Source of the DNA: Fulvimarina sp.
GTDB lineage: Bacteria > Pseudomonadota > Alphaproteobacteria > Rhizobiales > Rhizobiaceae
Direction of reading: 5' to 3'
DNA length: 64,000 nucleotides
Assembly: GCA_002700095.1 (NCBI GenBank)
Contig: PACL01000022.1
Location: 1-64,000 of the forward strand
The first letter of the stretch is position 1; every line of letters starts with the position of its first letter. Position numbers and translations under genes: made by a program. Positions 1-64,000 of the stretch are shown in pieces. Below the pieces are notes generated by a model that had not been told where the DNA came from, searched no databases, and worked only from the letters and a program-made list of their open reading frames with translations.

Positions 1-3000
1 CCCGCTTCCACCACCGCGTCGCCGGCATTCGCGTCCGCCGTCGCGACCGGCCCGTCATTGGTGCCGGTGATGGTGATCGTCACCGTCTCGGTGGCGGTGC
101 CGTCGTTCCCGTCGTCGACGGTCACGTCATAGGTGAGCGTCAGCTCGTCGCCGGCCGAGAGGAAGTCGAAGGCTCGCTCGCTGGCGGACGCACCTGTGGC
201 GTTGGCGCTGTCGAAGGCCCAGGCGAGCGTGCCGGAATTGCTCGACCCGTCGACGACGATCCCTTGCGAGACCGTTAGCATTGCCTGGAGTTCGGCCGCG
301 CTGATCCCGTTGACGCTGACAAGCCCATTGCCGTCGGTCACGATTGCAACCGTCTCGCTGGTCGCCGAAACGCCCGTCACCGAGCCCGTGACCTCGTCCG
401 AGGTATCGACGTCGGCCACCGCGAAGGAGCCGCTCGCCGTCAGCGGCGCGTCGGCTTCGGTGAGGTCGGCCTGGTTTGAAACGCGGAATCCGTCGCTGTC
501 GAAGGTGTTGTCGAGGCTGCCGTCGGCATTGTAGCGCACCACGGCGAAGTCGCCGCCGCTGCCGCCCGCGACGAGCAGCTGGCCGTTGGAGGTCACGGTG
601 ACGCTATAGGCGGTGTCCGAGGCACCGAGATCGGTGACGACGATGCCGCCATTGCCGAAGCTCGTGTCGAGCGAGCCGTCCGAATTGTAGCGGACCAGCG
701 CGAAGTTAGTGCCCTGCGCCCCAGCGACGACGATGTCACCGTCCGAAAGCGTCGTGACGCTGAAGCCGAATTCGCTCGTCCCGGAGAGCGGCGTCGTGAC
801 GATGCCGTCGCCTCCACCAAACGACGTATCGATCACTCCATTGGTCGTATACCGGACGAGGACGAAGTCGTTGCCGCCGCCACCTGCGGCGGCAAAACCG
901 GAGACGAGGATCTCGCCGGTCGACGTTACCGTCATGCCATAAGCCGAGCCTGCGCCATTGAAACTGGTCGTGGCGATGCCGTCGCCGCCGCCAAAGGTCA
1001 GGTCGAGGACACCCGCGGAGGTGTAGCGAGCGACGAAGAAATTGCCGCCGGTCGTGCCGGAAACGAGAATGCCGCTGGCAGTTGCGACAACGTCATGACC
1101 GAAGTCGACGCCGCCGTTGCCGCCGCCGATGTTCAGAACCGCGATGCCGTCGCCGCTGAACGTCGTGTCGAGCTGCCCGGACGCGGTGTAGCGGACGATG
1201 GCGGCGTCGTAGTTCGAGCCGTTGAACGTGCTGCCGACGACGAGGATGTTGCCGCTACCGTCGATCGTGACGTCATGGGCATAGTCGTTCGCCGCCAGAA
1301 TCGGCGTCGTGACGATGCCGCCGGTGCCGAAATCGGTGTCCAGCTCCCCGCCGGCGTCGAAGCGCACGAGGGCGAAGTCGTGGTTCGTCCCGTTGAAGAA
1401 ATCCGCCGCGACGACGAAGCCGCCAGCGCCATCCGCGGTGACGGAAACGCGGACGGGTGCGCCGGCCGGCCGCGACGCGCCGAGCGAGGCGTCGAGATCC
1501 ACCGTCGCGATGCCGTTCTCGCCGAAGCTCGTGTCGATCTGCCCGTCGGCCAGATAGCCCACCAGCGCAACCTCATAAGCGCCGCCGGTATCGCCCGTCA
1601 CGCCGGCAATGACGAAGCGGTCCTCCGTCCGCATTGCCACGTCGAAGCCGACGTCGTTCGTGCCGCCGAGATCGGTGGTGACGATGCCGTCGCTGAGCAC
1701 CGTGGAGGTGATCGTCGGGGCATCGTTGGCGCCGCCGACGGTCAGGGTGACGGTGGCGATCGAGCGGGCGCCGCTCGCGTCCTCGATGACATAGGCGAAG
1801 CTGTCGGCGCGGCTCTCGCCCACCGCCAGATCCTGGAAGCCGGGACCCGGCGCATAGGTGATCTCGCCGGTTTCCGTGTCGAAGGTCACCGTCGCGCCCT
1901 CGGCCGAGGTGACGGTGAGAACCGTCCCTGTCAGCGGATCGACGCCGTCATTCGCGGCCAGGCCGATCACTGTCAGATTAACCGTGTCACCGACGTCGAT
2001 GTCGGTGTCGTTGGCGAGAAGATCGCTGGCGTCGAAGCTGAAGCTGGTATCCTCATCAGTCGCCGGCTCGAGCGCCGAGCCGACGGCGTCGTCCACCGCC
2101 ACGGGAGCGTCGTTCGCGCCCGTCACGGTGAAGGTCAGCGTCACCGTGTCGGAGGTTGTGGCGTTGCCGCTGGCGGGGTCGACCCGGTCGGTCAGAGTGA
2201 TCGTATAGGTGAAGCTGTAGGTCTCGCCGGCCGGCACGAAATCGACCGCCGACTGCGGCAGGTTGACCGCATAGGTCACCTGGCCGTTGCCGTTGGCGCC
2301 GATCGTCGCGTTCGACAGGACGAGGGCGTCGAGGAAGGCCTGCTGGTCGGCGAGCGCGATCGGGGTGCCCGATCCGTTCGTCGCGGTGATCGCCTTGGCG
2401 AAGTCGCCGGCGGGATCGATGTCGCTGGCCGCGTTGTTCGCCCGGTAGAAGTCCGGGTCGGAGAAGCTCAGCGTGCCCGACTGATTGACGATCAGCGTGG
2501 CAGAATTGCTGGACGCGTTTTCCTGGAAGGGATCGGTTGCGGTGCCCGAGCTCGTCACGCCGTCGAAGGTCACGGTGTCGACGTTCGGCGAGGTCGCGTC
2601 GGCGTCCGTCGTGCCGCCCCCGATGGTGAAGGTCACGCCGCCGAATTCGATCGCGTCGTTCAGCGGAGCGACCGTCAGAGGCAGCGTCGCGGTCGGCGCG
2701 TCGTCCTCGCTGCTGGTGCCCGGCCCGTAATAGCTGATCGTGCGGCCCGTATCGCTCGCGCCGGCGAGATTGCCGGTCGGATCGTCACCGGTGGTGAAGG
2801 TGATCGCCCGCATGATCGCCTCGACCCGGAGGTCGGAACTCGCCGCGGGGTAGCTGAAGCCGATCAGAAGCTGCGAACCAACGTCCGAGACGACCGCGAC
2901 GGCGCCCGGCTGGGTGTCGGTGGAAAGCTGCACCGAAATGAGGCTGCTGTCGCTGTTGAATGTGACGAGCGCGCTCGTTCCGTTCGACAGCAGGACGGTC

Positions 3001-3194
3001 CGGGAGGCGAGGAAGCCGAGGTCGTCGCCATCCCGCGGGTCGTCGACCTGGATCTCGATCAGCTGGTTGTAGAAGCTGTCGTTCGGCGTCGCGACAAGCG
3101 CATCGGCAAGGGGGCGGAACGAACCCTCCTGATAGCTGCCGGTTGCATTGCCGTTGTTGGCGCCGTTGGTGTCCAGATCGACGTTGTAGGCCAT
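1..3194 (-). CDS. Large VCBS / delta-60-repeat surface protein, partial (C-terminus beyond window)
   Basis: The minus strand is open from an ATG at 3194 to the window edge, giving the first 1064 residues of a longer protein. The N-terminus (MAYNVDLDTNGANNG) has no signal peptide, which suits type I secretion through a C-terminal signal not visible here. An N-terminal region of about 330 residues is followed by VCBS/cadherin-like modules ending in TGANDAPVAVDD (about 2120-2090) and GGANDAPT (about 1720). Then come seven tandem delta-60 units (about 1710-510), each ending in a form of ALVRYN-DGSLDTSFG. Another VCBS module (TITGTNDGPV) runs off the edge. No cysteine is seen and lysine is rare, as in calcium-binding repeat adhesins. 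The likely role is an exported adhesin or biofilm protein. The ribosome-binding site is weak. Family assignment is firm and the function is inferred. Confidence 0.85.
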   Translation of the reverse strand, partial: MAYNVDLDTNGANNGNATGSYQEGSFRPLADALVATPNDSFYNQLIEIQVDDPRDGDDLGFLASRTVLLSNGTSALVTFNSDSSLISVQLSTDTQPGAVAVVSDVGSQLLIGFSYPAASSDLRVEAIMRAITFTTGDDPTGNLAGASDTGRTISYYGPGTSSEDDAPTATLPLTVAPLNDAIEFGGVTFTIGGGTTDADATSPNVDTVTFDGVTSSGTATDPFQENASSNSATLIVNQSGTLSFSDPDFYRANNAASDIDPAGDFAKAITATNGSGTPIALADQQAFLDALVLSNATIGANGNGQVTYAVNLPQSAVDFVPAGETYSFTYTITLTDRVDPASGNATTSDTVTLTFTVTGANDAPVAVDDAVGSALEPATDEDTSFSFDASDLLANDTDIDVGDTVNLTVIGLAANDGVDPLTGTVLTVTSAEGATVTFDTETGEITYAPGPGFQDLAVGESRADSFAYVIEDASGARSIATVTLTVGGANDAPTITSTVLSDGIVTTDLGGTNDVGFDVAMRTEDRFVIAGVTGDTGGAYEVALVGYLADGQIDTSFGENGIATVDLDASLGASRPAGAPVRVSVTADGAGGFVVAADFFNGTNHDFALVRFDAGGELDTDFGTGGIVTTPILAANDYAHDVTIDGSGNILVVGSTFNGSNYDAAIVRYTASGQLDTTFSGDGIAVLNIGGGNGGVDFGHDVVATASGILVSGTTGGNFFVARYTSAGVLDLTFGGGDGIATTSFNGAGSAYGMTVTSTGEILVSGFAAAGGGGNDFVLVRYTTNGVIDTSFGGGDGIVTTPLSGTSEFGFSVTTLSDGDIVVAGAQGTNFALVRYNSDGSLDTSFGNGGIVVTDLGASDTAYSVTVTSNGQLLVAGGSGGDFAVVRYNADGSLDNTFDSDGFRVSNQADLTEADAPLTASGSFAVADVDTSDEVTGSVTGVSATSETVAIVTDGNGLVSVNGISAAELQAMLTVSQGIVVDGSSNSGTLAWAFDSANATGASASERAFDFLSAGDELTLTYDVTVDDGNDGTATETVTITITGTNDGPVATADANAGDAVVEA

Positions 3195-4295
3195 CGCTTC
3201 GGTTCCGTCTTTGCTTGGGGCGACTGGTTGCTGACAGCAGGACTTCAGCCGCACCCCAATTTCACAGGATCGATTGACTTCTTTCGCCTTGGCGAATTCT
3301 CACACACACATACCGTTTGCGGCGCAGCACGAAACACGATCGCGTCGCCAAATCCAACGAATACTTCTGAACTGGGATTTCTCGGCGGAGCAGGATCGAC
3401 CTACTCTTGCTTCATGGTGTCGTCGACTCCGAATAGGCGCGCGGAAACACGGTCGGAAGCGCGTTTTTTCACGACATCCCTCTTTTTATTCGAATGATTT
3501 GAGATCAACTGAAATGTATCGACGCACGCTCTTCTTCGGATTGATATAATTCGCGCGCTACGACCGTCAGAATCGGCCGACGACTCCCCTTTTGGCATGT
3601 TTCAAATGAAACTATGCGATTTTCTCTTCGCACATTCTCCATTTGCACCGCCATCTCACTCCCTGCGATGATTTTGTACAGATCGACTTAACGTAATGTC
3701 AACCCTTTAGCGAAACGGATACGCGTCAGGCGAGTCCGAATGGTAAATAAGAAATACCCGCCCTGCGTGTCGCGACTGAATGCATGCAGTCGAAGCGCCG
3801 CGAGACGCGCCTCATCATCGGGAAGTTGCACCGGCTGGATTGCCGACATTGCAGACGACTCGGCTCGCCGAGGCGACGCGGCGGCTACGCGCCGAATTTG
3901 GCGTCATGGCGCGTCAAGGTTGCAGGCCCATCGATTGATCGGGTAGCCGGGCAGGCAATCTCGGGTTCGGTCAGCCGGGCGCCCCGTGCAGCCGGCGCAT
4001 TGCGGAACAGCGGCTTGAGGGTGGCTGTTTGGTCGGATGGCCCCGCTCGGCCGATGGCGGCCGCGCGCGGTCAGAACGGCGAGGCCTCTCCGATCTCGAC
4101 CCGGCCTCTGCAGCGCTGCTATAGGATCGCGAAGCGAACGGGGCATGGCGGGGCCCGCCCACGCGCCTGCCGAACACCAGGCAGGTCCGCCTCGGTATCC
4201 GGGGCAGGCTGCGCGATGCGACAGGATGTCTCGATGACGATACACAGGGAGGGGCCCCTCGATGCCCCGGTGCAGCAGTGACGGGCGGCCCCCTG
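3195..4295. other. Long gene-poor region between divergent genes
   Basis: About 1.1 kb between the start of the VCBS protein and the acyl-CoA synthetase. The first part (about 3240-3760) is clearly richer in A+T than its surroundings and probably carries the promoter of the surface protein. Open frames on both strands in 3740-4290 are short, start without convincing ribosome-binding sites and resemble no family, so none is called. A CtrA-like half-site pair is at 3688-3703. A purine-rich GGGAGGGG run near 4250 is too far from the ATG at 4296 to act as its ribosome-binding site. Confidence 0.6.
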
Positions 4296-5945
4296 ATGGA
4301 AAGCTACGAGAGCCTGCGGTCCCGATTCGCCTGGAACCTGCCCGACCGCTACAACATCGCGGCGGCCTGCGCCGACGTCTGGGCGACGAGGGAACCGGAC
4401 CGGATCTGCCTGATCGAGGATCGCGGGCCTTTCGAAGCGAAGACCATGAGCTACGGCGAGCTGACGGCACTTTCGCGCCGCCTCGCATCCGCCATGGCAG
4501 CCGGCGGCATTGCGCGCGGCGACCGGGTGGCGATCGTGCTGCCGCAGAGCTTTGCCACCGTCGTCGCCCATCTCGCCGCCTATCGGCTCGGCGCGATCGC
4601 CGTGCCGCTGGCGATGCGCTTCGGCCCGGAAGCGCTGGCCTTCCGGCTCAAGGCCGCCGGAGTGAAGATGGCGGTGCTGCATCGCGACGGCCTCGCCACC
4701 TTCGATGCCGTTCGATCCGGCCTGCCGGATCTCGAGACGATCGTCGTCGTCGGCGCCGAACTCGATCGGGGCCACGGCCACCTCGACTTCGACCGCTTGA
4801 TCGCCGAGGCCTCCGCTTCCATCGCGGACATCCCCACCGGGCCACACGACCCGGCGCTGATCATCTTCACCTCGGGGACGACCGGCCCTCCCAAGGGCGC
4901 ACTGCACGGTCACCGGGTCGTCCTCGGCCACATCCCCGGCATCCGCTTTCATCATGAGGATTATCCCCGGCCCGGCGACAGGATCTGGACGCCGTCCGAC
5001 TGGGCCTGGGCCGGCGGACTCCTCAATGTGCTCTTGCCTTCGCTGCAGCTCGGCGTCCCGGTGGTATTCTCCGACGAACGCTTCCGGCCGGAGGAGGCGT
5101 ATGCGCTGATGGCGCGTCAGGGGGTGCGCAATGCCTTCCTGCCCGCGACGGCGCTGCGGATGCTGGCGGCGGCGGCCAGCGAGGAAGCACTGGCCGACCT
5201 GACGCTTCGCACCGTCGCCTCGGCTGGCGAAAGCCTGCCGGCGGCGACGTTCCACTGGGCCCGGCAGGCGCTCGGCCTGACCGTCAACGAATTCTACGGC
5301 CAGACCGAGTGCAACATGGTGCTAGGTTCCTCGGCGGCTCATGGCGTTTCGCGGGCCGGCGCGATCGGCAAGGCGGTGCCGGGCCACGCGGTGGCCATTC
5401 TGGGCGAGGACGGCGAGCCGGTGCCGGCGGGAATGCCGGGGACGATCGCCATCCGGGCGCCGGACCCGGTGATGTTCCTCGGCTATTGGCAGGACCCGGC
5501 CGCGACCGCCGGAAAGTTCTGCGGCGAGTGGCTCCTGACCGGCGATCAGGCGGTGATGGACGCGGACGGCTACGTCGCCTTTCTCGGCCGCGACGACGAC
5601 ATCATCACCTCGGCCGGCTACCGCATCGGCCCCGGCGAGGTCGAGAGCTGCCTATTGTCCCATCCGGCGGTGAAGCTCGCCGCCGTCGTCGGCAAGCCGG
5701 ACCGGCTGCGCACCGAGATCGTCAAGGCCTATGTCGTGCCGATGGAGGGTAGCACGGCGTCGGAGGCGCTTGCCGCCGAGATCCAGGGCTTCGTGCGCAC
5801 ACGGCTGTCGGCACATGAATATCCGCGCGAGATCGCCTTCGTCGACGCCATGCCGCTGACGACGAGCGGCAAGATCGTCCGCCGTGTCTTTCGCGAGCGG
5901 GCCGCGCAAGAAGCCGTAGAGGCGGACCTCGCCGGCACGAGGTGA
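4296..5945 (+). CDS. Acyl-CoA synthetase (AMP-forming, AMP-binding family)
   Basis: A 549-residue member of the ANL adenylating superfamily. It activates a carboxylic acid with ATP to an acyl-adenylate and transfers it to CoA. Seen in order: the phosphate-binding loop IIFTSGTTGPPKG, the adenine motif YGQTE, the core motif WLLTGDQAVMDADGY followed by LGRDDDIITSAGYR at the hinge, and the C-terminal catalytic lysine in TTSGKIVRR. Length and motifs fit the medium-chain/acetyl-CoA-synthetase-like branch (ACSM-like) rather than long-chain FadD. The ATG at 4296 is chosen because homologues begin near ESYESL. A GTG at 4278 would add six residues. No ribosome-binding site is convincing for either. It stands alone, so the acid used is unknown. 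Confidence 0.88.
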   Translation: MESYESLRSRFAWNLPDRYNIAAACADVWATREPDRICLIEDRGPFEAKTMSYGELTALSRRLASAMAAGGIARGDRVAIVLPQSFATVVAHLAAYRLGAIAVPLAMRFGPEALAFRLKAAGVKMAVLHRDGLATFDAVRSGLPDLETIVVVGAELDRGHGHLDFDRLIAEASASIADIPTGPHDPALIIFTSGTTGPPKGALHGHRVVLGHIPGIRFHHEDYPRPGDRIWTPSDWAWAGGLLNVLLPSLQLGVPVVFSDERFRPEEAYALMARQGVRNAFLPATALRMLAAAASEEALADLTLRTVASAGESLPAATFHWARQALGLTVNEFYGQTECNMVLGSSAAHGVSRAGAIGKAVPGHAVAILGEDGEPVPAGMPGTIAIRAPDPVMFLGYWQDPAATAGKFCGEWLLTGDQAVMDADGYVAFLGRDDDIITSAGYRIGPGEVESCLLSHPAVKLAAVVGKPDRLRTEIVKAYVVPMEGSTASEALAAEIQGFVRTRLSAHEYPREIAFVDAMPLTTSGKIVRRVFRERAAQEAVEADLAGTR

Positions 5946-5969
5946 TGACGACTTCCCTTGCCGGCATGG

Positions 5970-5998
5970 TTAAGAAACAAGGTTAATCAGCCGTTAAC
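5970..5998 (+). promoter_or_regulatory. Candidate CtrA-binding site upstream of the outer-membrane protein gene
   Basis: TTAA at 5983-5986, seven bases, then TTAAC at 5994-5998 matches the full CtrA box TTAA-N7-TTAAC. A third TTAA half-site is at 5970-5973. The sites lie 84 bp before the ATG at 6082, a normal place for a promoter element. CtrA is the alphaproteobacterial cell-cycle regulator, and in Brucella it influences outer-membrane proteins such as Omp25. Binding here is inferred from the motif only. Confidence 0.55.
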
Positions 5999-6081
5999 CC
6001 TTCCCTGCGACAGTCCCGCTCAAGGTGGCGGCGGCAATCTGCGCCCGCGTCAAGCCGCGATGGGCAGGGGAAGTGAGATCG

Positions 6082-6879
6082 ATGAAGGTGATCAATTGGG
6101 TCGGCGCCGCGGCGTCTGTCGTGGTCATGGCGGGATGCGGTGGAGCCTTGGCGGCGGACCTGTCGCCGCTCTACGACGAGCCGTTCATCCAGGACGTGCC
6201 CGAGATGCAGCCGGTCGAGATCGGCACCGGCTGGTATCTGCGGGGCGACGTCGGCTACCAGTTCAAGAGCGACCTGAGGACGGACCTCGCGATCGCCTCG
6301 CCGCTCGGATCCGTCAGCGGCGGCTATGACGGGCTGGAACTGCCCGCCGCAGCCAGCGTCAGCGGCGGCATGGGCTACAAGTTCAACGAATTCCTGCGCG
6401 CCGACACGACCATCGGCTACTGGAAGAGCGACGTCGAGGGCGCCGATTTCTCCGGCGGCGGCGTGTCTTTCGACACCGACGTGCAGGCCTTCGAGCTGAT
6501 GGCCAACGCCTATGTCGATCTCGGCACCTATGCCGGCTTCACGCCCTATCTCGGCGCCGGCGCCGGCGGCGTCCACGTGTCCTACGACATGAGCTGCCAC
6601 TATGCCGGCTTCGACTGCGAGGACACGTTCGATGGCCTCGACATCCAGAAGGGGTCGGGCTGGCGCTTCGCCTATTCGCTGATGGCCGGCATGTCCTACG
6701 ACGTGTCCCAGAACCTTAAGTTCGACGTCGGCTACCGCTTCACGGACGTCGATGGCGGCAGTGTCGGCTCGGTGTCCGGCATCGACGCCCTGACCGGCGA
6801 TACGCTCAGTGCCAGTGCCGACGACGACGGCTTCCAGCGCCACACGATCCAGGCGGGCGTGCGCTACTCGCTCTGGTAG
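6082..6879 (+). CDS. Outer-membrane beta-barrel protein (Omp25/Omp31-like)
   Basis: A 265-residue exported protein with a signal peptide ending near GGALAADL. The mature part alternates aromatic and polar residues in short strands (GWYLRGDVGYQF, FTPYLGAGAGG, LKFDVGYRF) and ends in the terminal beta-strand IQAGVRYSLW with a C-terminal aromatic residue, the usual signal for insertion by the BAM complex. This fits the eight-stranded porin-like OmpA/Omp25 family common in rhizobia and Brucella. The start at 6082 is preceded by GGGGAAGTGAG. An in-frame start at 6025 would add residues unlike a signal peptide. A MAGC sequence in the signal region makes a lipoprotein a minor alternative. Candidate CtrA sites lie upstream. 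Confidence 0.8.
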   Translation: MKVINWVGAAASVVVMAGCGGALAADLSPLYDEPFIQDVPEMQPVEIGTGWYLRGDVGYQFKSDLRTDLAIASPLGSVSGGYDGLELPAAASVSGGMGYKFNEFLRADTTIGYWKSDVEGADFSGGGVSFDTDVQAFELMANAYVDLGTYAGFTPYLGAGAGGVHVSYDMSCHYAGFDCEDTFDGLDIQKGSGWRFAYSLMAGMSYDVSQNLKFDVGYRFTDVDGGSVGSVSGIDALTGDTLSASADDDGFQRHTIQAGVRYSLW

Positions 6880-7261
6880 AATGATCGGCATGGGGCCGGG
6901 GCGCTCGTGGCCCTCCCGCCGCCGCAGACATGCCGCAGACGATGCGGGGACGGCTGCGAACCCGTCCCTGTCCGCCGCCTCGAGCCTTCGCCCGGGGCGG
7001 CGAAGCCGCGATGGCAGCCGGTGCACCCGTCGCTGACGGTTTTGTGACAGGAGCTGCAGCCCCAACAGGCATGGCTCCGGCCGCCGGTACGGGCGCATGT
7101 CGGGCGGGTCGACAGGCGCATCGGCCGGGCTATGCGGCGACCAGCCGCGGCCGGCACAATGCCGGTATGCCTTGCGTCAACCGGACGTTTTGATCGATAT
7201 CTTCAAGTCTGCCTTAAGTTATAAAAGCGTATCATGTTTGCGAAGAGAGGCTCCGCGAACC
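6880..7261. other. Intergenic region before the diguanylate cyclase gene
   Basis: No gene is called. Most is GC-rich, with the usual long but featureless open frames. The last 80 bases (about 7185-7240) are AT-rich and probably hold the promoter of the next gene, but no clean -35/-10 pair could be assigned. A minus-strand frame here contains two CxxCH motifs by chance and is discussed among the rejected items. Confidence 0.5.
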
Positions 7262-8458
7262 ATGCAGCTCGATCAAATCGACCGCCTGATTTCCGATCGC
7301 GGCTACAGATTCTCGTTTCCCGAAGAGATCGAGACCGCTTATCACGCCTATCGGCTCCATTTCCGCAAGCGTCTGAACCAGGCGCTGCTGATCCCCACCC
7401 TCGTCTGCTACAACGTCTTTCTGATCGTCGATTATCTTCTCTTGCCGGAGACCTTCTGGCTAAGCGCGGCGCTGCACCTCCTGCTCGTCTCGCCGATCAT
7501 CGTCCTGTCCTCGATGGGGCTTCGCGAGGGATGGGACGAACGCAAGCGAGACTATTGCGTGGCGCTCGGTCCGCTGGCGATGATCGTCCAGATCATGGCG
7601 ATCTACGCCCTCAATGCGAGCGAGGCGGCCCAGCACTACCAGTATCTGGCCATCTTCGTGCTGATCTACATGAACCTGCTGTTTCGGCTGGAATACGACC
7701 AGGCGGTGGCCGCCAGCGCCTTCGCCGCGACGCTCTATGTCGGAACGCTCTTCGTCTGCCACGCTCCGCTGCCGGTGCTGGTCATCGGCACCATGGCGTC
7801 GGGGGCCGCCTGCTATCTGTCGCTTTCCGGCAACCGCCAGATGCAGCGCGACAGCCGGCATGGCTATCTGCGCCGGATGCAGGACCGGCTGCGCATCGAG
7901 GCGGCCCAGACGGCGGCCGAACGGGACGTCCTGACCGGGCTGTACAATCGCCGCCGCCTCGCCCGCGCCTTCGACCAGCTCGTCGACGGCTCGACCAGTC
8001 GCACGGTCGCCTTGTTGATGATCGACGTCGACCAGTTCAAGCGCTTCAACGACGAGAACGGCCATCTGGCCGGAGACGTCTGCCTGAGGCGCATCGCGGA
8101 GGTGCTGACGCAGATCTTCGAGGGGAACGACGATCTCGTCGTCCGATTCGGCGGGGAGGAATTCCTCGTGCTGCTGACCGGGATCGAGCAGCCGCATGCG
8201 GTGCGGCTCGCCGAGCGCATCCGGACCGAGATCGAGGCCCTCGGCATCGTCCATGCCGACGGAACGACGCATGTGACCGTCAGCATCGGCGTGACGGCGG
8301 GAGCGATCTGCCAAGGTGTGCAGAACGCCCTGATCAGCGGCGCCGACGCAGCGCTCTATGCCGCCAAGCAGGCCGGACGCAATCGCGTCTGGCCGCCGAC
8401 GGCCCAGCTCGCCTCCGCAGCACCGGCCGCTTCGGCGGGCCTGCCTCTGGCGGTGTGA
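7262..8458 (+). CDS. Membrane-bound diguanylate cyclase (GGDEF domain)
   Basis: A 398-residue protein that should make cyclic di-GMP from two GTP. Residues about 40-190 are hydrophobic and form roughly six membrane segments, followed by a short linker helix and a GGDEF domain (about 218-385). The active-site motif is GGEEF at 297-301 within VVRFGGEEFLVL, and the metal-binding MIDVDQFKRFND segment is intact, so the enzyme should be active. The inhibitory RxxD site normally just before the active loop is replaced by GNDD, so product inhibition is probably absent. The ATG at 7262 follows AGAGAGG by about 11 bases. In-frame upstream starts from 7097 extend into non-coding sequence. No periplasmic sensor domain is evident. 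Confidence 0.88.
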   Translation: MQLDQIDRLISDRGYRFSFPEEIETAYHAYRLHFRKRLNQALLIPTLVCYNVFLIVDYLLLPETFWLSAALHLLLVSPIIVLSSMGLREGWDERKRDYCVALGPLAMIVQIMAIYALNASEAAQHYQYLAIFVLIYMNLLFRLEYDQAVAASAFAATLYVGTLFVCHAPLPVLVIGTMASGAACYLSLSGNRQMQRDSRHGYLRRMQDRLRIEAAQTAAERDVLTGLYNRRRLARAFDQLVDGSTSRTVALLMIDVDQFKRFNDENGHLAGDVCLRRIAEVLTQIFEGNDDLVVRFGGEEFLVLLTGIEQPHAVRLAERIRTEIEALGIVHADGTTHVTVSIGVTAGAICQGVQNALISGADAALYAAKQAGRNRVWPPTAQLASAAPAASAGLPLAV

Positions 8459-8605
8459 TACCAGCGAGGCCGCGCGTCGCTTGAGCTTACCCCCTTGGCG
8501 CCGGGCGAAGAACGGGGCTAACAGTATGAGTTATCCGTTCGATCCGGCACGATCCTCAATCCGGCCCGCATCGAGAGGCCGGCTCGCGCTCTTCCCGAAG
8601 ACGCT

Positions 8606-8848
8606 CTAGCCGAAGGCCTTGAAGGCGACGAGGGTGAAGGTGTCCGACACCCCCTCGATCACCTGCAGTCGCTCGGTGACGAAATGGCCGATGTCGTGGT
8701 CCTCGGTGAGGTAGAACTTGGCGATCAGGTCGTAATGGCCCGAGGTGGAATAGACCTCCGAGATCTCCTCGACTTCGAGCACCAGCGCATCGGCCACCCT
8801 GTAGGCCATGCCCGGCCGGCACTTGAACTGCACGAAGATCGTCTTCAT
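8606..8848 (-). CDS. Stand-alone Lrp/AsnC ligand-binding domain protein
   Basis: 80 residues that match only the RAM (regulation of amino-acid metabolism) half of Lrp/AsnC regulators. The beta-alpha-beta-beta-alpha-beta pattern is visible from TIFVQFKCRPG through EISEVYSTSGHYDLIAKF to GVSDTFTLVAFKAF. There is no helix-turn-helix, so it cannot bind DNA alone. Such single-domain proteins oligomerise and bind amino acids or partner with full-length Lrp proteins. The ATG at 8848 has a good AGGAG eight bases upstream. It is a single gene, transcribed in the same direction as the downstream-numbered glycosylase and transferase genes. Confidence 0.85.
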   Translation of the reverse strand: MKTIFVQFKCRPGMAYRVADALVLEVEEISEVYSTSGHYDLIAKFYLTEDHDIGHFVTERLQVIEGVSDTFTLVAFKAFG

Positions 8849-8962
8849 CGATTGCTCCTGCCGCCGGAGGCGGTCCGTTCCGTCAACTTCGCCGTGATGG
8901 TCGAGGCTGGCCGGCTGCCCGTCAAGGGCGCCCCGGCCTCTCTACCGCCTCGGCCGCGATGT

Positions 8963-9604
8963 TCATACCAGCGCGGCCACCCGGCGCTTCAGTTCCGGCA
9001 AAAGCTCGGTCTCGAAGAACGGATGGCGCTTCAGCCAGGCATTGTTGCGCCAGGAGGGATGCGGCAGCGGCAGGACCTTCGCAAAGCGCCCGCCGCCCGC
9101 CAGAACCTCGCGCCAGTCCTCCACCGTCTCGGTCAGCGAGCGGGCGCCGCCGCCGTCGATGTGGAAGCGCTGGGCATGAAGGCCGATCGCCAGCACCAGC
9201 TCGACCTGCGGCATCGCCGCCATCACCCGGGCGTGCCAGGTGGCGCGGCACTCCCGGCGCGGCGGCAGGTCGCCGCCCTTGCCGTCATAGCCGGGAAAGC
9301 AGAAGCCCATCGGCACGATGGCGATGCGGGCCGGATCGTAGAACCCCGCCGCATCGATCCCCATCCAGTCGCGCAACCGGATCCCGGACGGGTCGTTGAA
9401 AGGCTTCGTCGTCTTGTCGGCGAGATTGCCCGGCGCCTGGCCGGCGACGACGATCCGCGCCGTTGACGACAGCGCCAGCACCGGATTGGGCTCGATCGGC
9501 AACGGCCGGCCGAGCGGCGCGTCCCGGCAGATCCGGCAGGCCCGGATCGTCCGGTAGAGCGCCTGCGGGTCCTCGCCACCCGCCGCCTTGGTCGCAGCCG
9601 TCAC
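8963..9604 (-). CDS. Uracil-DNA glycosylase superfamily protein
   Basis: About 213 residues of the uracil-DNA glycosylase fold, which removes uracil from DNA. Seen: motif 1 VVAGQAPGNLADKTTKPFND with the water/uracil-handling Gly-Gln-Ala-Pro-Gly loop, and the DNA-intercalation motif PLPHPSWRN near the C-terminus. Cysteines in ACRIC, MGFCFPGY and RRECRATW could ligate an iron-sulfur cluster as in family-4-type enzymes, but the spacing cannot be confirmed by eye. The GTG at 9604 is preferred: it lies 8 bp after the stop of the transferase gene, and upstream in-frame sequence overlaps that gene. No strong ribosome-binding site is seen, so translational coupling is likely. Confidence 0.75.
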   Translation of the reverse strand: MTAATKAAGGEDPQALYRTIRACRICRDAPLGRPLPIEPNPVLALSSTARIVVAGQAPGNLADKTTKPFNDPSGIRLRDWMGIDAAGFYDPARIAIVPMGFCFPGYDGKGGDLPPRRECRATWHARVMAAMPQVELVLAIGLHAQRFHIDGGGARSLTETVEDWREVLAGGGRFAKVLPLPHPSWRNNAWLKRHPFFETELLPELKRRVAALV

Positions 9605-9612
9605 AGATAGGC

Positions 9613-10224
9613 TCAGGCGGTCATGCTCGGCCGGGCGGAAACCTCGCCATACCAGCGCGCGACATTCGCAAGGTCGGCCGGAAGCGCGATCTTCGCCGGC
9701 TTCATGAAGTCGACGGCAACGACGCCGGTGATGTCGGCGACCGAGAAGGCATCGCCCGCGGCGAATCGGTGGCCGGCAAGGTGGGCGTCGAAAACGCGCA
9801 GGAAATCGACAGCCTTGTCCCGGTTCGCCTCGCCCCAGACGGGCACCTGCGGCACCTCCCATTCGGCCATGGCGGGATGGGTGTGACGGAAGGCCGCGGC
9901 GACGGAGGCGTAGAGGCCTAGCTCGATGCGCCGGTTCCACATCTCGATCGTGGCGATCTCGATCGGCGTCGTCCCGAACAGCGGCGGTTCCGGATGCAGA
10001 GCCTCGAAGTAGCGGCAGATGGCGATCGATTCGGTGATGACCGTGCCGTCGTCGAGCTCGAGCACCGGCAGGCGCTGCAAGGGGTTACGGCTGGCGATCG
10101 TCTCGGAGCGGTGTTCGAGCCTGCCCATATCGACCGGCTCGAGCGGCACCTCGATCGCCTTTTCGGCGATGAAGATCCGAGTGCGCCGGGGATTGGGTGC
10201 CCGGCCGCCGTCGAAAAGGCGCAT
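9613..10224 (-). CDS. Glutathione S-transferase family protein
   Basis: 203 residues with an N-terminal thioredoxin-like GST domain (about 1-80) and a helical C-terminal domain (about 90-203). The glutathione gamma-glutamyl contact is the conserved LPVLELDDGTVITESIAI segment, and the C-terminal capping motif region FSVADITGVVAVDF is present. The N-terminal motif RAPNPRRTRIFIAEK lacks an obvious catalytic Ser/Cys/Tyr at the usual place, so binding or isomerase-like roles are possible. The ATG at 10224 has a strong GGGAGGA ribosome-binding site. The glycosylase gene follows after 8 bp, suggesting cotranscription. The substrate is unknown. Confidence 0.85.
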   Translation of the reverse strand: MRLFDGGRAPNPRRTRIFIAEKAIEVPLEPVDMGRLEHRSETIASRNPLQRLPVLELDDGTVITESIAICRYFEALHPEPPLFGTTPIEIATIEMWNRRIELGLYASVAAAFRHTHPAMAEWEVPQVPVWGEANRDKAVDFLRVFDAHLAGHRFAAGDAFSVADITGVVAVDFMKPAKIALPADLANVARWYGEVSARPSMTA

Positions 10225-10326
10225 GATCTATCCTCCCAGGTTCTACGTCGATGCAAATCCGCCGCACCTGGCGAGGTTCCCCGCCCATGGCCGCCGCTTC
10301 GCAGCATTCGATGCGAATTTCCGGTT

Positions 10327-10347
10327 CCTTAAGCGATTTTTTTAAGG
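10327..10347 (+). repeat. Inverted repeat CCTTAA-N9-TTAAGG, candidate operator
   Basis: Perfect six-base arms (10327-10332 and 10342-10347) separated by nine bases including a T run. It sits in the divergent promoter region between the GST gene and the histidine kinase, 61 bp before the kinase ATG. The spacing of the TTAA cores (N9) does not match a CtrA box (N7). No regulator is assigned. Confidence 0.4.
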
Positions 10348-10407
10348 TTGGCGAAAGAGAATGGGGCCGGACCGAAACTCCAGCCAAGGCCACCCGACCC
10401 AGTCTTC

Positions 10408-11916
10408 ATGTCCCTTGCCGCACCGCCCACCGTCGATCACCGCATTGCCAGCCGCTCGCGCAACGGCGATCTCGCCCGTACCCTGCGGGCGGCTCGCGAA
10501 CGGCTGTCGACGCGCGGTACGGCGCCACCGCGATTCGGCCGCGAGTTGCTCGCCCAGCACGCCGCGGCGCTGAGGGCGGCGTCCTTCGTCCTGCCGCTGC
10601 CGGTGATGGTGACGGGCTTCGGCCTGTCGATCCATCTCGGCCCGGTCCATGCCGCGCTGTGGACCCTCGTCACCCTCGGCTGCTACCTCGCTTTGGTCGC
10701 CACGGCCCGCAAGTTCGGCACCGAGCCGGTCGCCGCCGAGGCGCTGGAGCGCTGGCGCGGACTGTTCCTCACCGGCCATGCCATGACCGGGCTGTGCTGG
10801 GCCTATCTGGCGGCCCTCGATCCGGCCCGGGTCGACGGCTCGCAATTCGGCATCTTCCAGTTCACCGTCCTGTTCGTCGTCGTCGCCTCCACCGCGATGA
10901 TCTCCTTCACGCTGCAGCTGGTCGTCCCCCTCACCTTCGCCCTCGCCGTCGTGTTCCTGGGGATCAACGCGGCCGCCGCGCCGGATCCCGCCCACATCGC
11001 GCTGACGGCGGTGCTGATCGCGGCGATCGCCTTCTTCTCGCTGGTCAGCGAGATCCTTCGCCGCTCGGCGCTGCGCGCCTTCGTCCACCAGGCCGAGAAG
11101 GACGAGCTGATCGCCGAACTGGAAACCGCGCGGGTGATGTCGGACGAGGCGCGGCGCCGCGCGGAAGAGGCCAATCTCGCCAAGTCGCGCTTCCTCGCCA
11201 CCATGAGCCACGAGCTGCGGACCCCGCTCAACGCCATTCTCGGCTTTTCGGAGGTGATGGGCGGCGAGATGCTCGGCCCGCTCGGCAACGCCACCTACAA
11301 GGACTATGTCCGCGAAATTCATACCTCCGGCCAGCATCTGCTCGGGCTGATCAACGAGATCCTCGACCTGTCGCGCATCGAGGCCGGCCGCTTCACCCTC
11401 AACGAGGAGGCGATCGAACTCGTCGCCGTCGCGAGGGAATGCCTCGGGACCGTCCGCATCCGCGCCGAGGCGAAGGGCCTCACCGTGCGGGCCGAGTTCG
11501 AGCCGGATCTGCCGGCGCTGTGGGCCGACGAGCGGGCCGCCCGCCAGATCGTCCTGAACCTTCTGTCCAACGCGGTGAAGTTCACCCCGCGCGGCGGCGA
11601 GATCGTCGTTTCCGTCGGCTGGACCGCCGGTGCCGGTCAATATGTCTGCGTCAGGGACAACGGACCCGGCATTCCCGAGGCGGAGATCCCGATCGTCCTG
11701 TCCTCCTTCGGCCAGGGTTCAGTGGCGATGAAGAGCGCCGAGCAGGGCACCGGCCTCGGCCTGCCGATCGTCCAGGCCCTGGTGAAGCTGCACAATGGCG
11801 AGTTTCAGCTCGTGTCCCGGCTGCGCGAGGGCACCGAGGCGATCGCCGTGTTCCCGCAATCGCGGGTCCTCGAGGTGATGCCGGCCATCGACGATCCAGA
11901 CTGGCCCGCCGAGTGA
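10408..11916 (+). CDS. Membrane sensor histidine kinase (PleC/DivJ-like)
   Basis: A 502-residue kinase. Residues about 57-217 form five to six hydrophobic membrane segments with no clear periplasmic domain, then a coiled segment (220-260), the dimerisation/phosphoacceptor domain with SRFLATMSHELRTPLNAIL (His268), and a catalytic ATPase domain with N box LNLLSNAVKF, G1 box RDNGPGIP and G2 box GTGLGLPIV. The H-box neighbourhood (GEMLGPLGN, LINEILDLSRIEAGRF) is typical of alphaproteobacterial PleC/DivJ/PdhS kinases that feed the CtrA pathway. No response-regulator gene is adjacent, so the partner is unknown. The ATG at 10408 is chosen. A TTG at 10348 is in frame but would add a Pro-rich stretch without support. 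Confidence 0.85.
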   Translation: MSLAAPPTVDHRIASRSRNGDLARTLRAARERLSTRGTAPPRFGRELLAQHAAALRAASFVLPLPVMVTGFGLSIHLGPVHAALWTLVTLGCYLALVATARKFGTEPVAAEALERWRGLFLTGHAMTGLCWAYLAALDPARVDGSQFGIFQFTVLFVVVASTAMISFTLQLVVPLTFALAVVFLGINAAAAPDPAHIALTAVLIAAIAFFSLVSEILRRSALRAFVHQAEKDELIAELETARVMSDEARRRAEEANLAKSRFLATMSHELRTPLNAILGFSEVMGGEMLGPLGNATYKDYVREIHTSGQHLLGLINEILDLSRIEAGRFTLNEEAIELVAVARECLGTVRIRAEAKGLTVRAEFEPDLPALWADERAARQIVLNLLSNAVKFTPRGGEIVVSVGWTAGAGQYVCVRDNGPGIPEAEIPIVLSSFGQGSVAMKSAEQGTGLGLPIVQALVKLHNGEFQLVSRLREGTEAIAVFPQSRVLEVMPAIDDPDWPAE

Positions 11917-12110
11917 TACCGACAGCCCGGGCATTCGACACCCAGACCGCCGGTATCGAGCCCGCGCGGCACCTGAGCGCTTCTTCGGCGCCGGTCGAGA
12001 CCGGGGCCGACGACATGAAACGGCCACAAGCCGGGTCATCCGCCGAAACTTGCGACGGCGGCGCTGCGAGGCCATATCCGGGGCCTCGACAAGCCCGGAC
12101 CGGAGCCTTC

Positions 12111-12359
12111 ATGGCGATCGAAAGCCCCTGCACGCAGATCTGCACCATCGACGCCGCCACCGGCCTCTGTCTCGGCTGCGCGCGCAGCATAGAGGAGATC
12201 GTGGGCTGGGCGTCGTTCACCGCCGAGGGCCGGCGGACTATCATGGCGGAGCTCGCAGGGCGACGCCAGGCGTTGGCGCCGGCGGCACGGCGCCCGGATG
12301 AAAAAGCGAACCGTCAAAAGCAGCGGCCGGGGACCGCCCCATTCGCCGATGCGTCGTGA
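12111..12359 (+). CDS. DUF1289 domain protein
   Basis: 82 residues with the compact DUF1289 signature near the start: SPCTQICTIDAATGLCLGC, four cysteines in a C-x3-C-x8-C-x2-C arrangement, followed by RSIEEIVGWASFTAEGRR. The cysteines suggest metal or iron-sulfur binding, but no biochemical role is established for the family. The C-terminal 30 residues are basic and low in complexity. The ATG at 12111 directly precedes the conserved region. The 3' end overlaps the start of the following aspartic-protease gene, and the two families often travel together in rhizobia, so a shared transcript is likely. Confidence 0.82.
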   Translation: MAIESPCTQICTIDAATGLCLGCARSIEEIVGWASFTAEGRRTIMAELAGRRQALAPAARRPDEKANRQKQRPGTAPFADAS

Positions 12360-13059
12360 CTACGTCCTCACCGCCATTCTCGGCGCGATCGCACTGCTGC
12401 TCCTCGTGCTCCTCACCCACGATGGCGGTCCCATCTTCGGGCTCAGCGAGGAAGCCTTCGCCCGCCTGTCCCGGTTGACCATCCTCGGCGTCGGCGTCGG
12501 CGCCCTGATCCTCATGTCGAGGCGATTCCGGATGAGAGAGATGCTGCGCAACATCCTGATCTGGACCGCCGGCTTCGGCGTCCTCGTCGGCCTCTATGCC
12601 TTTCAGCCGGAATTCTCCGCGCTGAAGAACCGGGTGTTCGCCGTTCTGATGCCCGGCAGCGTCGTGCCCCTTGGCGAGAGCGAAGGCCAGCGTCGCTTCA
12701 TGGCGACCCGGGCCACCGACGGGCATTTCTATCTCGACGGCGAGATCGACGGCGAGGCCGCCAACTTCATCGTCGACACCGGCGCCTCGGTGGTGGCGAT
12801 GGACGCCGCCATGGCCCGCTCGCTCGGCGTCGACATGTCGCGGCTGAGCTTCACCAACCAGGTCATGACCGCCAACGGCATCGCCAAGGCCGCACCGATC
12901 CGCCTCGACACCGTCACCATCGGCGGCATCACCCGCCGCAACGTGGCGGCGGCCGTCACCGAAGGCTCGGGGCTCGGCGCCGTCCTCCTCGGCATGAGCT
13001 TTCTCGGGACGCTCACCTCCTACGACTTTCGCGGCGACCGCCTGGTGATGACCGACTGA
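12349..13059 (+). CDS. Membrane-anchored retropepsin-like aspartic protease (TIGR02281 type)
   Basis: 236 residues. The N-terminus has two or three membrane segments (YVLTAILGAIALLLLVLLTH, LTILGVGVGALILM, ILIWTAGFGVLVGLYAF), then a periplasmic single-domain retropepsin fold. The catalytic motif is IVDTGAS with the flap-side FYLDGEIDGEAANF before it, and the C-terminal hydrophobic-Gly motif is VLLGMSFLGTL. As with other clan AA proteases, activity would need a dimer. The ATG at 12349 gives an 11-bp overlap with the DUF1289 gene. An ATG at 12298 is in frame and would add 17 basic residues with a 62-bp overlap. Neither has a strong ribosome-binding site. The substrate is unknown. Confidence 0.83.
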   Translation: MRRDYVLTAILGAIALLLLVLLTHDGGPIFGLSEEAFARLSRLTILGVGVGALILMSRRFRMREMLRNILIWTAGFGVLVGLYAFQPEFSALKNRVFAVLMPGSVVPLGESEGQRRFMATRATDGHFYLDGEIDGEAANFIVDTGASVVAMDAAMARSLGVDMSRLSFTNQVMTANGIAKAAPIRLDTVTIGGITRRNVAAAVTEGSGLGAVLLGMSFLGTLTSYDFRGDRLVMTD

Positions 13060-13906
13060 GCCCTACCCCGCCTTGCGAGGTCAGATAAGGCTCCAGGCGA
13101 AGCGGGCGGCGACGATCAGGAGGAAGCTGCCGAAGCCGAGCTCCAGCTGGGCGCCGCGACAGCCGGTGAGCGAGCGCGGCACCCAGCGGCACGGCGAGGA
13201 TCGAGGCCGGCGCGACGACGGCGACGGCGAAGAGATTGACGAAGCCGAGGCTGAAGGCCGGCAGCTCCGCCTCGCCCCATCCCCCGACGACATAGGCGAA
13301 AAGGCCGGGAACGGCGATGAGGGCGCCGACGCCCGCGCTGGTCGCCACCGCCTGATGGATCGGCCGGCCGTAAAGGGTCATGAAGGTGTTGTTGAGGACA
13401 CCGCCGCCGATCCCCATCAGCGCCGACAACAGGCCGATGACGAAGCCGGCGACGGATCGTCCGAAGCGGCCCGGCAGATCCTGCCCGAGCCGGAACTCGA
13501 ATCGCCCGGCCAGCATCTTGGCGCCGAAGAGGAAGGCGAGGACCGCGAAGATCGCCCGCAGCTCCTGCGAACTCGCCAGCGAGGCGAGGAAGGCGCCGGC
13601 CACGGCGCCGAGAGGAATGGCGATGACCCACTGCCGCAGCAGCGTCGTGTCAACGGCGCCGCGCTGCAGATGCGAGCGCAGGGAGCGGAGCGAGGTCGGC
13701 ACGATGATGGCGATCGACGAGCCGACCGCCAGATGCATCGAGACCGCGTGGCTGACGCCCAGCGTCTCGAATGTCTGGTAGAGGACAGGTACGAAGATCG
13801 CGCCGCCGCCGATGCCGAACAGCCCGGCGAGGAAGCCGGCCGCGGCCGCAGCTGCGATGAGGGTGAGGACGAGGGGAACCAGGCTGACGCCGTCGAGGAT
13901 GGTCAT
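13013..13906 (-). CDS. Sulfite exporter TauE/SafE (TSUP) family permease, 3' end apparently frameshifted
   Basis: A multi-pass membrane protein of the TSUP family, which moves sulfur-containing or small organic anions. Both repeat motifs are seen: LFGIGGGAIFVPVLYQ near the N-terminus and LMGIGGGVLNN mid-protein, with about eight membrane segments. As read, the frame leaves the family after HRLSRR and continues as Arg/Pro-rich sequence to 13013, overlapping the convergent protease gene. Removing one C from the triple run opposite 13149-13151 restores RRQLELGFGSFLLIVAARF and a stop at 13081-13083, the normal C-terminus. The reading is therefore a recent frameshift or a sequence error. The intact gene would span 13081-13906. 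The final helix is lost in the present frame. Confidence 0.85.
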   Translation of the reverse strand: MTILDGVSLVPLVLTLIAAAAAAGFLAGLFGIGGGAIFVPVLYQTFETLGVSHAVSMHLAVGSSIAIIVPTSLRSLRSHLQRGAVDTTLLRQWVIAIPLGAVAGAFLASLASSQELRAIFAVLAFLFGAKMLAGRFEFRLGQDLPGRFGRSVAGFVIGLLSALMGIGGGVLNNTFMTLYGRPIHQAVATSAGVGALIAVPGLFAYVVGGWGEAELPAFSLGFVNLFAVAVVAPASILAVPLGAALAHRLSRRPAGARLRQLPPDRRRPLRLEPYLTSQGGVGLSRSSPGGRRESRRR

Positions 13907-14212
13907 CCCTGGCGTCTGGAGCGGTTCGACGCCTTGCCGGCCCGGTCTTCTGCCGGCTCGCTTCGTCTGTTCATGGTCGCTTCCCGATACCGTTTCCCAT
14001 TCTTCGGGATCATGGTCTAGCGCATGGCACCGGCGACATGCACGGAGTTTCGTCAGTCTGCCATGGTAACTGCTGCACGGTCCGGGCCATCCTGGCGCTC
14101 GCCCGGCAGGGCACGCGTCGCTGGGTCGATCCGGTGGGGTGGGGCCGTAACCCGGCGCGGCGCGCGAGCGAACGCGCCCTCCGACGTCCCGATGGACGCA
14201 TCAGACAAGGTG
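13907..14212. other. Intergenic region with a degenerate rhizobial-type palindrome
   Basis: 306 bp between the permease start and the kinase stop, with no gene. At 13983-14008 the minus strand reads CCCGA, sixteen bases with a TGGGAAACGG core, then TCGGG, flanked by GATCATG-like words. This resembles the short dispersed palindromes of rhizobial intergenic DNA, but only one copy is present here and the match is degenerate. Confidence 0.35.
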
Positions 14213-15718
14213 TCACGCCCGCGCCGCGACGGGTTCGCGCCGCGCCGCGCGTCCCGGCAGGCTGATCTCGAAGCGGGTGCCGGGCTGGTCCCGGGTGGAC
14301 AGCCTGATGGCGCCGCCATGGGCCTCGACGATCTCCGCGGCGATCGGCAGGCCGAGGCCGGTGCCGCCGGAGCGGGCCGAGCCGCGAAACGCCTTGAAGA
14401 GGTTCTCCCGCGCGACCTCGGGCATGCCCGGCCCGGTGTCCTCGACGAAGATCAGGAGGCCGCCCCAGCCTCCCGGCCCCGGCTCCATCAGGTCGCCGCC
14501 GACGCGCAGCTGGCGCACCACCACGGACGGATCGTCGGCGATCCCCGCCAGCGCCTCGACCGCATTGCGGCAGAGATTGAGGATCACCCGGTGGAACTGG
14601 TCCGGATCGACCATGGCGAGGAGATCGCCCGGCACGGCGTTGACGAGTTCGATCCGCCAGTCCGGATCGACGATGAGGCTCTCATAGACGTCGTCGACCA
14701 GCAGCCGCAGCCGCACCTCGCGGCGCACCGGCTCCCGCTCGACCGCCCGGCCATAGGCCAGCACCGACTGGGTGTAGTGCAGCGCCCGGTCGAGGCTGCG
14801 CAGCAGGAGCGGCGCGAAGCGCTGCACCGTCGGATCCTCGACCGCGGCGAGGCGGTCGGAGATCATCTGGCTGGAAGCCAGGATGTTGCGCAAATCGTGG
14901 TTGATCTTCGAGACGGCGAGGCCGAGATCGGCGAGATGGCGCTGCTCGCGCAGGGTCTCGGTCAGCCGCCGCTGCATGGCGGCGAGCTCGACCTCGGCGA
15001 CGCCGATCTCGTCGTCGCGCCGGCCCGGCACGATGATCCGTTCCGGATCGGTCGGGTTGGCGCCGAAGCGGATCATCGCATGGGTCATGTCGAGGATCGG
15101 GCGCACCAGATAGCGGCTGATCGCCGTGTAAACGAGAACCGCCGCAAACAGCGCGATCGACAGCGACAACAGGAAGACGTTGCGCGAATAGACCAGCATT
15201 GCCCGGTGCAGCGGCCGTTCCGCCATCACCACTTCGGCCCGCACCGGCGCGGCACCGACCTCGCCCTGCACCCGCATGACCCGGTTGCCACCAAAGATCA
15301 GCGTGTCGAAGGCGCCGAGGATCATCGCCACCATCGTCTGTTCGGACAGGTTGATCTGCAGGTCCGGGACGCCGACCGTTTCGGCCCGGGCGAGAAGCCG
15401 CGAGGCGTCGTCGTCGTTGATGGCGATGAGCTGGGCGTCGAGGGCCTGCAGCAGGGCCGATTCCTGGTTCGGACCCAACACCGATTCCGGCCCGGCGTCG
15501 ATCTCCTCCGAGGCGAGGCCGGCGACCGCGACGGTCTCGATCTTCGCGGTCAGCCAGTCGTACCGGAACTTCGACACCGACGGCACGAAGATCAGCACCT
15601 CGGCGATCATGACCGCGACAGCCGTGATCACCAGGATCCGCGTCGACAGCCGCCGCCGCCGCTTCGGCACCGGATGCTCGTCCGGCCCGCCTTCAACCGA
15701 TCTCCCGGGATCGCCCAA
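14213..15718 (-). CDS. HAMP-domain sensor histidine kinase with divergent H-box
   Basis: 501 residues. One membrane segment near residues 25-45 (LSTRILVITAVAVMIAEVLIFV), a periplasmic region of about 140 residues, a second segment (VFLLSLSIALFAAVLVYTAI), a HAMP linker (RPILDMTHAMIRF), the phosphoacceptor motif KINHDLRNILAS, and an ATPase domain with N box LNLCRNAVEAL, G1 box EDTGPGMP and G2 box GTGLGLPIAAEIVEAHGG. The HDLRN motif replaces the usual HELRTP. The start is a TTG at 15718 preceded by GGAGAGCGGGGA. A GTG at 15670 would shorten it by 16 residues. No response regulator is adjacent. The signal is unknown, and the periplasmic domain matches nothing I recognise. Confidence 0.83.
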   Translation of the reverse strand: MGDPGRSVEGGPDEHPVPKRRRRLSTRILVITAVAVMIAEVLIFVPSVSKFRYDWLTAKIETVAVAGLASEEIDAGPESVLGPNQESALLQALDAQLIAINDDDASRLLARAETVGVPDLQINLSEQTMVAMILGAFDTLIFGGNRVMRVQGEVGAAPVRAEVVMAERPLHRAMLVYSRNVFLLSLSIALFAAVLVYTAISRYLVRPILDMTHAMIRFGANPTDPERIIVPGRRDDEIGVAEVELAAMQRRLTETLREQRHLADLGLAVSKINHDLRNILASSQMISDRLAAVEDPTVQRFAPLLLRSLDRALHYTQSVLAYGRAVEREPVRREVRLRLLVDDVYESLIVDPDWRIELVNAVPGDLLAMVDPDQFHRVILNLCRNAVEALAGIADDPSVVVRQLRVGGDLMEPGPGGWGGLLIFVEDTGPGMPEVARENLFKAFRGSARSGGTGLGLPIAAEIVEAHGGAIRLSTRDQPGTRFEISLPGRAARREPVAARA

Positions 15719-15856
15719 GAATGTCCCCGCTCTCCATCAGCCGCCCTAGGGCGGTATCCGAGCTGCAGGCCGCACCGCATCTTTGACGGTGGACGAGCGC
15801 TCCGGGCTCCGGCCCCCCGCCGAAACCCCTCTTCACCTTGTCGACGCGATCGGCCC

Positions 15857-17281
15857 TCAGCCGAACCTGGCCAGCATGCCGACGAGGCGGCGCACCCAGG
15901 GCTTCTGCGTATAGGGGCGATAGTAGACCGTTGCGGCGCGTTTTCCAATTTCGGAAAGCGTCGGATAGGGCGAGACGAAATCGCGCAGGTCGGCGACGGT
16001 CAGCTTCTTGCCGACGGCGAGCGACAGCATGTTGGTGATCTCGCCCGCCGCCATGCCGGCCACCCCGGCGCCGACGATGCGGCCGTTGCGGCCGAGGACC
16101 AGCTTCATCAGCCCGCCGGTGCGCCGTTCCGCCTGGGCCCGGTCGTTCTCGTCATAGGGCCAGCGCAGCACCTGCGTCAGGAGGCCGGCGGCCTTCGCCT
16201 CGGCCTCGGTGGGGCCGACCTGGCCGAGCTCGGGGTCGGTGAAGGTGACATGCGGCAAATGGTCGCGACGCTCGCGGACCGGCAGCCGGAACAGGATCGG
16301 GCGCAGCACCAGCCCGGCCTGGTAGTTGGCGACATGGGTGAATTGCGGCCCGCCGGCGATGTCGCCGACGGCATAGATCCGCCGGTTGGTGGACCTGAGA
16401 TCAGCGCCGACCTTGATGCCCTTGGGGCCGTACTCGACCCCTGCCGCCTCGAGGCCGAGGCCGTGAACGTTCGGCGCCCGGCCAACGGCGACGAGAAGAT
16501 GGCTGGCGGCGATCGTCTCACGGCCCTCGTCGGTCTCGATGGTGATCGAGGGACCGGCCTCGCCCGCCGCCACGCCGACGACCTTCGCATGGTCGCGCAG
16601 GACGACGCCCTCCGCCCGCAGCCGCTCGATGACGACGGCGGCAAGCTCGGGATCGTCCCGGCCGAGCAGCGCTCCCGCTTCGAGCACCGTAACCTTCGAG
16701 CCCAGCCTCTGGTGGGCCTGCGCCATCTCCATGCCGATCGGGCCGCCGCCGATGATGACGAGATGGCCCGGCCGCTCGCGCAGGTCGAAGATCGTCTCGT
16801 TGGTGAAATAGGCAATATCCGCCAGCCCCTCGATCGGCGGCACGAAGGGCGACGAGCCGGTTGCCACCACGTAGCGCCGCGCCTGGATGATCCGACCGCC
16901 GGCCGAGACGGTCTTCTCGTCGACGAAGGCGGCATCGGCCTCGATCACCGTCACGCCGAGGCTTTCGAAGCGCTCGACGGAATCGTTCGGCGCGATCGCC
17001 GCGATGACGCCGGCGACATGATCCTTCACCGCGGAAAAGTCGATCCGCGGCGCCTCGGCGAAGACGCCGAAGCGCTTCGCCTCCTCGATGGCATGAGCGT
17101 GCTTGGCAGCGGCGATCAGGGCCTTGGAGGGCACGCAGCCATAGTTCAGGCAGTCGCCGCCCATCTTGCCGCGCTCGATCAGCACGACCTTCACGCCGAA
17201 GGCCGCCGCGGCGGCGGCCGTCGTCAGGCCGCCGGACCCGCCACCGATCACGCAGAGATCCGGCTTCAGAATGGGCGCCAT
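15857..17281 (-). CDS. FAD-dependent disulfide oxidoreductase (mercuric-reductase-like)
   Basis: 474 residues of the class I pyridine-nucleotide disulfide oxidoreductase family. FAD motif CVIGGGSGGLTTAAAAAAFG at the N-terminus, redox-active disulfide GGDCLNYGCVPSKAL, NAD(P) motif LVIIGGGPIGMEMAQAH, FAD-binding IYAVGDIAGG and a C-terminal dimerisation domain. The place of the catalytic His-Pro in lipoamide dehydrogenase and glutathione reductase reads SPYPTLSEIGKRA, with Tyr for His. The terminal cysteine pair and N-terminal HMA domain of true MerA are absent, so mercury reduction is unlikely. The TVP38-family gene lies 41 bp upstream in the same direction, a pairing often seen and sometimes fused in other bacteria, which suggests a joint membrane-associated redox role. 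The substrate is unknown. Confidence 0.85.
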   Translation of the reverse strand: MAPILKPDLCVIGGGSGGLTTAAAAAAFGVKVVLIERGKMGGDCLNYGCVPSKALIAAAKHAHAIEEAKRFGVFAEAPRIDFSAVKDHVAGVIAAIAPNDSVERFESLGVTVIEADAAFVDEKTVSAGGRIIQARRYVVATGSSPFVPPIEGLADIAYFTNETIFDLRERPGHLVIIGGGPIGMEMAQAHQRLGSKVTVLEAGALLGRDDPELAAVVIERLRAEGVVLRDHAKVVGVAAGEAGPSITIETDEGRETIAASHLLVAVGRAPNVHGLGLEAAGVEYGPKGIKVGADLRSTNRRIYAVGDIAGGPQFTHVANYQAGLVLRPILFRLPVRERRDHLPHVTFTDPELGQVGPTEAEAKAAGLLTQVLRWPYDENDRAQAERRTGGLMKLVLGRNGRIVGAGVAGMAAGEITNMLSLAVGKKLTVADLRDFVSPYPTLSEIGKRAATVYYRPYTQKPWVRRLVGMLARFG

Positions 17282-17322
17282 CGCCGCTGCTCCTCAAAAA
17301 CTGTCTGCATTGGAAGAAAGCG

Positions 17323-18153
17323 TCAGTCCGTCCGCTTGCGCAGCACCGTCTTCTTCAGGACGACCCCGAGAACGGCGAGCGCGGCGAGGCCGACAAGGGC
17401 GATCGTCATCTGCGGCGTGACGAGATCGCCAACCGAGACCTCTCCCTCGCCGGCATTGACCAGCGCCTGGTCGAGCCCGGAGCCAAGAAAGGCATAGACC
17501 ATCGAGCCCGGGATGATGCCGAGGAAGGTGGTGACGACATAGGTGCGAAGCGAAACCTCAAAGAAGGCCGGGGCGACGTTGACGACGAAGAAGGGCAGGA
17601 CCGGCGTCAGCCGCAGCAGCAGCAGATAGGCGAAGGCGTCGTCGCGAAAGCCCTCCGCGAACCGGGCGATGGCGCTGCCCGACTTGCGCCTGAGGACATC
17701 GCCGAAGGCCGTGCGCGCGGCGAGGAACAGGATCGTCGCCCCGATCGTCGCGCCGATCACCGTCAGCGTTCCGCCGAGCAGCCAGCCGAACAGGAAGCCG
17801 GACGCCACCGTGACGATGGAGGCGGCGGGAAACGACACCGCGACGAGGCCGGCATAGATGAGGACGAAGCCGAGACCGGCCAGGACGAGATTGGCGTTCA
17901 CCCAGTCCTTCAGGTCGTCGCGGCTCTCCACGAACGCTTCCAGCGACACGTAGCGATGCAGGCCGAAGGCATAAGCGAGCGCCAGCGCCGCGACCAGAAC
18001 CACGATCGGCAGATAATGCACCAACCGTTTCTGCGAGGCTGAGCGACCGTCCTTCGCCGCGTCCTCCACAACCTCCGGCGTTGCGGCCCTGCCACCGTCC
18101 TGCGCCATCATCCCCCCTGCCGGATCGTCCGGTTTCGGCCTCGCGCTCGGCAT
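17323..18153 (-). CDS. TVP38/TMEM64 (VTT-domain) family membrane protein
   Basis: 276 residues. After a hydrophilic tail of about 45 residues come a membrane helix (LPIVVLVAALALAYAFGL), a second (VLAGLGFVLIYAGLVAVSF), then the VTT core with PAASIVTVASGFLFG, GATIGATILFLAAR, RLTPVLPFFVVNVAPAFF and the motif GIIPGSMVYAFLGSGL. The family includes lipid scramblase-like and DedA-like proteins. Bacterial functions are mostly unproven. The start at 18153 is kept, and ATGs at 18111 and 18108 would remove only part of the polar tail. It is transcribed together with the following oxidoreductase gene. Confidence 0.86.
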   Translation of the reverse strand: MPSARPKPDDPAGGMMAQDGGRAATPEVVEDAAKDGRSASQKRLVHYLPIVVLVAALALAYAFGLHRYVSLEAFVESRDDLKDWVNANLVLAGLGFVLIYAGLVAVSFPAASIVTVASGFLFGWLLGGTLTVIGATIGATILFLAARTAFGDVLRRKSGSAIARFAEGFRDDAFAYLLLLRLTPVLPFFVVNVAPAFFEVSLRTYVVTTFLGIIPGSMVYAFLGSGLDQALVNAGEGEVSVGDLVTPQMTIALVGLAALAVLGVVLKKTVLRKRTD

Positions 18154-18424
18154 GGTCGGTCAAGTCTCCGGCTGTCGAACCGCCGACGCTGCGGCCCGAA
18201 GAATGAAGGCGGGCCATCCGCCGCGATCGGCCCGCGGGCGATGGCGGCGCCTACCGAACCGTCTTCGCCGGATCGCATGGCAATGTTACTGGCCGAAGAC
18301 CTCGCCCGGCGAACACGCTTGCGTCAACACCGCCCGCGCCTCTCCCCGCCCCGAAGTCGCGCCCGTCCTCACAAGCCAAGCCCAGCCCCTCTGCTTACGG
18401 CCCGGGCCCCCGGGCCGGGCTCGC

Positions 18425-19534
18425 TCAGGCCGCGCGGCGCACCTGCGGCCGCACTGCCTGGCCGGCCTCGTCGAAGAGGCGCATGGATTGCGGCCTCGCC
18501 GTGAGGCCGATCTGCGAGCCGCGCGGGATCGACACCTCGCCGGGAAGCTTGGCGACGAAGGGCTCGTCAGCCCGGCCGATATCGACATAGACGAGGGTCA
18601 CCTCGCCGAGGGATTCCGTCAGGACGACCGTCCCCCGGAAAGGCGGGTTCGCTTCGTCGGTGAGCGACAGGTCCTCGGGCCGGATGCCGAGATGGCCGGC
18701 GCCGCCTGCGACCGTTCCAACTGCCGCGATGGGCAGGTCGACCGGCGAGCCGCCCTCCGGCACCACGCGGGTCGCTGCCCCGACGCTCTCGATCCTCGCC
18801 GGCAGGATGTTCATCGAGGGCGAGCCGAGGAATTTCGCGACGAAGAGATTGTCCGGCGAATTGTAGAGCTCCATGGGCCCGCCGACCTGCTCGACATGGC
18901 CCTTGTTGAGGACGACGATCCGGTCGGCCAGCGTCATCGCCTCCACCTGGTCGTGGGTGACGTAGATCATCGTCGTCCCCGCCATCTTCTCGTGCAGCCG
19001 GGCGATCTCGATGCGGGTCTGGACGCGGAGCGCCGCGTCGAGATTGGACAAGGGCTCGTCGAACAGGAACACCTGCGGGTCGCGGGTGATCGCCCGGCCG
19101 ATGGCGACGCGCTGGCGCTGGCCGCCGGAGAGCGCCTTGGGCAGCCGGTCGAGATAGGGCTCGATCTGCAGGATCCGCGCGGCTTCCCGGACCTTCGCGT
19201 CGATCTCCGACTTGGGCTTTCCCTTCTCCAGTGTCAGGCCGAAGGCCATGTTGTCGTAGACCGTCATGTGCGGGTAGAGCGCATAGGACTGGAACACCAT
19301 GGCGATGCCGCGCTGCTTGGGGGTGAGCGAATTCACCACCCGGCCGCCGATCTCCAGCGTGCCGCCGGTGATGTCCTCGAGCCCGGCGATGACCCGGAGC
19401 AGCGTGGACTTGCCGCAGCCGGAGGGGCCGACGAAAACGACGAACTCCCCGGCGCGAATGTCGAGGTCGATGCCATGCAGCACTTCGACCGAACCATAGG
19501 CCTTTTTCACCTTGGCAAGCTTGAGATTGGCCAT
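18425..19534 (-). CDS. aglK: Alpha-glucoside ABC transporter ATP-binding protein AglK
   Basis: 369 residues of the MalK/UgpC type that power carbohydrate import. Walker A GPSGCGKST, Q-loop VFQSYALYPHMT, signature LSGGQRQRVAIGRA, Walker B FLFDEPLSNLD and H-loop VTHDQVEAMTLADRI are all intact. The C-terminal regulatory TOBE/MOP domain (about 240-369, including LGIRPEDLSL) is present. It closes the agl operon, 29 bp after the glucosidase gene, with a GGAGGAT ribosome-binding site before the ATG at 19534. The two permeases and binding protein upstream make it the dedicated ATPase of this importer. Confidence 0.88.
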   Translation of the reverse strand: MANLKLAKVKKAYGSVEVLHGIDLDIRAGEFVVFVGPSGCGKSTLLRVIAGLEDITGGTLEIGGRVVNSLTPKQRGIAMVFQSYALYPHMTVYDNMAFGLTLEKGKPKSEIDAKVREAARILQIEPYLDRLPKALSGGQRQRVAIGRAITRDPQVFLFDEPLSNLDAALRVQTRIEIARLHEKMAGTTMIYVTHDQVEAMTLADRIVVLNKGHVEQVGGPMELYNSPDNLFVAKFLGSPSMNILPARIESVGAATRVVPEGGSPVDLPIAAVGTVAGGAGHLGIRPEDLSLTDEANPPFRGTVVLTESLGEVTLVYVDIGRADEPFVAKLPGEVSIPRGSQIGLTARPQSMRLFDEAGQAVRPQVRRAA

Positions 19535-19563
19535 CCGATCCTCCCAAATCCGTGAGCGCCCGC

Positions 19564-21243
19564 TCAGAGCGCGCCGATGAAACCGTCGTGGTCGCCGAGA
19601 TGCACCGTGCCGCCCGCGACGTGGCCGGCAAAGCCATGGCCGCCCAGGCCGCGCGGATCGAAGCCGTCCGGCAACCGGTAAGCCGCCGGCCGGCCCGTGA
19701 GATTGAAGACGCAGAGAAGCGTCTCGCCCCCGCCCTCCCGCGTGAAGGCGAGGACGCCGTCCGGCGCATCGAGAAAGGCGATCGCTCCAGTAGCCAGCAC
19801 CGGATGCTCGCGCCGGAAGTTGATCAGCCTGCGATAGAAATGGAGGAGCGACCCGGGATCGGCCTCCAACGCGTCAACCGCGCGCGCGGCATGTTCCGGC
19901 GGCACCGGTAGCCAGGGCCGGCCAGAGGTGAAGCCGGCGCTGGGGCTTGCCGCCTCCCAGGCCATCGGCGTGCGGCAGCCGTCGCGGCCCTTCACCTCCG
20001 GCCAGAAGTTGATGCCATAGGGATCGACCAGATCCTCATAGGCGACGTCGGCCTCGGTCAGGCCGAGTTCCTCGCCCTGGTAGAGGCAGACAGAGCCGCG
20101 CAAGGTCAGGAGAATTCCCGCTGCCAGCCGCAGGGCCCGCTCGGCGTCGCGGCCGCCGGCGGTCCATCTTGTGGCGTGGCGCTCGACGTCGTGGTTGGAG
20201 AACGCCCAGCAGGCCCAGCCTTCGGGCCCCGCCGCCTCGAAGCGCTCGACGACCGCCCGGATCGCCTGCGGCTCCGGCATGTTGCCGGAGAGAAAGTCGA
20301 AGGCGTAGCACATCTGCAGCCGGTCCCGGCCTGTGGTGTATTCGGCCATCAGCTCGACGCCGCGGATCCGCTCGCCGACCTCGCCGACGGCCATGGCGCC
20401 GTATTCGTCGAGGAACGCGCGCAGCTCGGCGAAGAAGACCAGCACCTCCGGCCGGTTCTTGTCGTGGACATGGTCCTGGAAATTATAGGGCTGGTTGCGC
20501 GAGGCCATCACCTCGGACTGAAGCCCCGCATCGAGCGGTGGATTGTCGGCCAGCGCCGCGTCGTGGAAGTAGAAATTCGCCGTGTCGAGCCGGAAGCCGT
20601 CGACGCCGCGATCGAGCCAGAAGCGGACGTCATCGAGCAGCGCCCTGCGCACAGCCTCGTTGTGGAAGTTCAGGTCCGGCTGCGAGGTGAGGAAATTGTG
20701 GAGGTAGTACTGCCGTCGCCGGGAATCCCATTCCCAGGAGGTGCCGCCGAAGACCGAGAGCCAGTTGTTCGGCGGCGTGCCGTCGGGCTTGGGATCGGCC
20801 CAGACATACCAGTCGGCCTTGTCATTGTCGCGACTCGAGCGGCTCTCGACGAACCAGGGGTGGAGGTTGGAGCTGTGGGAGAGCACCTGGTCGATGACGA
20901 CCTTCAGCCCCAGCCGGTGGGCCTCGGCGACGAGGGCGTCGAAATCGGACAGCGTCCCGAAGATCGGATCGACGTCCCGGTAGTCGGAGATGTCGTAGCC
21001 GAAATCCTTCATCGGCGACGTCATGAAGGGCGAGATCCAGATCGCGTCGACGCCGAGCGAGGCGACATGGACGAGACGGCGGGTGATGCCGGCGAGATCG
21101 CCGATGCCGTCGCCGTTAGTGTCTTGGAACGACCGCGGATATATCTGGTAGAGGACGCAGCCGCGCCACCAGTCGGTTTCCGGCGCCATGGCAGTTTGAG
21201 TGTCAGCGGCGATCGCGGCTGTGTCGTCCAAGCCTCTCTCCAT
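19564..21243 (-). CDS. aglA: Alpha-glucosidase, glycoside hydrolase family 13 (AglA-like)
   Basis: 559 residues. It hydrolyses terminal alpha-glucosidic bonds of oligosaccharides in the cytoplasm after import. GH13 landmarks: YQIYPRSFQDTNGDGIGDL, first conserved region VVIDQVLSHSS, nucleophile Asp220 in GVDGFRLDTANF, acid/base Glu288 in MAVGEVGE and the transition-state Asp352 in AFSNHDVERHATR. There is no signal peptide. The QVLSH sequence (not the common DLVxNH) and overall length fit the AglA/oligo-1,6-glucosidase-like branch. The ATG at 21243 overlaps the stop of the acetyltransferase gene by one base (TGATG), implying coupled translation. Trehalose, sucrose, maltose or palatinose are possible substrates. 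Confidence 0.88.
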   Translation of the reverse strand: MERGLDDTAAIAADTQTAMAPETDWWRGCVLYQIYPRSFQDTNGDGIGDLAGITRRLVHVASLGVDAIWISPFMTSPMKDFGYDISDYRDVDPIFGTLSDFDALVAEAHRLGLKVVIDQVLSHSSNLHPWFVESRSSRDNDKADWYVWADPKPDGTPPNNWLSVFGGTSWEWDSRRRQYYLHNFLTSQPDLNFHNEAVRRALLDDVRFWLDRGVDGFRLDTANFYFHDAALADNPPLDAGLQSEVMASRNQPYNFQDHVHDKNRPEVLVFFAELRAFLDEYGAMAVGEVGERIRGVELMAEYTTGRDRLQMCYAFDFLSGNMPEPQAIRAVVERFEAAGPEGWACWAFSNHDVERHATRWTAGGRDAERALRLAAGILLTLRGSVCLYQGEELGLTEADVAYEDLVDPYGINFWPEVKGRDGCRTPMAWEAASPSAGFTSGRPWLPVPPEHAARAVDALEADPGSLLHFYRRLINFRREHPVLATGAIAFLDAPDGVLAFTREGGGETLLCVFNLTGRPAAYRLPDGFDPRGLGGHGFAGHVAGGTVHLGDHDGFIGAL

Positions 21244-21758
21244 CAGGCTGCAGCCTCGAAGGCTGGGTGATAGGTGATTTCCCCCCTCGGCGCGGGCGGC
21301 ACCATGACCAGCCGCTGGACATATTGCGCCGGCAGGCCGCGATAGGTGAGCGCCGGATCGCTGCCAAAGCCGAAGCGGGCGTAGAAGGCCGGGTCGCCGA
21401 GGAGGACGCAGCCGCTTGCACCGCGCTCCTCCAGCCGCCGCAAGCCCCCGGCGACAAGGGCCGTGCCGACGCCCCGGCGCTGGCAATGCGGCCAGACCGA
21501 GACTGGCCCGAGCCCGTACCAGCCCGTCTCGCCGCTTTCGATCGACACTGGCGAGAAGGCGACATGGCCGAGGATCGCATCCCCGGCACCGACGGCGACG
21601 AGCGAGAGCGTCATTGCCCCCGCCTCCCGCAGCCCGTCGACGATCGCCGCCTCGCTCTGATCGCCGTGTTCGACGTTGCGGAACGCCGCGTCGGTTAGTG
21701 CGCGGATCGCCTCGATATCGGCCGGCGCTTCCGGTCGGATGATCGTCGACATCGCCAT
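21243..21758 (-). CDS. GNAT N-acetyltransferase (YhbS-like) inside the agl operon
   Basis: 171 residues with the Gcn5-related acetyltransferase fold. The acetyl-CoA-binding motif A is GPVSVWPHCQRRGVGTALVA (Q/RxxGxG/A), followed by CVLLGDPAFYARFGF, typical of YhbS-type enzymes. The acceptor is unknown. The gene starts 2 bp after the AglG stop, or at a second ATG at 21752, and overlaps the glucosidase start by one base. It is thus embedded in the transporter operon between positions that are adjacent in the rhizobial agl operons I know. It could acetylate an imported sugar derivative or a protein, or be an unrelated insertion. Confidence 0.83.
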   Translation of the reverse strand: MAMSTIIRPEAPADIEAIRALTDAAFRNVEHGDQSEAAIVDGLREAGAMTLSLVAVGAGDAILGHVAFSPVSIESGETGWYGLGPVSVWPHCQRRGVGTALVAGGLRRLEERGASGCVLLGDPAFYARFGFGSDPALTYRGLPAQYVQRLVMVPPAPRGEITYHPAFEAAA

Positions 21759-21760
21759 TC

Positions 21761-22588
<828 letters not shown>

Positions 22589-22589
22589 C

Positions 22590-23591
22590 TCACTTCCCCC
22601 TGCCGCCGAGATCGAGCCGGGCGACCTTGATGTAGAACAGGGTGATGAAGGCGATCACCAGGAAGAGCAGCGTCGAGGCCGCCGAGCCGTAGGCGAACTT
22701 GTCGAACTGGAAGAGGTTTTCCTGGGCGAAGACCGACATCGATTTGGTCTGGGTGTTGTTCGGCGTGAGCACGTAGATGAGATCGAAAACCCGCAGCGCG
22801 TCGAGGGCCCGGAAGATCACCGCGACGAGGATCGCCGGCCGGATCAGCGGCAGCGTCACCTTCCAGAACACCTTGACCGGATGGATGCCGTCGATCTTCG
22901 CTGCCTCGTAGACGTCGCCGGGCACCATCTGCAGGCCCGCAAGGATCAGGAGCGCCATGAACGGCGTCGTCTTCCACACGTCGACGATGATCACCGCCCA
23001 CATGGCGGTGTCGGGATTGGCGGTCCAGGCGATTGGCGCGGACAGGATGCCGACCGTCATCAGCATGTCGTTGAGGATGCCGAACTGGTCGTTCATCATC
23101 CAGGCCCACATCTTGGCCGAGACGATGGTCGGAATCGCCCAGGGGATCAGCACGGCGGCCCGCACAAAGCCGCGGCCCTTGAACTCGGCATTGAGGACCA
23201 GGGCGAAGACGAGGCCGAGCACGGTCTCGATCGCGACCGAGATCACCGAATAGTAGACGGTGTTGTAGACCGCGTTCCACCACTGCGGATCGAACAGCAG
23301 GCCGAAATATTCGCCCTCCCCGTCGCCGTAGTCGACATATTCCCAGTAGTTGCGCAGGCCGACGAATTCGGCCCCCTCGAGATCGGCGAGGCTGGCATTG
23401 GTCAGCGAGAACCAGATGGTTTTCAGGAGCGGCCAGCCGGCGACGAGGGCGAGCACCAGGAGCATCGGCGTCAGGAACAGCCAGGCCGATCGGAGGCGCT
23501 GGCGCGAGAGGTCCGAGCGCGCCAGCGCGCCCTTCCGCTCGACATCGAGCGCCTTGTCGGTCGGCGGAACGCCAGCCTGAACGTTTGCCAT
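22590..23591 (-). CDS. aglF: Alpha-glucoside ABC transporter permease AglF
   Basis: 333 residues of the MalF/UgpA family: a cytoplasmic N-terminal tail, six membrane segments starting with LRSAWLFLTPMLLVLALVA, and the coupling motif YEAAKIDGIHPVKVFWKVTL. A periplasmic loop of about 50 residues follows the first helix. The ATG at 23591 is set by an excellent GGGAGGAGACG ribosome-binding site. In-frame codons further upstream (to 23744) read into Ala/Gly/Arg-rich non-homologous sequence. It lies 220 bp downstream of the binding-protein gene, a gap that often allows higher expression of the binding protein. Confidence 0.87.
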   Translation of the reverse strand: MANVQAGVPPTDKALDVERKGALARSDLSRQRLRSAWLFLTPMLLVLALVAGWPLLKTIWFSLTNASLADLEGAEFVGLRNYWEYVDYGDGEGEYFGLLFDPQWWNAVYNTVYYSVISVAIETVLGLVFALVLNAEFKGRGFVRAAVLIPWAIPTIVSAKMWAWMMNDQFGILNDMLMTVGILSAPIAWTANPDTAMWAVIIVDVWKTTPFMALLILAGLQMVPGDVYEAAKIDGIHPVKVFWKVTLPLIRPAILVAVIFRALDALRVFDLIYVLTPNNTQTKSMSVFAQENLFQFDKFAYGSAASTLLFLVIAFITLFYIKVARLDLGGRGK

Positions 23592-23811
23592 CGTCTCCTC
23601 CCACCTCGCACCGAGCCACCAGGCACCGGGCCACGAGAAACCGGGCGGTCCGCAAGGCCCGGCCGGTCGGCCGGTCTCCTCCCTTGCAGGTCCCGTCGTT
23701 CCGGCGTCGGCCCGGCGCCCTGACGTCGCCGACGCGGCTGCCATCGCGGACGCGCCGCGACGGCGATGCTCGCGGACGCCGCCGCGGCGTCCGGTTCGCT
23801 TCAGGCGGGGA

Positions 23812-25077
23812 TCACTCCCAGCCGCTGCGCTTCAGGCGGCGCAGGCGCTTTTCCAGCTGATCGAGGTTGTCTGCGGCCGTTCCGCGCCCGGACAGGGTCT
23901 CGTTGACCGCGGTCCAGAACTCCTTGGAAACCTCGTTGTACTGCCGCTTCGTCGGCGCCGACGGCCGCGGGACGGCGTTCTCGACCACCTCGCCCCATTC
24001 GGCGACGATCGGCTGCGCCTTGGCGATCTCCGGATCGTCGTAGAGCGAGGGAACGGTCGGCAGGCGGGCCGTATTCATCGCCCGTTCCTTCTGGGCCGCC
24101 TCGGAGCCGAGGAACTTGACGAGAGCGATGGCCGCGTCCTGATGCTGGGAGTATTTCGACACGGCGAGATTCCAGCCACCGAGACAGGCGGCCGACTTGC
24201 CGCTCTCGCCGGCCGGCAGCGGCACCACGTCGAACTTGCCCTTCACCGCCGAATCCTCGCCGGCCGACAGGGCGTAGGCATAGGGCCAGTTGCGCATGAA
24301 GACGGCGTTGCCGGTCTGCCAGACGCCGCGGGCCTCCTCTTCCTTGTAGGACAGGACGCCCTGCGGCGCGATCGTGCCGACCCAGCCCTTGGCCATCTCG
24401 ATGGCTGCGGCGGCCTTCTCGTTGTTGATGGTGATCTCGCCGTCCGGCGAGACGATCTGGCCGCCGCCATTCGAGGCCACCCATTCGAGAGCGTCGCAGG
24501 TCAGGCCCTCATAGGGCGCACCCTGGAAGACGAAGCCGTTCATCTGCGTATTGCCGGCCTCGCGCTCCTTGTCCTGGATTTCCTTGGCCGTCTCGGTCAG
24601 CTCGGCCCAGGTCTTCGGCGGCTCCTTGCCGTATTTCTCCAGAAGGTCGCTGCGATAGTAGAGCGCCGGCGCGTCGGTATACATCGGGAAGGCGACGAGC
24701 TTTCCGTCAACCGTTTGGGACTGGATGACCGACGGATTGTGCTTGGGGATCTCGTCCTTCATCGCCTCGGAGAGGTCGACGAAGCTGGCGGCGAGCTGCG
24801 GCGCCCAGATCACGTCGGTGCGATAGACGTCGACGTCCTCGTTGCCGGCCGACAGCCACAGCCGGTACTGGCCGAACTGGTCGGTCGTCGACGCCGGCAT
24901 CTCGACGATCTTGACGGTGTGGCCGCTCTCCTTCTCGAACGCGTCGAGCTGCATGCGCAGTTCGGAGATGTCCTTGCCGATCGAGCCCGCGACCAGCGCC
25001 AGTTCCTCGGCCCTCGCGCCACCGGCACAGAGCAGCACGCCTGCCGCCAGGGCGACGGTCATCTTGCGGAGTGTCAT
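23812..25077 (-). CDS. aglE: Alpha-glucoside ABC transporter substrate-binding protein AglE
   Basis: 421 residues with a Sec signal peptide (TVALAAGVLLCAGGARAEEL, cleavage near ARA-EE). The mature part is a family 1 extracellular solute-binding protein with the two-lobed MalE fold. Recognisable segments are YRTDVIWAPQLAASFVDLSE, FPMYTDAPALYYR and the hinge-region LGGWNLAVSKYSQ. It captures alpha-glucosides in the periplasm for AglFG. It is the first gene of the operon, with a GGGAGGAAGG ribosome-binding site. Its promoter must lie in the 392-bp region shared with the divergent SorC-type regulator. Confidence 0.86.
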   Translation of the reverse strand: MTLRKMTVALAAGVLLCAGGARAEELALVAGSIGKDISELRMQLDAFEKESGHTVKIVEMPASTTDQFGQYRLWLSAGNEDVDVYRTDVIWAPQLAASFVDLSEAMKDEIPKHNPSVIQSQTVDGKLVAFPMYTDAPALYYRSDLLEKYGKEPPKTWAELTETAKEIQDKEREAGNTQMNGFVFQGAPYEGLTCDALEWVASNGGGQIVSPDGEITINNEKAAAAIEMAKGWVGTIAPQGVLSYKEEEARGVWQTGNAVFMRNWPYAYALSAGEDSAVKGKFDVVPLPAGESGKSAACLGGWNLAVSKYSQHQDAAIALVKFLGSEAAQKERAMNTARLPTVPSLYDDPEIAKAQPIVAEWGEVVENAVPRPSAPTKRQYNEVSKEFWTAVNETLSGRGTAADNLDQLEKRLRRLKRSGWE

Positions 25078-25469
25078 CCACCTTCCTCCCTTGTTCGTCG
25101 TCGACGCGGCACGGACGCGCGTCTTGAACGGTCGGGCACAGGGGCCTCCTCACCTGCCCGCACGTTGCCGCGCGGCCCGACCCGTCTAAAGGAAAGGCTA
25201 GCTGCGGGATGCGGAAAGGCAAGTTGTCACGAGAAAGTCATGACGGAGAACGACCTGCCAGGCCGTTTCCAAGCTGGCCTCAAGGTTTCAGCACGCCGTT
25301 GCCGACAGACCCGCGACCATGGTCCCTGCGCGGTTGGGCAATCCGCCGTCACGATGAAACCCCGCCACCAACGACGAAGAGACTTGACAGCCTGACCGAG
25401 GAGTGGAATTTTTTGCACCAACAGAAAAATAATTCGCAGCGCAGCAATGCGCGCCATGGGGAGGCCGGG
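25078..25469. promoter_or_regulatory. Divergent control region between the agl operon and the polyol operon
   Basis: 392 bp with no gene. On the plus strand a TTGACA at 25384-25389 is followed after 17 bases by AATTTT, a plausible sigma-70-type promoter for the regulator operon. Just downstream, 25407-25431, an AT-rich imperfect palindrome (AATTTTTTGC, then CAGAAAAATAATT) stands out in this GC-rich DNA and could be the operator of the SorC-family regulator. No LacI-type (AglR) gene or clear LacI operator is seen for the agl side. Confidence 0.4.
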
Positions 25470-26447
25470 GTGAAGGCAGAGGCTGCCGAAGTCCGCAACG
25501 ACACCGACGAGGCGAGCCTCTCGGCGAGGGCGGCGTGGCTGTACTTCTCCGGTGGCATGACGCAAGGGCAGATCGCCAAGCGGCTGGGCGTCGCCAACAC
25601 CAAGGCCCACCGGCTGATCGCCCGGGCGACGCGCGACGGGCTGATCCGCGTCTTCGTCGAGGGCGAGGTTGCCGAATGCGTCCGGCTCGAGGACGATCTG
25701 GCCGAGCGCTTCGGCCTCGATTTCTGCCGCGTCGCGCCAGATCTCGACGAGCCGGGCATGCCGCTGATTGCCCTCGGCCTTGCCGGCGCGACCTTCCTGA
25801 AGAACGAGATCGAACGCGGCGAGCACCGGCTGATCGGCATCGGCCATGGCCGCACGCTGGCCGCCGCCGTCGGCCGGATGCCCCAGCTGGAGGCCGGCGA
25901 GACGCAGTTCGTCTCGGTGCTCGGCGGTTTCAACCGGCGCTTTGCGACCAATCCGTTCGACGTGATCCACCGGCTCGCCGAGAAGACCCGCGCCGAGGCC
26001 TACCAGATCCCACTGCCGCTGTTCGCCAACTCGGTCGAGGACAAGGCGGTGCTGATCGCCCAGTCGGGCATCGGCGAGGTGTTCGACCTCGCCTGTTCCG
26101 CCACGCTGGTCTTTGCCGGCATCGGCAGCGTCTCGGCGGATGCCTCGCTCCTCGCCAACCACATGATCGGCGAGGAGGAGATGAGCCTCCTGCGCGAAAG
26201 CGGCGCCGAGGGCGAGCTTCTCGGCCACTATTTCCGGCTCTCCGGCGAGCCGACGGCCGAGGCCTTCAGCGCAAGGGCGCTGTCGCCCGGCCTCGAGCAT
26301 CTGCGCCGGGCCAGCGTGGTGGCGCTCGCCGGCGGCGCGGAAAAGATCCGTCCGACGCTGTCGCTGCTGCGCAGCGGCGTTCTGAACGGTCTCGTCATCG
26401 ACGAGGCGACGGCCCGCAAGGTGCTTGGGGAGGCGCCCGAGGGATAG
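25470..26447 (+). CDS. SorC-family sugar-binding transcriptional regulator (EryD-like)
   Basis: 325 residues. The N-terminal winged helix-turn-helix is ARAAWLYFSGGMTQGQIAKR followed by LGVANTKAHRLIARA. The rest is the SorC sugar-binding domain, related to sugar isomerases, with the phosphate-sugar-binding segment GIGHGRTLAAAVGRMP and the C-terminal VVALAGGAEKIRPTLSLLRSG. It resembles EryD, the repressor of Brucella/rhizobial erythritol operons, across its length. The GTG at 25470 directly follows GGGGAGG. In-frame codons from 25209 lack support and read through the promoter region. It is the first gene of the operon and probably senses a phosphorylated intermediate of the pathway encoded downstream. 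Confidence 0.85.
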   Translation: MKAEAAEVRNDTDEASLSARAAWLYFSGGMTQGQIAKRLGVANTKAHRLIARATRDGLIRVFVEGEVAECVRLEDDLAERFGLDFCRVAPDLDEPGMPLIALGLAGATFLKNEIERGEHRLIGIGHGRTLAAAVGRMPQLEAGETQFVSVLGGFNRRFATNPFDVIHRLAEKTRAEAYQIPLPLFANSVEDKAVLIAQSGIGEVFDLACSATLVFAGIGSVSADASLLANHMIGEEEMSLLRESGAEGELLGHYFRLSGEPTAEAFSARALSPGLEHLRRASVVALAGGAEKIRPTLSLLRSGVLNGLVIDEATARKVLGEAPEG

Positions 26448-26503
26448 GTGTCAACCGGCCGGTGTGGAGGAGACTATCCGGCCAAAACTGGGAGGAAACA
26501 GGC

Positions 26504-27946
26504 ATGTACGACAAGGAACGAGACCTGATCGACGCGCTTGCGCGCCGACAGATCGGCCGGCGCGAATTCATGCGCCGGGCCGGGCAGCTGGGCCTCGGCG
26601 CGGCGGCGATGACCGGGCTGATGGGCCAGGCCATGAACCGCTCCCTCGCCCAGGATTCCGGCTTCGACTGGAAGGCGCATCAGGGCACGACCCTGAAGCT
26701 CCTCCTCAACAAGCACCCCTATGCCGACGCGATGATCGCCGACATCGAGGCGTTCAAGGAGCTGACCGGCATGGACGTCACCTATGACGTCTTCCCGGAG
26801 GACGTCTATTTCGACAAGGTGACGGCGGCGCTGTCCTCCGGCTCGAGTGAATACGACGCGCTGATGACCGGCGCCTACCAGACCTGGACCTACGGGCCCG
26901 CCGGCTGGCTGGTCGATCTCAACGAATACATCCAGGACGAGGCCAAGACCGCCGGCACCTGGGACTGGGACGACGTGCTGCCCAACCTTCGCGCCTCGAC
27001 CTCCTGGTCCGGCGTTCCGGGCGAGGCGCTCGGCGGCGAGGGCGCCAAGCAGTGGGCCCTGCCCTGGGCCTTCGAGCTGAACTCGATCAGCTACAACCGC
27101 CGCATCTTCGACGAGATGAAGCTGACCCCGCCCAAGGATCTCGCCGAGCTGATGGAGACGGCCGCGAAGATCTCCAAGGACGGCGACGGCCTCTACGGCG
27201 TCGGCGTGCGCGGCTCGCGCTCCTGGGCGACAATCCATCCGGGCTTCCTGTCGGGCTACGCCAACTTCGGCGCCAAGGACTTCAACGTCGACGGCGGCAT
27301 GCTGAAGGCGGCGATGAACTCCCCCGAAGCCAAGACCTTCACCACCGACTGGGTGAAGATGATCCAGGATTCCGGTCCGAAGAACTGGTCGACCTACACC
27401 TGGTACCAGGTCGGCAACGATCTCGGCGCCGGCGCCTCGGGCATGATCTTCGACGCCGACATCCTCGGCTACTTCCAGAACAACGGCGACACCAAGGAAA
27501 AGGGCAACATCGGCTTCCATGCCTTTGCCGCCAATCCCGACGCCAAACAGCCGACGCCGAACGTCTGGATCTGGTCCCTCGCCATGTCGAACTTCTCCGG
27601 CAAGAAGGACGCCACCTGGTACTTCCTCCAGTGGGCGACCTCCAAGGAGCACGACCGCTTCGGCGCGGTCGAGATGGACATGGTCAACCCGGTCCGCCAG
27701 TCGATCTGGGACGACGAGGACTTCAAGAAGCGGATGGAGCAGAACGAGGGCTACCTGAAGCAGTTCGAGGCCTCGGCTCCCGGCGCCAAGATCTACTTCA
27801 CGCCGCAGCCTTTGTTCTTCGACGTGACCACCGCCTGGGCGGCGATGCTCCAGCGCATGGTCGCCGGGGAGGTGCCGGTCGACGAGGGCCTCGACCAGCT
27901 GGTCGCCTCGATCGACGACCAGATGAGCCAGGCCGGCCTGCAGTAA
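26504..27946 (+). CDS. ABC transporter substrate-binding protein, probable polyol binder
   Basis: 480 residues of the family 1 extracellular solute-binding proteins. The N-terminus carries a twin-arginine-type signal (GRREFMRRAGQLGLGAAAM) with likely cleavage near SLAQDS, so export by Tat is suggested. Mature landmarks are VTYDVFPEDVYFDKVTAALS, YDALMTGAYQTWTYG and WALPWAFELNSISYNRRIF. It binds the substrate in the periplasm for the two permeases that follow. The ATG at 26504 has a GGAGGAAA ribosome-binding site. It lies 56 bp after the regulator gene and is followed by a 239-bp gap holding a strong stem-loop. Confidence 0.86.
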   Translation: MYDKERDLIDALARRQIGRREFMRRAGQLGLGAAAMTGLMGQAMNRSLAQDSGFDWKAHQGTTLKLLLNKHPYADAMIADIEAFKELTGMDVTYDVFPEDVYFDKVTAALSSGSSEYDALMTGAYQTWTYGPAGWLVDLNEYIQDEAKTAGTWDWDDVLPNLRASTSWSGVPGEALGGEGAKQWALPWAFELNSISYNRRIFDEMKLTPPKDLAELMETAAKISKDGDGLYGVGVRGSRSWATIHPGFLSGYANFGAKDFNVDGGMLKAAMNSPEAKTFTTDWVKMIQDSGPKNWSTYTWYQVGNDLGAGASGMIFDADILGYFQNNGDTKEKGNIGFHAFAANPDAKQPTPNVWIWSLAMSNFSGKKDATWYFLQWATSKEHDRFGAVEMDMVNPVRQSIWDDEDFKKRMEQNEGYLKQFEASAPGAKIYFTPQPLFFDVTTAWAAMLQRMVAGEVPVDEGLDQLVASIDDQMSQAGLQ

Positions 27947-28069
27947 TTCCGGACGCATCGCCGCGGGGACCAGCTCCGGTCCTCGCCATCGCGGTGCGCC
28001 CGGCAAAAGGCTTGCAGCGCCGCGGCGGGCATCACCCCCGGCCGACGCTGCAAGGCGACCTCCCGAGAC

Positions 28070-28101
28070 CTCCGCGGGCGCTTCACCGAGCGCCCGCGGA
28101 G
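28070..28101 (+). repeat. Perfect 13-bp stem-loop after the binding-protein gene
   Basis: CTCCGCGGGCGCT (28070-28082) and its exact complement AGCGCCCGCGGAG (28089-28101) flank a six-base loop TCACCG. There is no T run after it, so it is not a classic terminator. Its place between the binding-protein and permease genes fits the processing/stability hairpins that keep binding-protein mRNA more abundant than permease mRNA in many ABC operons. That role is inferred. Confidence 0.7.
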
Positions 28102-28185
28102 ACCGGCGCGGCGATACCGCCACTGCAACCGACACATCGACACGCCGCCCCGCGACATCCGATCAAGGCGAATGACAGGCCCGCA

Positions 28186-29139
28186 ATGTCCGCCCTCGAC
28201 CATTCAGCAGCCGCGACCGCGACGAAGGCCGCAACGCCCGCGAGGCGCCGCCGCCGGCGCCAGCGCTGGCTGCCCTATCTCCTATCCCTGCCGGCGCTCC
28301 TGGTGACGGTGTGGATCGTCATCCCGTTCTTTACGGCGATCTACTATTCGATGCTGCGCTACCGGCTGTCGCTGCCGCAGCTCAAGGGCTTCGTCGGGCT
28401 CGACAACTACCTGAATTTCCTGACCGATGGCCGCTTCTGGTACACGGTGCAGGTGTCGCTGCTCTACACGGTGCTCACCGTCGTCATCGAGCTGGTGCTC
28501 GGCCTCGGCATCGCCATCCTGCTGCAGCGCTCCACCCGCTTCAACAATCTCGCCGCCATGCTGCTGCTGCTGCCGCTTATGGTCGCGCCGGCGCTCGCCG
28601 CGCTGATGTGGAAACTGATGACCAATCCGAATTTCGGCGTCCTCAGCTATCTCGTCGGGCTCGCCGGCCTCACCGATTTCCGCTGGGCGTCGGACCCGTC
28701 GACGGCGCTGTTCACGGTGATCCTGGTCGACGTCTGGGTCTACACGCCCTTCATCATGGTGCTGCTGCTCGCCGGGCTGCGCTCGCTGCCCAAGCAGCCC
28801 TTCGAGGCGGCGGCGCTCGACGGCGTGCCGAAGACCTTCGTGTTCTTCCGCATCACCCTGCCGATGCTGATGCCCTACATCCTGACGGCCTCGCTGTTCC
28901 GCATGCTGGAATCGATCCAGCAGTTCGACATCGTCTATGCGATGACCCAGGGCGGCCCCGGCAACACGCTGACCGTCTTCCAGGTCGAGAGCTACCTGCA
29001 GTTTTTCCAGTTCACCAATGTCGGGCGCTCGGCCGCCCTCCTCATGGTGCTCTGGGCGATCACCTACTTCCTGTCCAACGTCTTCGTGAAGAACTGGCTG
29101 CGGCTGCGCGAGCGGGCGCAGGGCGTTGCGGCCGAATAG
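28186..29139 (+). CDS. Carbohydrate ABC transporter permease (MalF-type)
   Basis: 317 residues with a basic N-terminal tail (RRRRRRQRW) and six membrane segments beginning WLPYLLSLPALLVTVWIVI. The ATPase-coupling motif is FEAAALDGVPKTFVFFRITL. It forms the channel of the CUT1-type importer with the permease that follows after 14 bp. The ATG at 28186 is the first that precedes the conserved tail and helix. Upstream in-frame sequence overlaps the stem-loop and the binding-protein gene. No strong ribosome-binding site is seen. Confidence 0.84.
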   Translation: MSALDHSAAATATKAATPARRRRRRQRWLPYLLSLPALLVTVWIVIPFFTAIYYSMLRYRLSLPQLKGFVGLDNYLNFLTDGRFWYTVQVSLLYTVLTVVIELVLGLGIAILLQRSTRFNNLAAMLLLLPLMVAPALAALMWKLMTNPNFGVLSYLVGLAGLTDFRWASDPSTALFTVILVDVWVYTPFIMVLLLAGLRSLPKQPFEAAALDGVPKTFVFFRITLPMLMPYILTASLFRMLESIQQFDIVYAMTQGGPGNTLTVFQVESYLQFFQFTNVGRSAALLMVLWAITYFLSNVFVKNWLRLRERAQGVAAE

Positions 29140-29153
29140 GGGAGGACGAGACC

Positions 29154-30011
29154 ATGCAGCACATGTCCACCGGCGAGCGGCTTCTGCGCGGCGTCCTGAT
29201 CACGCTGGCGCTGATCTTCTTCCTGTTCCCGATCTTCTGGATCCTGCTGATGAGCTTCCAGACCAATGCGGACATCCTCAGGATCCCGCCGAGCCTCTTC
29301 TTCACCCCGACCCTCGACAACTATGTCGCGCTGATCACCGGCGAGCTGAAGACCGCCAGCGGCGTCCTGAAGCTCGCCTTCATGCAGAACCTCTTCAACT
29401 CCTTCATCCTGTCGACGGCCTCGGTCGCCCTCTCCCTCGTCCTCGCGGTGCCGGCAGCCTATGCGTTTGCCCGCTACAAGTTCCGCTTTTCCGAGGACAT
29501 CGCCTTCACGCTCCTGTCCTTCAAGTTCGCCCCGCCGCTGCTCGTGCTTCTGCCGCTGACGATCTACTTCCAGCAGATCGGCCTCGCCAACACCTATATC
29601 GGCCTGATCTGGGTCTACCAGCTGATCACCCTGCCGCTGATCCTGTGGATCGTGCGCGGCTATTTCGAAGACATCAGCCCGGACATCGAGCACGCCTACC
29701 GGATCGCAGGCCACTCCTGGGCGAAGATGTTCTTCAGGATCTCGATCCCGCTGGCCCGCCCCGGCATTGCGGCGGCCGCCCTCCTCTCCTTCATCTTCGC
29801 CTGGAACAATTTCGTCTTCGCGCTGGTGCTGGCCTCCGCCGACAAGCAGCCGGTGACCGTCGGCGCCCTCGCCTTCGTCACGGCGTCGGGCATCCAGTAC
29901 GGCCAGATCGCCGCCGCCGTCGTGATCTCCATCGCGCCGACGCTCGCCCTCGCTCTGTTCGCCCAGCGCTATCTCGTCGAGGGCCTCTCCCTCGGCGCCG
30001 TGAAAGGGTGA
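29154..30011 (+). CDS. Carbohydrate ABC transporter permease (MalG-type)
   Basis: 285 residues, six membrane segments. The coupling motif is a weak EAA form, EHAYRIAGHSWAKMFFRISI, and the protein ends in the typical MalG tail AQRYLVEGLSLGAVKG. The ATG at 29154 has a GGGGAGGACGAG ribosome-binding site. The first ATPase gene starts 4 bp after its stop. With the preceding permease it forms the membrane part of the importer. Confidence 0.86.
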   Translation: MQHMSTGERLLRGVLITLALIFFLFPIFWILLMSFQTNADILRIPPSLFFTPTLDNYVALITGELKTASGVLKLAFMQNLFNSFILSTASVALSLVLAVPAAYAFARYKFRFSEDIAFTLLSFKFAPPLLVLLPLTIYFQQIGLANTYIGLIWVYQLITLPLILWIVRGYFEDISPDIEHAYRIAGHSWAKMFFRISIPLARPGIAAAALLSFIFAWNNFVFALVLASADKQPVTVGALAFVTASGIQYGQIAAAVVISIAPTLALALFAQRYLVEGLSLGAVKG

Positions 30012-30015
30012 GCCG

Positions 30016-31170
30016 ATGACGACCCTCGAACTCCAGAACGTCACCAAGCGCTACGGCAAGGAGACCGTTCTCCACGGCCTCGACCTTGCCGTCGCCGACG
30101 GCGAGACGGTGGCGATCTTCGGCCCCTCCGGCGCCGGCAAGACGGTGCTCCTCAGGCTGATCGCCGGCATGGCCGAGCCGGAGGAGGGCGAGATCCTGAT
30201 GGACGGCGAGGACCTGATCGACGTCGCGCCGGAAGACCGCTCCGTCGGCATGGCGTTCCAGAATTTTGCGCTGTTCCCCCACATGTCGGCCTTCGACAAC
30301 ATCGCCGCGCCGCTCGATGCGCGGCGAGCAAAGCGCGAGGCGATCGCCGACGGCGTTCACGCGATCGCCAGGCTCCTGAAGATCGACCATGTGCTCGGCC
30401 ACGCGCCCCGGGCGCTCTCCAACGGCCAGAAGCAGCGCACCGCCTTGGCCCGCGCCCTCGTCGGCGCGCCGAAGATCCTCCTCCTCGACGATCCGCTCAG
30501 GAACGTCGACGCCAAGCTGCGCTTCGAGATGCGACTGGAACTGCCTCGGCTGCTCGAAGGCTTCGGCTCGACGGTGCTCTACGTGACGCAGGACTACCGC
30601 GAGGCGATGGCTCTGGGCGACCGCATCGCCGTCCTGATGGACGGGCGCTTCATTCAGGTGGGCACGCCCGAGGAGATCTACCTGACGCCCGCAACCGTCG
30701 CCGTCGCCGAACTCTTCGGCGATCCGGTGATCAATCTCTTCGACGCGCGGGTCGAACCGTCGGGCGGCGGCAGCGTCGCCGTCGTCGGCTCGGCGCGGCT
30801 GGCGCTGTCGCCGGGCTACGCGAACCTTTACGGCACTACCGTCACCCTCGGCATCCGGCCGGAGAACGTCGCCCCGGCAGGGGCCGGGACGGCCGGCGCG
30901 ATCGCCGCCCGCGTCGCAGCGCTGCTGCCGCTCAACGACCGGCTGGTGCGGCTGCTGGTGACCGACGAGGGCGCCGAATTCTACACCTCCCGCGACTTCG
31001 GCGGCGAGACCGCCGGCGAAGGCGCGCGCGTCAACGTCACCGCGGCTTCGCAGGACGTCATCCTCTTCGACAAGGCCAGCCGCCGGCGGATCGCGCCGGA
31101 GGGTGAGGCCGCTGTCATCCCCGCAGCGCCGGTCGGGCGAGAGCACCGGGCAGGACGCGTATCAGCATGA
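30016..31170 (+). CDS. ABC transporter ATP-binding protein with degenerate catalytic residues
   Basis: 384 residues of the MalK/UgpC family with a C-terminal TOBE-like domain (TLGIRPENVAPAG). Walker A GPSGAGKT and Q-loop AFQNFALFPHMS are intact. Walker B reads ILLLDDPLRNVD, with Asp for the catalytic Glu, and the switch histidine is Gln in YVTQDYREAM. The signature is LSNGQKQRTALAR. This subunit should bind ATP but hydrolyse it poorly, so the importer likely has one strong and one weak ATP site, completed by the next gene. Paired, diverged ATPases of this type (GlpS/GlpT) serve glycerol uptake in Rhizobium leguminosarum. Confidence 0.86.
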   Translation: MTTLELQNVTKRYGKETVLHGLDLAVADGETVAIFGPSGAGKTVLLRLIAGMAEPEEGEILMDGEDLIDVAPEDRSVGMAFQNFALFPHMSAFDNIAAPLDARRAKREAIADGVHAIARLLKIDHVLGHAPRALSNGQKQRTALARALVGAPKILLLDDPLRNVDAKLRFEMRLELPRLLEGFGSTVLYVTQDYREAMALGDRIAVLMDGRFIQVGTPEEIYLTPATVAVAELFGDPVINLFDARVEPSGGGSVAVVGSARLALSPGYANLYGTTVTLGIRPENVAPAGAGTAGAIAARVAALLPLNDRLVRLLVTDEGAEFYTSRDFGGETAGEGARVNVTAASQDVILFDKASRRRIAPEGEAAVIPAAPVGREHRAGRVSA

Positions 31171-31264
31171 CGGTGGCATCGAACATCCTTCAGCTGTTGC
31201 GGCCTTCGCGCCCCGCGCAGACCACAGACAATCGACCGCCATCCACACCCAGAAGGCCCAGCCG

Positions 31265-32407
31265 ATGACCGCCTCCGTCGTCCTCAAGACCGTCAACAAG
31301 ATCTACGCCGCCAAGGCGAAGAACCCGATCTATGCGGTGCGCGACTTCTCCATCGAGATCGCGCCCGGCGAGATCGTCGCGCTGCTCGGCTCGTCCGGCT
31401 GCGGCAAGACCTCGACGCTGCGGATGATCGCCGGCTTCGAGGAGGTCACCAAAGGCTCGATCGCCATCGGCGGGCGCGAGATCCACATGCTCCCGCCAGC
31501 CAGGCGCGGCGTTGCCATGGCTTTCGAGGGCTATTCGCTCTATCCGCCGCTGACGCTGCGCCAGAACATCGCCTTCGCGCTGAAATCGGAACGGCTGGGG
31601 AGCGCGGAGACCGACCGGCGCGTCGAAGAGGTGGCAAAACTCCTCGAACTGACGAAGCATCTCGATCGCTATCCCGCCACCGTCTCGGCCGGCCAGCAGC
31701 AGCGCGCCAGCCTCGGCCGGGCGCTGGTGAGGAAGGCCGACCTCTATCTCCTCGACGAGCCGATGGGCCAGCTGGAGCCGCAGCTGCGCGCCATCCTGCG
31801 CGGGCGGCTGAAACGCTATTTGCGCGAACACGGGCTCACCGCCATCCTCGTCACCCACGATCAGACCGAGGCGAATGCGCTGGCAGACCGGATCGCGGTG
31901 ATGGAAGGCGGCGTGCTGCAGCAGTTCGCCTCCCCCGCCGAACTGAAGGAAAAGCCGGCTAATCTTTACGTCGGCACCTTCATCGGCGAGCCGCCCATGA
32001 ACGTCTACCGGGTCGAGCCGCAGATCGCCGACGGCCGGGTGTCGCTGCGGGCCGGCGAGACGGAACTCTTCGGCTACGACGCGGCCCGCATGCAGGACGC
32101 CGTCGTCGGCCTCCTCGCCCGGCAGTCCTCCGTCGTCGTCGGCGTGCGGCCGGCCGACGTCGCGGTATCTCCGGCGAACGGTCGCGGCGGCGCAACGGCG
32201 AAGATCGTCTCCAACCAGTGGATCGGCGACCAGAGCCACCTGGAATCGGCCTTCGGCGACGGCGTCATCGTCGCGACTCTGGACGGACGCTTCGCGGGAT
32301 CCAGCGGCGAGACGCTGTCGGTGAGCGTGCCGCCGGAGAAGCTGCACATCTTCGCCGAGGACGGGCCGGCCCTCGCCCATGGCCGCCATCTGGCCGGAGA
32401 GCCCTGA
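31265..32407 (+). CDS. ABC transporter ATP-binding protein, second subunit
   Basis: 380 residues. Walker A GSSGCGKTS, Walker B LYLLDEPMGQLEP with the catalytic Glu, and the switch His in ILVTHDQTEA are present. The Q-loop is changed (MAFEGYSLYPPLT, Glu for Gln) and the signature is VSAGQQQRASLGRAL rather than LSGGQ. It complements the first ATPase: the site using this subunit's Walker motifs should hydrolyse ATP. The ATG at 31265 directly precedes the conserved TASVVLKTVNKIY. In-frame codons from 31103 overlap the previous gene. Its stop overlaps the kinase start by one base (TGATG). Confidence 0.85.
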   Translation: MTASVVLKTVNKIYAAKAKNPIYAVRDFSIEIAPGEIVALLGSSGCGKTSTLRMIAGFEEVTKGSIAIGGREIHMLPPARRGVAMAFEGYSLYPPLTLRQNIAFALKSERLGSAETDRRVEEVAKLLELTKHLDRYPATVSAGQQQRASLGRALVRKADLYLLDEPMGQLEPQLRAILRGRLKRYLREHGLTAILVTHDQTEANALADRIAVMEGGVLQQFASPAELKEKPANLYVGTFIGEPPMNVYRVEPQIADGRVSLRAGETELFGYDAARMQDAVVGLLARQSSVVVGVRPADVAVSPANGRGGATAKIVSNQWIGDQSHLESAFGDGVIVATLDGRFAGSSGETLSVSVPPEKLHIFAEDGPALAHGRHLAGEP

Positions 32408-33975
32408 TGGCCGATGGCAGCGTCCTGATCGGCATCGATGCCGGCACCTCGGTGATCAAGTCCGTCGCCTTCGACCTCGATGGCCGGCAGCTCGCCGAAG
32501 CGTCGCGGCCCAACGTCTACGAAGCGCTGCCGAACGGCGGCGTGGTGCAGGACATGGCCCGGACCTTCGCCGACACGGCTGAGACGCTGCGCGCCCTCGT
32601 GGAGAAGCTTCCCGGCGGGGCGGCGAGCGTCCTTGCGGTCGCGGTCACCGGCCAGGGGGACGGCACCTGGCTGGCGGACCGGGACGGCGAGCCGGTGGCG
32701 CCCGCCTGGCTCTGGCTCGACGCCCGCGCCGGCGACATCGCGACGGAGCTGACCCGACGCGCGTCCTATCGCCGGCAATACGAGACCACCGGCACCGGCA
32801 TCAATGCCTGCCAGCAGAGCGTCCATCTCCTGCACATGAGCCGGCACACGCCCGAATGGCTGGAGCGGGCGACAACCGCCTTCCACTGCAAGGACTGGCT
32901 CTATTTCAAGCTGACGGGGGAGCGAGCCGTCGATCCGAGCGAGGCGACCTTCACCTTCGGCGATTTTCGCACCCGCACCTACAGCGACGAGGTGATCGCG
33001 GGGCTCGGCCTCGAGCATTGCCGCCAGCTGCTGCCGCCGATCGTCGACGGCCGCCGGCGGAGCCATCGCCTGAGCCCGGACGCTGCCGCCGCCACCGGCC
33101 TTCTCGCCGGAACGCCCGTCATTCTCGGCTATGTCGACGTCGTCTGCACCGCCGTCGGCGGTGGCCTCATCGCTCGGGACGGCGAGGCCGGCTGTTCGGT
33201 CCTCGGCTCGACCGGCATGCACATGCGCCATGTCGGCGGCGCCGACGACGTCCATCTCAACGACGACGGCAGCGGCTACGTCATGCTCCTGCCGGGCGAA
33301 AACTCATATGCCCAGATCCAGTCCAACATGGCGGCGACACTGAACATCGACTGGATGCTGGACCTCGCCTGCGGCATCCTGCGCGACGGGGGTGTCGCGC
33401 GCGAGCGCCGCGATCTCGTCGCCGGCCTCGACGAGCGGGTGCTGGCGGCAAGGCCGCTTGCCGCGATCTACCACCCTCACATTTCCGAGGCCGGCGAACG
33501 CGGCCCGTTCATGGACCCGTTCGCCCGCGCCGGCTTCACCGGGCTTTCCGCCGGCGCCGGCTTCGACGACATGATGCGCAGCGTCCTCGAAGGCCTCGGC
33601 TTTGCCGCCCGGCATTGCTACGAGGCGACCGGCAAGGTTCCCGCCGAGGTGCGGCTCACCGGCGGGGCGGCGCGCTCGAAGGCGATGCGCCAGATCCTCG
33701 CCGACGTGCTCGGTGTGCCGGTGCGCACCGGCGGGATCGCCGAGGCGGGCGCCGCCGGGGCGGTGATGATCGCACTTGTCCAGCAGGGCCACTTCGCCGA
33801 CATCGAGGCGGCGGCCGATGCCTGGGTGACGCCGCGTCTGTCCGAACCGACCCTTCCCGACACCGCGCTCGTCCCCCCCTACGACGCGGCCTTCGACCTC
33901 TACCGCGACCTGTCGGGCATGCTTCGGCCCGCCTGGCAACGGCTCGCGGCCATCAAGCGCGGAATGCGGACATGA
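32407..33975 (+). CDS. FGGY carbohydrate kinase, erythritol-kinase-like (EryA-like)
   Basis: 522 residues, the length of EryA. The ATP-phosphate motif is IGIDAGTSVIKSVAFDLDG and the catalytic region includes VTGQGDGTWLADRDGEPVAP and HCKDWLYFKLTGERAVDPSE. The C-terminal ATPase half has GSTGMHMRH, GGAARSKAMRQILAD and EAGAAGAVM. The resemblance to Brucella erythritol kinase is spread over the whole chain, so phosphorylation of a tetritol or pentitol is the best guess. It overlaps the upstream ATPase gene by one base and the downstream dehydrogenase by four (ATGA). The substrate is not proven, because transporter type and neighbours differ from the classical ery locus. Confidence 0.83.
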   Translation: MADGSVLIGIDAGTSVIKSVAFDLDGRQLAEASRPNVYEALPNGGVVQDMARTFADTAETLRALVEKLPGGAASVLAVAVTGQGDGTWLADRDGEPVAPAWLWLDARAGDIATELTRRASYRRQYETTGTGINACQQSVHLLHMSRHTPEWLERATTAFHCKDWLYFKLTGERAVDPSEATFTFGDFRTRTYSDEVIAGLGLEHCRQLLPPIVDGRRRSHRLSPDAAAATGLLAGTPVILGYVDVVCTAVGGGLIARDGEAGCSVLGSTGMHMRHVGGADDVHLNDDGSGYVMLLPGENSYAQIQSNMAATLNIDWMLDLACGILRDGGVARERRDLVAGLDERVLAARPLAAIYHPHISEAGERGPFMDPFARAGFTGLSAGAGFDDMMRSVLEGLGFAARHCYEATGKVPAEVRLTGGAARSKAMRQILADVLGVPVRTGGIAEAGAAGAVMIALVQQGHFADIEAAADAWVTPRLSEPTLPDTALVPPYDAAFDLYRDLSGMLRPAWQRLAAIKRGMRT

Positions 33976-35009
33976 GCACACTCTCGATCATCGGCGACCA
34001 CTTCATGCTGCCGGAGATGTTCCGCTCGGCGATCGAGGCGGCCTGCGACACCCCGCCCGAGATGGCGCTCCACACCCTCCCCTGGCCGGACGAGCCGATG
34101 GAGCACGGCTACGAAGTCGCCGGCATGGACGGCCTGAAGGAATACCAGGGCTCCGCCGAGGCGACGATCGCAAGGATCGGCGAGGCCGAGATGCTGGTGA
34201 CGCATCTGGCCCCGCTGTCGCGGACAATGTTCGAGAGCCTGCCGCGGCTGCGCTTCGTCGCGGTCTCGCGCGGCGGGCCGGTCAATATCGATATGGCGGC
34301 GGCGCGCGAGGCCGGCGTGCGTGTCGTCAACACGCCGGGACGCAATGCCTCCGCCGTCGCCGAATTCACCCTCGGCGCGATCCTCGCCGAGACCCGCAAC
34401 ATCACCCGCGGCCATGACGCGCTGCGCGGCCAGACCTGGCGCGGCGATCTCTACCGTGCCGACCGGACCGGTCGCGAGCTCTCCGAGATGACCGTCGGCG
34501 TCGTCGGCTACGGCGCCATCGGCACCAAGGTGGTGCGGCTCCTGCGGGCCTTCGGCTGCAAGGTGCTGGTCGCCGATCCCTATGTGCAGCTGGCGCGCGA
34601 CGACAGCGAGACCGGCGTCGAGCATGTCGGCCTCGAGGAACTTCTGGCCCGCTCCGACGTCGTCACCCTGCACTGCCGGGTGACGGAAGAGACGACGAAG
34701 ATCATCAATGCCGAGACCCTCGCCCGGATGAAGCCGGACGCCACCTTCGTCAACACCGCCCGCGGCCCGCTGGTCGACTATGACGCCTTGACCGAGGCGA
34801 TGCAGGCGGGCCACCTGCGCGGCGCGATGCTGGAGCCCTTCGCCGTCGAGCCGGTGCCGCCGGACTGGCCGCTGCTGGCCCTGCCCAACGTGACGCTGAC
34901 GCCGCACATCGCCGGCGCCTCGGTGAAGACGGTGTCCTTCGCCGCCGAGCAGGCCGCCGAGGAAGTGCGCCGCTATCTCGCCGGCGAACCGCCCGTGAAC
35001 CCCTGTTGA
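33972..35009 (+). CDS. D-isomer-specific 2-hydroxyacid dehydrogenase
   Basis: 345 residues. The NAD-binding motif is VGVVGYGAIGTKVVRLLRAF, with the catalytic Arg in FVNTARGPLVD, an acidic residue in GAMLEPFAVEP and His in LTPHIAGAS. It should interconvert a 2-oxo acid and a D-2-hydroxy acid, in the manner of phosphoglycerate or glyoxylate/hydroxypyruvate reductases. The N-terminal 50 residues diverge from well-known members. Its place inside a polyol operon suggests disposal of a two- or three-carbon product such as glyoxylate, glycolate or hydroxypyruvate, which is inference. The start overlaps the kinase stop (ATGA). Confidence 0.84.
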   Translation: MSTLSIIGDHFMLPEMFRSAIEAACDTPPEMALHTLPWPDEPMEHGYEVAGMDGLKEYQGSAEATIARIGEAEMLVTHLAPLSRTMFESLPRLRFVAVSRGGPVNIDMAAAREAGVRVVNTPGRNASAVAEFTLGAILAETRNITRGHDALRGQTWRGDLYRADRTGRELSEMTVGVVGYGAIGTKVVRLLRAFGCKVLVADPYVQLARDDSETGVEHVGLEELLARSDVVTLHCRVTEETTKIINAETLARMKPDATFVNTARGPLVDYDALTEAMQAGHLRGAMLEPFAVEPVPPDWPLLALPNVTLTPHIAGASVKTVSFAAEQAAEEVRRYLAGEPPVNPC

Positions 35010-35075
35010 GGCGCGGACGATCCCGCCTGTCGGACTGGCCGCGCAATCCCGGCCGAGCATGATGGAAGCGAAGCC

Positions 35076-36590
35076 ATGGCAGATCTGGGTACGGTCGACC
35101 TCCTGGTGATCGGCGGCGGCGTCAACGGCGCCGGCATCGCGCGGGATGCGGCCGGGCGCGGGCTGTCGGTCGTGCTCACGGAAAAGGACGATCTTGCCGA
35201 AGGCACCTCGTCGCGCTCCGGCAAGCTCGTCCATGGCGGCCTGCGCTATCTGGAATATTACGAGTTCCGGCTGGTGCGCGAGGCGCTGTCGGAGCGCGAG
35301 GTGCTGCTGAAAGCCGCGCCGCACATCATCTGGCCGATGCGCTTCGTCCTGCCCCATTCGCCCGAGCAGCGCCCGGCCTGGCTCGTCCGGCTCGGCCTCT
35401 TCCTCTACGATCATCTCGGCGGGAGAAAGCGCCTGCCCGGCACGAGGTCCCTCGACCTGCGCACCGCGCCGGAGGGCGCGCCGATCAAGGATCGCTTCAC
35501 CAAGGGTTTCGAATATTCCGACTGCTGGGTCGACGACGCCCGGCTCGTCGTCCTCAACGCCCTCGACGCCAGGGAGCGCGGCGCGACCATCCTCACCCGA
35601 ACGAAAGCCGTCTCGGCGCGGCGCGAGGCCGGCCTCTGGCGGGCGGAGCTGAGACGCGAGGGCGGCGAGACGGTCACGGTCTCGGCAAGGGGAATCGTCA
35701 ATGCCGCCGGCCCCTGGGTCGACCAGGTGATCGCCAACGTCACCCGGGCCAATTCCGCCCGCAAGGTGCGGCTGGTGAAGGGCAGCCACATCGTCACGCC
35801 GAAATTCTGGGAGGGCAACCAGGCCTATCTCTTCCAGAACACCGACAAGCGGGTGATCTTCATGAACCCCTATCAGGGCGACAAGACGCTGATCGGCACC
35901 ACAGACATCGCCTATCAGGGTGACGCGAAAGACGTGTCCGTCGACGAGAGCGAGATCGACTATCTGCTCGCCGCGGTGAACCGCTACGTCAAGGCGGAGC
36001 TGACGCGGGCCGACGTCCTGCATGCCTTCTCCGGCGTCCGGCCGCTGCTCGAGGACGACGCCGAGAACCCCTCCGCCGTGACCCGGGACTACGTCTTCGA
36101 CGTCGACGCCGAGGACGGGCAGCTGCCGCTTCTGTCAGTCTTCGGCGGCAAGATCACCACCTATCGCGAACTCGCCGAGCGTGGTCTGGCGCAGATCGCG
36201 CCGTTCTTTCCGCAGATGTCGGGCGACTGGACAGCCGACATGCCGCTGCCCGGCGGCGACATGGCGAATGCCGACTTCGAGAGCTTCGAGGCGTCGTTCC
36301 GGGCCCGCCATCCGTTCCTGCCCCGCGCGCTCGCCCGCCACTATGCCCGGCTCTACGGCACCCGCGCCGAGGTGCTGATCGGCGGTGCGTCGAGCCTCGT
36401 CGATCTCGGCCGGCATTTCGGCGGCCTCCTCTATGCCCGGGAGATCGACTACCTCGTTGCGACAGAATGGGCCGAGACCGCCGAGGACATTCTCGAGCGC
36501 CGCACCAAGCACGGCCTCGCCCTCACCGACGCGGAAAGACGCGCCGTCGGCGACTATCTCGACCAGCGCCAGTCGCTCGCCGCCCAATGA
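35076..36590 (+). CDS. FAD-dependent glycerol-3-phosphate dehydrogenase family (GlpD/EryB-like)
   Basis: 504 residues. The FAD motif is LLVIGGGVNGAGIARDAAGR, followed by GTSSRSGKLVHGGLRYLE, typical of GlpD. Further GlpD landmarks are VNAAGPWVDQV, RLVKGSHIV, YQGDKTLIGTTD and FSGVRPLLEDD, and the C-terminal GGKITTYRELAE. Such enzymes oxidise a polyol phosphate (glycerol 3-phosphate, or erythritol 4-phosphate for EryB) at the inner membrane and pass electrons to quinone. Next to an EryA-like kinase, a tetritol or pentitol phosphate is a more likely substrate than glycerol 3-phosphate. The ATG at 35076 is 66 bp after the previous gene. Confidence 0.87.
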   Translation: MADLGTVDLLVIGGGVNGAGIARDAAGRGLSVVLTEKDDLAEGTSSRSGKLVHGGLRYLEYYEFRLVREALSEREVLLKAAPHIIWPMRFVLPHSPEQRPAWLVRLGLFLYDHLGGRKRLPGTRSLDLRTAPEGAPIKDRFTKGFEYSDCWVDDARLVVLNALDARERGATILTRTKAVSARREAGLWRAELRREGGETVTVSARGIVNAAGPWVDQVIANVTRANSARKVRLVKGSHIVTPKFWEGNQAYLFQNTDKRVIFMNPYQGDKTLIGTTDIAYQGDAKDVSVDESEIDYLLAAVNRYVKAELTRADVLHAFSGVRPLLEDDAENPSAVTRDYVFDVDAEDGQLPLLSVFGGKITTYRELAERGLAQIAPFFPQMSGDWTADMPLPGGDMANADFESFEASFRARHPFLPRALARHYARLYGTRAEVLIGGASSLVDLGRHFGGLLYAREIDYLVATEWAETAEDILERRTKHGLALTDAERRAVGDYLDQRQSLAAQ

Positions 36591-36649
36591 CCGCCACGGC
36601 CATGCTCCTCGCGTCCTGAAAACCTGCCGCAATGTTCGGAGAGACGACC

Positions 36650-37777
36650 ATGCCACCGTCCGACGGTTTCGACCTTGCCAGCGAGTTCGGCGCGCTGAAG
36701 CGGCTCTCCGCCGCCCTCGGACGCGACCGGCGGCGCACCCAGGCCGCGGGCGGCAACACCTCGCTGAAGCATAACGGCATCCTGTGGGTGAAGGCCTCCG
36801 GCACCTGGCTGTCCGAGGCCGAGGACAAGGACATCTTCGTGCCCGTCAGGATCGCTCCGCTGTTGGAGGCGCTGCGCAGCGGCGATCCGCGCGCCGAAAA
36901 GGCCACGGACTTCGTCGCCGCCGAACTCTCCGGCACCACCCTGCGCCCCTCCATCGAGACCAGCGTCCACGCGGCGATCCCGCAGGCCGTCGTCCTCCAT
37001 ATCCACTGCGTCGAGACCATCGCGCTCGCCGTGCGGACGGACGGCGAGGCCCGCATTCGCGAGAGGCTGCAGGCGGCCGGGCTGACGGAGCGGTTCGCCC
37101 ATGTGCCCTATTGCCGGCCGGGCGTGCCCCTGTCGCGGGAGATCGCCAGGGTGGCCGGTCCGATGATAGACGTCATCGTCCTCGAAAACCACGGCCTCGT
37201 CGTCGCTGGTGAGAGCGTCGCCGAGGCGGCGGAAAGGCTGGAGGCCGTGGTCGCGGCGCTGGCGACGCCGCCGCGAGATGCCCCGGAGGATGCACAGCGA
37301 GGTTCTGGGGCGGAGCCCGGTCTGGCAGAGCTGTCGACGCTGGCGGAGGGAACGCCCTACCGCCTGCCGGCCGACGCCACCGCCCACCGCATCGCTCGCG
37401 CCCCGGCCGCAAGGCGCGTCGCCCTTGCCGGCCCGCTCTATCCCGACCACGTCATCTTCCTCGGCGAGGCGGTCGGCCATGTCGAAGCCAGCCGCGCGGC
37501 GCTCGGCGCATTCCTGGCCGAGGCCGGCGCCAGCGCGCCGCCCCTTTTGCTGGTGGATGGTCTCGGGGTTCTCGTCCGCGACACCGTCACGGCCAGCGGC
37601 GAGGCGCTGGTCGGATGCCTCGCCGACGTCGCAGCCCGCATTCCCGAGGATGCGCCGCTGAAGCCGTTCACCGCGGCGGAGCTCCACGCCCTCACCCACT
37701 GGGAGGCGGAAAGCTACCGCCAGTCCCTCGACCGGCCACCCGCCGTCGGTTCCGGCGCGCCTGGGGCGACGCCATGA
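36650..37777 (+). CDS. Class II aldolase/adducin family protein
   Basis: 375 residues. The N-terminal 220 form a class II aldolase/adducin fold: phosphate-binding GGNTSLK and WVKASGTWLSEAED, the acidic SIETSVHAAIP segment, zinc-binding HIHCVE and the third ligand region VLENHGLVVAGES. The remaining 150 residues (with YPDHVIFLGEAVGHVEA) resemble the extension found in the aldolase half of bifunctional rhamnulose-1-phosphate aldolase/dehydrogenases. It may cleave a ketose 1-phosphate to DHAP and an aldehyde. The ATG at 36650 follows GGAGAG; an in-frame ATG at 36632 is less well placed. It overlaps the next kinase gene by four bases (ATGA). Confidence 0.82.
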   Translation: MPPSDGFDLASEFGALKRLSAALGRDRRRTQAAGGNTSLKHNGILWVKASGTWLSEAEDKDIFVPVRIAPLLEALRSGDPRAEKATDFVAAELSGTTLRPSIETSVHAAIPQAVVLHIHCVETIALAVRTDGEARIRERLQAAGLTERFAHVPYCRPGVPLSREIARVAGPMIDVIVLENHGLVVAGESVAEAAERLEAVVAALATPPRDAPEDAQRGSGAEPGLAELSTLAEGTPYRLPADATAHRIARAPAARRVALAGPLYPDHVIFLGEAVGHVEASRAALGAFLAEAGASAPPLLLVDGLGVLVRDTVTASGEALVGCLADVAARIPEDAPLKPFTAAELHALTHWEAESYRQSLDRPPAVGSGAPGATP

Positions 37778-39054
37778 GCACGGCCGCCCCCCCCCCCGCC
37801 GTCGCCGTCGGTATCGACGTCGGCACTTCCGGCGCCCGGGTTGCGGCCATCGCCGCCGATGGTTCGCTCGTTGCCACCGCCGCTCAGCGTTACGGCGACG
37901 CCAGCGACAGGGCGGATCCGGCCACCTGGTGGCACGCCGTCTCCGCCTGCCTCGACCAGCTCGCCGCCGCGACCTCCCTTGCCGCCGTCGCGGCGCTGGC
38001 CGTCGACGGCACCTCGGGGACGATGCTCGGTCTTCGCGCCGACTGCGCTCCCGCGGCCCGGCCGCTGATGTATGACGAGCCCTGCCCGGACGACGCGATC
38101 GTTGCGGCCGTCGATGCGGCGGCGCCAGGCGACAGCCCGGCGCGCGGGGCGAATTCGGCGCTCGCGCGGGCGATCCACCTTTCGCGCCAACCGGGCGTGA
38201 CCCACGTCGTCCATCAGGCCGACTGGATCGCCGCGCAGATCACCGGAGGCGCGCCCGTCTCCGATGCCAACAACGCCCTGAAGACCGGCTACGACCCGCT
38301 CGCCCAAGCCTGGCCCGGCTGGATCGCCGATGCCGGCATGGACCCCGCGAAGCTGCCCGGGGTAGTCCTGCCCGGTCGCCCCATCGGCCCGCTCGGAGGG
38401 CTGGCGGCCGCCCGTTTCGGCCTTCCCGCCGACGCCCTCCTTGCCGGCGGCACCACGGACGGCTGCGCCTCGTTCCTTGCCACCGGCGCCGACAGACCCG
38501 GCGACGCGGTGACGGCGCTCGGCTCGACGCTGGTACTGAAGCTGCTCTCCGACCGGCCGGTCAACGCCCCCCGCTATGGCATCTACAGCCACCGCATCGG
38601 CGACATGTGGCTCGCCGGCGGCGCCTCCAACACCGGCGGCGCGGTGCTTGCGGCGCATTTCGACGCGGCGAGGATCGAGGCGCTGACGCCTTCGCTCGAT
38701 CCGGCCACTCCGACCGGGCTCGACTATTACCCGCTGACCCGGCCCGGCGAGCGGTTTCCGGTCAACGACCCGGCGCTGGCCCCGCGCCTGTCGCCGCGCC
38801 CCGCCGACGACGCGACGTTCCTGCAGGGCCTGCTGGAAGGCATCGCCAGCGTCGAGGCGCTCGGCTATCGCCGCCTGTCGGAGATCGGCGCGCCGGCCCT
38901 CGCCAGCGTCCGCTCGGTCGGCGGCGGGGCGAAGAACCCGGCCTTCACCCAGATCAGGGAACGAGCGCTCGGCGTGCCGTTCCTGCCGGCGCTGTCGACC
39001 GAAGCAGCCGTGGGAACGGCACGGCTGGCGCTGCGAGCGCTGACGACGGACTGA
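37774..39054 (+). CDS. FGGY-family pentulose kinase (ribulokinase/SePSK-like)
   Basis: 426 residues, shorter than EryA or XylB. Motifs: AVGIDVGTSGARVAAIAADG, the catalytic-Asp region AALAVDGTSGTMLGL (Asp in VDGT), GGTTDGCASFLATGA, GSTLVLKLLS and the C-terminal VGGGAKNPAFTQIRERALG. It fits the short FGGY branch that includes cyanobacterial/plant D-ribulose kinases. In this operon it may phosphorylate a ketose formed or imported alongside the polyol. Codons 5-8 contain an 11-C homopolymer, which makes the frame here sensitive to slippage or sequencing error. The start overlaps the aldolase stop (ATGA). Confidence 0.8.
   Translation: MSTAAPPPAVAVGIDVGTSGARVAAIAADGSLVATAAQRYGDASDRADPATWWHAVSACLDQLAAATSLAAVAALAVDGTSGTMLGLRADCAPAARPLMYDEPCPDDAIVAAVDAAAPGDSPARGANSALARAIHLSRQPGVTHVVHQADWIAAQITGGAPVSDANNALKTGYDPLAQAWPGWIADAGMDPAKLPGVVLPGRPIGPLGGLAAARFGLPADALLAGGTTDGCASFLATGADRPGDAVTALGSTLVLKLLSDRPVNAPRYGIYSHRIGDMWLAGGASNTGGAVLAAHFDAARIEALTPSLDPATPTGLDYYPLTRPGERFPVNDPALAPRLSPRPADDATFLQGLLEGIASVEALGYRRLSEIGAPALASVRSVGGGAKNPAFTQIRERALGVPFLPALSTEAAVGTARLALRALTTD
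37787..37797 (+). repeat. Run of eleven cytosines at codons 5-8 of the second kinase
   Basis: A C11 tract begins 13 bases after the ATG at 37774. In the present length the kinase frame is open. A change by one base would stop production of the kinase. Confidence 0.9.
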
Positions 39055-39115
39055 TGGCCAGAGGCGCGATCGGCGCGAATCCATGCCTCTCCGGTCGGAA
39101 GGATCCGGCGGCGGA

Positions 39116-39811
39116 TCACACCGTCAGGTGCTTCCTCACGGCCGGATCGTCCAGCCCCTCGGCCGGGCCCTTGAAGACGATGACGCCGCGATCCATGACA
39201 TAGACCTTGTCGGCGAGCTCCCGGCAGAAGTCGAGATACTGCTCGACCAAGAGGATCGCCATGCCGGAATTCTCCTTCAGGAAGCGGATCGCGCGGCCGA
39301 TGTCCTTGATGATCGACGGCTGGATCCCCTCCGTCGGCTCGTCCAGCACCAGGAGCTGCGGCCGCGTCACCAGCGCCCGGCCGATCGCCAGCTGCTGCTG
39401 CTGGCCGCCCGAAAGGTCGCCGCCGCGCCTCCCCAGCATGTCCTTCAGCACCGGGAACAGCTCGTAGACATGGTCCGGGATCGACCGGTCCGCCGACTTC
39501 AGCGGCGCATAGCCGGTCTGGAGGTTTTCCTTCACGGTGAGCAGCGGGAAAATCTCGCGTCCCTGGGGCACGAAGCCGATGCCCCGCCTAGCGCGATTGT
39601 AGGGCGCCTCGCGGCCCATCACCTCGCCATCGAAGGCGATCTCGCCGCGCCGGATCGGCTGCTGGCCGACGACGGCGCGCAGCAGCGAGGTCTTGCCGAC
39701 CCCGTTGCGCCCGAGGACGCAGGTGATCTCACCCTTCTTCGCGCCGATCGAGACGTTTCGGAGCGCCTGGGCGGCGCCGTAGTAGAGATCGACGTTGGAA
39801 ACCGTCAGCAT
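39116..39811 (-). CDS. urtE: Urea ABC transporter ATP-binding protein UrtE
   Basis: 231 residues, the size and type of LivF/UrtE. Walker A GRNGVGKTSLL, Q-loop FVPQGREIFPLLTV, signature DLSGGQQQQLAIGRAL, Walker B LLVLDEPTEGIQPS and H-loop LLVEQYLDF. GREIFPLLTVKENL is typical of UrtE. It is the last gene of urtABCDE. The ATG at 39811 starts the conserved MLTVSNVDLYYG. Upstream in-frame codons run into the palindromic repeat region, where the 280-bp gap separates it from urtD. Together with UrtD it powers urea uptake. Confidence 0.92.
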   Translation of the reverse strand: MLTVSNVDLYYGAAQALRNVSIGAKKGEITCVLGRNGVGKTSLLRAVVGQQPIRRGEIAFDGEVMGREAPYNRARRGIGFVPQGREIFPLLTVKENLQTGYAPLKSADRSIPDHVYELFPVLKDMLGRRGGDLSGGQQQQLAIGRALVTRPQLLVLDEPTEGIQPSIIKDIGRAIRFLKENSGMAILLVEQYLDFCRELADKVYVMDRGVIVFKGPAEGLDDPAVRKHLTV

Positions 39812-39910
39812 GGGGGTGATGTCTCCGCGCGGCAGCCGGATGTTTCTGTCAGGAGGCGTGAAGTCCGTGGCGCGTCGACGCGGACGAACGGCCGCGAAAC
39901 TCGAGGCCTC

Positions 39911-40038
39911 GTCATTCTCGGGCCCCGTCCCGAGAATCCAGGGCCACCCGCCGCACCATCGCCCGCTTCCGCCTTCTGCAGCTGAAACCAATCGCGCCCG
40001 ACGATCTCTGGATTCTCGGGACGGGCCCCGAGAATGAC
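39911..40038. repeat. Pair of inverted 31-bp palindromic repeat units (BIME/REP-like)
   Basis: A 31-base unit at 39911-39941 (GTCATTCTCGGG, CCCCG, TCCCGAGAATCCAG) recurs as its reverse complement at 40008-40038 with one mismatch. Each unit is itself a palindrome, ATTCTCGGG facing CCCGAGAAT. The spacer is 66 bp. Dispersed palindromes with an ATTCTCGGG core are common in rhizobial genomes. The pair lies in the urtD-urtE gap, where the RNA could fold into two hairpins or one long one and affect transcript stability. Confidence 0.88.
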
Positions 40039-40091
40039 GCCGCGGAGGTGAAAGCGTCCCGTCGCGTGGAACGCAGGAGTCACTGCCGTCA

Positions 40092-41171
40092 TCATCGCCC
40101 GAGATAGACCTCGATCACCTTCGGATCGGCCGAGACCTTGTCGAGGGTGCCCTCCGACAAGACCGAGCCTTCGTGCAGGCAGGTGACCTTGACGCCGAGT
40201 TCGCGGACGAAATGCATGTCGTGCTCGACGACGACGACGGAGCGGGTCCGGGCGATCTCGCGGAGCAGCCGCGCGGTCTCCTCGGTCTCGGCGTCGGTCA
40301 TGCCGGCCACCGGCTCGTCGACGAGGAGCAGCTCGGGATCCTGCGCGAGCAGCATGCCGATCTCCAGCCATTGCTTCTGGCCGTGGCTGAGGCCGCCGGC
40401 GATGGTGGCGCGCCGGGCCGTCAGCCGGGTCGTCTCGAGGATCGCCTCGATCCGGTCCCGCTCGGCCGCATCCTTGCGGTGTACGAGGGCTTCCAGCACC
40501 GAGCGGGGCCCCGCCAGCGACAGGCGGATGTTGTCCTCCACCGTGTGGCTCTCGAAGACGGTGGGCTTCTGGAACTTCCGGCCGATCCCCATGGAGGCGA
40601 TGGCCGCCTCGTCGTGATGGGTGAGGTCGACGTCGCCGTTGAAGAACACCTCGCCCTTGTCCGGCCGGGTCTTGCCGGTGATGATGTCCATCATCGTCGT
40701 CTTGCCGGCGCCGTTCGGGCCGATGATCGCCCGCATCTCTCCCTTCTCGATCACCAGCGAGAGATTGTTGATCGCCTTGAAGCCGTCGAAGCTCTTGGTG
40801 ACGCCGTCGAGATAGAGCAGCGTCTCGCGCCGGGCGCGGCCGTTCGCCTCGCTGGCGAGGCGCTTCTCGCGCAGCATCGAGGCATAGGGGTGCGGCGAAA
40901 CGGCGGGCTCGGCTGCTTTCGTCGCGGTGCTCGTCATGGTGTTCGGCGCGCTGCTCGTGGCTGGGTTCGTCCCTGGATCCATCGCAGCACCGGCAGGCCG
41001 CGATGGGCCGCTCGATGCCCCGGCTTGAGCCGGCAAGCCGCCATCCGGCTGCTCGGCCGTGTCGGCCGGGCCGCCCGCAACGGAAACGGCAGGCGGCGGC
41101 GCGGCGCCCTGCGGCTCGCTCAGGACCCGGATCTCGTCGGCCACCTTCTGCACCACTGACGTTTCGCCCAT
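40092..41171 (-). CDS. urtD: Urea ABC transporter ATP-binding protein UrtD, with N-terminal extension
   Basis: 359 residues. From about residue 115 it is a standard LivG/UrtD ATPase: LYLDGVTKSFDGFKAINNLS, Walker A GPNGAGKTTMMDIITG, Q-loop RKFQKPTVFESHTV, the UrtD signature GLSHGQKQWLEIGMLL, Walker B LLLVDEPVAGMT and H-loop VVVEHDMHF. The first ~100 residues are a Pro/Ala/Ser-rich, probably disordered extension. The ATG at 41171 is chosen because it lies 5 bp after the urtC stop with a GGAG seven to ten bases ahead. An ATG at 40937 would give the more usual length but has no comparable signal. Confidence 0.9.
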   Translation of the reverse strand: MGETSVVQKVADEIRVLSEPQGAAPPPAVSVAGGPADTAEQPDGGLPAQAGASSGPSRPAGAAMDPGTNPATSSAPNTMTSTATKAAEPAVSPHPYASMLREKRLASEANGRARRETLLYLDGVTKSFDGFKAINNLSLVIEKGEMRAIIGPNGAGKTTMMDIITGKTRPDKGEVFFNGDVDLTHHDEAAIASMGIGRKFQKPTVFESHTVEDNIRLSLAGPRSVLEALVHRKDAAERDRIEAILETTRLTARRATIAGGLSHGQKQWLEIGMLLAQDPELLLVDEPVAGMTDAETEETARLLREIARTRSVVVVEHDMHFVRELGVKVTCLHEGSVLSEGTLDKVSADPKVIEVYLGR

Positions 41172-41176
41172 GTCCG

Positions 41177-42352
41177 TCACTCCGCCGGATTGGCGACGGC
41201 GCGGGGATCGCCCGCCGCCTCGCTGTCGGAGGCTTCGCCCTTTTCGGCGTTCCGCGCCCTGCGGGTGGCGCGAATCGCGTCCCAGCCGTGGTCGATCGTG
41301 CCGACGATACCGCGCGGCAGGATGAGCGTGACGAAGACGAAGAGGCCGCCGAGGATGAACAGCCAGCCCTCCGGCCAGACGCCGGTGAAGACGGTCTTGC
41401 CGTAATTGACCAGCAGCGCGCCGATCACCGGGCCGACCAGTGTGCCGCGGCCGCCGACCGCCGCCCAGACCACCACCTCGATCGAGTTGACCGGGGCGAA
41501 CTCGCCCGGATTGATGATCCCGACCTGCGGCACGTAGAGGGCGCCGGCGATCCCGGCCATCACCGCCGAGACGGTGAAGGCGAAGAGCTTCACATGTTCC
41601 GGCCGCCAGCCGATGAAACGCGTGCGGCTTTCTGCGTCCCTGACGGCGACCATCAGCTTGCCGAGCTTGGAGCGGGTGATCCAGCCGACGAGGAGCACCG
41701 ACAGCGCCAGCGCGATGCAGCTCGCCGCAAACAGGCTCGCCCGCGTCGCATCCGCCTGGATCGAGAAGCCGAGGATGTCCTTGAAGTCGGTCAGGCCGTT
41801 GTTGCCGCCAAAGCCCATGTCGTTTCGGAAGAAGGCGAGGAGCAGCGCATAGGTCATCGCCTGGGTAATGATGGAGAGATAGACGCCCGTCACCCGCGAG
41901 CGGAAGGCGAAATAGCCGAAGACGAAGGCGAGCAGCCCCGGCACCAGCATCACCATGAGCGCGGCGAACCAGAACTGGTCGAAGCCGGTCCAGTACCACG
42001 GCAATTCCTGCCAATTCAGGAACACCATGAAGTCGGGTAGCTCCGGATTGCCATAGACCCCGCGCGAGCCGATCTGGCGCATCAGATACATGCCCATGGC
42101 ATAGCCGCCGAGGGCGAAGAAGGCGCCGTGGCCGAGCGACAGGATGCCGCAATAGCCCCAGACGAGATCGAGCGCGAGGGCGAGCAGGGCATAGCAGACA
42201 TATTTGCCGAACAGTGGCACCAGATAGGACGGCACATGCAGCGGATGGTCCGCCGGCAGCCACAGATTGGCGAGCGGCACGAGGATCGCGGCGGCCAGAA
42301 TGACCGCGACGAGGATCCAGACGCGGGGACCGAGGAAGCGGGCGAGGATCAT
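41177..42352 (-). CDS. urtC: Urea ABC transporter permease UrtC
   Basis: 391 residues of the LivM/UrtC permease family with about ten membrane segments. Typical segments are LDLVWGYCGILSLGHGAFFA, GGYAMGMYLMRQIG, FRSRVTGVYLSIITQAMTYA, RNDMGFGGNNGLTDF and the coupling region VAVRDAESRTRFIGWRPEHV. The GVYLSIITQA and NNGLTDF segments separate UrtC from LivM. The ATG at 42352 is preceded by GGAGG. Upstream in-frame codons (to 42478) overlap urtB and lack homology. The C-terminal 35 residues are hydrophilic. Confidence 0.92.
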   Translation of the reverse strand: MILARFLGPRVWILVAVILAAAILVPLANLWLPADHPLHVPSYLVPLFGKYVCYALLALALDLVWGYCGILSLGHGAFFALGGYAMGMYLMRQIGSRGVYGNPELPDFMVFLNWQELPWYWTGFDQFWFAALMVMLVPGLLAFVFGYFAFRSRVTGVYLSIITQAMTYALLLAFFRNDMGFGGNNGLTDFKDILGFSIQADATRASLFAASCIALALSVLLVGWITRSKLGKLMVAVRDAESRTRFIGWRPEHVKLFAFTVSAVMAGIAGALYVPQVGIINPGEFAPVNSIEVVVWAAVGGRGTLVGPVIGALLVNYGKTVFTGVWPEGWLFILGGLFVFVTLILPRGIVGTIDHGWDAIRATRRARNAEKGEASDSEAAGDPRAVANPAE

Positions 42353-42446
42353 AGCGCCGCCTCCGTCCGCCCAGGCAAATGGGCATGGGAGATCAGCCAG
42401 TCTCGGGCGTATCGGGACATCGAAGGAGGTTCCAAACCCTGCCACC

Positions 42447-44132
42447 TCATGCGTCGACGAACCTTCCCTTTTGCGCAAACAAACCGCGCGGGCGCTTCTG
42501 GATGAACAGGATGATCAGGACGAGCACGACGATCTTGCCAAGCACAGCCCCGGCATAGGGTTCGAGGAACTTGTTGACGATGCCCAGACTCATCGCGCCG
42601 ACCAGCGTGCCCCAGAGATTGCCGACGCCGCCGAAGACGACGACCATGAAGGAGTCGATGATGTAGCCCTGGCCGAGATTGGGCGAGACGTTGTCGATCT
42701 GCGACAGCGCCACCCCGGCGATGCCGGCGATGCCCGATCCGAGGGCGAAGGTCATGGCGTCGACCCAGGGCGTGCGGATGCCCATCGCCGCCGCCATCTT
42801 GCGGTTCTGGGTGACTGCCCGCATCTGCAGGCCGAGCGGCGTCTTGTTGAGGACGGCGAGCAGTGCCAGGAACACCACCATCGCGAAGACGATGATCCAC
42901 AGCCGGTTCCAGTTGACCGACATCAGGCGGAGGTCGAAGGCGCCGGACATGAAGTCGGGATTGCCGACCTCGCGGTTCGACGGCCCGAAGATCGTGCGCA
43001 CCGCCTGCTGCAGGATCAGCGACACGCCGAAGGTCGCGAGCAGCGTCTCCAGCGGCCGGCCATAGAGGAAGCGGATCAGGAAGCGCTCCATCACCAGGCC
43101 GACGGTGCCGGAAGCCAGAAACGCCAGCGGCAGCGCGATCAGCAGCGAGAATTCGAAGAGGCCGGGAGCGCTGGTGCGGATGAACTCCTGCACGACATAG
43201 GTCGTGTAGGCGCCGATCATCACCATCTCGCCATGGGCCATGTTGATCACCCCCATGACGCCGAAGGTGATGGCGAGCCCGATCGCCGCCAGCAGCAGCA
43301 CCGAGCCGAGCGACAGGCCGTACCAGACGTTCTGCATCTGGTTCCAGAAGGCGATGTTGCTCTGGATGGCGACGATCGCCGTCTCGGCCGCCTTCTTCGC
43401 CACCGGATCGTCGGTCGAGCCGGCAAAACGGGTCAGCATCGAGAGCGATTCCCGGTCGCCGCGGGCGGCAAGGATTTTCGCGGCCTCGGCCTTCTCGCTC
43501 GCCGGAAGATCGGAGACGAGGGTCGCGGAAGCCAGCGCCTCCTGCATCCGCGCCCGGACCGCCGTATCCTCTTCCGCCGCGATCGCCTCGCCGAGCGAGG
43601 CGATCATCTCCGGGTCGGCTTCGGAGAACAACGTGTCGGCCGCGCGCATGCGCTGGGCGGGGTTGTCGGCCCGCAGCGTCAGCGACCCGAGCGCCGTGGT
43701 GACGGCGTTGCGGATCGAATTCTTGATCCTGACCTTCTCCATCTCGCCCCGCGGCACGGCGCCCGCCGGCTCGCCGGTCATCGGATCGAAGATCGCGATA
43801 TCGTCACCCTGGCGCTTGCCGATGAAGACCGCCTCGTCGCCCTTGCGCCAGTAGAGGTCGCCGTCGCGCAGCGCCCGCAGCGCCCGGGCGACGGCTTCAT
43901 CGCCGCTCGCCGCAAGTTCGATGATCACCGCCTCGGTCTCGTCGTAGCTCTGCTTGCCGCCGAACTTCTGGACGATCGCGGCCGGGCCCGCCGCGCTTGT
44001 CGCAGCGCTGCCGGCCGCCTGCGCAGCGGCCGCCGTCCCCGGCTCGGCCGGGCTCTCCTGCGCCGACGCGGAAGCGGCACCGAACAGGAGGACGGCGAGG
44101 CCGACGAGGAGCCAGCGGATCGATCGGGTCAT
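42447..44132 (-). CDS. urtB: Urea ABC transporter permease UrtB
   Basis: 561 residues. As in other UrtB proteins, a signal-peptide-like start (WLLVGLAVLLFGAASASAQE) and a helical N-terminal domain of about 230 residues precede the LivH-like permease of about 290 residues. Permease landmarks are GLAITFGVMGVINMAHGEMV, MERFLIRFLYGRPLETLLAT, RAVTQNRKMAAAMGI and VVVFGGVGNLWGTLVGA. The large N-terminal domain, absent from LivH, is characteristic of the urea-type transporter, and its role is unknown. It is separated from urtA by 278 bp with two inverted repeats, and from urtC by 94 bp. Confidence 0.92.
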   Translation of the reverse strand: MTRSIRWLLVGLAVLLFGAASASAQESPAEPGTAAAAQAAGSAATSAAGPAAIVQKFGGKQSYDETEAVIIELAASGDEAVARALRALRDGDLYWRKGDEAVFIGKRQGDDIAIFDPMTGEPAGAVPRGEMEKVRIKNSIRNAVTTALGSLTLRADNPAQRMRAADTLFSEADPEMIASLGEAIAAEEDTAVRARMQEALASATLVSDLPASEKAEAAKILAARGDRESLSMLTRFAGSTDDPVAKKAAETAIVAIQSNIAFWNQMQNVWYGLSLGSVLLLAAIGLAITFGVMGVINMAHGEMVMIGAYTTYVVQEFIRTSAPGLFEFSLLIALPLAFLASGTVGLVMERFLIRFLYGRPLETLLATFGVSLILQQAVRTIFGPSNREVGNPDFMSGAFDLRLMSVNWNRLWIIVFAMVVFLALLAVLNKTPLGLQMRAVTQNRKMAAAMGIRTPWVDAMTFALGSGIAGIAGVALSQIDNVSPNLGQGYIIDSFMVVVFGGVGNLWGTLVGAMSLGIVNKFLEPYAGAVLGKIVVLVLIILFIQKRPRGLFAQKGRFVDA

Positions 44133-44187
44133 GGCGTCTCAATGATCCAGCGCGGCACGCGTCGTGCGGGCCACCTTGAAGAGAGGA

Positions 44188-44219
44188 GGCGGAGCGGCCC
44201 TTCGGGGAGCCGCCCCGCC
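44188..44219 (-). repeat. Stem-loop in the urtA-urtB gap
   Basis: The arms GGCGGAGCGGCCC (44188-44200) and GGGAGCCGCCCCGCC (44205-44219) pair over twelve base pairs with one mismatch and a two-base bulge, closed by a four-base loop (TTCG on plus). A second, weaker inverted repeat, CGGGCTGC/GCAGCCCG, is at 44302-44309 and 44324-44331. As after the polyol-binding-protein gene, such a hairpin after a binding-protein gene may stabilise the upstream message. Confidence 0.6.
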
Positions 44220-44410
44220 GACGCTGCTTGGGAGGCAGGCATCGAAGACCAAGGGCCGTGGCGCTTTCGCAGACGTCCCGGCCGGGAGCGTCATTCGGGA
44301 GCGGGCTGCACCTGGGAGGCGGCGCAGCCCGGACCCGTTTCGCCCCGGGGAGGCAGGATGTCCGCAAGGCCGGTGCCCGGGCCTTGAGGACGGGTCTCCC
44401 CGGCGCGCGA

Positions 44411-45721
44411 TCAGTTGGCCATCGTGTCGCCGAGGCACTTCTTCGCCTCGGTGTCGTAGTTGCCGCACTTGAGCTCGACCCAGTCGGCCTCGAGCTTCTT
44501 CGATTCCGGCAGGAAGTCCGACCAGGCGTCGCCCGGAACCAGCTCTTCGGTCTCGGAGACGACATCGAACTGGCCCTCGGCGTTGATCTCGCCGATCAGC
44601 ACGGGCTTGGTGATGTGGTGGTTCGGGAGCATCTTCGACATGCCGCCGGTGAGGTTGGCCTGCTCGGTGCCGGGCAGCGCGTCGATCACCTTGTCGGGCT
44701 CGACGGTACCGGCCTTCTCGACCGCCTTCACCCACATGTTGAAGCCGATGTAGTGGGCCTCCATCGGGTCGTTGGTCACGCGCTCTTCGTTGCCGATGAA
44801 CTTGTGCCAGGCCGTGATGAACGCCTCGTTTTCCGGCGTATCGACGGACTGGAAGTAGTTCCAGGCGGCGAGATGGCCGACCAGCGGCGCGGTGTCGATG
44901 CCGGCCAGCTCTTCCTCGCCGACCGAGAAGGCGACGACCGGGATGTCGGTGGCCTTGATGCCCTGGTTGCCGAGTTCCTTGTAGAACGGCACGTTGGCAT
45001 CGCCGTTGACGGTGGAGACCACGGCGGTCTTCTTGCCGGTCGAGCCGAACTCCTTGATCGCCGAGACCTCGGTCTGCCAGTCGGAGAAGCCGAACGGCGT
45101 GTAGTTGACCTTGATGTCCTCGGCGGCGACGCCCTTGGCCTTCAGATAGGCCTCGAGGATCTTGTTGGTGGTGCGCGGATAGACGTAGTCGGTGCCTTCC
45201 AGCACCCAGCGCTCGACGCCTTCGTTCATCAGATAGTCGACGGCCGGGATCGCCTGCTGGTTCGGCGCGGCGCCGGTGTAGAAGACGTTGCGCTCGGACT
45301 CCTCGCCCTCGTACTGGACCGGGTAGAACAGGATCGAGTCGAGCTCCTTGAACACCGGCAGCACCGACTTGCGCGACACCGAGGTCCAGCAGCCGAAGAC
45401 CACCGAGACCTTCTCCTGGCTGATCAGCTCGCGGGCCTTCTCGGCGAACAGCGGCCAGTCGGAGGCGGGATCGACGACGACGGCTTCCAGCGGCCGGCCA
45501 AGGACGCCGCCCTTCTTGTTCTGCTCGTCGATGAGCATCAGCATGGCGTCCTTGAGGGTCGTCTCGGAAATCGCCATCGTGCCGGACAGCGAATGGAGAA
45601 TCCCGACCTTGATCGGCTCGCCGCTGGGCATCTTGTCCTGGGCGTTGGCCCCGGAGATGCCGAAGGCGGCGATGGCGGCCGCCGCGGCCGTCTTCTGCAT
45701 CCAGGTGATGGCTGATTTCAT
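44411..45721 (-). CDS. urtA: Urea ABC transporter substrate-binding protein UrtA
   Basis: 436 residues with a signal peptide ending near SGANAQD. The mature protein is a periplasmic-binding type 1 (Leu/Ile/Val-like) protein. UrtA-specific segments are IKVGILHSLSGTMAISE, VFGCWTSVSRKSVLPVF, LFYPVQYEGEESERNVFYTG, GTDYVYPRTTNKIL and MEAHYIGFNMW. It captures urea for UrtBCDE. The ATG at 45721 is fixed by GGAGGT six bases upstream, and the signal peptide starts right there. It is the first gene of the operon, with a sigma-54 promoter 50-70 bp upstream. Confidence 0.94.
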   Translation of the reverse strand: MKSAITWMQKTAAAAAIAAFGISGANAQDKMPSGEPIKVGILHSLSGTMAISETTLKDAMLMLIDEQNKKGGVLGRPLEAVVVDPASDWPLFAEKARELISQEKVSVVFGCWTSVSRKSVLPVFKELDSILFYPVQYEGEESERNVFYTGAAPNQQAIPAVDYLMNEGVERWVLEGTDYVYPRTTNKILEAYLKAKGVAAEDIKVNYTPFGFSDWQTEVSAIKEFGSTGKKTAVVSTVNGDANVPFYKELGNQGIKATDIPVVAFSVGEEELAGIDTAPLVGHLAAWNYFQSVDTPENEAFITAWHKFIGNEERVTNDPMEAHYIGFNMWVKAVEKAGTVEPDKVIDALPGTEQANLTGGMSKMLPNHHITKPVLIGEINAEGQFDVVSETEELVPGDAWSDFLPESKKLEADWVELKCGNYDTEAKKCLGDTMAN

Positions 45722-45773
45722 CTGTGACCTCCAGTCGTGCCCGGCCCCGTGGCCGGCCTCGAACAGAAGGGAG

Positions 45774-45789
45774 AGCAAAGCCCGTGCCA
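45774..45789 (-). promoter_or_regulatory. Sigma-54 (RpoN) promoter of urtABCDE
   Basis: The minus strand reads TGGCACG-GGCT-TTGCT, an essentially perfect match to the -24/-12 consensus TGGCACG-N4-TTGCW, with GG and GC ten bases apart. Transcription should start near 45763, about 42 bp before the urtA ATG. Sigma-54 promoters need an activator such as NtrC. Confidence 0.8.
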
Positions 45790-45951
45790 GACCTGACTTG
45801 ACGGAAGGTCAGACGGCCGCGGGTGCCGCAGAGGCCGGGTTCCACGGGCACCCGCCATAAAATCTCCCTTTTTGGAGAGCGCGGAGTAGAACCCTACCGG
45901 TCGCCTCGCGGGCGGGCAGCGCGCTCAAATCCTGGTCACTTTTCACCCGGA

Positions 45952-45968
45952 TGCGCATATATTGTGCA
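45952..45968 (-). promoter_or_regulatory. Candidate NtrC enhancer site for the urt promoter
   Basis: The minus strand reads TGCAC, seven bases, then GCGCA, one base off the NtrC half-site pair TGCAC-N7-GTGCA. It lies about 160 bp upstream of the -24 element, within the range used by NtrC enhancers. With the sigma-54 promoter it suggests induction under nitrogen limitation. Confidence 0.5.
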
Positions 45969-46015
45969 AACCTTGGGGCGCGGTGGTTTCTCCAGATCGG
46001 CGCCCTCCTGACGGG

Positions 46016-47056
46016 TCACCCTTCGTCGATCGCCTCGAGCGCCAGCTTCGCCAGGACCGGAACGTTGCGGCCATAGATCTGCGCCTTCTCGGGGTTCGAC
46101 GCATTGCCGTCGGCATAGCGCTTGAACACCCCCTGGAGGATCGCGGCGAGGCGGAAGAACGAGAAGGCGAGGTGGAAGGTCCAGTCGTCGATGCCGCCCA
46201 ACCCCCGCCGCTCGCAGTAGCGCGCGACATACTGCGCCTCGGTCGGAATGCCGCGCTCGGCCCGGTCAATGCCGCCGAGCCCCTTGAAGCTGCCGAGATT
46301 GGGCAGGCGCCACTGCATGCATTGATAGGCGAGGTCGGCCAGCGGATGGCCAAGGGTCGACAGCTCCCAGTCGATCACCGCCGCGACCTTCGGGCGGTCC
46401 GGCGCGAAGATCAGGTTGTCGAGCCGGAAGTCGCCATGAACGAGCGTCGCCACGCCGTCGTCGGCGGGAAGGTTGGCTTCCAGCCAGGCGATCAGCCGGT
46501 CCATGTCGGGAATGTCGTCGATCTTCGACTGGCGCCACTGGTCGGACCAGCGCGACAGCTGGCGGGCGAAATAGTTGCCCGGACGCCCGAAATCGGAAAG
46601 CCCCGCCGCCTCGACGTCGACGGAATGAATCGCGGCGAGGGTCTCGTTCATCGCGTCGAAGATCGCCCCGCGTTCCTGCGGTTCATCCAGCTCCGGCAGG
46701 GCCGGATCCCAAAAGGTCCGACCCGCGACATGTTCCATCACGAAGAACGCCCGGCCGATGGGCGAGGCGTCGTCGGTGGCGAGATGCAGCATGGCCGGGA
46801 CCGGCACGCCGGTTCCCGCCAGCGCCTTCATCACCCGGTATTCGCGGTCGACCTGATGGGCCGACTTGAGCAGCTTGCCCGGCGGCTTGGCCCGCAGGAC
46901 GTAAGTGCCGCTCTCCACATCGAGGCGATAGGTCGGGTTCGACTGGCCGGACTGGAACTTGACGATCCGGTTGAGGCCGGAGAACCCCTCGACTTCCGCT
47001 TCCAGATAGGCGGACAGCGCCTCCCGATCGAGCGTCGCGTCGTCACCATCGGCCAT
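46016..47056 (-). CDS. Phosphotransferase family (APH/ACAD10-11-type kinase) protein
   Basis: 346 residues with the aminoglycoside-phosphotransferase/protein-kinase-like fold. N-lobe FQSGQSNPTYRLDVESGTYV and LRAKPPGK (ATP-binding Lys). The catalytic loop is LVHGDFRLDNLIF and the metal-binding motif VIDWELSTLGHPLADLAY. This subfamily is the kinase part of ACAD10/ACAD11 and of bacterial LvaA, which phosphorylate the hydroxyl of hydroxyacyl-CoAs. Antibiotic resistance is unlikely. The ATG at 47056 follows GGAGGAGGGA. A GTG at 47077 would include that ribosome-binding site. It ends the minus-strand operon after the MaoC gene (53-bp gap). Confidence 0.87.
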   Translation of the reverse strand: MADGDDATLDREALSAYLEAEVEGFSGLNRIVKFQSGQSNPTYRLDVESGTYVLRAKPPGKLLKSAHQVDREYRVMKALAGTGVPVPAMLHLATDDASPIGRAFFVMEHVAGRTFWDPALPELDEPQERGAIFDAMNETLAAIHSVDVEAAGLSDFGRPGNYFARQLSRWSDQWRQSKIDDIPDMDRLIAWLEANLPADDGVATLVHGDFRLDNLIFAPDRPKVAAVIDWELSTLGHPLADLAYQCMQWRLPNLGSFKGLGGIDRAERGIPTEAQYVARYCERRGLGGIDDWTFHLAFSFFRLAAILQGVFKRYADGNASNPEKAQIYGRNVPVLAKLALEAIDEG

Positions 47057-47109
47057 CGGATTTCCCTCCTCCGCCACTGCCGCGCCATGACCTTAGCCAC
47101 GTCCGCGGC

Positions 47110-47625
47110 TCATTCCTCCGGCGCGGCCATCACCGTCAGGGTGATCCAGTGGGCCGAGAGCGCCGGCTTCAGCGCGCCCTCGATCTCCACCGCCACGTCC
47201 CAGCCGGTTTGCACGCTCACCGCCCGCTCGGTCAGGGCGATCATCCTGAACCGGCCGCGCACCCTCGTCCCCGCCTTGACCGGATTGAGGAAGCGGATCT
47301 TGTCGAAGCCGTAGTTCATCCCCATCCGGGTGCCGACGACGCCCGGGATCGCCTCATAGGCGAGGGTCGAGAGCAGCGACAGCGTCAGGAAACCATGGGC
47401 GATCGTGCCGCCGAAGGGCGTCTCGGCCTTCGCCCGCTCCGGGTCGACATGGATGAACTGGTGGTCGTGGGTGGCGACGGCGAAGCGGTCGATCATCGTC
47501 TGGTCGACGGTCAGCCACTCCGAGAACACGGGCTCGCCGTCGAGCAGCGTCCGATACTGCGCGAGCGGCACCATCCGCCCGGCGATGAGCGCTTCCGTCT
47601 CGGCCACCGAATTCAGCGCCATCAT
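47110..47625 (-). CDS. MaoC-family (R)-specific enoyl-CoA hydratase
   Basis: 171 residues of the hot-dog fold. The hydratase motif is FAVATHDHQFIHVDPERAKA, with the catalytic Asp and His, followed by GGTIAHGFLTLSLLS. It should hydrate a trans-2-enoyl-CoA to an (R)-3-hydroxyacyl-CoA. The start ATG at 47625 overlaps the stop of the SDR gene (ATGA), so the two are translationally coupled. A second ATG is at 47622. Within this cluster it could act on the enoyl-CoA made by the kinase and acyl-CoA-dehydrogenase-like enzyme. Confidence 0.88.
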   Translation of the reverse strand: MMALNSVAETEALIAGRMVPLAQYRTLLDGEPVFSEWLTVDQTMIDRFAVATHDHQFIHVDPERAKAETPFGGTIAHGFLTLSLLSTLAYEAIPGVVGTRMGMNYGFDKIRFLNPVKAGTRVRGRFRMIALTERAVSVQTGWDVAVEIEGALKPALSAHWITLTVMAAPEE

Positions 47626-48446
47626 GCTTCCCCGAAGAGTTCTGGTCCCGTCATCGTGGCGATGCCGCCATCGATGGGCAGGATCGCGCCGGTGATATAT
47701 GCGCCGGCGCGCCCGCAAAGAAACAGGGTGGCGCCGGCGATGTCGTCGGGCCGGCCGATCCGGCCGAGCGGAACGCCCTTGCCGATCCGCGCCGCCTGGT
47801 CGTCCGTGCCGGTCGCAAAGGCCGTCATCTTCGACTGGAAGGGCCCGGGCGCAAAGGCGTTGACGGTGATCCGGCGCACCGCCAGTTCCTTGGCCAGCGA
47901 CCGGGTCAGATGATGCACGGCAGCCTTGGAGGCGGCGTAGGAATAGACGTTCTCGGCCAGCGGCTGGGCGCCCATCACCGAGCCGAGATTGAGGATGCGG
48001 GCCGGCTCGTCGTCGCTGGCAGAAGCTTCGAGCAGCGGCAGGAGCGCCTGGGTGAGCGAGAACAGTCCGGCGACGTTGACCGAGAAGACCTTGTTCCAGG
48101 CGCCATGGGGGAAGTCGCCCAGCGGCGCGCCCCAGGAGACGCCGGCATTGTTGACGAGAATGTCGAGCCGTTCCGTCCGCTCGCCGATCGCCTTTGCCAG
48201 CGCCAGGACCCCCTCCTCGCCGGAGACGTCGCCGGCGAGCGCGATGACGGTCCCGGGCAATCCTTCGGCGTTGATTTCGGCCGCAGTCGCCTCGCAGGCC
48301 TCCAGCTTGCGCGAGGCGATGAAGACCTGCGCCCCCGCGCCCGCCAGCGCCGCCGCGATCATCCGGCCGATGCCGGTCGCCCCACCGGTGACCAGCGCGG
48401 TCTTGCCGTCCAGCGAAAACAGCCGTTCGAAAATCGCCTTCGTCAT
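47622..48446 (-). CDS. Short-chain dehydrogenase/reductase
   Basis: 274 residues, classical SDR. The cofactor motif is ALVTGGATGIGRMIAAALA, then DILVNNAGVSWG, catalytic Ser in LNLGSVMG, YSYAASKAAVHHL with the Tyr-x3-Lys pair, and the C-terminal PIDGGIAT. The Arg in ASRKLEA after the second strand favours NADP(H) or permits both cofactors. It probably oxidises or reduces a hydroxyacyl or hydroxy-acid intermediate. The ATG at 48446 has GGAAGGGACG upstream. It is the first gene of the minus-strand operon, divergent from the TetR gene. Confidence 0.88.
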   Translation of the reverse strand: MTKAIFERLFSLDGKTALVTGGATGIGRMIAAALAGAGAQVFIASRKLEACEATAAEINAEGLPGTVIALAGDVSGEEGVLALAKAIGERTERLDILVNNAGVSWGAPLGDFPHGAWNKVFSVNVAGLFSLTQALLPLLEASASDDEPARILNLGSVMGAQPLAENVYSYAASKAAVHHLTRSLAKELAVRRITVNAFAPGPFQSKMTAFATGTDDQAARIGKGVPLGRIGRPDDIAGATLFLCGRAGAYITGAILPIDGGIATMTGPELFGEA

Positions 48447-48502
48447 GTCGTCGTCCCTTCCTCCCGAGGATCGAGGCGACATCTAAGCCGCATTCTCGAA
48501 TT

Positions 48503-48525
48503 GACACCATACGAGATTGTATGTC
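48503..48525. promoter_or_regulatory. Candidate TetR operator and promoter in the divergent region
   Basis: A palindrome CATAC-GAGATT-GTATG spans 48510-48525 between the SDR and TetR genes. A TTGACA hexamer (48503-48508) directly precedes it on the plus strand, so a bound repressor would cover the promoter spacer. No convincing -10 is seen. The link to the neighbouring TetR protein is inferred from position. Confidence 0.45.
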
Positions 48526-48582
48526 CCATCGACGGCGCCGGCCGGATCGCGACGGCCCCGGCGGCGCGGAGGACCCTTCCCG

Positions 48583-49308
48583 ATGGCACGTGCGACGCGG
48601 CGAGACGCAGACAAGCCGAAAGGCCGGCCGCCGCGCCGCGAGCGGAACTTCGCCGCCATCCGCGAGGTCGAGGACGGGGAGTTTCGCCGGCGGATCCTGG
48701 CGGCGGCGGCCGAGATCTTCTCGACCCGCGGCTTTGCCGCCGCCTCCATCGACGAGGTGGCAAAACGCCTCGGCGCCACCAAAGGCCTCGTCTATCACCG
48801 CTACCGCTCCAAGGGCGAGCTGCTCCTCGACGTCTGCGAGGACGGGCTTGCGGCGATGTCGGCGCGCCTTGCCTCCATCGCCGAGCGGCGGGAACGGGCG
48901 ATCACCCGCCTGACCGCGACCGCGACGCTGCATGCCGGCGACGTCGTCGAGCGGCTCGACCTGCACCGCACCCTCGCCGGTGCGACCTGCGGCACGGCCG
49001 CCGCGAGCCTTGCCGGAGGCGAAGTCGCGGCGCTCACAGGCATTGCGGAGAAACGCCAGGCCTATGACGCGATCTTCACCCGGCTGATCGAGGCCGCGGC
49101 CGCCGAACGCGACCTGCCGTCGGGCCGCGACACCGCGATGCTCGGCCGCATCTTCGTCGCGACGCTGGACGCGCCGCTGACATGGCCGCCGGCGACCATC
49201 GCCGAGCTTGCCGGAAAAAGCGATTTGATCGCGCGCCAGCTGGCCTATTTTGCCATCCGGGGAGCAGGAGCGTCGGACACGACGCTGATGGAGGAGTTTT
49301 CACGATGA
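48583..49308 (+). CDS. TetR/AcrR family transcriptional regulator
   Basis: 241 residues. A basic N-terminal tail is followed by the TetR helix-turn-helix: ILAAAAEIFSTRGFAAASID, then EVAKRLGATKGLVYHRYRSK. The C-terminal ligand domain (about 100-230) is helical and not assignable by eye. It probably represses both divergent operons and is released by an acyl-CoA or related compound, as in many fatty-acid TetR regulators. The ATG at 48583 has GGAGGA 12 bases upstream. Its stop overlaps the start of the acyl-CoA dehydrogenase gene (ATGA). Confidence 0.87.
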   Translation: MARATRRDADKPKGRPPRRERNFAAIREVEDGEFRRRILAAAAEIFSTRGFAAASIDEVAKRLGATKGLVYHRYRSKGELLLDVCEDGLAAMSARLASIAERRERAITRLTATATLHAGDVVERLDLHRTLAGATCGTAAASLAGGEVAALTGIAEKRQAYDAIFTRLIEAAAAERDLPSGRDTAMLGRIFVATLDAPLTWPPATIAELAGKSDLIARQLAYFAIRGAGASDTTLMEEFSR

Positions 49309-50537
49309 CGGCGACGATGGATCTCGGCCTGTCCGAGCGCCTGCGGCCGATTCATGCGGCCGTCCGCGACATGGTCCGCAACGAGATCGAGCCTGCGAGC
49401 GAGGAGTTCCTCGCCGAGGTGCCGAAGGACGGCCGCTTCGTCTATACGGCGCGCCAGAGCGAAATCCTGGAGGGGCTGAAGGCGACGGCGAGGAGCCGCA
49501 ACCTTTGGAACTTCTGGCTGACCGGATCCGAGCGCGGCTTCGGGCTGACGACGGTCGAATACGCCTATCTCGCCGAGGAAATGGGCAAGGCCCATCTCGG
49601 CGCCGAGACCTTCAACTGCTCGGCCCCCGATACCGGCAACATGGAGGTGCTGGAGCGCTTCTGCACCGAGGTGCAGAAGGGGCCGTGGCTGCCGCGCCTC
49701 CTGAACGGCGAGATCCGCTCGGCCTATCTGATGACCGAGCCGGAGATCGCCTCCTCGGATGCCACCAACATCGCGATGCGCTGCGTTCCGGACGGCGACG
49801 ACTATGTCCTTGATGGCGAGAAGTGGTGGGCGTCGGGCGCAGGCGATCCGCGCTGCGCCATCTACATCGTCATGGTGCGCACGGGCGGCGACGACGCGCC
49901 GAAGCACAAGCGCCACTCCATGCTTCTGATCCCGGCCGACACGCCCGGCATCGAGGTTCTGCGGGCGATGCAGGTCTATGGCGACGACGACGCCCCCCAC
50001 GGCCACATGCATATCCGTTTTTCCGGCGTCCGCGTGCCGAAATCGGCGATGATCCTCGGCGAGGGGCGCGGCTTCGAGATTGCGCAAGGGCGGCTCGGGC
50101 CGGGGCGCATCCACCACTGCATGCGCGCCATCGGCCATGCCGAGCGCGCCCTGGAGCTTCTGTGCGAGCGCTCGCTTGCCCGCGAGGCCTTCGGCAAGCC
50201 GCTCGCCGAGCTCGGCGAGAACTACGACATCATCGCGAAGGCCCGCATGGACATCGAGATGGCCCGGCTCCTCTGCCTGAAGGCTGCCTGGATGATGGAC
50301 CAGGGCGACCTGAAGGCCGCAGCGCCGTGGATCTCGGCGATCAAGGTCGTCGCCCCCAACGTCGCGCTCGACGTCATCGATCAGGCGGTCCAGATGCATG
50401 GCGGCCAGGGCATCTCCCAGGATACGCCGCTTGCCCGCATGTGGACCCATGTGCGCACGCTCCGCCTCGCCGACGGACCCGATGCGGTGCACCGCCGCCA
50501 GGTCGCCCGGTGGGAGCTGGCCAAGCATCGGCCCTGA
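49305..50537 (+). CDS. Acyl-CoA dehydrogenase family protein, ACAD11-like
   Basis: 410 residues. FAD-binding landmarks are AYLMTEPEIASSDATNI and GEKWWASGAGDPRC, with FGKPLAELGE and QMHGGQGISQDTPLARMW. The catalytic-base segment reads LRLADGPDAVHRRQVA: Asp stands where ordinary acyl-CoA dehydrogenases have Glu, as in the ACAD10/11 branch. Members of that branch include LvaC, which works with a kinase to eliminate phosphate from phosphorylated hydroxyacyl-CoA. The phosphotransferase gene at 46016-47056 is the obvious partner. It may instead be an ordinary dehydrogenase for a branched or substituted acyl-CoA. The start overlaps the TetR stop. Confidence 0.87.
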   Translation: MTATMDLGLSERLRPIHAAVRDMVRNEIEPASEEFLAEVPKDGRFVYTARQSEILEGLKATARSRNLWNFWLTGSERGFGLTTVEYAYLAEEMGKAHLGAETFNCSAPDTGNMEVLERFCTEVQKGPWLPRLLNGEIRSAYLMTEPEIASSDATNIAMRCVPDGDDYVLDGEKWWASGAGDPRCAIYIVMVRTGGDDAPKHKRHSMLLIPADTPGIEVLRAMQVYGDDDAPHGHMHIRFSGVRVPKSAMILGEGRGFEIAQGRLGPGRIHHCMRAIGHAERALELLCERSLAREAFGKPLAELGENYDIIAKARMDIEMARLLCLKAAWMMDQGDLKAAAPWISAIKVVAPNVALDVIDQAVQMHGGQGISQDTPLARMWTHVRTLRLADGPDAVHRRQVARWELAKHRP

Positions 50538-50691
50538 GGGCATCGGAGAGGCTGGGTGAAACGATTGGCCAGTAGCCGTGCCCCGGCACCTGTGCCGGCT
50601 GCGGGTGGTCGAGCCATCCGGGGATCGCCGACACCGTCAGGTCAAAGAGGCAAGGCCGCATTGAGGCGAGGCAGCGGTGGCAACGCGATGC

Positions 50692-51057
50692 TTAGCCCTC
50701 GTCCTGCAGAAACAGGAACATCGCGACGATGAGCATGATCCCCATGACGACGATTGCGAGGAGATAGAGAATCGGTTCATCCGGGGTGACGTATCGGGAG
50801 CCTCCCCAGTCCAGGAAGATGTCGGCCCTGCCCTGCACCAAAACCCCGCCCAGACCGTAGAGGCAGACCAGGCCGACGCTGGGCGCAACGACCTGGGAGG
50901 CCATTTTGGCGAGTGACCATTCGGCCGAGGCAAGCTCCTCTCCAACGCCTAACGCGCGGAGCCATACCTCTCCCTTCGTCAACCACCTATGCTCGGGAAT
51001 CTGTTCCTGCTTCGACGTCGCGGAAATAGAAAGATTATTCATCGGATCATCTTCCAT
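50692..51057 (-). CDS. Small membrane protein of unknown function
   Basis: 121 residues, no family recognised. A polar N-terminus (NNLSISATSKQEQIPEHRWL) precedes a moderately hydrophobic stretch, VVAPSVGLVCLYGLGGVLV (about 56-74), and a clear C-terminal membrane helix, ILYLLAIVVMGIMLIVAMFL (about 96-115). The ATG at 51057 has GGTGGAAG upstream. The next ATG (51042) is also possible. The start region and the 100 bp upstream are much richer in A+T than the surroundings. It is convergent with the acyl-CoA dehydrogenase gene and divergent from the quinone-oxidoreductase gene. Confidence 0.6.
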   Translation of the reverse strand: MEDDPMNNLSISATSKQEQIPEHRWLTKGEVWLRALGVGEELASAEWSLAKMASQVVAPSVGLVCLYGLGGVLVQGRADIFLDWGGSRYVTPDEPILYLLAIVVMGIMLIVAMFLFLQDEG

Positions 51058-51162
51058 AAAAGCTTCCACCTGCGCCTTAACGTCGCAGCTTAAAAATGGT
51101 TCACTCACAGGAACAACCGACCGACACGTGAAGACAATTGTAAATATAACTGGAGTTGATCT

Positions 51163-52131
51163 TTGAAGGCCATCGTGTGCGACACATACGGGCCGATCGC
51201 CGGCCTGACCTGGCGCGAAGTGCCCGACCCCTTTCCGGTGAAGCACGAGGTCGTCGTTGCGGCCGAAGCGATCGGTGTGAACTACCCGGACGGACTCCTC
51301 GTCCAGGGCCTCTACCAGGCGCGGCCGCAGCTCCCCTTCGTGCCGGGCATGGAGGCGGCGGGCCGCATCGAGGCGGTCGGCTCCAAGGTGAGCCGGTTCA
51401 GGCCGGGCGACCGCGTGGTCGTCCAGCTGCCCCACGGCGCCTATGCCGAAAAGGTCCTCGCGACGGAAGCCGCCACGATGGCGCTTCCCGACGCGGTCTC
51501 CTTCGAGACCGCCTGCGCCCTCGTCTGCGGCTACGGCACCAGCCACCATGCGCTGAAGCAGCGGGCAGCGCTTCAGCCCGGCGAGACGCTCCTCGTCCTC
51601 GGCGCCGCGGGCGCGACCGGCATCGCCGCCATCGAGATCGGCAGGATCATGGGCGCCCGCGTGATCGCCGTCGCATCGAGCGAGGAAAAGCGCAGTCTCG
51701 CCCTGGCGAAGGGCGCCGAAGCGGCGATCGGCTACGACGATCTGCGGGACGACATCAAGCGGCTCACCGAAGGCAAGGGCGTCGACGTCGCCTTCGATCC
51801 CGTCGGCGGTGAGGCCTTCGAGGCGGTGGCGCGCTCGATGGCGTGGAACGGCCGGTTGCTGGTCGTCGGCTTCGCCTCGGGCACGATCCCGAAGCTCGCC
51901 GTCAATCTGGCGCTGGTGAAGGGCTTTGCCTGCGTCGGCGTGTTCTGGGGCGCCTTCACCCAGAAGGAGCCGGACGTCTTCGCTGGGAACATGACCGAGC
52001 TGATGGGCTGGGCGGTGACGGGGCACGTTACCCCCGAGATCAGCGAGCGGGCAAGGCTTCAGGACGCCGCCGACGTCCTCACCCGCATGCATGCGCGAAA
52101 GACCCTCGGCAAGATCGTCCTGGTGCCGTAG
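51163..52131 (+). CDS. NADPH:quinone oxidoreductase family protein (MDR superfamily)
   Basis: 322 residues. Zinc-free medium-chain dehydrogenase: the N-terminal GroES-like domain with AIGVNYPDGLLVQGLY and PFVPGMEAAGRIEAVGSKV, then the nucleotide-binding motif LVLGAAGATGIAAIEIGR. The downstream FDPVGGEAFEAVAR and LLVVGFASGTIPKL are typical of QOR-like enzymes. It should reduce a quinone or an enone with NADPH. The start is a TTG at 51163, decided by TGGAG seven bases upstream and the fit of KAIVCDTYG to the family's first strand. It stands alone. A hairpin at 52145-52163 follows. Confidence 0.85.
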   Translation: MKAIVCDTYGPIAGLTWREVPDPFPVKHEVVVAAEAIGVNYPDGLLVQGLYQARPQLPFVPGMEAAGRIEAVGSKVSRFRPGDRVVVQLPHGAYAEKVLATEAATMALPDAVSFETACALVCGYGTSHHALKQRAALQPGETLLVLGAAGATGIAAIEIGRIMGARVIAVASSEEKRSLALAKGAEAAIGYDDLRDDIKRLTEGKGVDVAFDPVGGEAFEAVARSMAWNGRLLVVGFASGTIPKLAVNLALVKGFACVGVFWGAFTQKEPDVFAGNMTELMGWAVTGHVTPEISERARLQDAADVLTRMHARKTLGKIVLVP

Positions 52132-52144
52132 GACCGGGATGATG

Positions 52145-52163
52145 GTTCGCCTTCACGGCGAAC
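52145..52163 (+). repeat. Short stem-loop after the quinone-oxidoreductase gene
   Basis: GTTCGCC (52145-52151) and GGCGAAC (52157-52163) form a perfect seven-base stem with a five-base loop, 14 bp after the stop. No T run follows, so it is at best a weak or Rho-assisted terminator. Confidence 0.4.
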
Positions 52164-52244
52164 GCCGCTGGAAAAGTCCCGCGGAGATCCGGCCAAGCGG
52201 CAGATTCTTGGCGTCAGAGAAAAACTCGACTACATTGGAGGAGT

Positions 52245-52272
52245 GAGGGCCGGAGCGCTAACTCCGACCCTC
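52245..52272 (-). terminator. Stem-loop after the 29-codon ORF
   Basis: Ten base pairs with one mismatch: GAGGGCCGGAG (52245-52255) and CTCCGACCCTC (52262-52272), loop CGCTAA. It begins 10 bp after the stop of the small minus-strand ORF and could end its transcript. The minus-strand tail is not T-rich, whereas the plus-strand side is followed by CTTTC. Confidence 0.45.
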
Positions 52273-52282
52273 CTTTCGTGCA

Positions 52283-52372
52283 TCAGGCGATGAGCTGGAT
52301 CCGGACCTCAATCACCCAACTGGTCCGGGTCCTTTTCACTTTCAGCACGACGGTTAGCGGAATCATCCACAT
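52283..52372 (-). CDS. Possible 29-residue small protein
   Basis: ATG at 52372 with a very good ribosome-binding site, AAGGAGA, about seven bases upstream. 29 codons and a stop at 52283-52285, followed 10 bp later by a stem-loop. The peptide starts MWMIPLTVVLKVKRTRTS and continues as alternating hydrophobic and polar residues (WVIEVRIQL), a beta-strand-like, basic pattern without a membrane helix. No family is recognised. The gene-like architecture (ribosome-binding site, ORF, hairpin) in a 587-bp gap is the evidence, and a chance ORF remains possible. Confidence 0.4.
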   Translation of the reverse strand: MWMIPLTVVLKVKRTRTSWVIEVRIQLIA

Positions 52373-52718
52373 CACCGTTCTCCTTCAGGAGAGCAAAGCC
52401 GTTGCCTCGGCCGCGGTGGCTCATCCTCCGCGATGGCACGAGTTGGGCGCGTGCGTGCTGCTTCTGCTCTCGCGACTGCAATCATGCCCTGCGCGGCGTC
52501 GGGACACAACGAACCCGGGATGTGAGCGCGCCTTGCCGCTCGCGAACCATCGACAGAACCCGGAACTGCTGCGAAGAGCCGGCCCCATGCCGCCTGCCGG
52601 CAATCGCGTCGCGCTGGGCCGCAGGCAACCGGATCGGCGTGTCGGTGTTTGGCCCGCAGACGGCGGCGCGCTTGTCCCGCCGCGCGGTCCGCGCAACGCC
52701 CATGAAGGAGGCTCGACG

Positions 52719-53765
52719 ATGTCCCCCATTCCCGCCCACATGAAAGCCCTCGTCCTTCGCCATGACGGCTATTCCGGCATCGCCGAGGGGCCGTCGATCG
52801 CCAGCCTGTCGGACTGGTGCGCCCTCCTGGAAGTGCCCGTGCCGCAGCCGAAGGGCCGCGAGGTGCTGGTCAAGGTGGGGCTTGCCAACGTCAATCCGTC
52901 GGACCTCCACTACATCAAGGGCGAGTACGGCCAGCCCCGCCGCAAAGGCGTCGCAGCCGGCTTCGAGGGCATGGGCGAGGTCGTCGCCGCCGGCGACGAC
53001 GAGGCGGCACGGGCGCTGGTCGGACAGCGGGTCGCCGTCTCGGTGGCGCGGGGCGGCAGCGGCGTCTGGGCGCAATACGCTTTGACCGACGCAAGGGCCG
53101 TCGTGCCGCTCGATCCCAAGCTCTCCGACGCGGACGCCGCCGCGCTGATCGTCAATCCGATGACGGCCCATGCAATGCTGCATCTGGTGAAGGACGCCGG
53201 CGCGAAGGCCTTCGTGATGACGGCAGGCGCCAGCCAGCTCGGCAAGCTGATGGCGACGCTCGCCCCGCAGATGGGCCTCGCCTCGGTCGCGACGGTGCGC
53301 CGGGAAGAGCATCGCTCGCTTCTCGAGGGCCTCGGCGTCGGCACCGTGGTCAACACCGGCCGCGAGGACTTCGAGGACATGCTGGTGATGGCGATGCGCC
53401 AGGTGCAGCCGACGGTGCTGCTCGATGCCGTCGCCGACCGCTATTCCGCCGAGATCTTCGCCGCCATGCCGGCCGGGGCGCGCTGGGTGATCTATGGCAA
53501 GCTCTCCGCCGAGGCACCGAAGCTGCCGAGCCTCGGCCAGATGGTCTTCATGAAGAAGCAGATCGAGGGCTTCTGGCTGACCGAGTGGATGGCGCGGGCC
53601 ACCCCCGCGACGCGCCAGGAGGCCTTTGCGGCCGTCCAGGACCGCTTCATCTCCGGCGCCTGGAAGACCGACGTCGCGGCGACACTGTCGCTGGAGGAGG
53701 CCGAGGAAGGGCTGGCCGAGGCGCTGTCGGGCCTCAACCGGGGCAAGGTGCTGATCCGGCCCTGA
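52719..53765 (+). CDS. Zinc-free alcohol dehydrogenase-like (MDR superfamily) oxidoreductase
   Basis: 348 residues. GroES-like N-terminal domain with VLVKVGLANVNPSDLHYIKG and AGFEGMGEVVAAGD. The nucleotide-binding domain reads AKAFVMTAGASQLGKLMATL, an altered Rossmann motif. The zinc-binding Cys/His set of true alcohol dehydrogenases is absent, so a quinone or enoyl reductase activity is more likely. The ATG at 52719 has AAGGAGG eight bases upstream. In-frame codons from 52278 read through the intergenic region and are rejected. The upstream 346 bp (52373-52718) hold no other recognised feature. Confidence 0.82.
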   Translation: MSPIPAHMKALVLRHDGYSGIAEGPSIASLSDWCALLEVPVPQPKGREVLVKVGLANVNPSDLHYIKGEYGQPRRKGVAAGFEGMGEVVAAGDDEAARALVGQRVAVSVARGGSGVWAQYALTDARAVVPLDPKLSDADAAALIVNPMTAHAMLHLVKDAGAKAFVMTAGASQLGKLMATLAPQMGLASVATVRREEHRSLLEGLGVGTVVNTGREDFEDMLVMAMRQVQPTVLLDAVADRYSAEIFAAMPAGARWVIYGKLSAEAPKLPSLGQMVFMKKQIEGFWLTEWMARATPATRQEAFAAVQDRFISGAWKTDVAATLSLEEAEEGLAEALSGLNRGKVLIRP

Positions 53766-53826
53766 GGTCCGGGCGCTTCGATCGGTCGCGCAGCTCAGCG
53801 CGCTTCCCGGCGCAGCCGCATGTCTC

Positions 53827-54756
53827 CTATCCCGCCCGTTCGCGGATGAAACGGATCACCTCTTCCCGGATACGGCGGTCGCCCAGCGGCAGCACCGTCG
53901 AGAAGGACGAGATCGTGTCGATGTGGCCGAGGCCCGGATAGACGGTCGTCTCCACCGGAACGCCGGCAGCCTTCAATTTGGCGGCCAGCGAGCGCGTGTT
54001 CTTCGGGTCGACCGTCGTATCGTCCGCCCCGGTGATCAGCAGCGCCGGCGGCTCGTCGCCGGAGACAAAGTTCACCGGCTGGCTCGCCTCTCTGGTCGCC
54101 TCAGGAAAGATGCGCTTGTAGCGCGCGTCGGTCAAAGGCAGGAAGTCGTAGGGCCCGGACAGCCCGACGAAGCCCGACAGCCGCCCGACCGACGAGCCGG
54201 CGCCGGCCAGATAGCGCCGGTCGGTGGCGATCAGCCCGGCGATCTCGGCGCCGGCGGAATGGCCCATCAGGAACAGCGGGTGACGCCCCGTGGGAATGCC
54301 CGCCCGTCCCGTCCTCGCCAGACGGTCCACGGCGGCGACCGCCCTCGCGCCATCCTCGACGAAGCCGGGAAACCGCGTCTGCGGATAGAGCCGGTAGTTC
54401 GGGATGGCGACGATGAAGCCGGCGCTCGCCAGCGACTGGCCGACGAAGGGATAGATATCCTTGGAGCCGGTATCCCAGCTGCCGCCATGGATGAACACCA
54501 CCACCGGCGTCGCCGGCGTCATGGTCGTCGGCAGATAGAGATCGAGGACGCGCCGCTCGTCCGGCCCGTAGGAGAGGTCGGCGACGAGGCGGTAGTCGCC
54601 GGACGGCGTGATGGCGTTGAGTGCTGCGGCGCAGCCGGACAGGACCAGCCCCATGAAGCCGCAGACGAGGAAGAGTGTGAGCCGCCTCGACAGTCCCGGT
54701 CTGGTCCCGGACTCGGCTGCATTGTGACGCTCGGACCAATTCAGGCGCAGGCTCAC
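53827..54756 (-). CDS. Alpha/beta hydrolase lipoprotein (esterase/BD-FAE type)
   Basis: 309 residues. A signal sequence with a lipobox (LVCGFMGLVLSGC, Cys42) predicts a lipoprotein. The hydrolase domain has the oxyanion segment VVVFIHGGSWDTGSK, nucleophile Ser in FLMGHSAGAEIAGL, catalytic Asp region LLITGADDTTVDPKNT and His in YPGLGHIDTI. It likely hydrolyses carboxyl esters at the membrane or in the periplasm. The start is a GTG at 54756 whose GTGA overlaps the zapA stop, so expression is coupled to zapA, an unusual partner. The natural substrate is unknown. Confidence 0.85.
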   Translation of the reverse strand: MSLRLNWSERHNAAESGTRPGLSRRLTLFLVCGFMGLVLSGCAAALNAITPSGDYRLVADLSYGPDERRVLDLYLPTTMTPATPVVVFIHGGSWDTGSKDIYPFVGQSLASAGFIVAIPNYRLYPQTRFPGFVEDGARAVAAVDRLARTGRAGIPTGRHPLFLMGHSAGAEIAGLIATDRRYLAGAGSSVGRLSGFVGLSGPYDFLPLTDARYKRIFPEATREASQPVNFVSGDEPPALLITGADDTTVDPKNTRSLAAKLKAAGVPVETTVYPGLGHIDTISSFSTVLPLGDRRIREEVIRFIRERAG

Positions 54757-55115
54757 TGGACGCCCGACAGCTTGGCAGTGATCCGCTCGAGCACGGCGGC
54801 GGTCTCGTCGAGGCTTTCGGCGAACAGCCTGCGGCTCGTCTCGCTGCCCGCCTCGCTCGCCTCGCGTCCGGCCGCGTCGGCGCCGAGCCGCGCCTCCATG
54901 TCCTGCAGCCGCCGCCTCGCCTCGTGCAGCTGATCGGTCGCCATGATGGCCGCCATCACCGTCAGCCTGAGGTCGCCAATCTGGCCGAAGGATTCGCGCA
55001 GCTCGGCGATCTTGCCGTCGACATCGGCGGCCAGCGTCTCGAGATGGGCCTCCTCGCCCTCGGCGCAGGCCATGCGGTAGGTCTTCTGGTCGATGGTGAC
55101 GACGATCTGCGGCAT
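54753..55115 (-). CDS. zapA: Cell division protein ZapA
   Basis: 120 residues. The N-terminal domain QIVVTIDQKTYRMACAEGEE and HLETLAADVDGKIAELRESF is the ZapA head, and DLRLTVMAAIMATDQLHEAR leads into the long C-terminal coiled coil (about 60-118). ZapA bundles FtsZ filaments at the division site. It follows a DUF4164 coiled-coil gene, the usual rhizobial arrangement. The C-terminal Ala/Glu-rich part is longer than in E. coli ZapA. The downstream gene overlaps by four bases. Confidence 0.87.
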   Translation of the reverse strand: MPQIVVTIDQKTYRMACAEGEEAHLETLAADVDGKIAELRESFGQIGDLRLTVMAAIMATDQLHEARRRLQDMEARLGADAAGREASEAGSETSRRLFAESLDETAAVLERITAKLSGVQ

Positions 55116-55248
55116 GAATACGTCCCGTTGCGATCCCACATGCTCTCGGCGGCTATGAAGCGCGCGACAGCCCCGGCGCAAGCCATTCATGCCCGCGACC
55201 GAAAAACAACCCGCCGAGACGGGCAACGTGGCAGCCACCTGCGGCCGC

Positions 55249-55527
55249 TTATTTGTGCTGGTCGAGCACCTTGCGCACCTTTTCCATCGCGTCGACCAGG
55301 CGCTTGGACACCTCGCGATTGGCCTGCTCCAGCCGCTCGCCCCGGGCCAGCGCGGCATCGAGCTCGCGGGCGAGCCGGCCGCGGTCGGCGGTCTGGCGCT
55401 GCACTTCGGCGTCGACGCTGCGCAGCGCGCCCTCGCGTTCGAGCCGGGCATCGACGGCGCTCTCCAGCCGCTTGAGCGCCGTTCGAAGTCGCGTCCTGGC
55501 AGCGTCGAACGGATCGTCATGCGGCAT
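55249..55527 (-). CDS. DUF4164 coiled-coil protein
   Basis: 92 residues, nearly all predicted coiled coil (DAARTRLRTALKRLESAVDA through ANREVSKRLVDAMEKVRKVL). It matches the short DUF4164 proteins that sit beside zapA in rhizobia. A role in assembly of the division machinery is inferred from that linkage. The ATG at 55527 has GGAG about 13 bases upstream. An in-frame upstream start at 55569 would add a Pro-rich leader. 133 bp separate it from zapA. Confidence 0.8.
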   Translation of the reverse strand: MPHDDPFDAARTRLRTALKRLESAVDARLEREGALRSVDAEVQRQTADRGRLARELDAALARGERLEQANREVSKRLVDAMEKVRKVLDQHK

Positions 55528-55775
55528 CGGCGGTGTCTCCAACGGCGGTCGCCGGATCGTCGGCGACAACCGGTCCAGCAGATTTTCATGGGGCAGGTGC
55601 CCACGACGGTCTTAGCGGCTCGCGGGCCTCAAGAAAAGCGCGAGGCGGGCCGCGCGGTTGCGCCGGCCCCAGGGTTTTGTTGACAGCGGCGGGGCCCTAT
55701 GATGGATGCCGCGCGTCTCGACGGCCCGTCTCGGCGGCCACATCCTGACCAGCAGCCATTCGGGGAAACCTTGCG

Positions 55776-57785
55776 ATGACGATCGAAATGCGCCGCCGGA
55801 TGGCGAACGCCATCCGTTTCCTCGCTGCCGATGCCGTGGAGGCCGCGGGTTCCGGCCATCCGGGTCTGCCCATGGGTGCAGCCGACATTGCGACGGTGCT
55901 GTTCACGAAGTTCCTGACCTTCGACCCGAAGCAGCCCGACTGGCCGGATCGCGACCGCTTCGTGTTCTCGGCCGGGCACGGCTCGATGCTGCTCTACAGC
56001 CTGCTCTACCTGCTGGGCTATCCCGACATCGGCATCGAGGAGATCAAGCGGTTCCGGCAGCTCGGGTCGAGAACCGCAGGCCATCCCGAATACGGCCATG
56101 CGGCGGGCATCGAGGCGACCACCGGGCCGCTCGGCCAGGGCACCGGCAACGCCGTCGGCATGGCGCTCGCCGAACGCATTCTCAACGCCAGATTCGGCGA
56201 CGACGTCGTCGACCACACCACCTATGCCCTCGTCGGCGACGGTTGCCTGATGGAGGGGATCAGCCAGGAGGCGATCTCGCTCGCCGGCCATCTCAAGCTT
56301 TCCAAGCTGATCTTTCTCTGGGACGACAACGGCATCACCATCGACGGCAAGGTGTCGCTCGCCGACTCGACCGACCAGCTCGCCCGCTTCGAGGCGTCGG
56401 GCTGGCAGGCGCTGGCCTGCGACGGCCACGACCACGACGCCATCGCCGCCGCCATCGCCGCGGCCAGGCAGAGCGACCGGCCGACGCTGATCGCGGCGAA
56501 GACCACCATCGGCTTCGGCGCCCCGAACAAGGCCGGTACCGCCAAGGCCCACGGCTCGCCGCTCGGCGCTGACGAGATCGCCGCCGCAAGGGAGGCTCTC
56601 GAATGGCCGCATCCGCCCTTCGAGATCCCCTCCGACGTCCTCGACCAGTGGCGCATCGCCGGGCTGCGCTCCGGCAGCCGGCGCAAGGAGTGGGAAACCC
56701 GCTTCGCCGCCGTCGATGCCGAGACCCGCGGCGAATTCGACCGGCGCATGCGCGGCGACCTGCCGAGCGGATTCACCCAGGCGATGCACCGCTTCAAGCG
56801 CCGGATGAACGAGGAGCGGCCGAAGATCGCGACGCGCAAGGCGTCCGAGATGGCGCTCGAGGAGATCAACGCCGTCGTCGTGGAGACCGTCGGCGGATCG
56901 GCGGACCTCTCCGGCTCGAACAACACCCGCACCAGCCAGATGCAGGCGATCACCGCCGGCGACTATTCCGGCCGCTACGTCCACTACGGCATCCGCGAAC
57001 ACGGCATGGCCGCTGCGATGAACGGCATGGCGCTGCATGGCGGGATGATCCCCTATTCCGGGACGTTCCTCGTCTTCTCCGACTATTGCCGTGGCGCGCT
57101 GCGACTTGCCGCCCTGATGGGCATCCGGGTCGTCCATGTGATGACCCACGATTCGATCGGCCTCGGCGAGGACGGGCCGACCCACCAGCCGGTCGAGCAT
57201 CTGGCGGCGCTGCGGGCCATCCCCAACATGCTGGTGTTCCGCCCGGCCGATGCGGTCGAGACGGCCGAGTGCTGGCAGCTGGCGCTGCAGCACCGCGTCG
57301 CCCCGTCCATCCTCGCCTTGTCACGCCAGGACCTGCCGACGCTCCGCCTCGACGAGCACGACGAGAACCGCAGCGCTCGCGGCGCCTACGAGATCGACCC
57401 GGCCTCCGGCGAGGCGAAGGTGTCGATCTACGCCACCGGCTCCGAGGTGGAGATCGCCGTCGAGGCCCGCCGCCGGCTGGAGGGGGCAGGGATCCCCACC
57501 AGGGTCGTCTCCGTCCCATCCTTCGAGCTGTTCCGCCGCCAGACCGCCGAGTACCGGCGGGCGCTGATCGACGATGCCAGCATCAAGGTCGCCGTCGAGG
57601 CGGGCGTGCGCCAGGGCTGGGACGAGCTGATCGGCCGCGACGGCCTGTTCGTCGGGATGCCCGGCTTCGGCGCCTCCGGCCCCGCGCCGCAGCTTTACGA
57701 ACATTTCGGCATCACGGCCGAGGCGGTCGTCGCGAGCGTCACCGCCCGCCTCGCGGCGAGCGACGCGCCGGCAGAGGAAGCGTAG
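55776..57785 (+). CDS. tkt: Transketolase
   Basis: 669 residues, full length. It transfers two-carbon ketol units in the pentose phosphate and Calvin pathways using thiamine diphosphate. Seen: [39 protein letters not shown], the ThDP/Mg motif [14 protein letters not shown] to [29 protein letters not shown] and the C-terminal domain starting [17 protein letters not shown]. The ATG at 55776 has GGGGAAA upstream. A TTGACA at 55680 may be its -35 but has no clear -10. The gap gene follows after 162 bp in the same direction, the usual alphaproteobacterial order. Confidence 0.95.
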
Positions 57786-57947
57786 GCGGCGATATGCGAC
57801 GCCTTCGAAAAATTCATCCCGCCCTTGAGAAAAGCTGACCGGTCGGCCAACTTGATTCGACCGTTCGCGGGGGCTACAGCCCACCAGACAACCGTAACCC
57901 GGCATCCTTCTGCCGGCAGCGGGCATCCTTCAGGGAGAGTGACAACC

Positions 57948-58964
57948 ATGGCAGTTCGCGTTGCAATCAACGGCTTCGGCCGCATCGGCCGAAACGTCCT
58001 GCGCGCCATCGTCGAGTCGGGCCGCACCGACATCGAGGTCGTCGCCATCAACGATCTCGGCCCGGTCGAGACCAATGCCCACCTGATCCGCTACGACAGC
58101 GTCCACGGCCGCTTTCCCGGCACCGTGACGGTCGAGGGCGACACGATCGACGTCGGCCGCGGCAAGATCAAGGTGACCGCCGAGCGTGATCCGAAGTCGC
58201 TGCCCTGGGGCGAGATGGGCATCGACATTGCGATGGAATGCACCGGCATCTTCACCGATCCGGCGAAAGCTTCGGCCCATCTGGAAGCCGGCGCCAAGAA
58301 GGTGCTGATCTCCGGCCCCCTGTCGGGCACGGCCGGCGCGGAAAAGACCATCGTCTTCGGCGTCAACCATCAGACCCTGACGGCCGACGACCGGATCGCC
58401 TCCAACGCCTCCTGCACCACCAACTGCCTCGCCCCGGTCGCCAAGGTCCTCAACGATGCCATCGGCATCGACAAGGGCTTCATGACGACGATCCATTCCT
58501 ACACCGGCGACCAGCCGACGCTCGACACGATGCACAAGGATCTCTACCGGGGTCGCGCCGCCGCTTTGTCGATGATCCCGACCTCGACCGGCGCGGCCAA
58601 GGCCGTCGGCCTTGTCCTCCCCGAGCTGAACGGCCGCCTCGACGGTGTCGCGATCCGCGTGCCGACCCCGAACGTCTCGGTCGTGGACTTCAAGTTCGTC
58701 CCGAAGCGCGACACCACCGTCAAGGAAATCCAGGACGCCATCCGCGCCGCCGCCACCTCGGCGCCGCTGAAGGGCATCCTCGGCTTCACCGACGACAAGA
58801 ACGTCTCGTCGGACTTCAACCACGACCCGCATTCCTCGATCTTCCACATGGACCAGACCAAGGTCATGGAAGGCTCGCTGGTGCGCGTCATGTCCTGGTA
58901 CGACAACGAGTGGGGCTTCTCCAACCGCTTGAACGACACCGCCGTCGCCATGCACAACGCCTGA
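57948..58964 (+). CDS. gap: Type I glyceraldehyde-3-phosphate dehydrogenase
   Basis: 338 residues. It oxidises glyceraldehyde 3-phosphate to 1,3-bisphosphoglycerate with NAD(P). N-terminal [19 protein letters not shown], active-site [17 protein letters not shown] with the catalytic Cys, and C-terminal [19 protein letters not shown]. The segment [12 protein letters not shown] and the full catalytic set are intact. The ATG at 57948 has an AGGGAGAGTGA ribosome-binding site. A strong terminator follows at 59010. No pgk gene follows within the window, unlike in many rhizobia. Confidence 0.96.
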
Positions 58965-59009
58965 TCGGCCGCGATCAGGCGTCTGCGTCCCATCGGCGCG
59001 AAGCCATCG

Positions 59010-59036
59010 AAGGCCGTCCCCAGGGGCGGCCTTTTT
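59010..59036 (+). terminator. Rho-independent terminator after gap
   Basis: AAGGCCG, a bulged T, CCCC, then GGGG and CGGCCTT form a long GC-rich stem directly followed by TTTTTC. It lies 45 bp after the gap stop. Confidence 0.85.
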
Positions 59037-59219
59037 CGTTGCGCCAGGACACCTCGGGAAACCGGGAGGCGGAGCGATCGGGCCGTCCCAGCGGCCAGTC
59101 CCGACACAAACCATGCCGCTCTCCGGCCTGAGGAGAAAATGGTTCCGGGCCGACAGCAATTGCGGCTTTGATGTGACAGGCGCGCCCGAGAAGATGCTCG
59201 CGGTGGCCCGAAACAGCAT

Positions 59220-59233
59220 TGACGCTTGCGTCA
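59220..59233. promoter_or_regulatory. Perfect palindrome TGACGC-TT-GCGTCA, candidate operator
   Basis: Six-base arms with a two-base centre, 49 bp before the ATG of the autotransporter gene. A -10-like TATCAT (about 59262) lies downstream. Short perfect palindromes of this form are typical of GntR- or CRP-type dimer sites. No regulator is adjacent. Confidence 0.45.
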
Positions 59234-59281
59234 CTGGTGCTCGCCGGGCTTTTTGTTTTCAGTATCATAATGGGGGGAACC

Positions 59282-61141
59282 ATGATGCTGAGAACTCACC
59301 TCGCGCGATCGCTGCTGACGGCCTCGCTGCTGACGCTCGGTCTTGATGCGGCAGCGGCGCGCGATATCGACGCCGTCGTGTCGTTCGGCGACAGCCTGTC
59401 GGACAACGGCAATCTCTATGCCGCCACCGGCGGAACGACGCCGCTCTCGCCGCCCTATTTTCAGGGGCACTACTCGAACGGCCAGGTCTTCACCGAATAT
59501 CTGAACGGCGCCATGCAGGCGGCGGGCGCGGCGACCCTCGGCGGGATTCAGATCGACCCCACCGCCAACCAGAACTATGCCTTCGGCGGGGCCCGGACGG
59601 ATACGCTGACGGCGCTTCCGCCGGGCATTCCGGACCAGATCGGCTTCTTCCAGACCCAGGACGGCGTCTTCGCGGCGAACGACGTCGTGACGCTTCTGGG
59701 CGGCGCCAACAACATCTTCGAGGCGGCCCAGCAGCCGGGGGCGACGCCCGCAGACATCGCCACCGCGGCGGCGCTGGCCGCCGGCGACATAGGAACCGCC
59801 GCCGGCACCCTGTCGCAGCTCGGCGCGCCGACGCTGGTGGTGCTCAACCTGCCCGATCTCGGCCTGACGCCGCAGTTCAACGGGTCGCCGACGACGCAGT
59901 TCGTCGGAACCCTCGCTTCCGACACGTTCAACGGCGCGCTGTCCCAGGCGGTCTTCGCCTCCGCCGCCGCCAATCCCGGCACGGACACCTTCCTTGTCGA
60001 CGTCGAGCGGGTCTTCTCGGCGATCATCACCGACCCGCAGCGATTTGGCTTCACCAACGCCACAGAGGGGTGCCGGTTCGTCCCGAGCTGCCTCGCGGCC
60101 TCCCAGGACGCGCAGAACCAGTATCTCTTCTTCGACAACGTCCATCCGACCACGGCGGGCCACCAGTTGCTCGCCTCGCTCGTCCTCGACTATCTGACCG
60201 CCGGCGAGCAGGCGGTGAATGTCGGCGCTATGTCGGAGACGGCGATCCTCGACCGCTATGAAGGCGTCTCCGCCGCCTTCGGCCGCAGCCGCAGCGTTCT
60301 GGCCGGCGGCGCCGAGGCCGCGGGCTTCTACACCTCCGTCGGCGGCAACTGGTACGACCGGGGCGACGGCAACAGGATCGACGGCTACGATTACGGCGTC
60401 GGCACGGTCCGCCTCGGCTACGACGCCTATCTCGGCGACGCCATGCTCGTCGGCGGCGCGGTCAGCTATTCCAACGGCTCGCTCGACGATGCGCCGATCA
60501 CCTACGACACCCAGGCCTTCGCCGCCGATCTCTACGCCGCGACCATGCTGGGCGGCTTCCAGCTCGGAGCGACGGCGGGCATCGCCCATGTCGACTTCAA
60601 CGACATCGACCGTGTCACCCTGGTTCCCGGTGTCGTCAATGGCGGGGCCGACACCAACGCCGTCGTCTACGACGTCGGCGCCGAGCTCGCCTATCCGATG
60701 GCCTTCGGCGACCTGACCGCAACGCCGAGCCTGTCCCTGACCTATCTGAGCTTCGACGTCGACGGCTTCACCGAATCCGGCCTTGCCGCCCGCATCCAGT
60801 ATGACGGCTACGACCGCGACGCGCTGTTCGGCGGCGCCAATCTGGATCTCGCCTATGCGACCGAGGCCTTCGGGAACCCGGCGAGGCTCACCGGGCGGAT
60901 CGGCTGGGAGGACAATCTGACCAGCGACGACGCGGGCATCGTCTCGCGCATCGCGGGCAGCCCGTCGCCGGACTCGTTTGCCGAGTTCGACGAGCTCCAC
61001 GGTCGCGGCTTCATCCTCGGGGCCGGCGCCGAAGCCTCGTTCACCGATACGGTCGCGGGTTCGGTGTCCTATTCGGTCGGCTTTTCCGACACGATCGACG
61101 TCAGCCATGCCGCGAAGGCCGCCCTCACCGTCAAGTTCTGA
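59282..61141 (+). CDS. GDSL-type esterase/lipase autotransporter
   Basis: 619 residues. Signal peptide ending near DAAAARD. The passenger is a GDSL/SGNH hydrolase: block I VVSFGDSLSDNGN (Ser38), block III LLGGANNIFE and block V FDNVHPTTAGHQLL, with an extra Cys pair region EGCRFVPSC. The last ~270 residues are an autotransporter beta-barrel ending in KAALTVKF with the C-terminal Phe. This is the EstA/EstP type in which the esterase stays on the cell surface. The ATG at 59282 has GGGGGAACC upstream. A second ATG follows directly. The upstream 317 bp after gap hold its promoter, a terminator and a palindrome. Substrates are probably lipids or ester-linked glycans. Confidence 0.9.
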   Translation: MMLRTHLARSLLTASLLTLGLDAAAARDIDAVVSFGDSLSDNGNLYAATGGTTPLSPPYFQGHYSNGQVFTEYLNGAMQAAGAATLGGIQIDPTANQNYAFGGARTDTLTALPPGIPDQIGFFQTQDGVFAANDVVTLLGGANNIFEAAQQPGATPADIATAAALAAGDIGTAAGTLSQLGAPTLVVLNLPDLGLTPQFNGSPTTQFVGTLASDTFNGALSQAVFASAAANPGTDTFLVDVERVFSAIITDPQRFGFTNATEGCRFVPSCLAASQDAQNQYLFFDNVHPTTAGHQLLASLVLDYLTAGEQAVNVGAMSETAILDRYEGVSAAFGRSRSVLAGGAEAAGFYTSVGGNWYDRGDGNRIDGYDYGVGTVRLGYDAYLGDAMLVGGAVSYSNGSLDDAPITYDTQAFAADLYAATMLGGFQLGATAGIAHVDFNDIDRVTLVPGVVNGGADTNAVVYDVGAELAYPMAFGDLTATPSLSLTYLSFDVDGFTESGLAARIQYDGYDRDALFGGANLDLAYATEAFGNPARLTGRIGWEDNLTSDDAGIVSRIAGSPSPDSFAEFDELHGRGFILGAGAEASFTDTVAGSVSYSVGFSDTIDVSHAAKAALTVKF

Positions 61142-61195
61142 GAGCGCCGCACTCGGAACCGCCCGCGTCGGCGTTTCATCCTGCAGATTCGGATC

Positions 61196-61224
61196 AAGGG
61201 TCGCCACCTCGGGCGGCCCTTTTC
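61196..61224 (+). terminator. Rho-independent terminator after the autotransporter gene
   Basis: AAGGGTCGCC (61196-61205) pairs with GGCGGCCCTT (61212-61221) over ten base pairs including one G-T pair, loop ACCTCG, followed by TTCTTTT. Confidence 0.82.
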
Positions 61225-61372
61225 TTTTGGGCAGGCGTGCCCCGGGGACCCGGCCCATGCGCCTGCGCCGGACGAACCCGGCTACGGGCAGCTTCCCACC
61301 GACGACCGCAGCCGCCCGCCTTGCTGCTGCCCGACTGTCGCGCCGGGGCTTGCCCGTCGCCGCGAATCGTAA

Positions 61373-61384
61373 TAACTGAAGTTA
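61373..61384. promoter_or_regulatory. Candidate Rrf2 operator TAACT-GA-AGTTA
   Basis: A perfect 12-base palindrome ending one base before the ATG of the Rrf2 gene at 61386, inside an AT-rich stretch (CGTAATAACTGAAGTTAC). Rrf2 proteins bind such dyads as dimers. The position implies autoregulation that would also mask the translation start region. Confidence 0.6.
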
Positions 61385-61385
61385 C

Positions 61386-61841
61386 ATGAAACGCGACAGC
61401 CGCCTCTCCTCCGTTCTCCACGCGCTCCTCCACATGGACGCCTTTGGCAGGCCGATGACCTCCGACGAGCTCGCCGCCTGCCTGTCCACCCATCCCGTGG
61501 TCATCCGTCGGACGATGGCGGGGCTTCGTGACGCCGGCTTCGTGCGCTCCGAGCGCGGTCCGAGTGGCGGCTGGACGATCGCCTGCGATCTTGCGGCGGT
61601 AACGCTTCTCGACATCCACGCAGCGCTCGGCGAGCCGGCGTTGTTCGCCGTCGGAAACCGCAGCGAGAACCCGGCCTGCCTCGTCGAGCAGGCGGTCAAC
61701 GCAGCCCTCGACGATGCCTTCGACGCCGCCGAGGCCCTGCTCCTCCAGCGTTTCGCGACCGTCACCCTTGCCGCCCTCGCGGCCGATTTCCGCCAGCGCT
61801 TCGCGCGGCACCAGCCCCTGAAAGGAACACCCCATGCATGA
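61386..61841 (+). CDS. Rrf2 family transcriptional regulator
   Basis: 151 residues. Winged helix: SSVLHALLHMDAFG, MTSDELAACLSTHPVVIRRT and the wing SERGPSGGWTIACD. C-terminal dimerisation helix with a single regulatory-type cysteine in SENPACLVEQAVN, whereas IscR/NsrR have three. It is therefore more likely a thiol or small-molecule sensor than an iron-sulfur one. No Shine-Dalgarno sequence separate from the palindrome is seen. Its stop overlaps the start of the oxidoreductase gene by eight bases, so the two form an operon. Confidence 0.87.
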   Translation: MKRDSRLSSVLHALLHMDAFGRPMTSDELAACLSTHPVVIRRTMAGLRDAGFVRSERGPSGGWTIACDLAAVTLLDIHAALGEPALFAVGNRSENPACLVEQAVNAALDDAFDAAEALLLQRFATVTLAALAADFRQRFARHQPLKGTPHA

Positions 61842-62715
61842 TGCGATCGTCATTGGCGGAAGCTTTGCCGGCATGGCCGCCGCTCTCCAGCTTGCCCGCG
61901 CCCGCCGCGACGTCGTCGTCATCGACGCCGGCGTCAGGCGCAACCGCTTTGCCGCCCAATCCCACGGCTTCCTCGGCCAGGACGGCCGCGCGCCGGAAGC
62001 CATCGTCGCCGACGCCCGCCGCCAGCTCGAGGCCTATCCCAACCTCACCTGGATCGACGGCACGGCATCGCAGCTCGCCCGGCACGGCGAGGGTTTCGCG
62101 GTCTGCCTGCAGAAGGAGCGCTCGCTCAGCGCGCGGCGTCTCGTCCTCGCCGTCGGCGTCGCCGATGAGCTGCCGGGCGTCCCGGGCCTCGCCGAGCGCT
62201 GGGGCCGCAGCGTCTTCCACTGCCCCTACTGCCACGGCTACGAGCTCGATCGCGGCGCGATCGGGGTCATCGCCACGGGTCCGGTGTCGATGCATCATGC
62301 GCTGATGCTGCCCGACTGGGGCACAGTAACGTTCTTCCTCAACGGCGCCTTTGAGCCGAGCGCCGAGGAGCGCGCCCAGCTTGAAGCGCGCGGCGTCGCC
62401 ATTGAAGCGATCCCTGTCGCACGGATCACCGGCGAGGCTGACATCGTCCTGGAGGACGGCCGGAGCCTCTCCCTGGCCGGGATCTTCACGGCCAGCCGCA
62501 TCGATCCCTCCTGCGGCCTCGCCGAGGATCTCGGCTGTGACATGGAGGATGGCCCGACCGGGCGGTTCCTGCGGACGGACGCGATGAAGGAGACCACCGT
62601 TCCCGGCGTCTTCGCCTGCGGCGATCTCGCCCGGGCAGCGGGCTCCGTATCCCTCGCCGTCGGCGACGGAGCGATGGCCGGCGTCGGCGCCCACCGCTCG
62701 CTGATGTTCGGCTGA
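61834..62715 (+). CDS. Thioredoxin-reductase-like NAD(P)/FAD-dependent oxidoreductase
   Basis: 293 residues. FAD motif AIVIGGSFAGMAAALQLARA, redox motif VFHCPYCHGYELD with Cys-Pro-Tyr-Cys, and C-terminal FAD segment VPGVFACGDLARAAGSV. The NAD(P) domain is degenerate (IGVIATGPVSMHHAL lacks the classical GxGxxG/A), so cofactor use is uncertain. It differs from TrxB (CATC) and resembles the small oxidoreductases paired with Rrf2 regulators. The ATG at 61834 has AAAGGAAC upstream. It probably handles a thiol or disulfide sensed by the neighbouring regulator. Confidence 0.85.
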   Translation: MHDAIVIGGSFAGMAAALQLARARRDVVVIDAGVRRNRFAAQSHGFLGQDGRAPEAIVADARRQLEAYPNLTWIDGTASQLARHGEGFAVCLQKERSLSARRLVLAVGVADELPGVPGLAERWGRSVFHCPYCHGYELDRGAIGVIATGPVSMHHALMLPDWGTVTFFLNGAFEPSAEERAQLEARGVAIEAIPVARITGEADIVLEDGRSLSLAGIFTASRIDPSCGLAEDLGCDMEDGPTGRFLRTDAMKETTVPGVFACGDLARAAGSVSLAVGDGAMAGVGAHRSLMFG

Positions 62716-62818
62716 CGCGTCATAGCAGCCGAGCGAAGACGCTGACGCGGCCGCTCGCTGAGCACAGCCGGATTCTTGGAGCCCGGCCTTGAAGGCCCGA
62801 CCAACATCCGGATCAGCA

Positions 62819-62846
62819 ACCAGGAGTCACTTCAATGCCTCCTGGT
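62819..62846 (+). repeat. Inverted repeat ACCAGGAG/CTCCTGGT
   Basis: Eight-base perfect arms (62819-62826, 62839-62846) with a 12-base loop, about 100 bp after the oxidoreductase stop. It may be a weak terminator for the Rrf2 operon. Confidence 0.45.
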
Positions 62847-62864
62847 CTCTCACGCCCGCCAAAG

Positions 62865-62895
62865 CGAAAGGGCCGGTCGCGTGACCGGCCCTTCG
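62865..62895. terminator. Bidirectional terminator between convergent genes
   Basis: AAGGGCCGGTC (62868-62878) and GACCGGCCCTT (62883-62893) form a perfect 11-bp stem with the loop GCGT, flanked by CGA and TCG that extend pairing. It lies between the oxidoreductase gene and the convergent L,D-transpeptidase gene. It has A residues before and TTCGTT after, so it can serve both strands. Confidence 0.75.
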
Positions 62896-62928
62896 TTCAT
62901 CCTTGGTCGTATCAGTCAGGCGCCGGCC

Positions 62929-63921
62929 CTACTCGAACAGGCTGAAGATCGATCCGCCCTTCGGTCCGCCGACGCGTTTGCCGTCGCGGTCGTAGCCTTC
63001 GCGGCGGTGCTGCTCCTGGGCATAGGCCTCGGCGGTGATCGGCTGGCCGGAGCGGTAGCTGAAGGTCGTCGAGGTGGCGAACTCGCTCGGCGCGAGCGAT
63101 GCCGCGATCTTCTCGGCTTCGGCCGCGTCGGAGTGATGCTTGGCGGCCACCTGGGGCGCCATCTCGATCGCCGGGCAGGGGCCGGCTGGCGACAGCCCGG
63201 CCACGGTCTCGGCCGTCTGGTCGAAGATGTAGCCGCGCTCGCAGACGCCGACATTCGGCGGCTTGCGGGTGATCTCGAAATAGTCCGAGCCCTTCTTCAG
63301 CATCTGCCAGAAAGCGTAGTGCTCGGAATTCTTGTGGCGCGCCATGTTCTTCGGCGTCATCCGGAAGGGATAGGCCTGGATCTGGAAGTCGCGCTGGCCG
63401 CCTTCGAAGGAGTAGCGCGCAAGCGTGTAGATCTCCTGCACCTGCTCGTCGTCCATGGCGTAGCAGCCGGACGAGTTGCACGAGCCATGGATCATCAGGT
63501 GCTGGCCGGTCCGCCCGTTCGCCCGGTCGTAGGCGTTCGGATAGCCCATGTTGATGGCGAGATGGTAGTTCGACTTCGGATTGAGCTGGGCCGGCGAGAC
63601 CGAGTAGAAGCCCTCGGGCGCCTGGCGGTCGCCTTCCTTCTTCTTCGGGCCGAGCTTTCCGGACCAGGCGCAGATCTCGTAGGTCTTCAGCAGCGCATAG
63701 GTGCCGTCGGTCCGCTGCTTCCAGATCTCCAGATCCGACTCTTCCTTGTAGAGACGGACGAGGATCGGCGAGTTGACGCCCATGTGGTTGGCGCTGATGG
63801 CGCGAACGAGATCCGGCGGCAGCGGCGCGTTCTCCGGAACCAGATCATCGACCTTGCAGGCGGAAACAGTCAGCAGCGTCGCAGCCAAGGCCGCGGCCGT
63901 CACGATACGTCGGACGTACAT
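62929..63921 (-). CDS. L,D-transpeptidase family lipoprotein (YafK-like)
   Basis: 330 residues. A lipobox (LLTVSAC, Cys22) predicts a lipoprotein. The YkuD catalytic domain has YSVSPAQLNPKSNYHLAIN and the active-site motif LMIHGSCNSSGCYAMDD, with His145 and the likely nucleophile Cys153. The C-terminal 120 residues are specific to the YafK branch. These enzymes form or cleave 3-3 links in peptidoglycan, or detach lipoproteins from it (YafK/DpaA). The ATG at 63921 has GAGGGG upstream. The remaining 79 bp to the window end show no feature. Confidence 0.87.
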   Translation of the reverse strand: MYVRRIVTAAALAATLLTVSACKVDDLVPENAPLPPDLVRAISANHMGVNSPILVRLYKEESDLEIWKQRTDGTYALLKTYEICAWSGKLGPKKKEGDRQAPEGFYSVSPAQLNPKSNYHLAINMGYPNAYDRANGRTGQHLMIHGSCNSSGCYAMDDEQVQEIYTLARYSFEGGQRDFQIQAYPFRMTPKNMARHKNSEHYAFWQMLKKGSDYFEITRKPPNVGVCERGYIFDQTAETVAGLSPAGPCPAIEMAPQVAAKHHSDAAEAEKIAASLAPSEFATSTTFSYRSGQPITAEAYAQEQHRREGYDRDGKRVGGPKGGSIFSLFE

Positions 63922-64000
63922 CCCCTCAAGTCCCCAATCGATGCGGCGACCCCCGTATGGCCCACCGCCCCTCGCGAACGACAGCCGGATCCGGCCATCC

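Follow-up and report, generated by a model that had tools for sequence, protein, structure and literature searches.

A trimmed relative of the Sinorhizobium meliloti polyol locus in Fulvimarina sp., probably serving pentitols

The eleven-gene operon at positions 25470-39054 of the window (the whole 64,000-nucleotide stretch of DNA analyzed here) belongs to the mpt/ery/rbt/lal polyol loci of the S. meliloti type, an assignment that is well supported, and is for the most part a system of known kind, a trimmed relative of the S. meliloti locus. It probably represents the category of these loci that lacks eryC, eryR and tpiB and catabolizes pentitols, L-arabitol and ribitol (adonitol) being the likeliest, by the scheme set out below. 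The S. meliloti locus for erythritol, adonitol and L-arabitol has been studied genetically and has its own five-gene importer, MptABCDE; its EryA also accepts adonitol and L-arabitol, its lalA-rbtABC genes act on the pentitols and not on erythritol, and its fucA1 is dispensable (PMC3599248, here and below as far as this source was covered). The undescribed pathway suggested by an earlier, sequence-only reading of the operon gives way to this match in genes and order, and its contrast between the importer here and the transporter of ery loci is valid for the R. leguminosarum/Brucella type alone.

The window proteins were compared with the locus of S. meliloti Ak57 (L003), not strain 1021, and with the identity cut-offs of PMC3599248; the lal and rbt names were given by gene order. 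All eleven genes lie on the + strand, co-directional and placed as the sequence-only reading had them. The first encodes an EryD-type SorC/LsrR-family sugar-binding regulator (25470-26447, GTG start; Pfam Sugar-bind, 194.5 bits; LsrR/DeoR-type NCBIfam models below cut-off; 52.6% identity, cut-off 44%). The importer follows, with an MptA-like solute-binding protein (26504-27946; SBP_bac_1; 64.3% over 437 residues, cut-off 56%), MptB- and MptC-like permeases (28186-29139, 71%, and 29154-30011, 78.6% to the NGR234 locus L014; both BPD_transp_1) and MptD- and MptE-like ABC ATPases (30016-31170, UgpC-type NCBIfam match below cut-off, 57%; 31265-32407, ABC_tran, 54.5%). The enzymes are EryA, an FGGY polyol kinase (32407-33975; FGGY_N/FGGY_C; 55.3%, cut-off 46%), RbtA, of the D-isomer 2-hydroxyacid dehydrogenase family (33972-35009; 2-Hacid_dh and 2-Hacid_dh_C; 72.8%, cut-off 50%), EryB, a GlpD-like FAD polyol-phosphate dehydrogenase (35076-36590; PRK13369, 839.7 bits, over cut-off; 67.5%, cut-off 65%), LalA, a member of the class II aldolase superfamily that carries an additional part at its C terminus (36650-37777; Aldolase_II), and RbtB, a short FGGY kinase of the SePSK/AtXK-1 type (37774-39054; 56.2%, cut-off 51%). 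Six of the seven window proteins that have a published cut-off thus pass it; LalA, at 47.6%, falls just below its cut-off of 49%, occupies the same position in the operon and is 59-67% identical to the LalA-like proteins of four other loci (L028, L030, L031 and L032). Overlaps between genes do exist, although the description of them as many was somewhat strong, since they occur at only three of the ten junctions (-1, -4 and -4), the other gaps measuring 4 to 239 bases. Third-position GC is 0.83-0.90 in the seven of eleven frames that pass the composition filter (some with upstream extensions); the other four are absent from that listing, we think, because the listed ORFs start far upstream of the gene.

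The order of the genes recurs in most of 80 loci from other alphaproteobacteria, so the arrangement is not a matter of chance (matches below 40% query coverage or with E above 1e-8 were dropped from the locus-content table, and those below 45% identity, or 35% for LalA, RbtC, FucA1 and RpiB, from the presence table). The closest of the 80, in Aurantimonas sp. 22II-16-19i (L027), has all 11 genes at 88-99.6% protein identity. The S. meliloti locus reads eryD, mptABCDE, eryA, rbtA, fucA1, eryB, lalA, rbtB, rbtC, eryC, eryR, tpiB, rpiB, and it shares with the window operon, in the same order, the regulator, importer, kinase, hydroxyacid dehydrogenase, EryB, long class II aldolase and short FGGY kinase; this is also the order of the EryA-to-EryC cut-offs in PMC3599248. 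Our locus set agrees with that source, in which the S. meliloti locus has 17 genes and that of NGR234 lacks fucA1: the operon of L003 contains 17 distinct genes, including a TIM-barrel gene whose product shares 68% identity with an annotated EryC, and L014 lacks the FucA-like gene alone. Compared with S. meliloti, the window operon is without fucA1, rbtC, eryC and eryR-tpiB-rpiB, and its LalA is of lower identity; the Sinorhizobium versions run on into RbtC, EryC, EryR, TpiB and RpiB, whereas the window operon ends after RbtB.

The expectation of a polyol operon, its kinase of the EryA family and its dehydrogenase of the EryB family, is borne out by trees. In a selection of 24 operon kinases, 4 EryA proteins and 2 outgroups, the window kinase and annotated EryA-type kinases fall into a single family, within which the latter nest; an identity as AI-2 kinase and LsrR was set aside on this ground and because both models score below cut-off. 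EryB groups with EryB proteins, apart from the GlpD of the genome's own glycerol locus. Solved relatives of the binding protein are 4rya, labelled sorbitol, and the sugar-type 5iai and 5ci5.

In the pentitol route that we propose, EryD would sense the polyol or its phosphate and MptABCDE would bring the polyol into the cell, where EryA would phosphorylate the CH2OH end beside the shared hydroxyl pair. The enzymatic steps after EryA are all ones that we infer: EryB would oxidize the neighboring carbon to a 3R ketose-1-phosphate, giving L-xylulose-1-phosphate from L-arabitol and D-ribulose-1-phosphate from ribitol, and LalA, as a RhaD/FucA-like aldolase, would split both into DHAP and glycolaldehyde. 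RbtB would convert free D-ribulose to D-ribulose-5-phosphate, and RbtA would act on a 2-hydroxy or 2-oxo acid, perhaps glyoxylate or glycolate derived from glycolaldehyde. The sequence from polyol through polyol phosphate and ketose-1-phosphate to aldol cleavage, already put forward in the sequence-only reading, fits the enzymes predicted from the genes. It is supported by the stereochemistry of E. coli FucA and RhaD, which are reported to give 3R products (PMC10733421, in the part covered), as EryA and EryB would; FucA cleaves the phosphate derived from D-arabinose, and a rhaB/rhaD route passes via L-xylulose-1-phosphate (PMC6443609, likewise in part). That the pentitols are split rather than fed into the pentose phosphate pathway, LalA making DHAP and glycolaldehyde and RbtA recycling the two-carbon product, is a possibility that we advance tentatively. 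Against it counts the dispensability of fucA1 in S. meliloti, where aldol cleavage by FucA1 is at least not needed (PMC3599248), and the parts of the literature covered yielded no assigned reaction for LalA, RbtA or RbtC.

The alternative that survives best concerns the same pentitols and is a variant of this route, so that the probabilities of the two overlap: the ketose-1-phosphate would be dephosphorylated and RbtB would re-phosphorylate D-ribulose at C5, while LalA would be no net aldolase but would link L-xylulose-1-phosphate and D-ribulose-1-phosphate as a C4 epimerase. We regard it as doubtful. It draws on the affinities of RbtB, whose nearest solved structures are those of SePSK (5htn/5htr, E about 1e-95) and not a solved L-ribulokinase. 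Assays of SePSK suggested D-ribulose kinase activity, for which Asp8, Thr11 and Asp221 were needed; equivalents of these residues, and of Ser72 and Lys163, are kept in 66/66 RbtB homologues, whereas the substrate residue Ser222 is replaced by Gly in all 66 and Ser12 by Gly in 15. By its sequence, RbtB is a probable D-ribulose kinase. The HAD phosphatase RbtC, moreover, occurs in 56 of the 66 loci that have RbtB, but neither the window operon nor its nearest loci, L027 and L028, have it. It does not follow after 39054, and its only homologue in the host genome (36%, contig C30, near ileS/ribF-like genes) is probably a housekeeping protein; the pentitol route is thereby left with no evident source of free D-ribulose for RbtB, which counts against it.

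As to LalA itself, the 4-epimerase AraD also has a class II aldolase fold, and in the fold ranking of the LalA model (375 residues, pLDDT 89.8, aligned with folds of this class across about 200-240 columns) AraD 1jdi stands at rank 23, above E. coli FucA 1dzx at rank 33; Bacteroides FucA, however, stands at rank 2, so the ranking of this model chooses neither aldolase nor epimerase. Residue alignments, from which homologues below 34% identity or with an ORF broken or running off the locus were left out, show Glu103, His107, His117, His119 and His181 in 55/55 homologues. We take His117, His119 and His181 to be the zinc-binding triad and Glu103 the catalytic Glu, by analogy with FucA, and the predicted residues of a DHAP-dependent class II aldolase are thus all present; at the position of this Glu, AraD has Asp. 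The best NCBIfam matches of LalA, all below cut-off, are aldolase/short-chain dehydrogenase fusions including RhaD_aldol-ADH, which also argues against the epimerase. The dispensability of fucA1 in S. meliloti (PMC3599248) again favors re-phosphorylation.

In favor of the pentitol route, each of the five genomes searched that have no LalA in the fetched region contains a LalA-like sequence outside it, both Bradyrhizobium genomes among them. One of these five sequences has an internal stop and one is a short fragment; the two from Bradyrhizobium seem, by their coordinates, to lie just past the edge of the region. Of 20 loci with RbtB and without LalA, 19 are from Bradyrhizobium, with a divergent RbtB near the edge of the locus, so that the presence table does not bear on LalA in these. 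Apiose, rhamnose and deoxyribose routes were considered and set aside. In Shinella and Aminobacter, an aldolase-kinase-phosphatase trio does occur on its own next to importer genes of the L-rhamnose or ribose type; this is more readily read as the separate lalA-rbtBC suboperon described in PMC3599248 than as a new pathway. RbtA keeps Arg264, Glu293 and His312, an acid-type active site, in 86/86 aligned homologues with 60% identity or more (hydroxyacid dehydrogenases below this were left out). Its place is uncertain, and it is also retained in loci without LalA nearby, further points against the pentitol route. A Paracoccus locus (L008) carries a trio of kinase, hydroxyacid dehydrogenase and FucA-like aldolase that leaves a sugar-acid pathway, with PdxB-like use of the dehydrogenase, conceivable; this was not adopted, and no isomerase or decarboxylase was seen beside the trio.

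It is unlikely that the operon serves erythritol, with isomerases encoded elsewhere completing a route to erythrose-4-phosphate. EryA and EryB are members of the erythritol families, and the host does have a TpiB/EryH-like gene (53%, contig C34) and an RpiB/EryI-like gene (68%, contig C26), but the former adjoins DhaK/DhaL genes, the latter stands alone, and, lying on separate contigs, the two do not make up an eryR-tpiB-rpiB suboperon. The statement that EryC, EryH and EryI are missing holds for the searched region 20001-45000 and, for EryC, for the whole assembly, in which the query that recovered EryC from a genome of the same genus (G002) found none; the isomerase set is thus present elsewhere only in its EryH- and EryI-like members, although the assembly is 93% complete and EryC may fall in the missing part. 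In engineered E. coli, EryC was needed between D-erythrulose-1-phosphate and L-erythrulose-1-phosphate (PMC10733421). On the other side, the regions of Aureimonas (L034) and Aurantimonas (L029) end at EryB, with no LalA or RbtB nearby, and have upstream genes for EryC and an RpiB-like protein in the former and an RpiB-like protein in the latter; Jiella flava (G002), whose operon (L028, assigned to this genome from its coordinates) is trimmed like that of the window, retains EryC elsewhere in its genome, so trimming alone does not mean that the erythritol branch was lost. An erythrulose route through the DhaK on C34, found beside the TpiB-like gene in a Dak1 search of the host genome, was set aside as a separate locus.

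A hitherto undescribed route for a different polyol (threitol, xylitol or D-arabitol), as originally proposed, is very improbable: identity to the S. meliloti locus extends only from 47.6 to 72.8% (ten proteins, a broken permease match left out), but the genes and their order equal those of a genetically characterized locus and the binding protein exceeds the MptA cut-off (PMC3599248). A glycerol operon is scarcely credible, for although the GlpD-like protein exceeds the NCBIfam glycerol-3-phosphate dehydrogenase cut-off, the host has a separate GlpK/GlpD/ABC-type glycerol locus on contig C56 and the kinase falls with EryA, far from that GlpK.

The splitting route, if true, would be a natural version, starting from a polyol, of the engineered ribulose-1-phosphate and xylulose-1-phosphate glycolaldehyde pathways, and as such would be useful to metabolic engineering. 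The trimmed Aurantimonadaceae operon, without EryC, RbtC and FucA1, narrows the choices, in that the remaining enzymes must carry the pentitol route, and with fewer enzymes it is a convenient place to tell aldol cleavage from re-phosphorylation.

Among known systems, the ery locus of R. leguminosarum and Brucella (eryEFG, eryABCD, tpiB-rpiB) has the EryA, EryB and EryD families in common with the window, but combines them with a ribose-type transporter and EryC, whereas the window has a CUT1-type importer, LalA, RbtA and RbtB; EryEFG is absent from the window operon, in contrast to loci L009-L012. Much closer is the third category of polyol loci in PMC3599248, of the adonitol/L-arabitol type, known from Bradyrhizobium BTAi1 and ORS278, Acidiphilium and Verminephrobacter, in which, as in the window, EryA, EryB, EryD, MptA, RbtA, LalA and RbtB are present and EryC, EryR and TpiB are missing from the locus. 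Genomes of this category are tabulated with RbtC, whereas the window host has just its probable housekeeping homologue, and they differ from the host in its TpiB-like gene elsewhere in the genome, which lies below the published cut-off of 69%. The end of the operon after RbtB, the failure to find EryC and the placement of the TpiB- and RpiB-like genes on other contigs nevertheless fit this category.

As the sequence-only reading had it, the eleven genes at 25470-39054 run in one direction, all on the + strand, and three of the ten junctions between them overlap. Matches to Pfam and NCBIfam identify, in this order, a SorC-type regulator (EryD), a binding protein and a pair of permeases, all CUT1-type, two ABC ATPases (one recognised by Pfam, the other by NCBIfam), an FGGY kinase, a D-isomer 2-hydroxyacid dehydrogenase, a GlpD-like protein, a class II aldolase and a short FGGY kinase. 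Both flanks look unrelated to the operon. On the left, the divergent genes at 18425-25077 (- strand), probably an operon of the alpha-glucoside type and perhaps with a role in alpha-glucoside use, encode a MalK/UgpC-type ATPase above the UgpC cut-off and a 640-residue protein with BglA and TreC matches below cut-off; the region has permease-like matches as well. An FAD oxidoreductase gene (15857-17281, - strand) is near the MerA and lipoamide dehydrogenase models, below their cut-offs. Directly downstream of the operon, 39116-44132 on the - strand carries urea ABC transporter genes for UrtE, UrtC and UrtB, each above its own cut-off.

From the order in which cut-offs are given in the available text of PMC3599248 (MptA, EryD, EryA, RbtA, EryB, LalA, RbtB, RbtC, EryC, TpiB, EryR, EryG), we infer that RbtA, LalA, RbtB and RbtC are the hydroxyacid dehydrogenase, the long aldolase, the short kinase and a HAD phosphatase. 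Relatives were collected from genome contigs by a search with five aligned hydroxyacid dehydrogenases, the best 80 of 242 being retained; the compared loci extend at most 10 kb to each side, and gene counts are lower bounds for the genomes. Besides the dehydrogenase, which every one of these best 80 of 242 contains by design, 77 loci have the kinase, 74 the GlpD-like gene, 71 the binding protein, 66 the short kinase, 58 the HAD phosphatase, 50 a FucA-like gene, 49 the long aldolase and 35 an EryC-type gene. The closest locus, that of Aurantimonas sp. 22II-16-19i (L027), shows 88-99.6% identity over 11 proteins; that of Jiella flava (L028), at 65-94% protein identity, is also among the nearest. 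These similarities place the host most likely in the Aurantimonadaceae. The dehydrogenase is found at E <1e-170 in five of ten same-genus genomes (host counted), three of which correspond by coordinates to L027, L028 and L031, and the operon is seen in all three.

GlpD-like enzymes oxidise the carbon next to the phosphorylated end of their substrate. S. meliloti EryA accepts three polyols that have the same stereochemistry along three of their carbons: erythritol, adonitol and L-arabitol (PMC3599248, available text). EryA would phosphorylate the end common to the three polyols and EryB would then oxidise the next carbon; on these two premises, the structures predict D-erythrulose-1-P, D-ribulose-1-P and L-xylulose-1-P, all 3R. 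In the available text of PMC10733421, the products of E. coli FucA and RhaD are also 3R and EryC is a D-erythrulose-1-phosphate 3-epimerase, while that of PMC6443609 describes FucA cleavage of a D-arabinose-derived phosphate and a rhaB/rhaD route through L-xylulose-1-phosphate.

Aldol cleavage by LalA is the leading reading of the pentitol route. All 55 LalA homologues keep the His and Glu residues that an aldolase should have, and the best NCBIfam matches of LalA, all below cut-off, are aldolase/dehydrogenase fusions, RhaD-type among them. Class II aldolase folds match the predicted model (pLDDT 89.8) over about 200-240 columns of its 375 residues, so that the C-terminal part is apparently uncovered; the order of these matches (Bacteroides FucA at rank 2, AraD epimerase at 23, E. 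coli FucA from 33) does not separate an aldolase from an epimerase. A LalA-RbtB-RbtC-like trio stands apart near a ribose-type importer in L004, L005 and L007 (Shinella and Aminobacter plasmids), in the latter two also near L-rhamnose genes.

In other species, at least part of the flux may instead pass through dephosphorylation and re-phosphorylation by RbtB. In favour of this, 56 of the 66 RbtB-bearing loci (among the best 80 of 242 relatives) also have RbtC, and fucA1 was dispensable in S. meliloti (PMC3599248, available text). The nearest relative of RbtB is SePSK, an enzyme whose assays pointed to D-ribulose kinase activity (PMC4880283, available text); the SePSK residues needed for activity are kept in 66/66 RbtB homologues, Ser222 is Gly in 66/66 and Ser12 is Gly in 15/66. 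RbtC was not found after RbtB in the window, and its only host homologue (36% identical) is near genes that look like ileS and ribF.

Conservation of Arg, Glu and His in all 86 RbtA homologues favours an acid substrate for RbtA. Among the open-licence literature matches listed, no paper reports the biochemistry of LalA, RbtA or RbtC. A Paracoccus seriniphilus plasmid (L008, 9992-13257) carries, amid sulfatase genes, a set of three genes for an EryA-like kinase, an RbtA-like dehydrogenase and a FucA-like aldolase, with no EryB or Mpt genes nearby; this minimal version may reveal the role of RbtA. RbtA homologues (70%) also occur in Hoeflea poritis and a Kiloniellaceae genome (L092 and L103), in compared regions without recognisable Mpt genes or a close EryA.

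Three queries, the third from Aurantimonas manganoxydans, did not find EryC in the host assembly (5.62 Mb, 100 contigs including the window's, C52; 93.3% complete). The third query matched Jiella flava (identified by coordinates) at E 3e-155 and had strong matches (at least 57% identity) in ten more of 61 genomes. Since the Jiella flava operon is trimmed like that of the window, a genome with a trimmed operon can still carry EryC at another place; this, with the incompleteness of the host assembly, argues against a simple reading of EryC loss. Among the five same-genus genomes with the dehydrogenase, only Jiella flava has full-length EryC; the match in G006, another genome of the set, spans 97 residues with two stops. 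The host has a TpiB-like gene (53%) beside DhaK and DhaL genes on contig C34, an RpiB-like gene (68%) alone on C26 and a FucA1-like gene (52%) on C61, with one TGA in the match, at the gene's end or inside. On C34 (2964-5087), a SorC-like regulator and a DhaK domain share a single 707-residue frame, possibly a regulator-kinase fusion or the result of a lost stop; the frame is followed by the DhaL-like gene and the convergent TpiB-like gene.

The Sinorhizobium operon runs on into genes for a HAD phosphatase, a TIM-barrel epimerase (with 68% identity to an annotated EryC), a DeoR regulator, a triose-phosphate isomerase and RpiB. For S. meliloti Ak57 (L003) the locus was counted at seventeen distinct genes, of which all but the FucA-like gene are also present in NGR234 (L014); the available text of PMC3599248 likewise gives 17 genes for the S. 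meliloti erythritol locus, with only fucA1 missing from NGR234. Each of the two records holds one EryA-like kinase with more than 50% identity, in agreement with these being the published loci. The mptB mutant in the available text of PMC10433430 carries a transposon in SMc01627. The Ak57 locus sits in a 3.7 Mb record (CP090106.1) labelled pSymB, perhaps wrongly, where the genes for its binding protein, for one permease and for RbtC lack annotation and are split or interrupted, possibly by sequencing error.

Against this locus, EryD, MptA, EryA, RbtA, EryB and RbtB of the window exceed the cut-offs in the available text of PMC3599248, and LalA reaches 47.6% against a cut-off of 49%. In phylogenetic trees, annotated EryA-type kinases nest inside the family to which the window kinase belongs, and the GlpD-like protein joins EryB, well apart from GlpD of the host's own glycerol locus (contig C56). 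The operon belongs to an already known kind of system. The available text of PMC3599248 lists Aurantimonas sp. SI85-9A1 with the genomes whose putative locus it leaves undiscussed, and reads a category with EryA, EryB, EryD, MptA and LalA-RbtABC and without EryC, EryR and TpiB as the adonitol/L-arabitol complement; the window operon fits this category.
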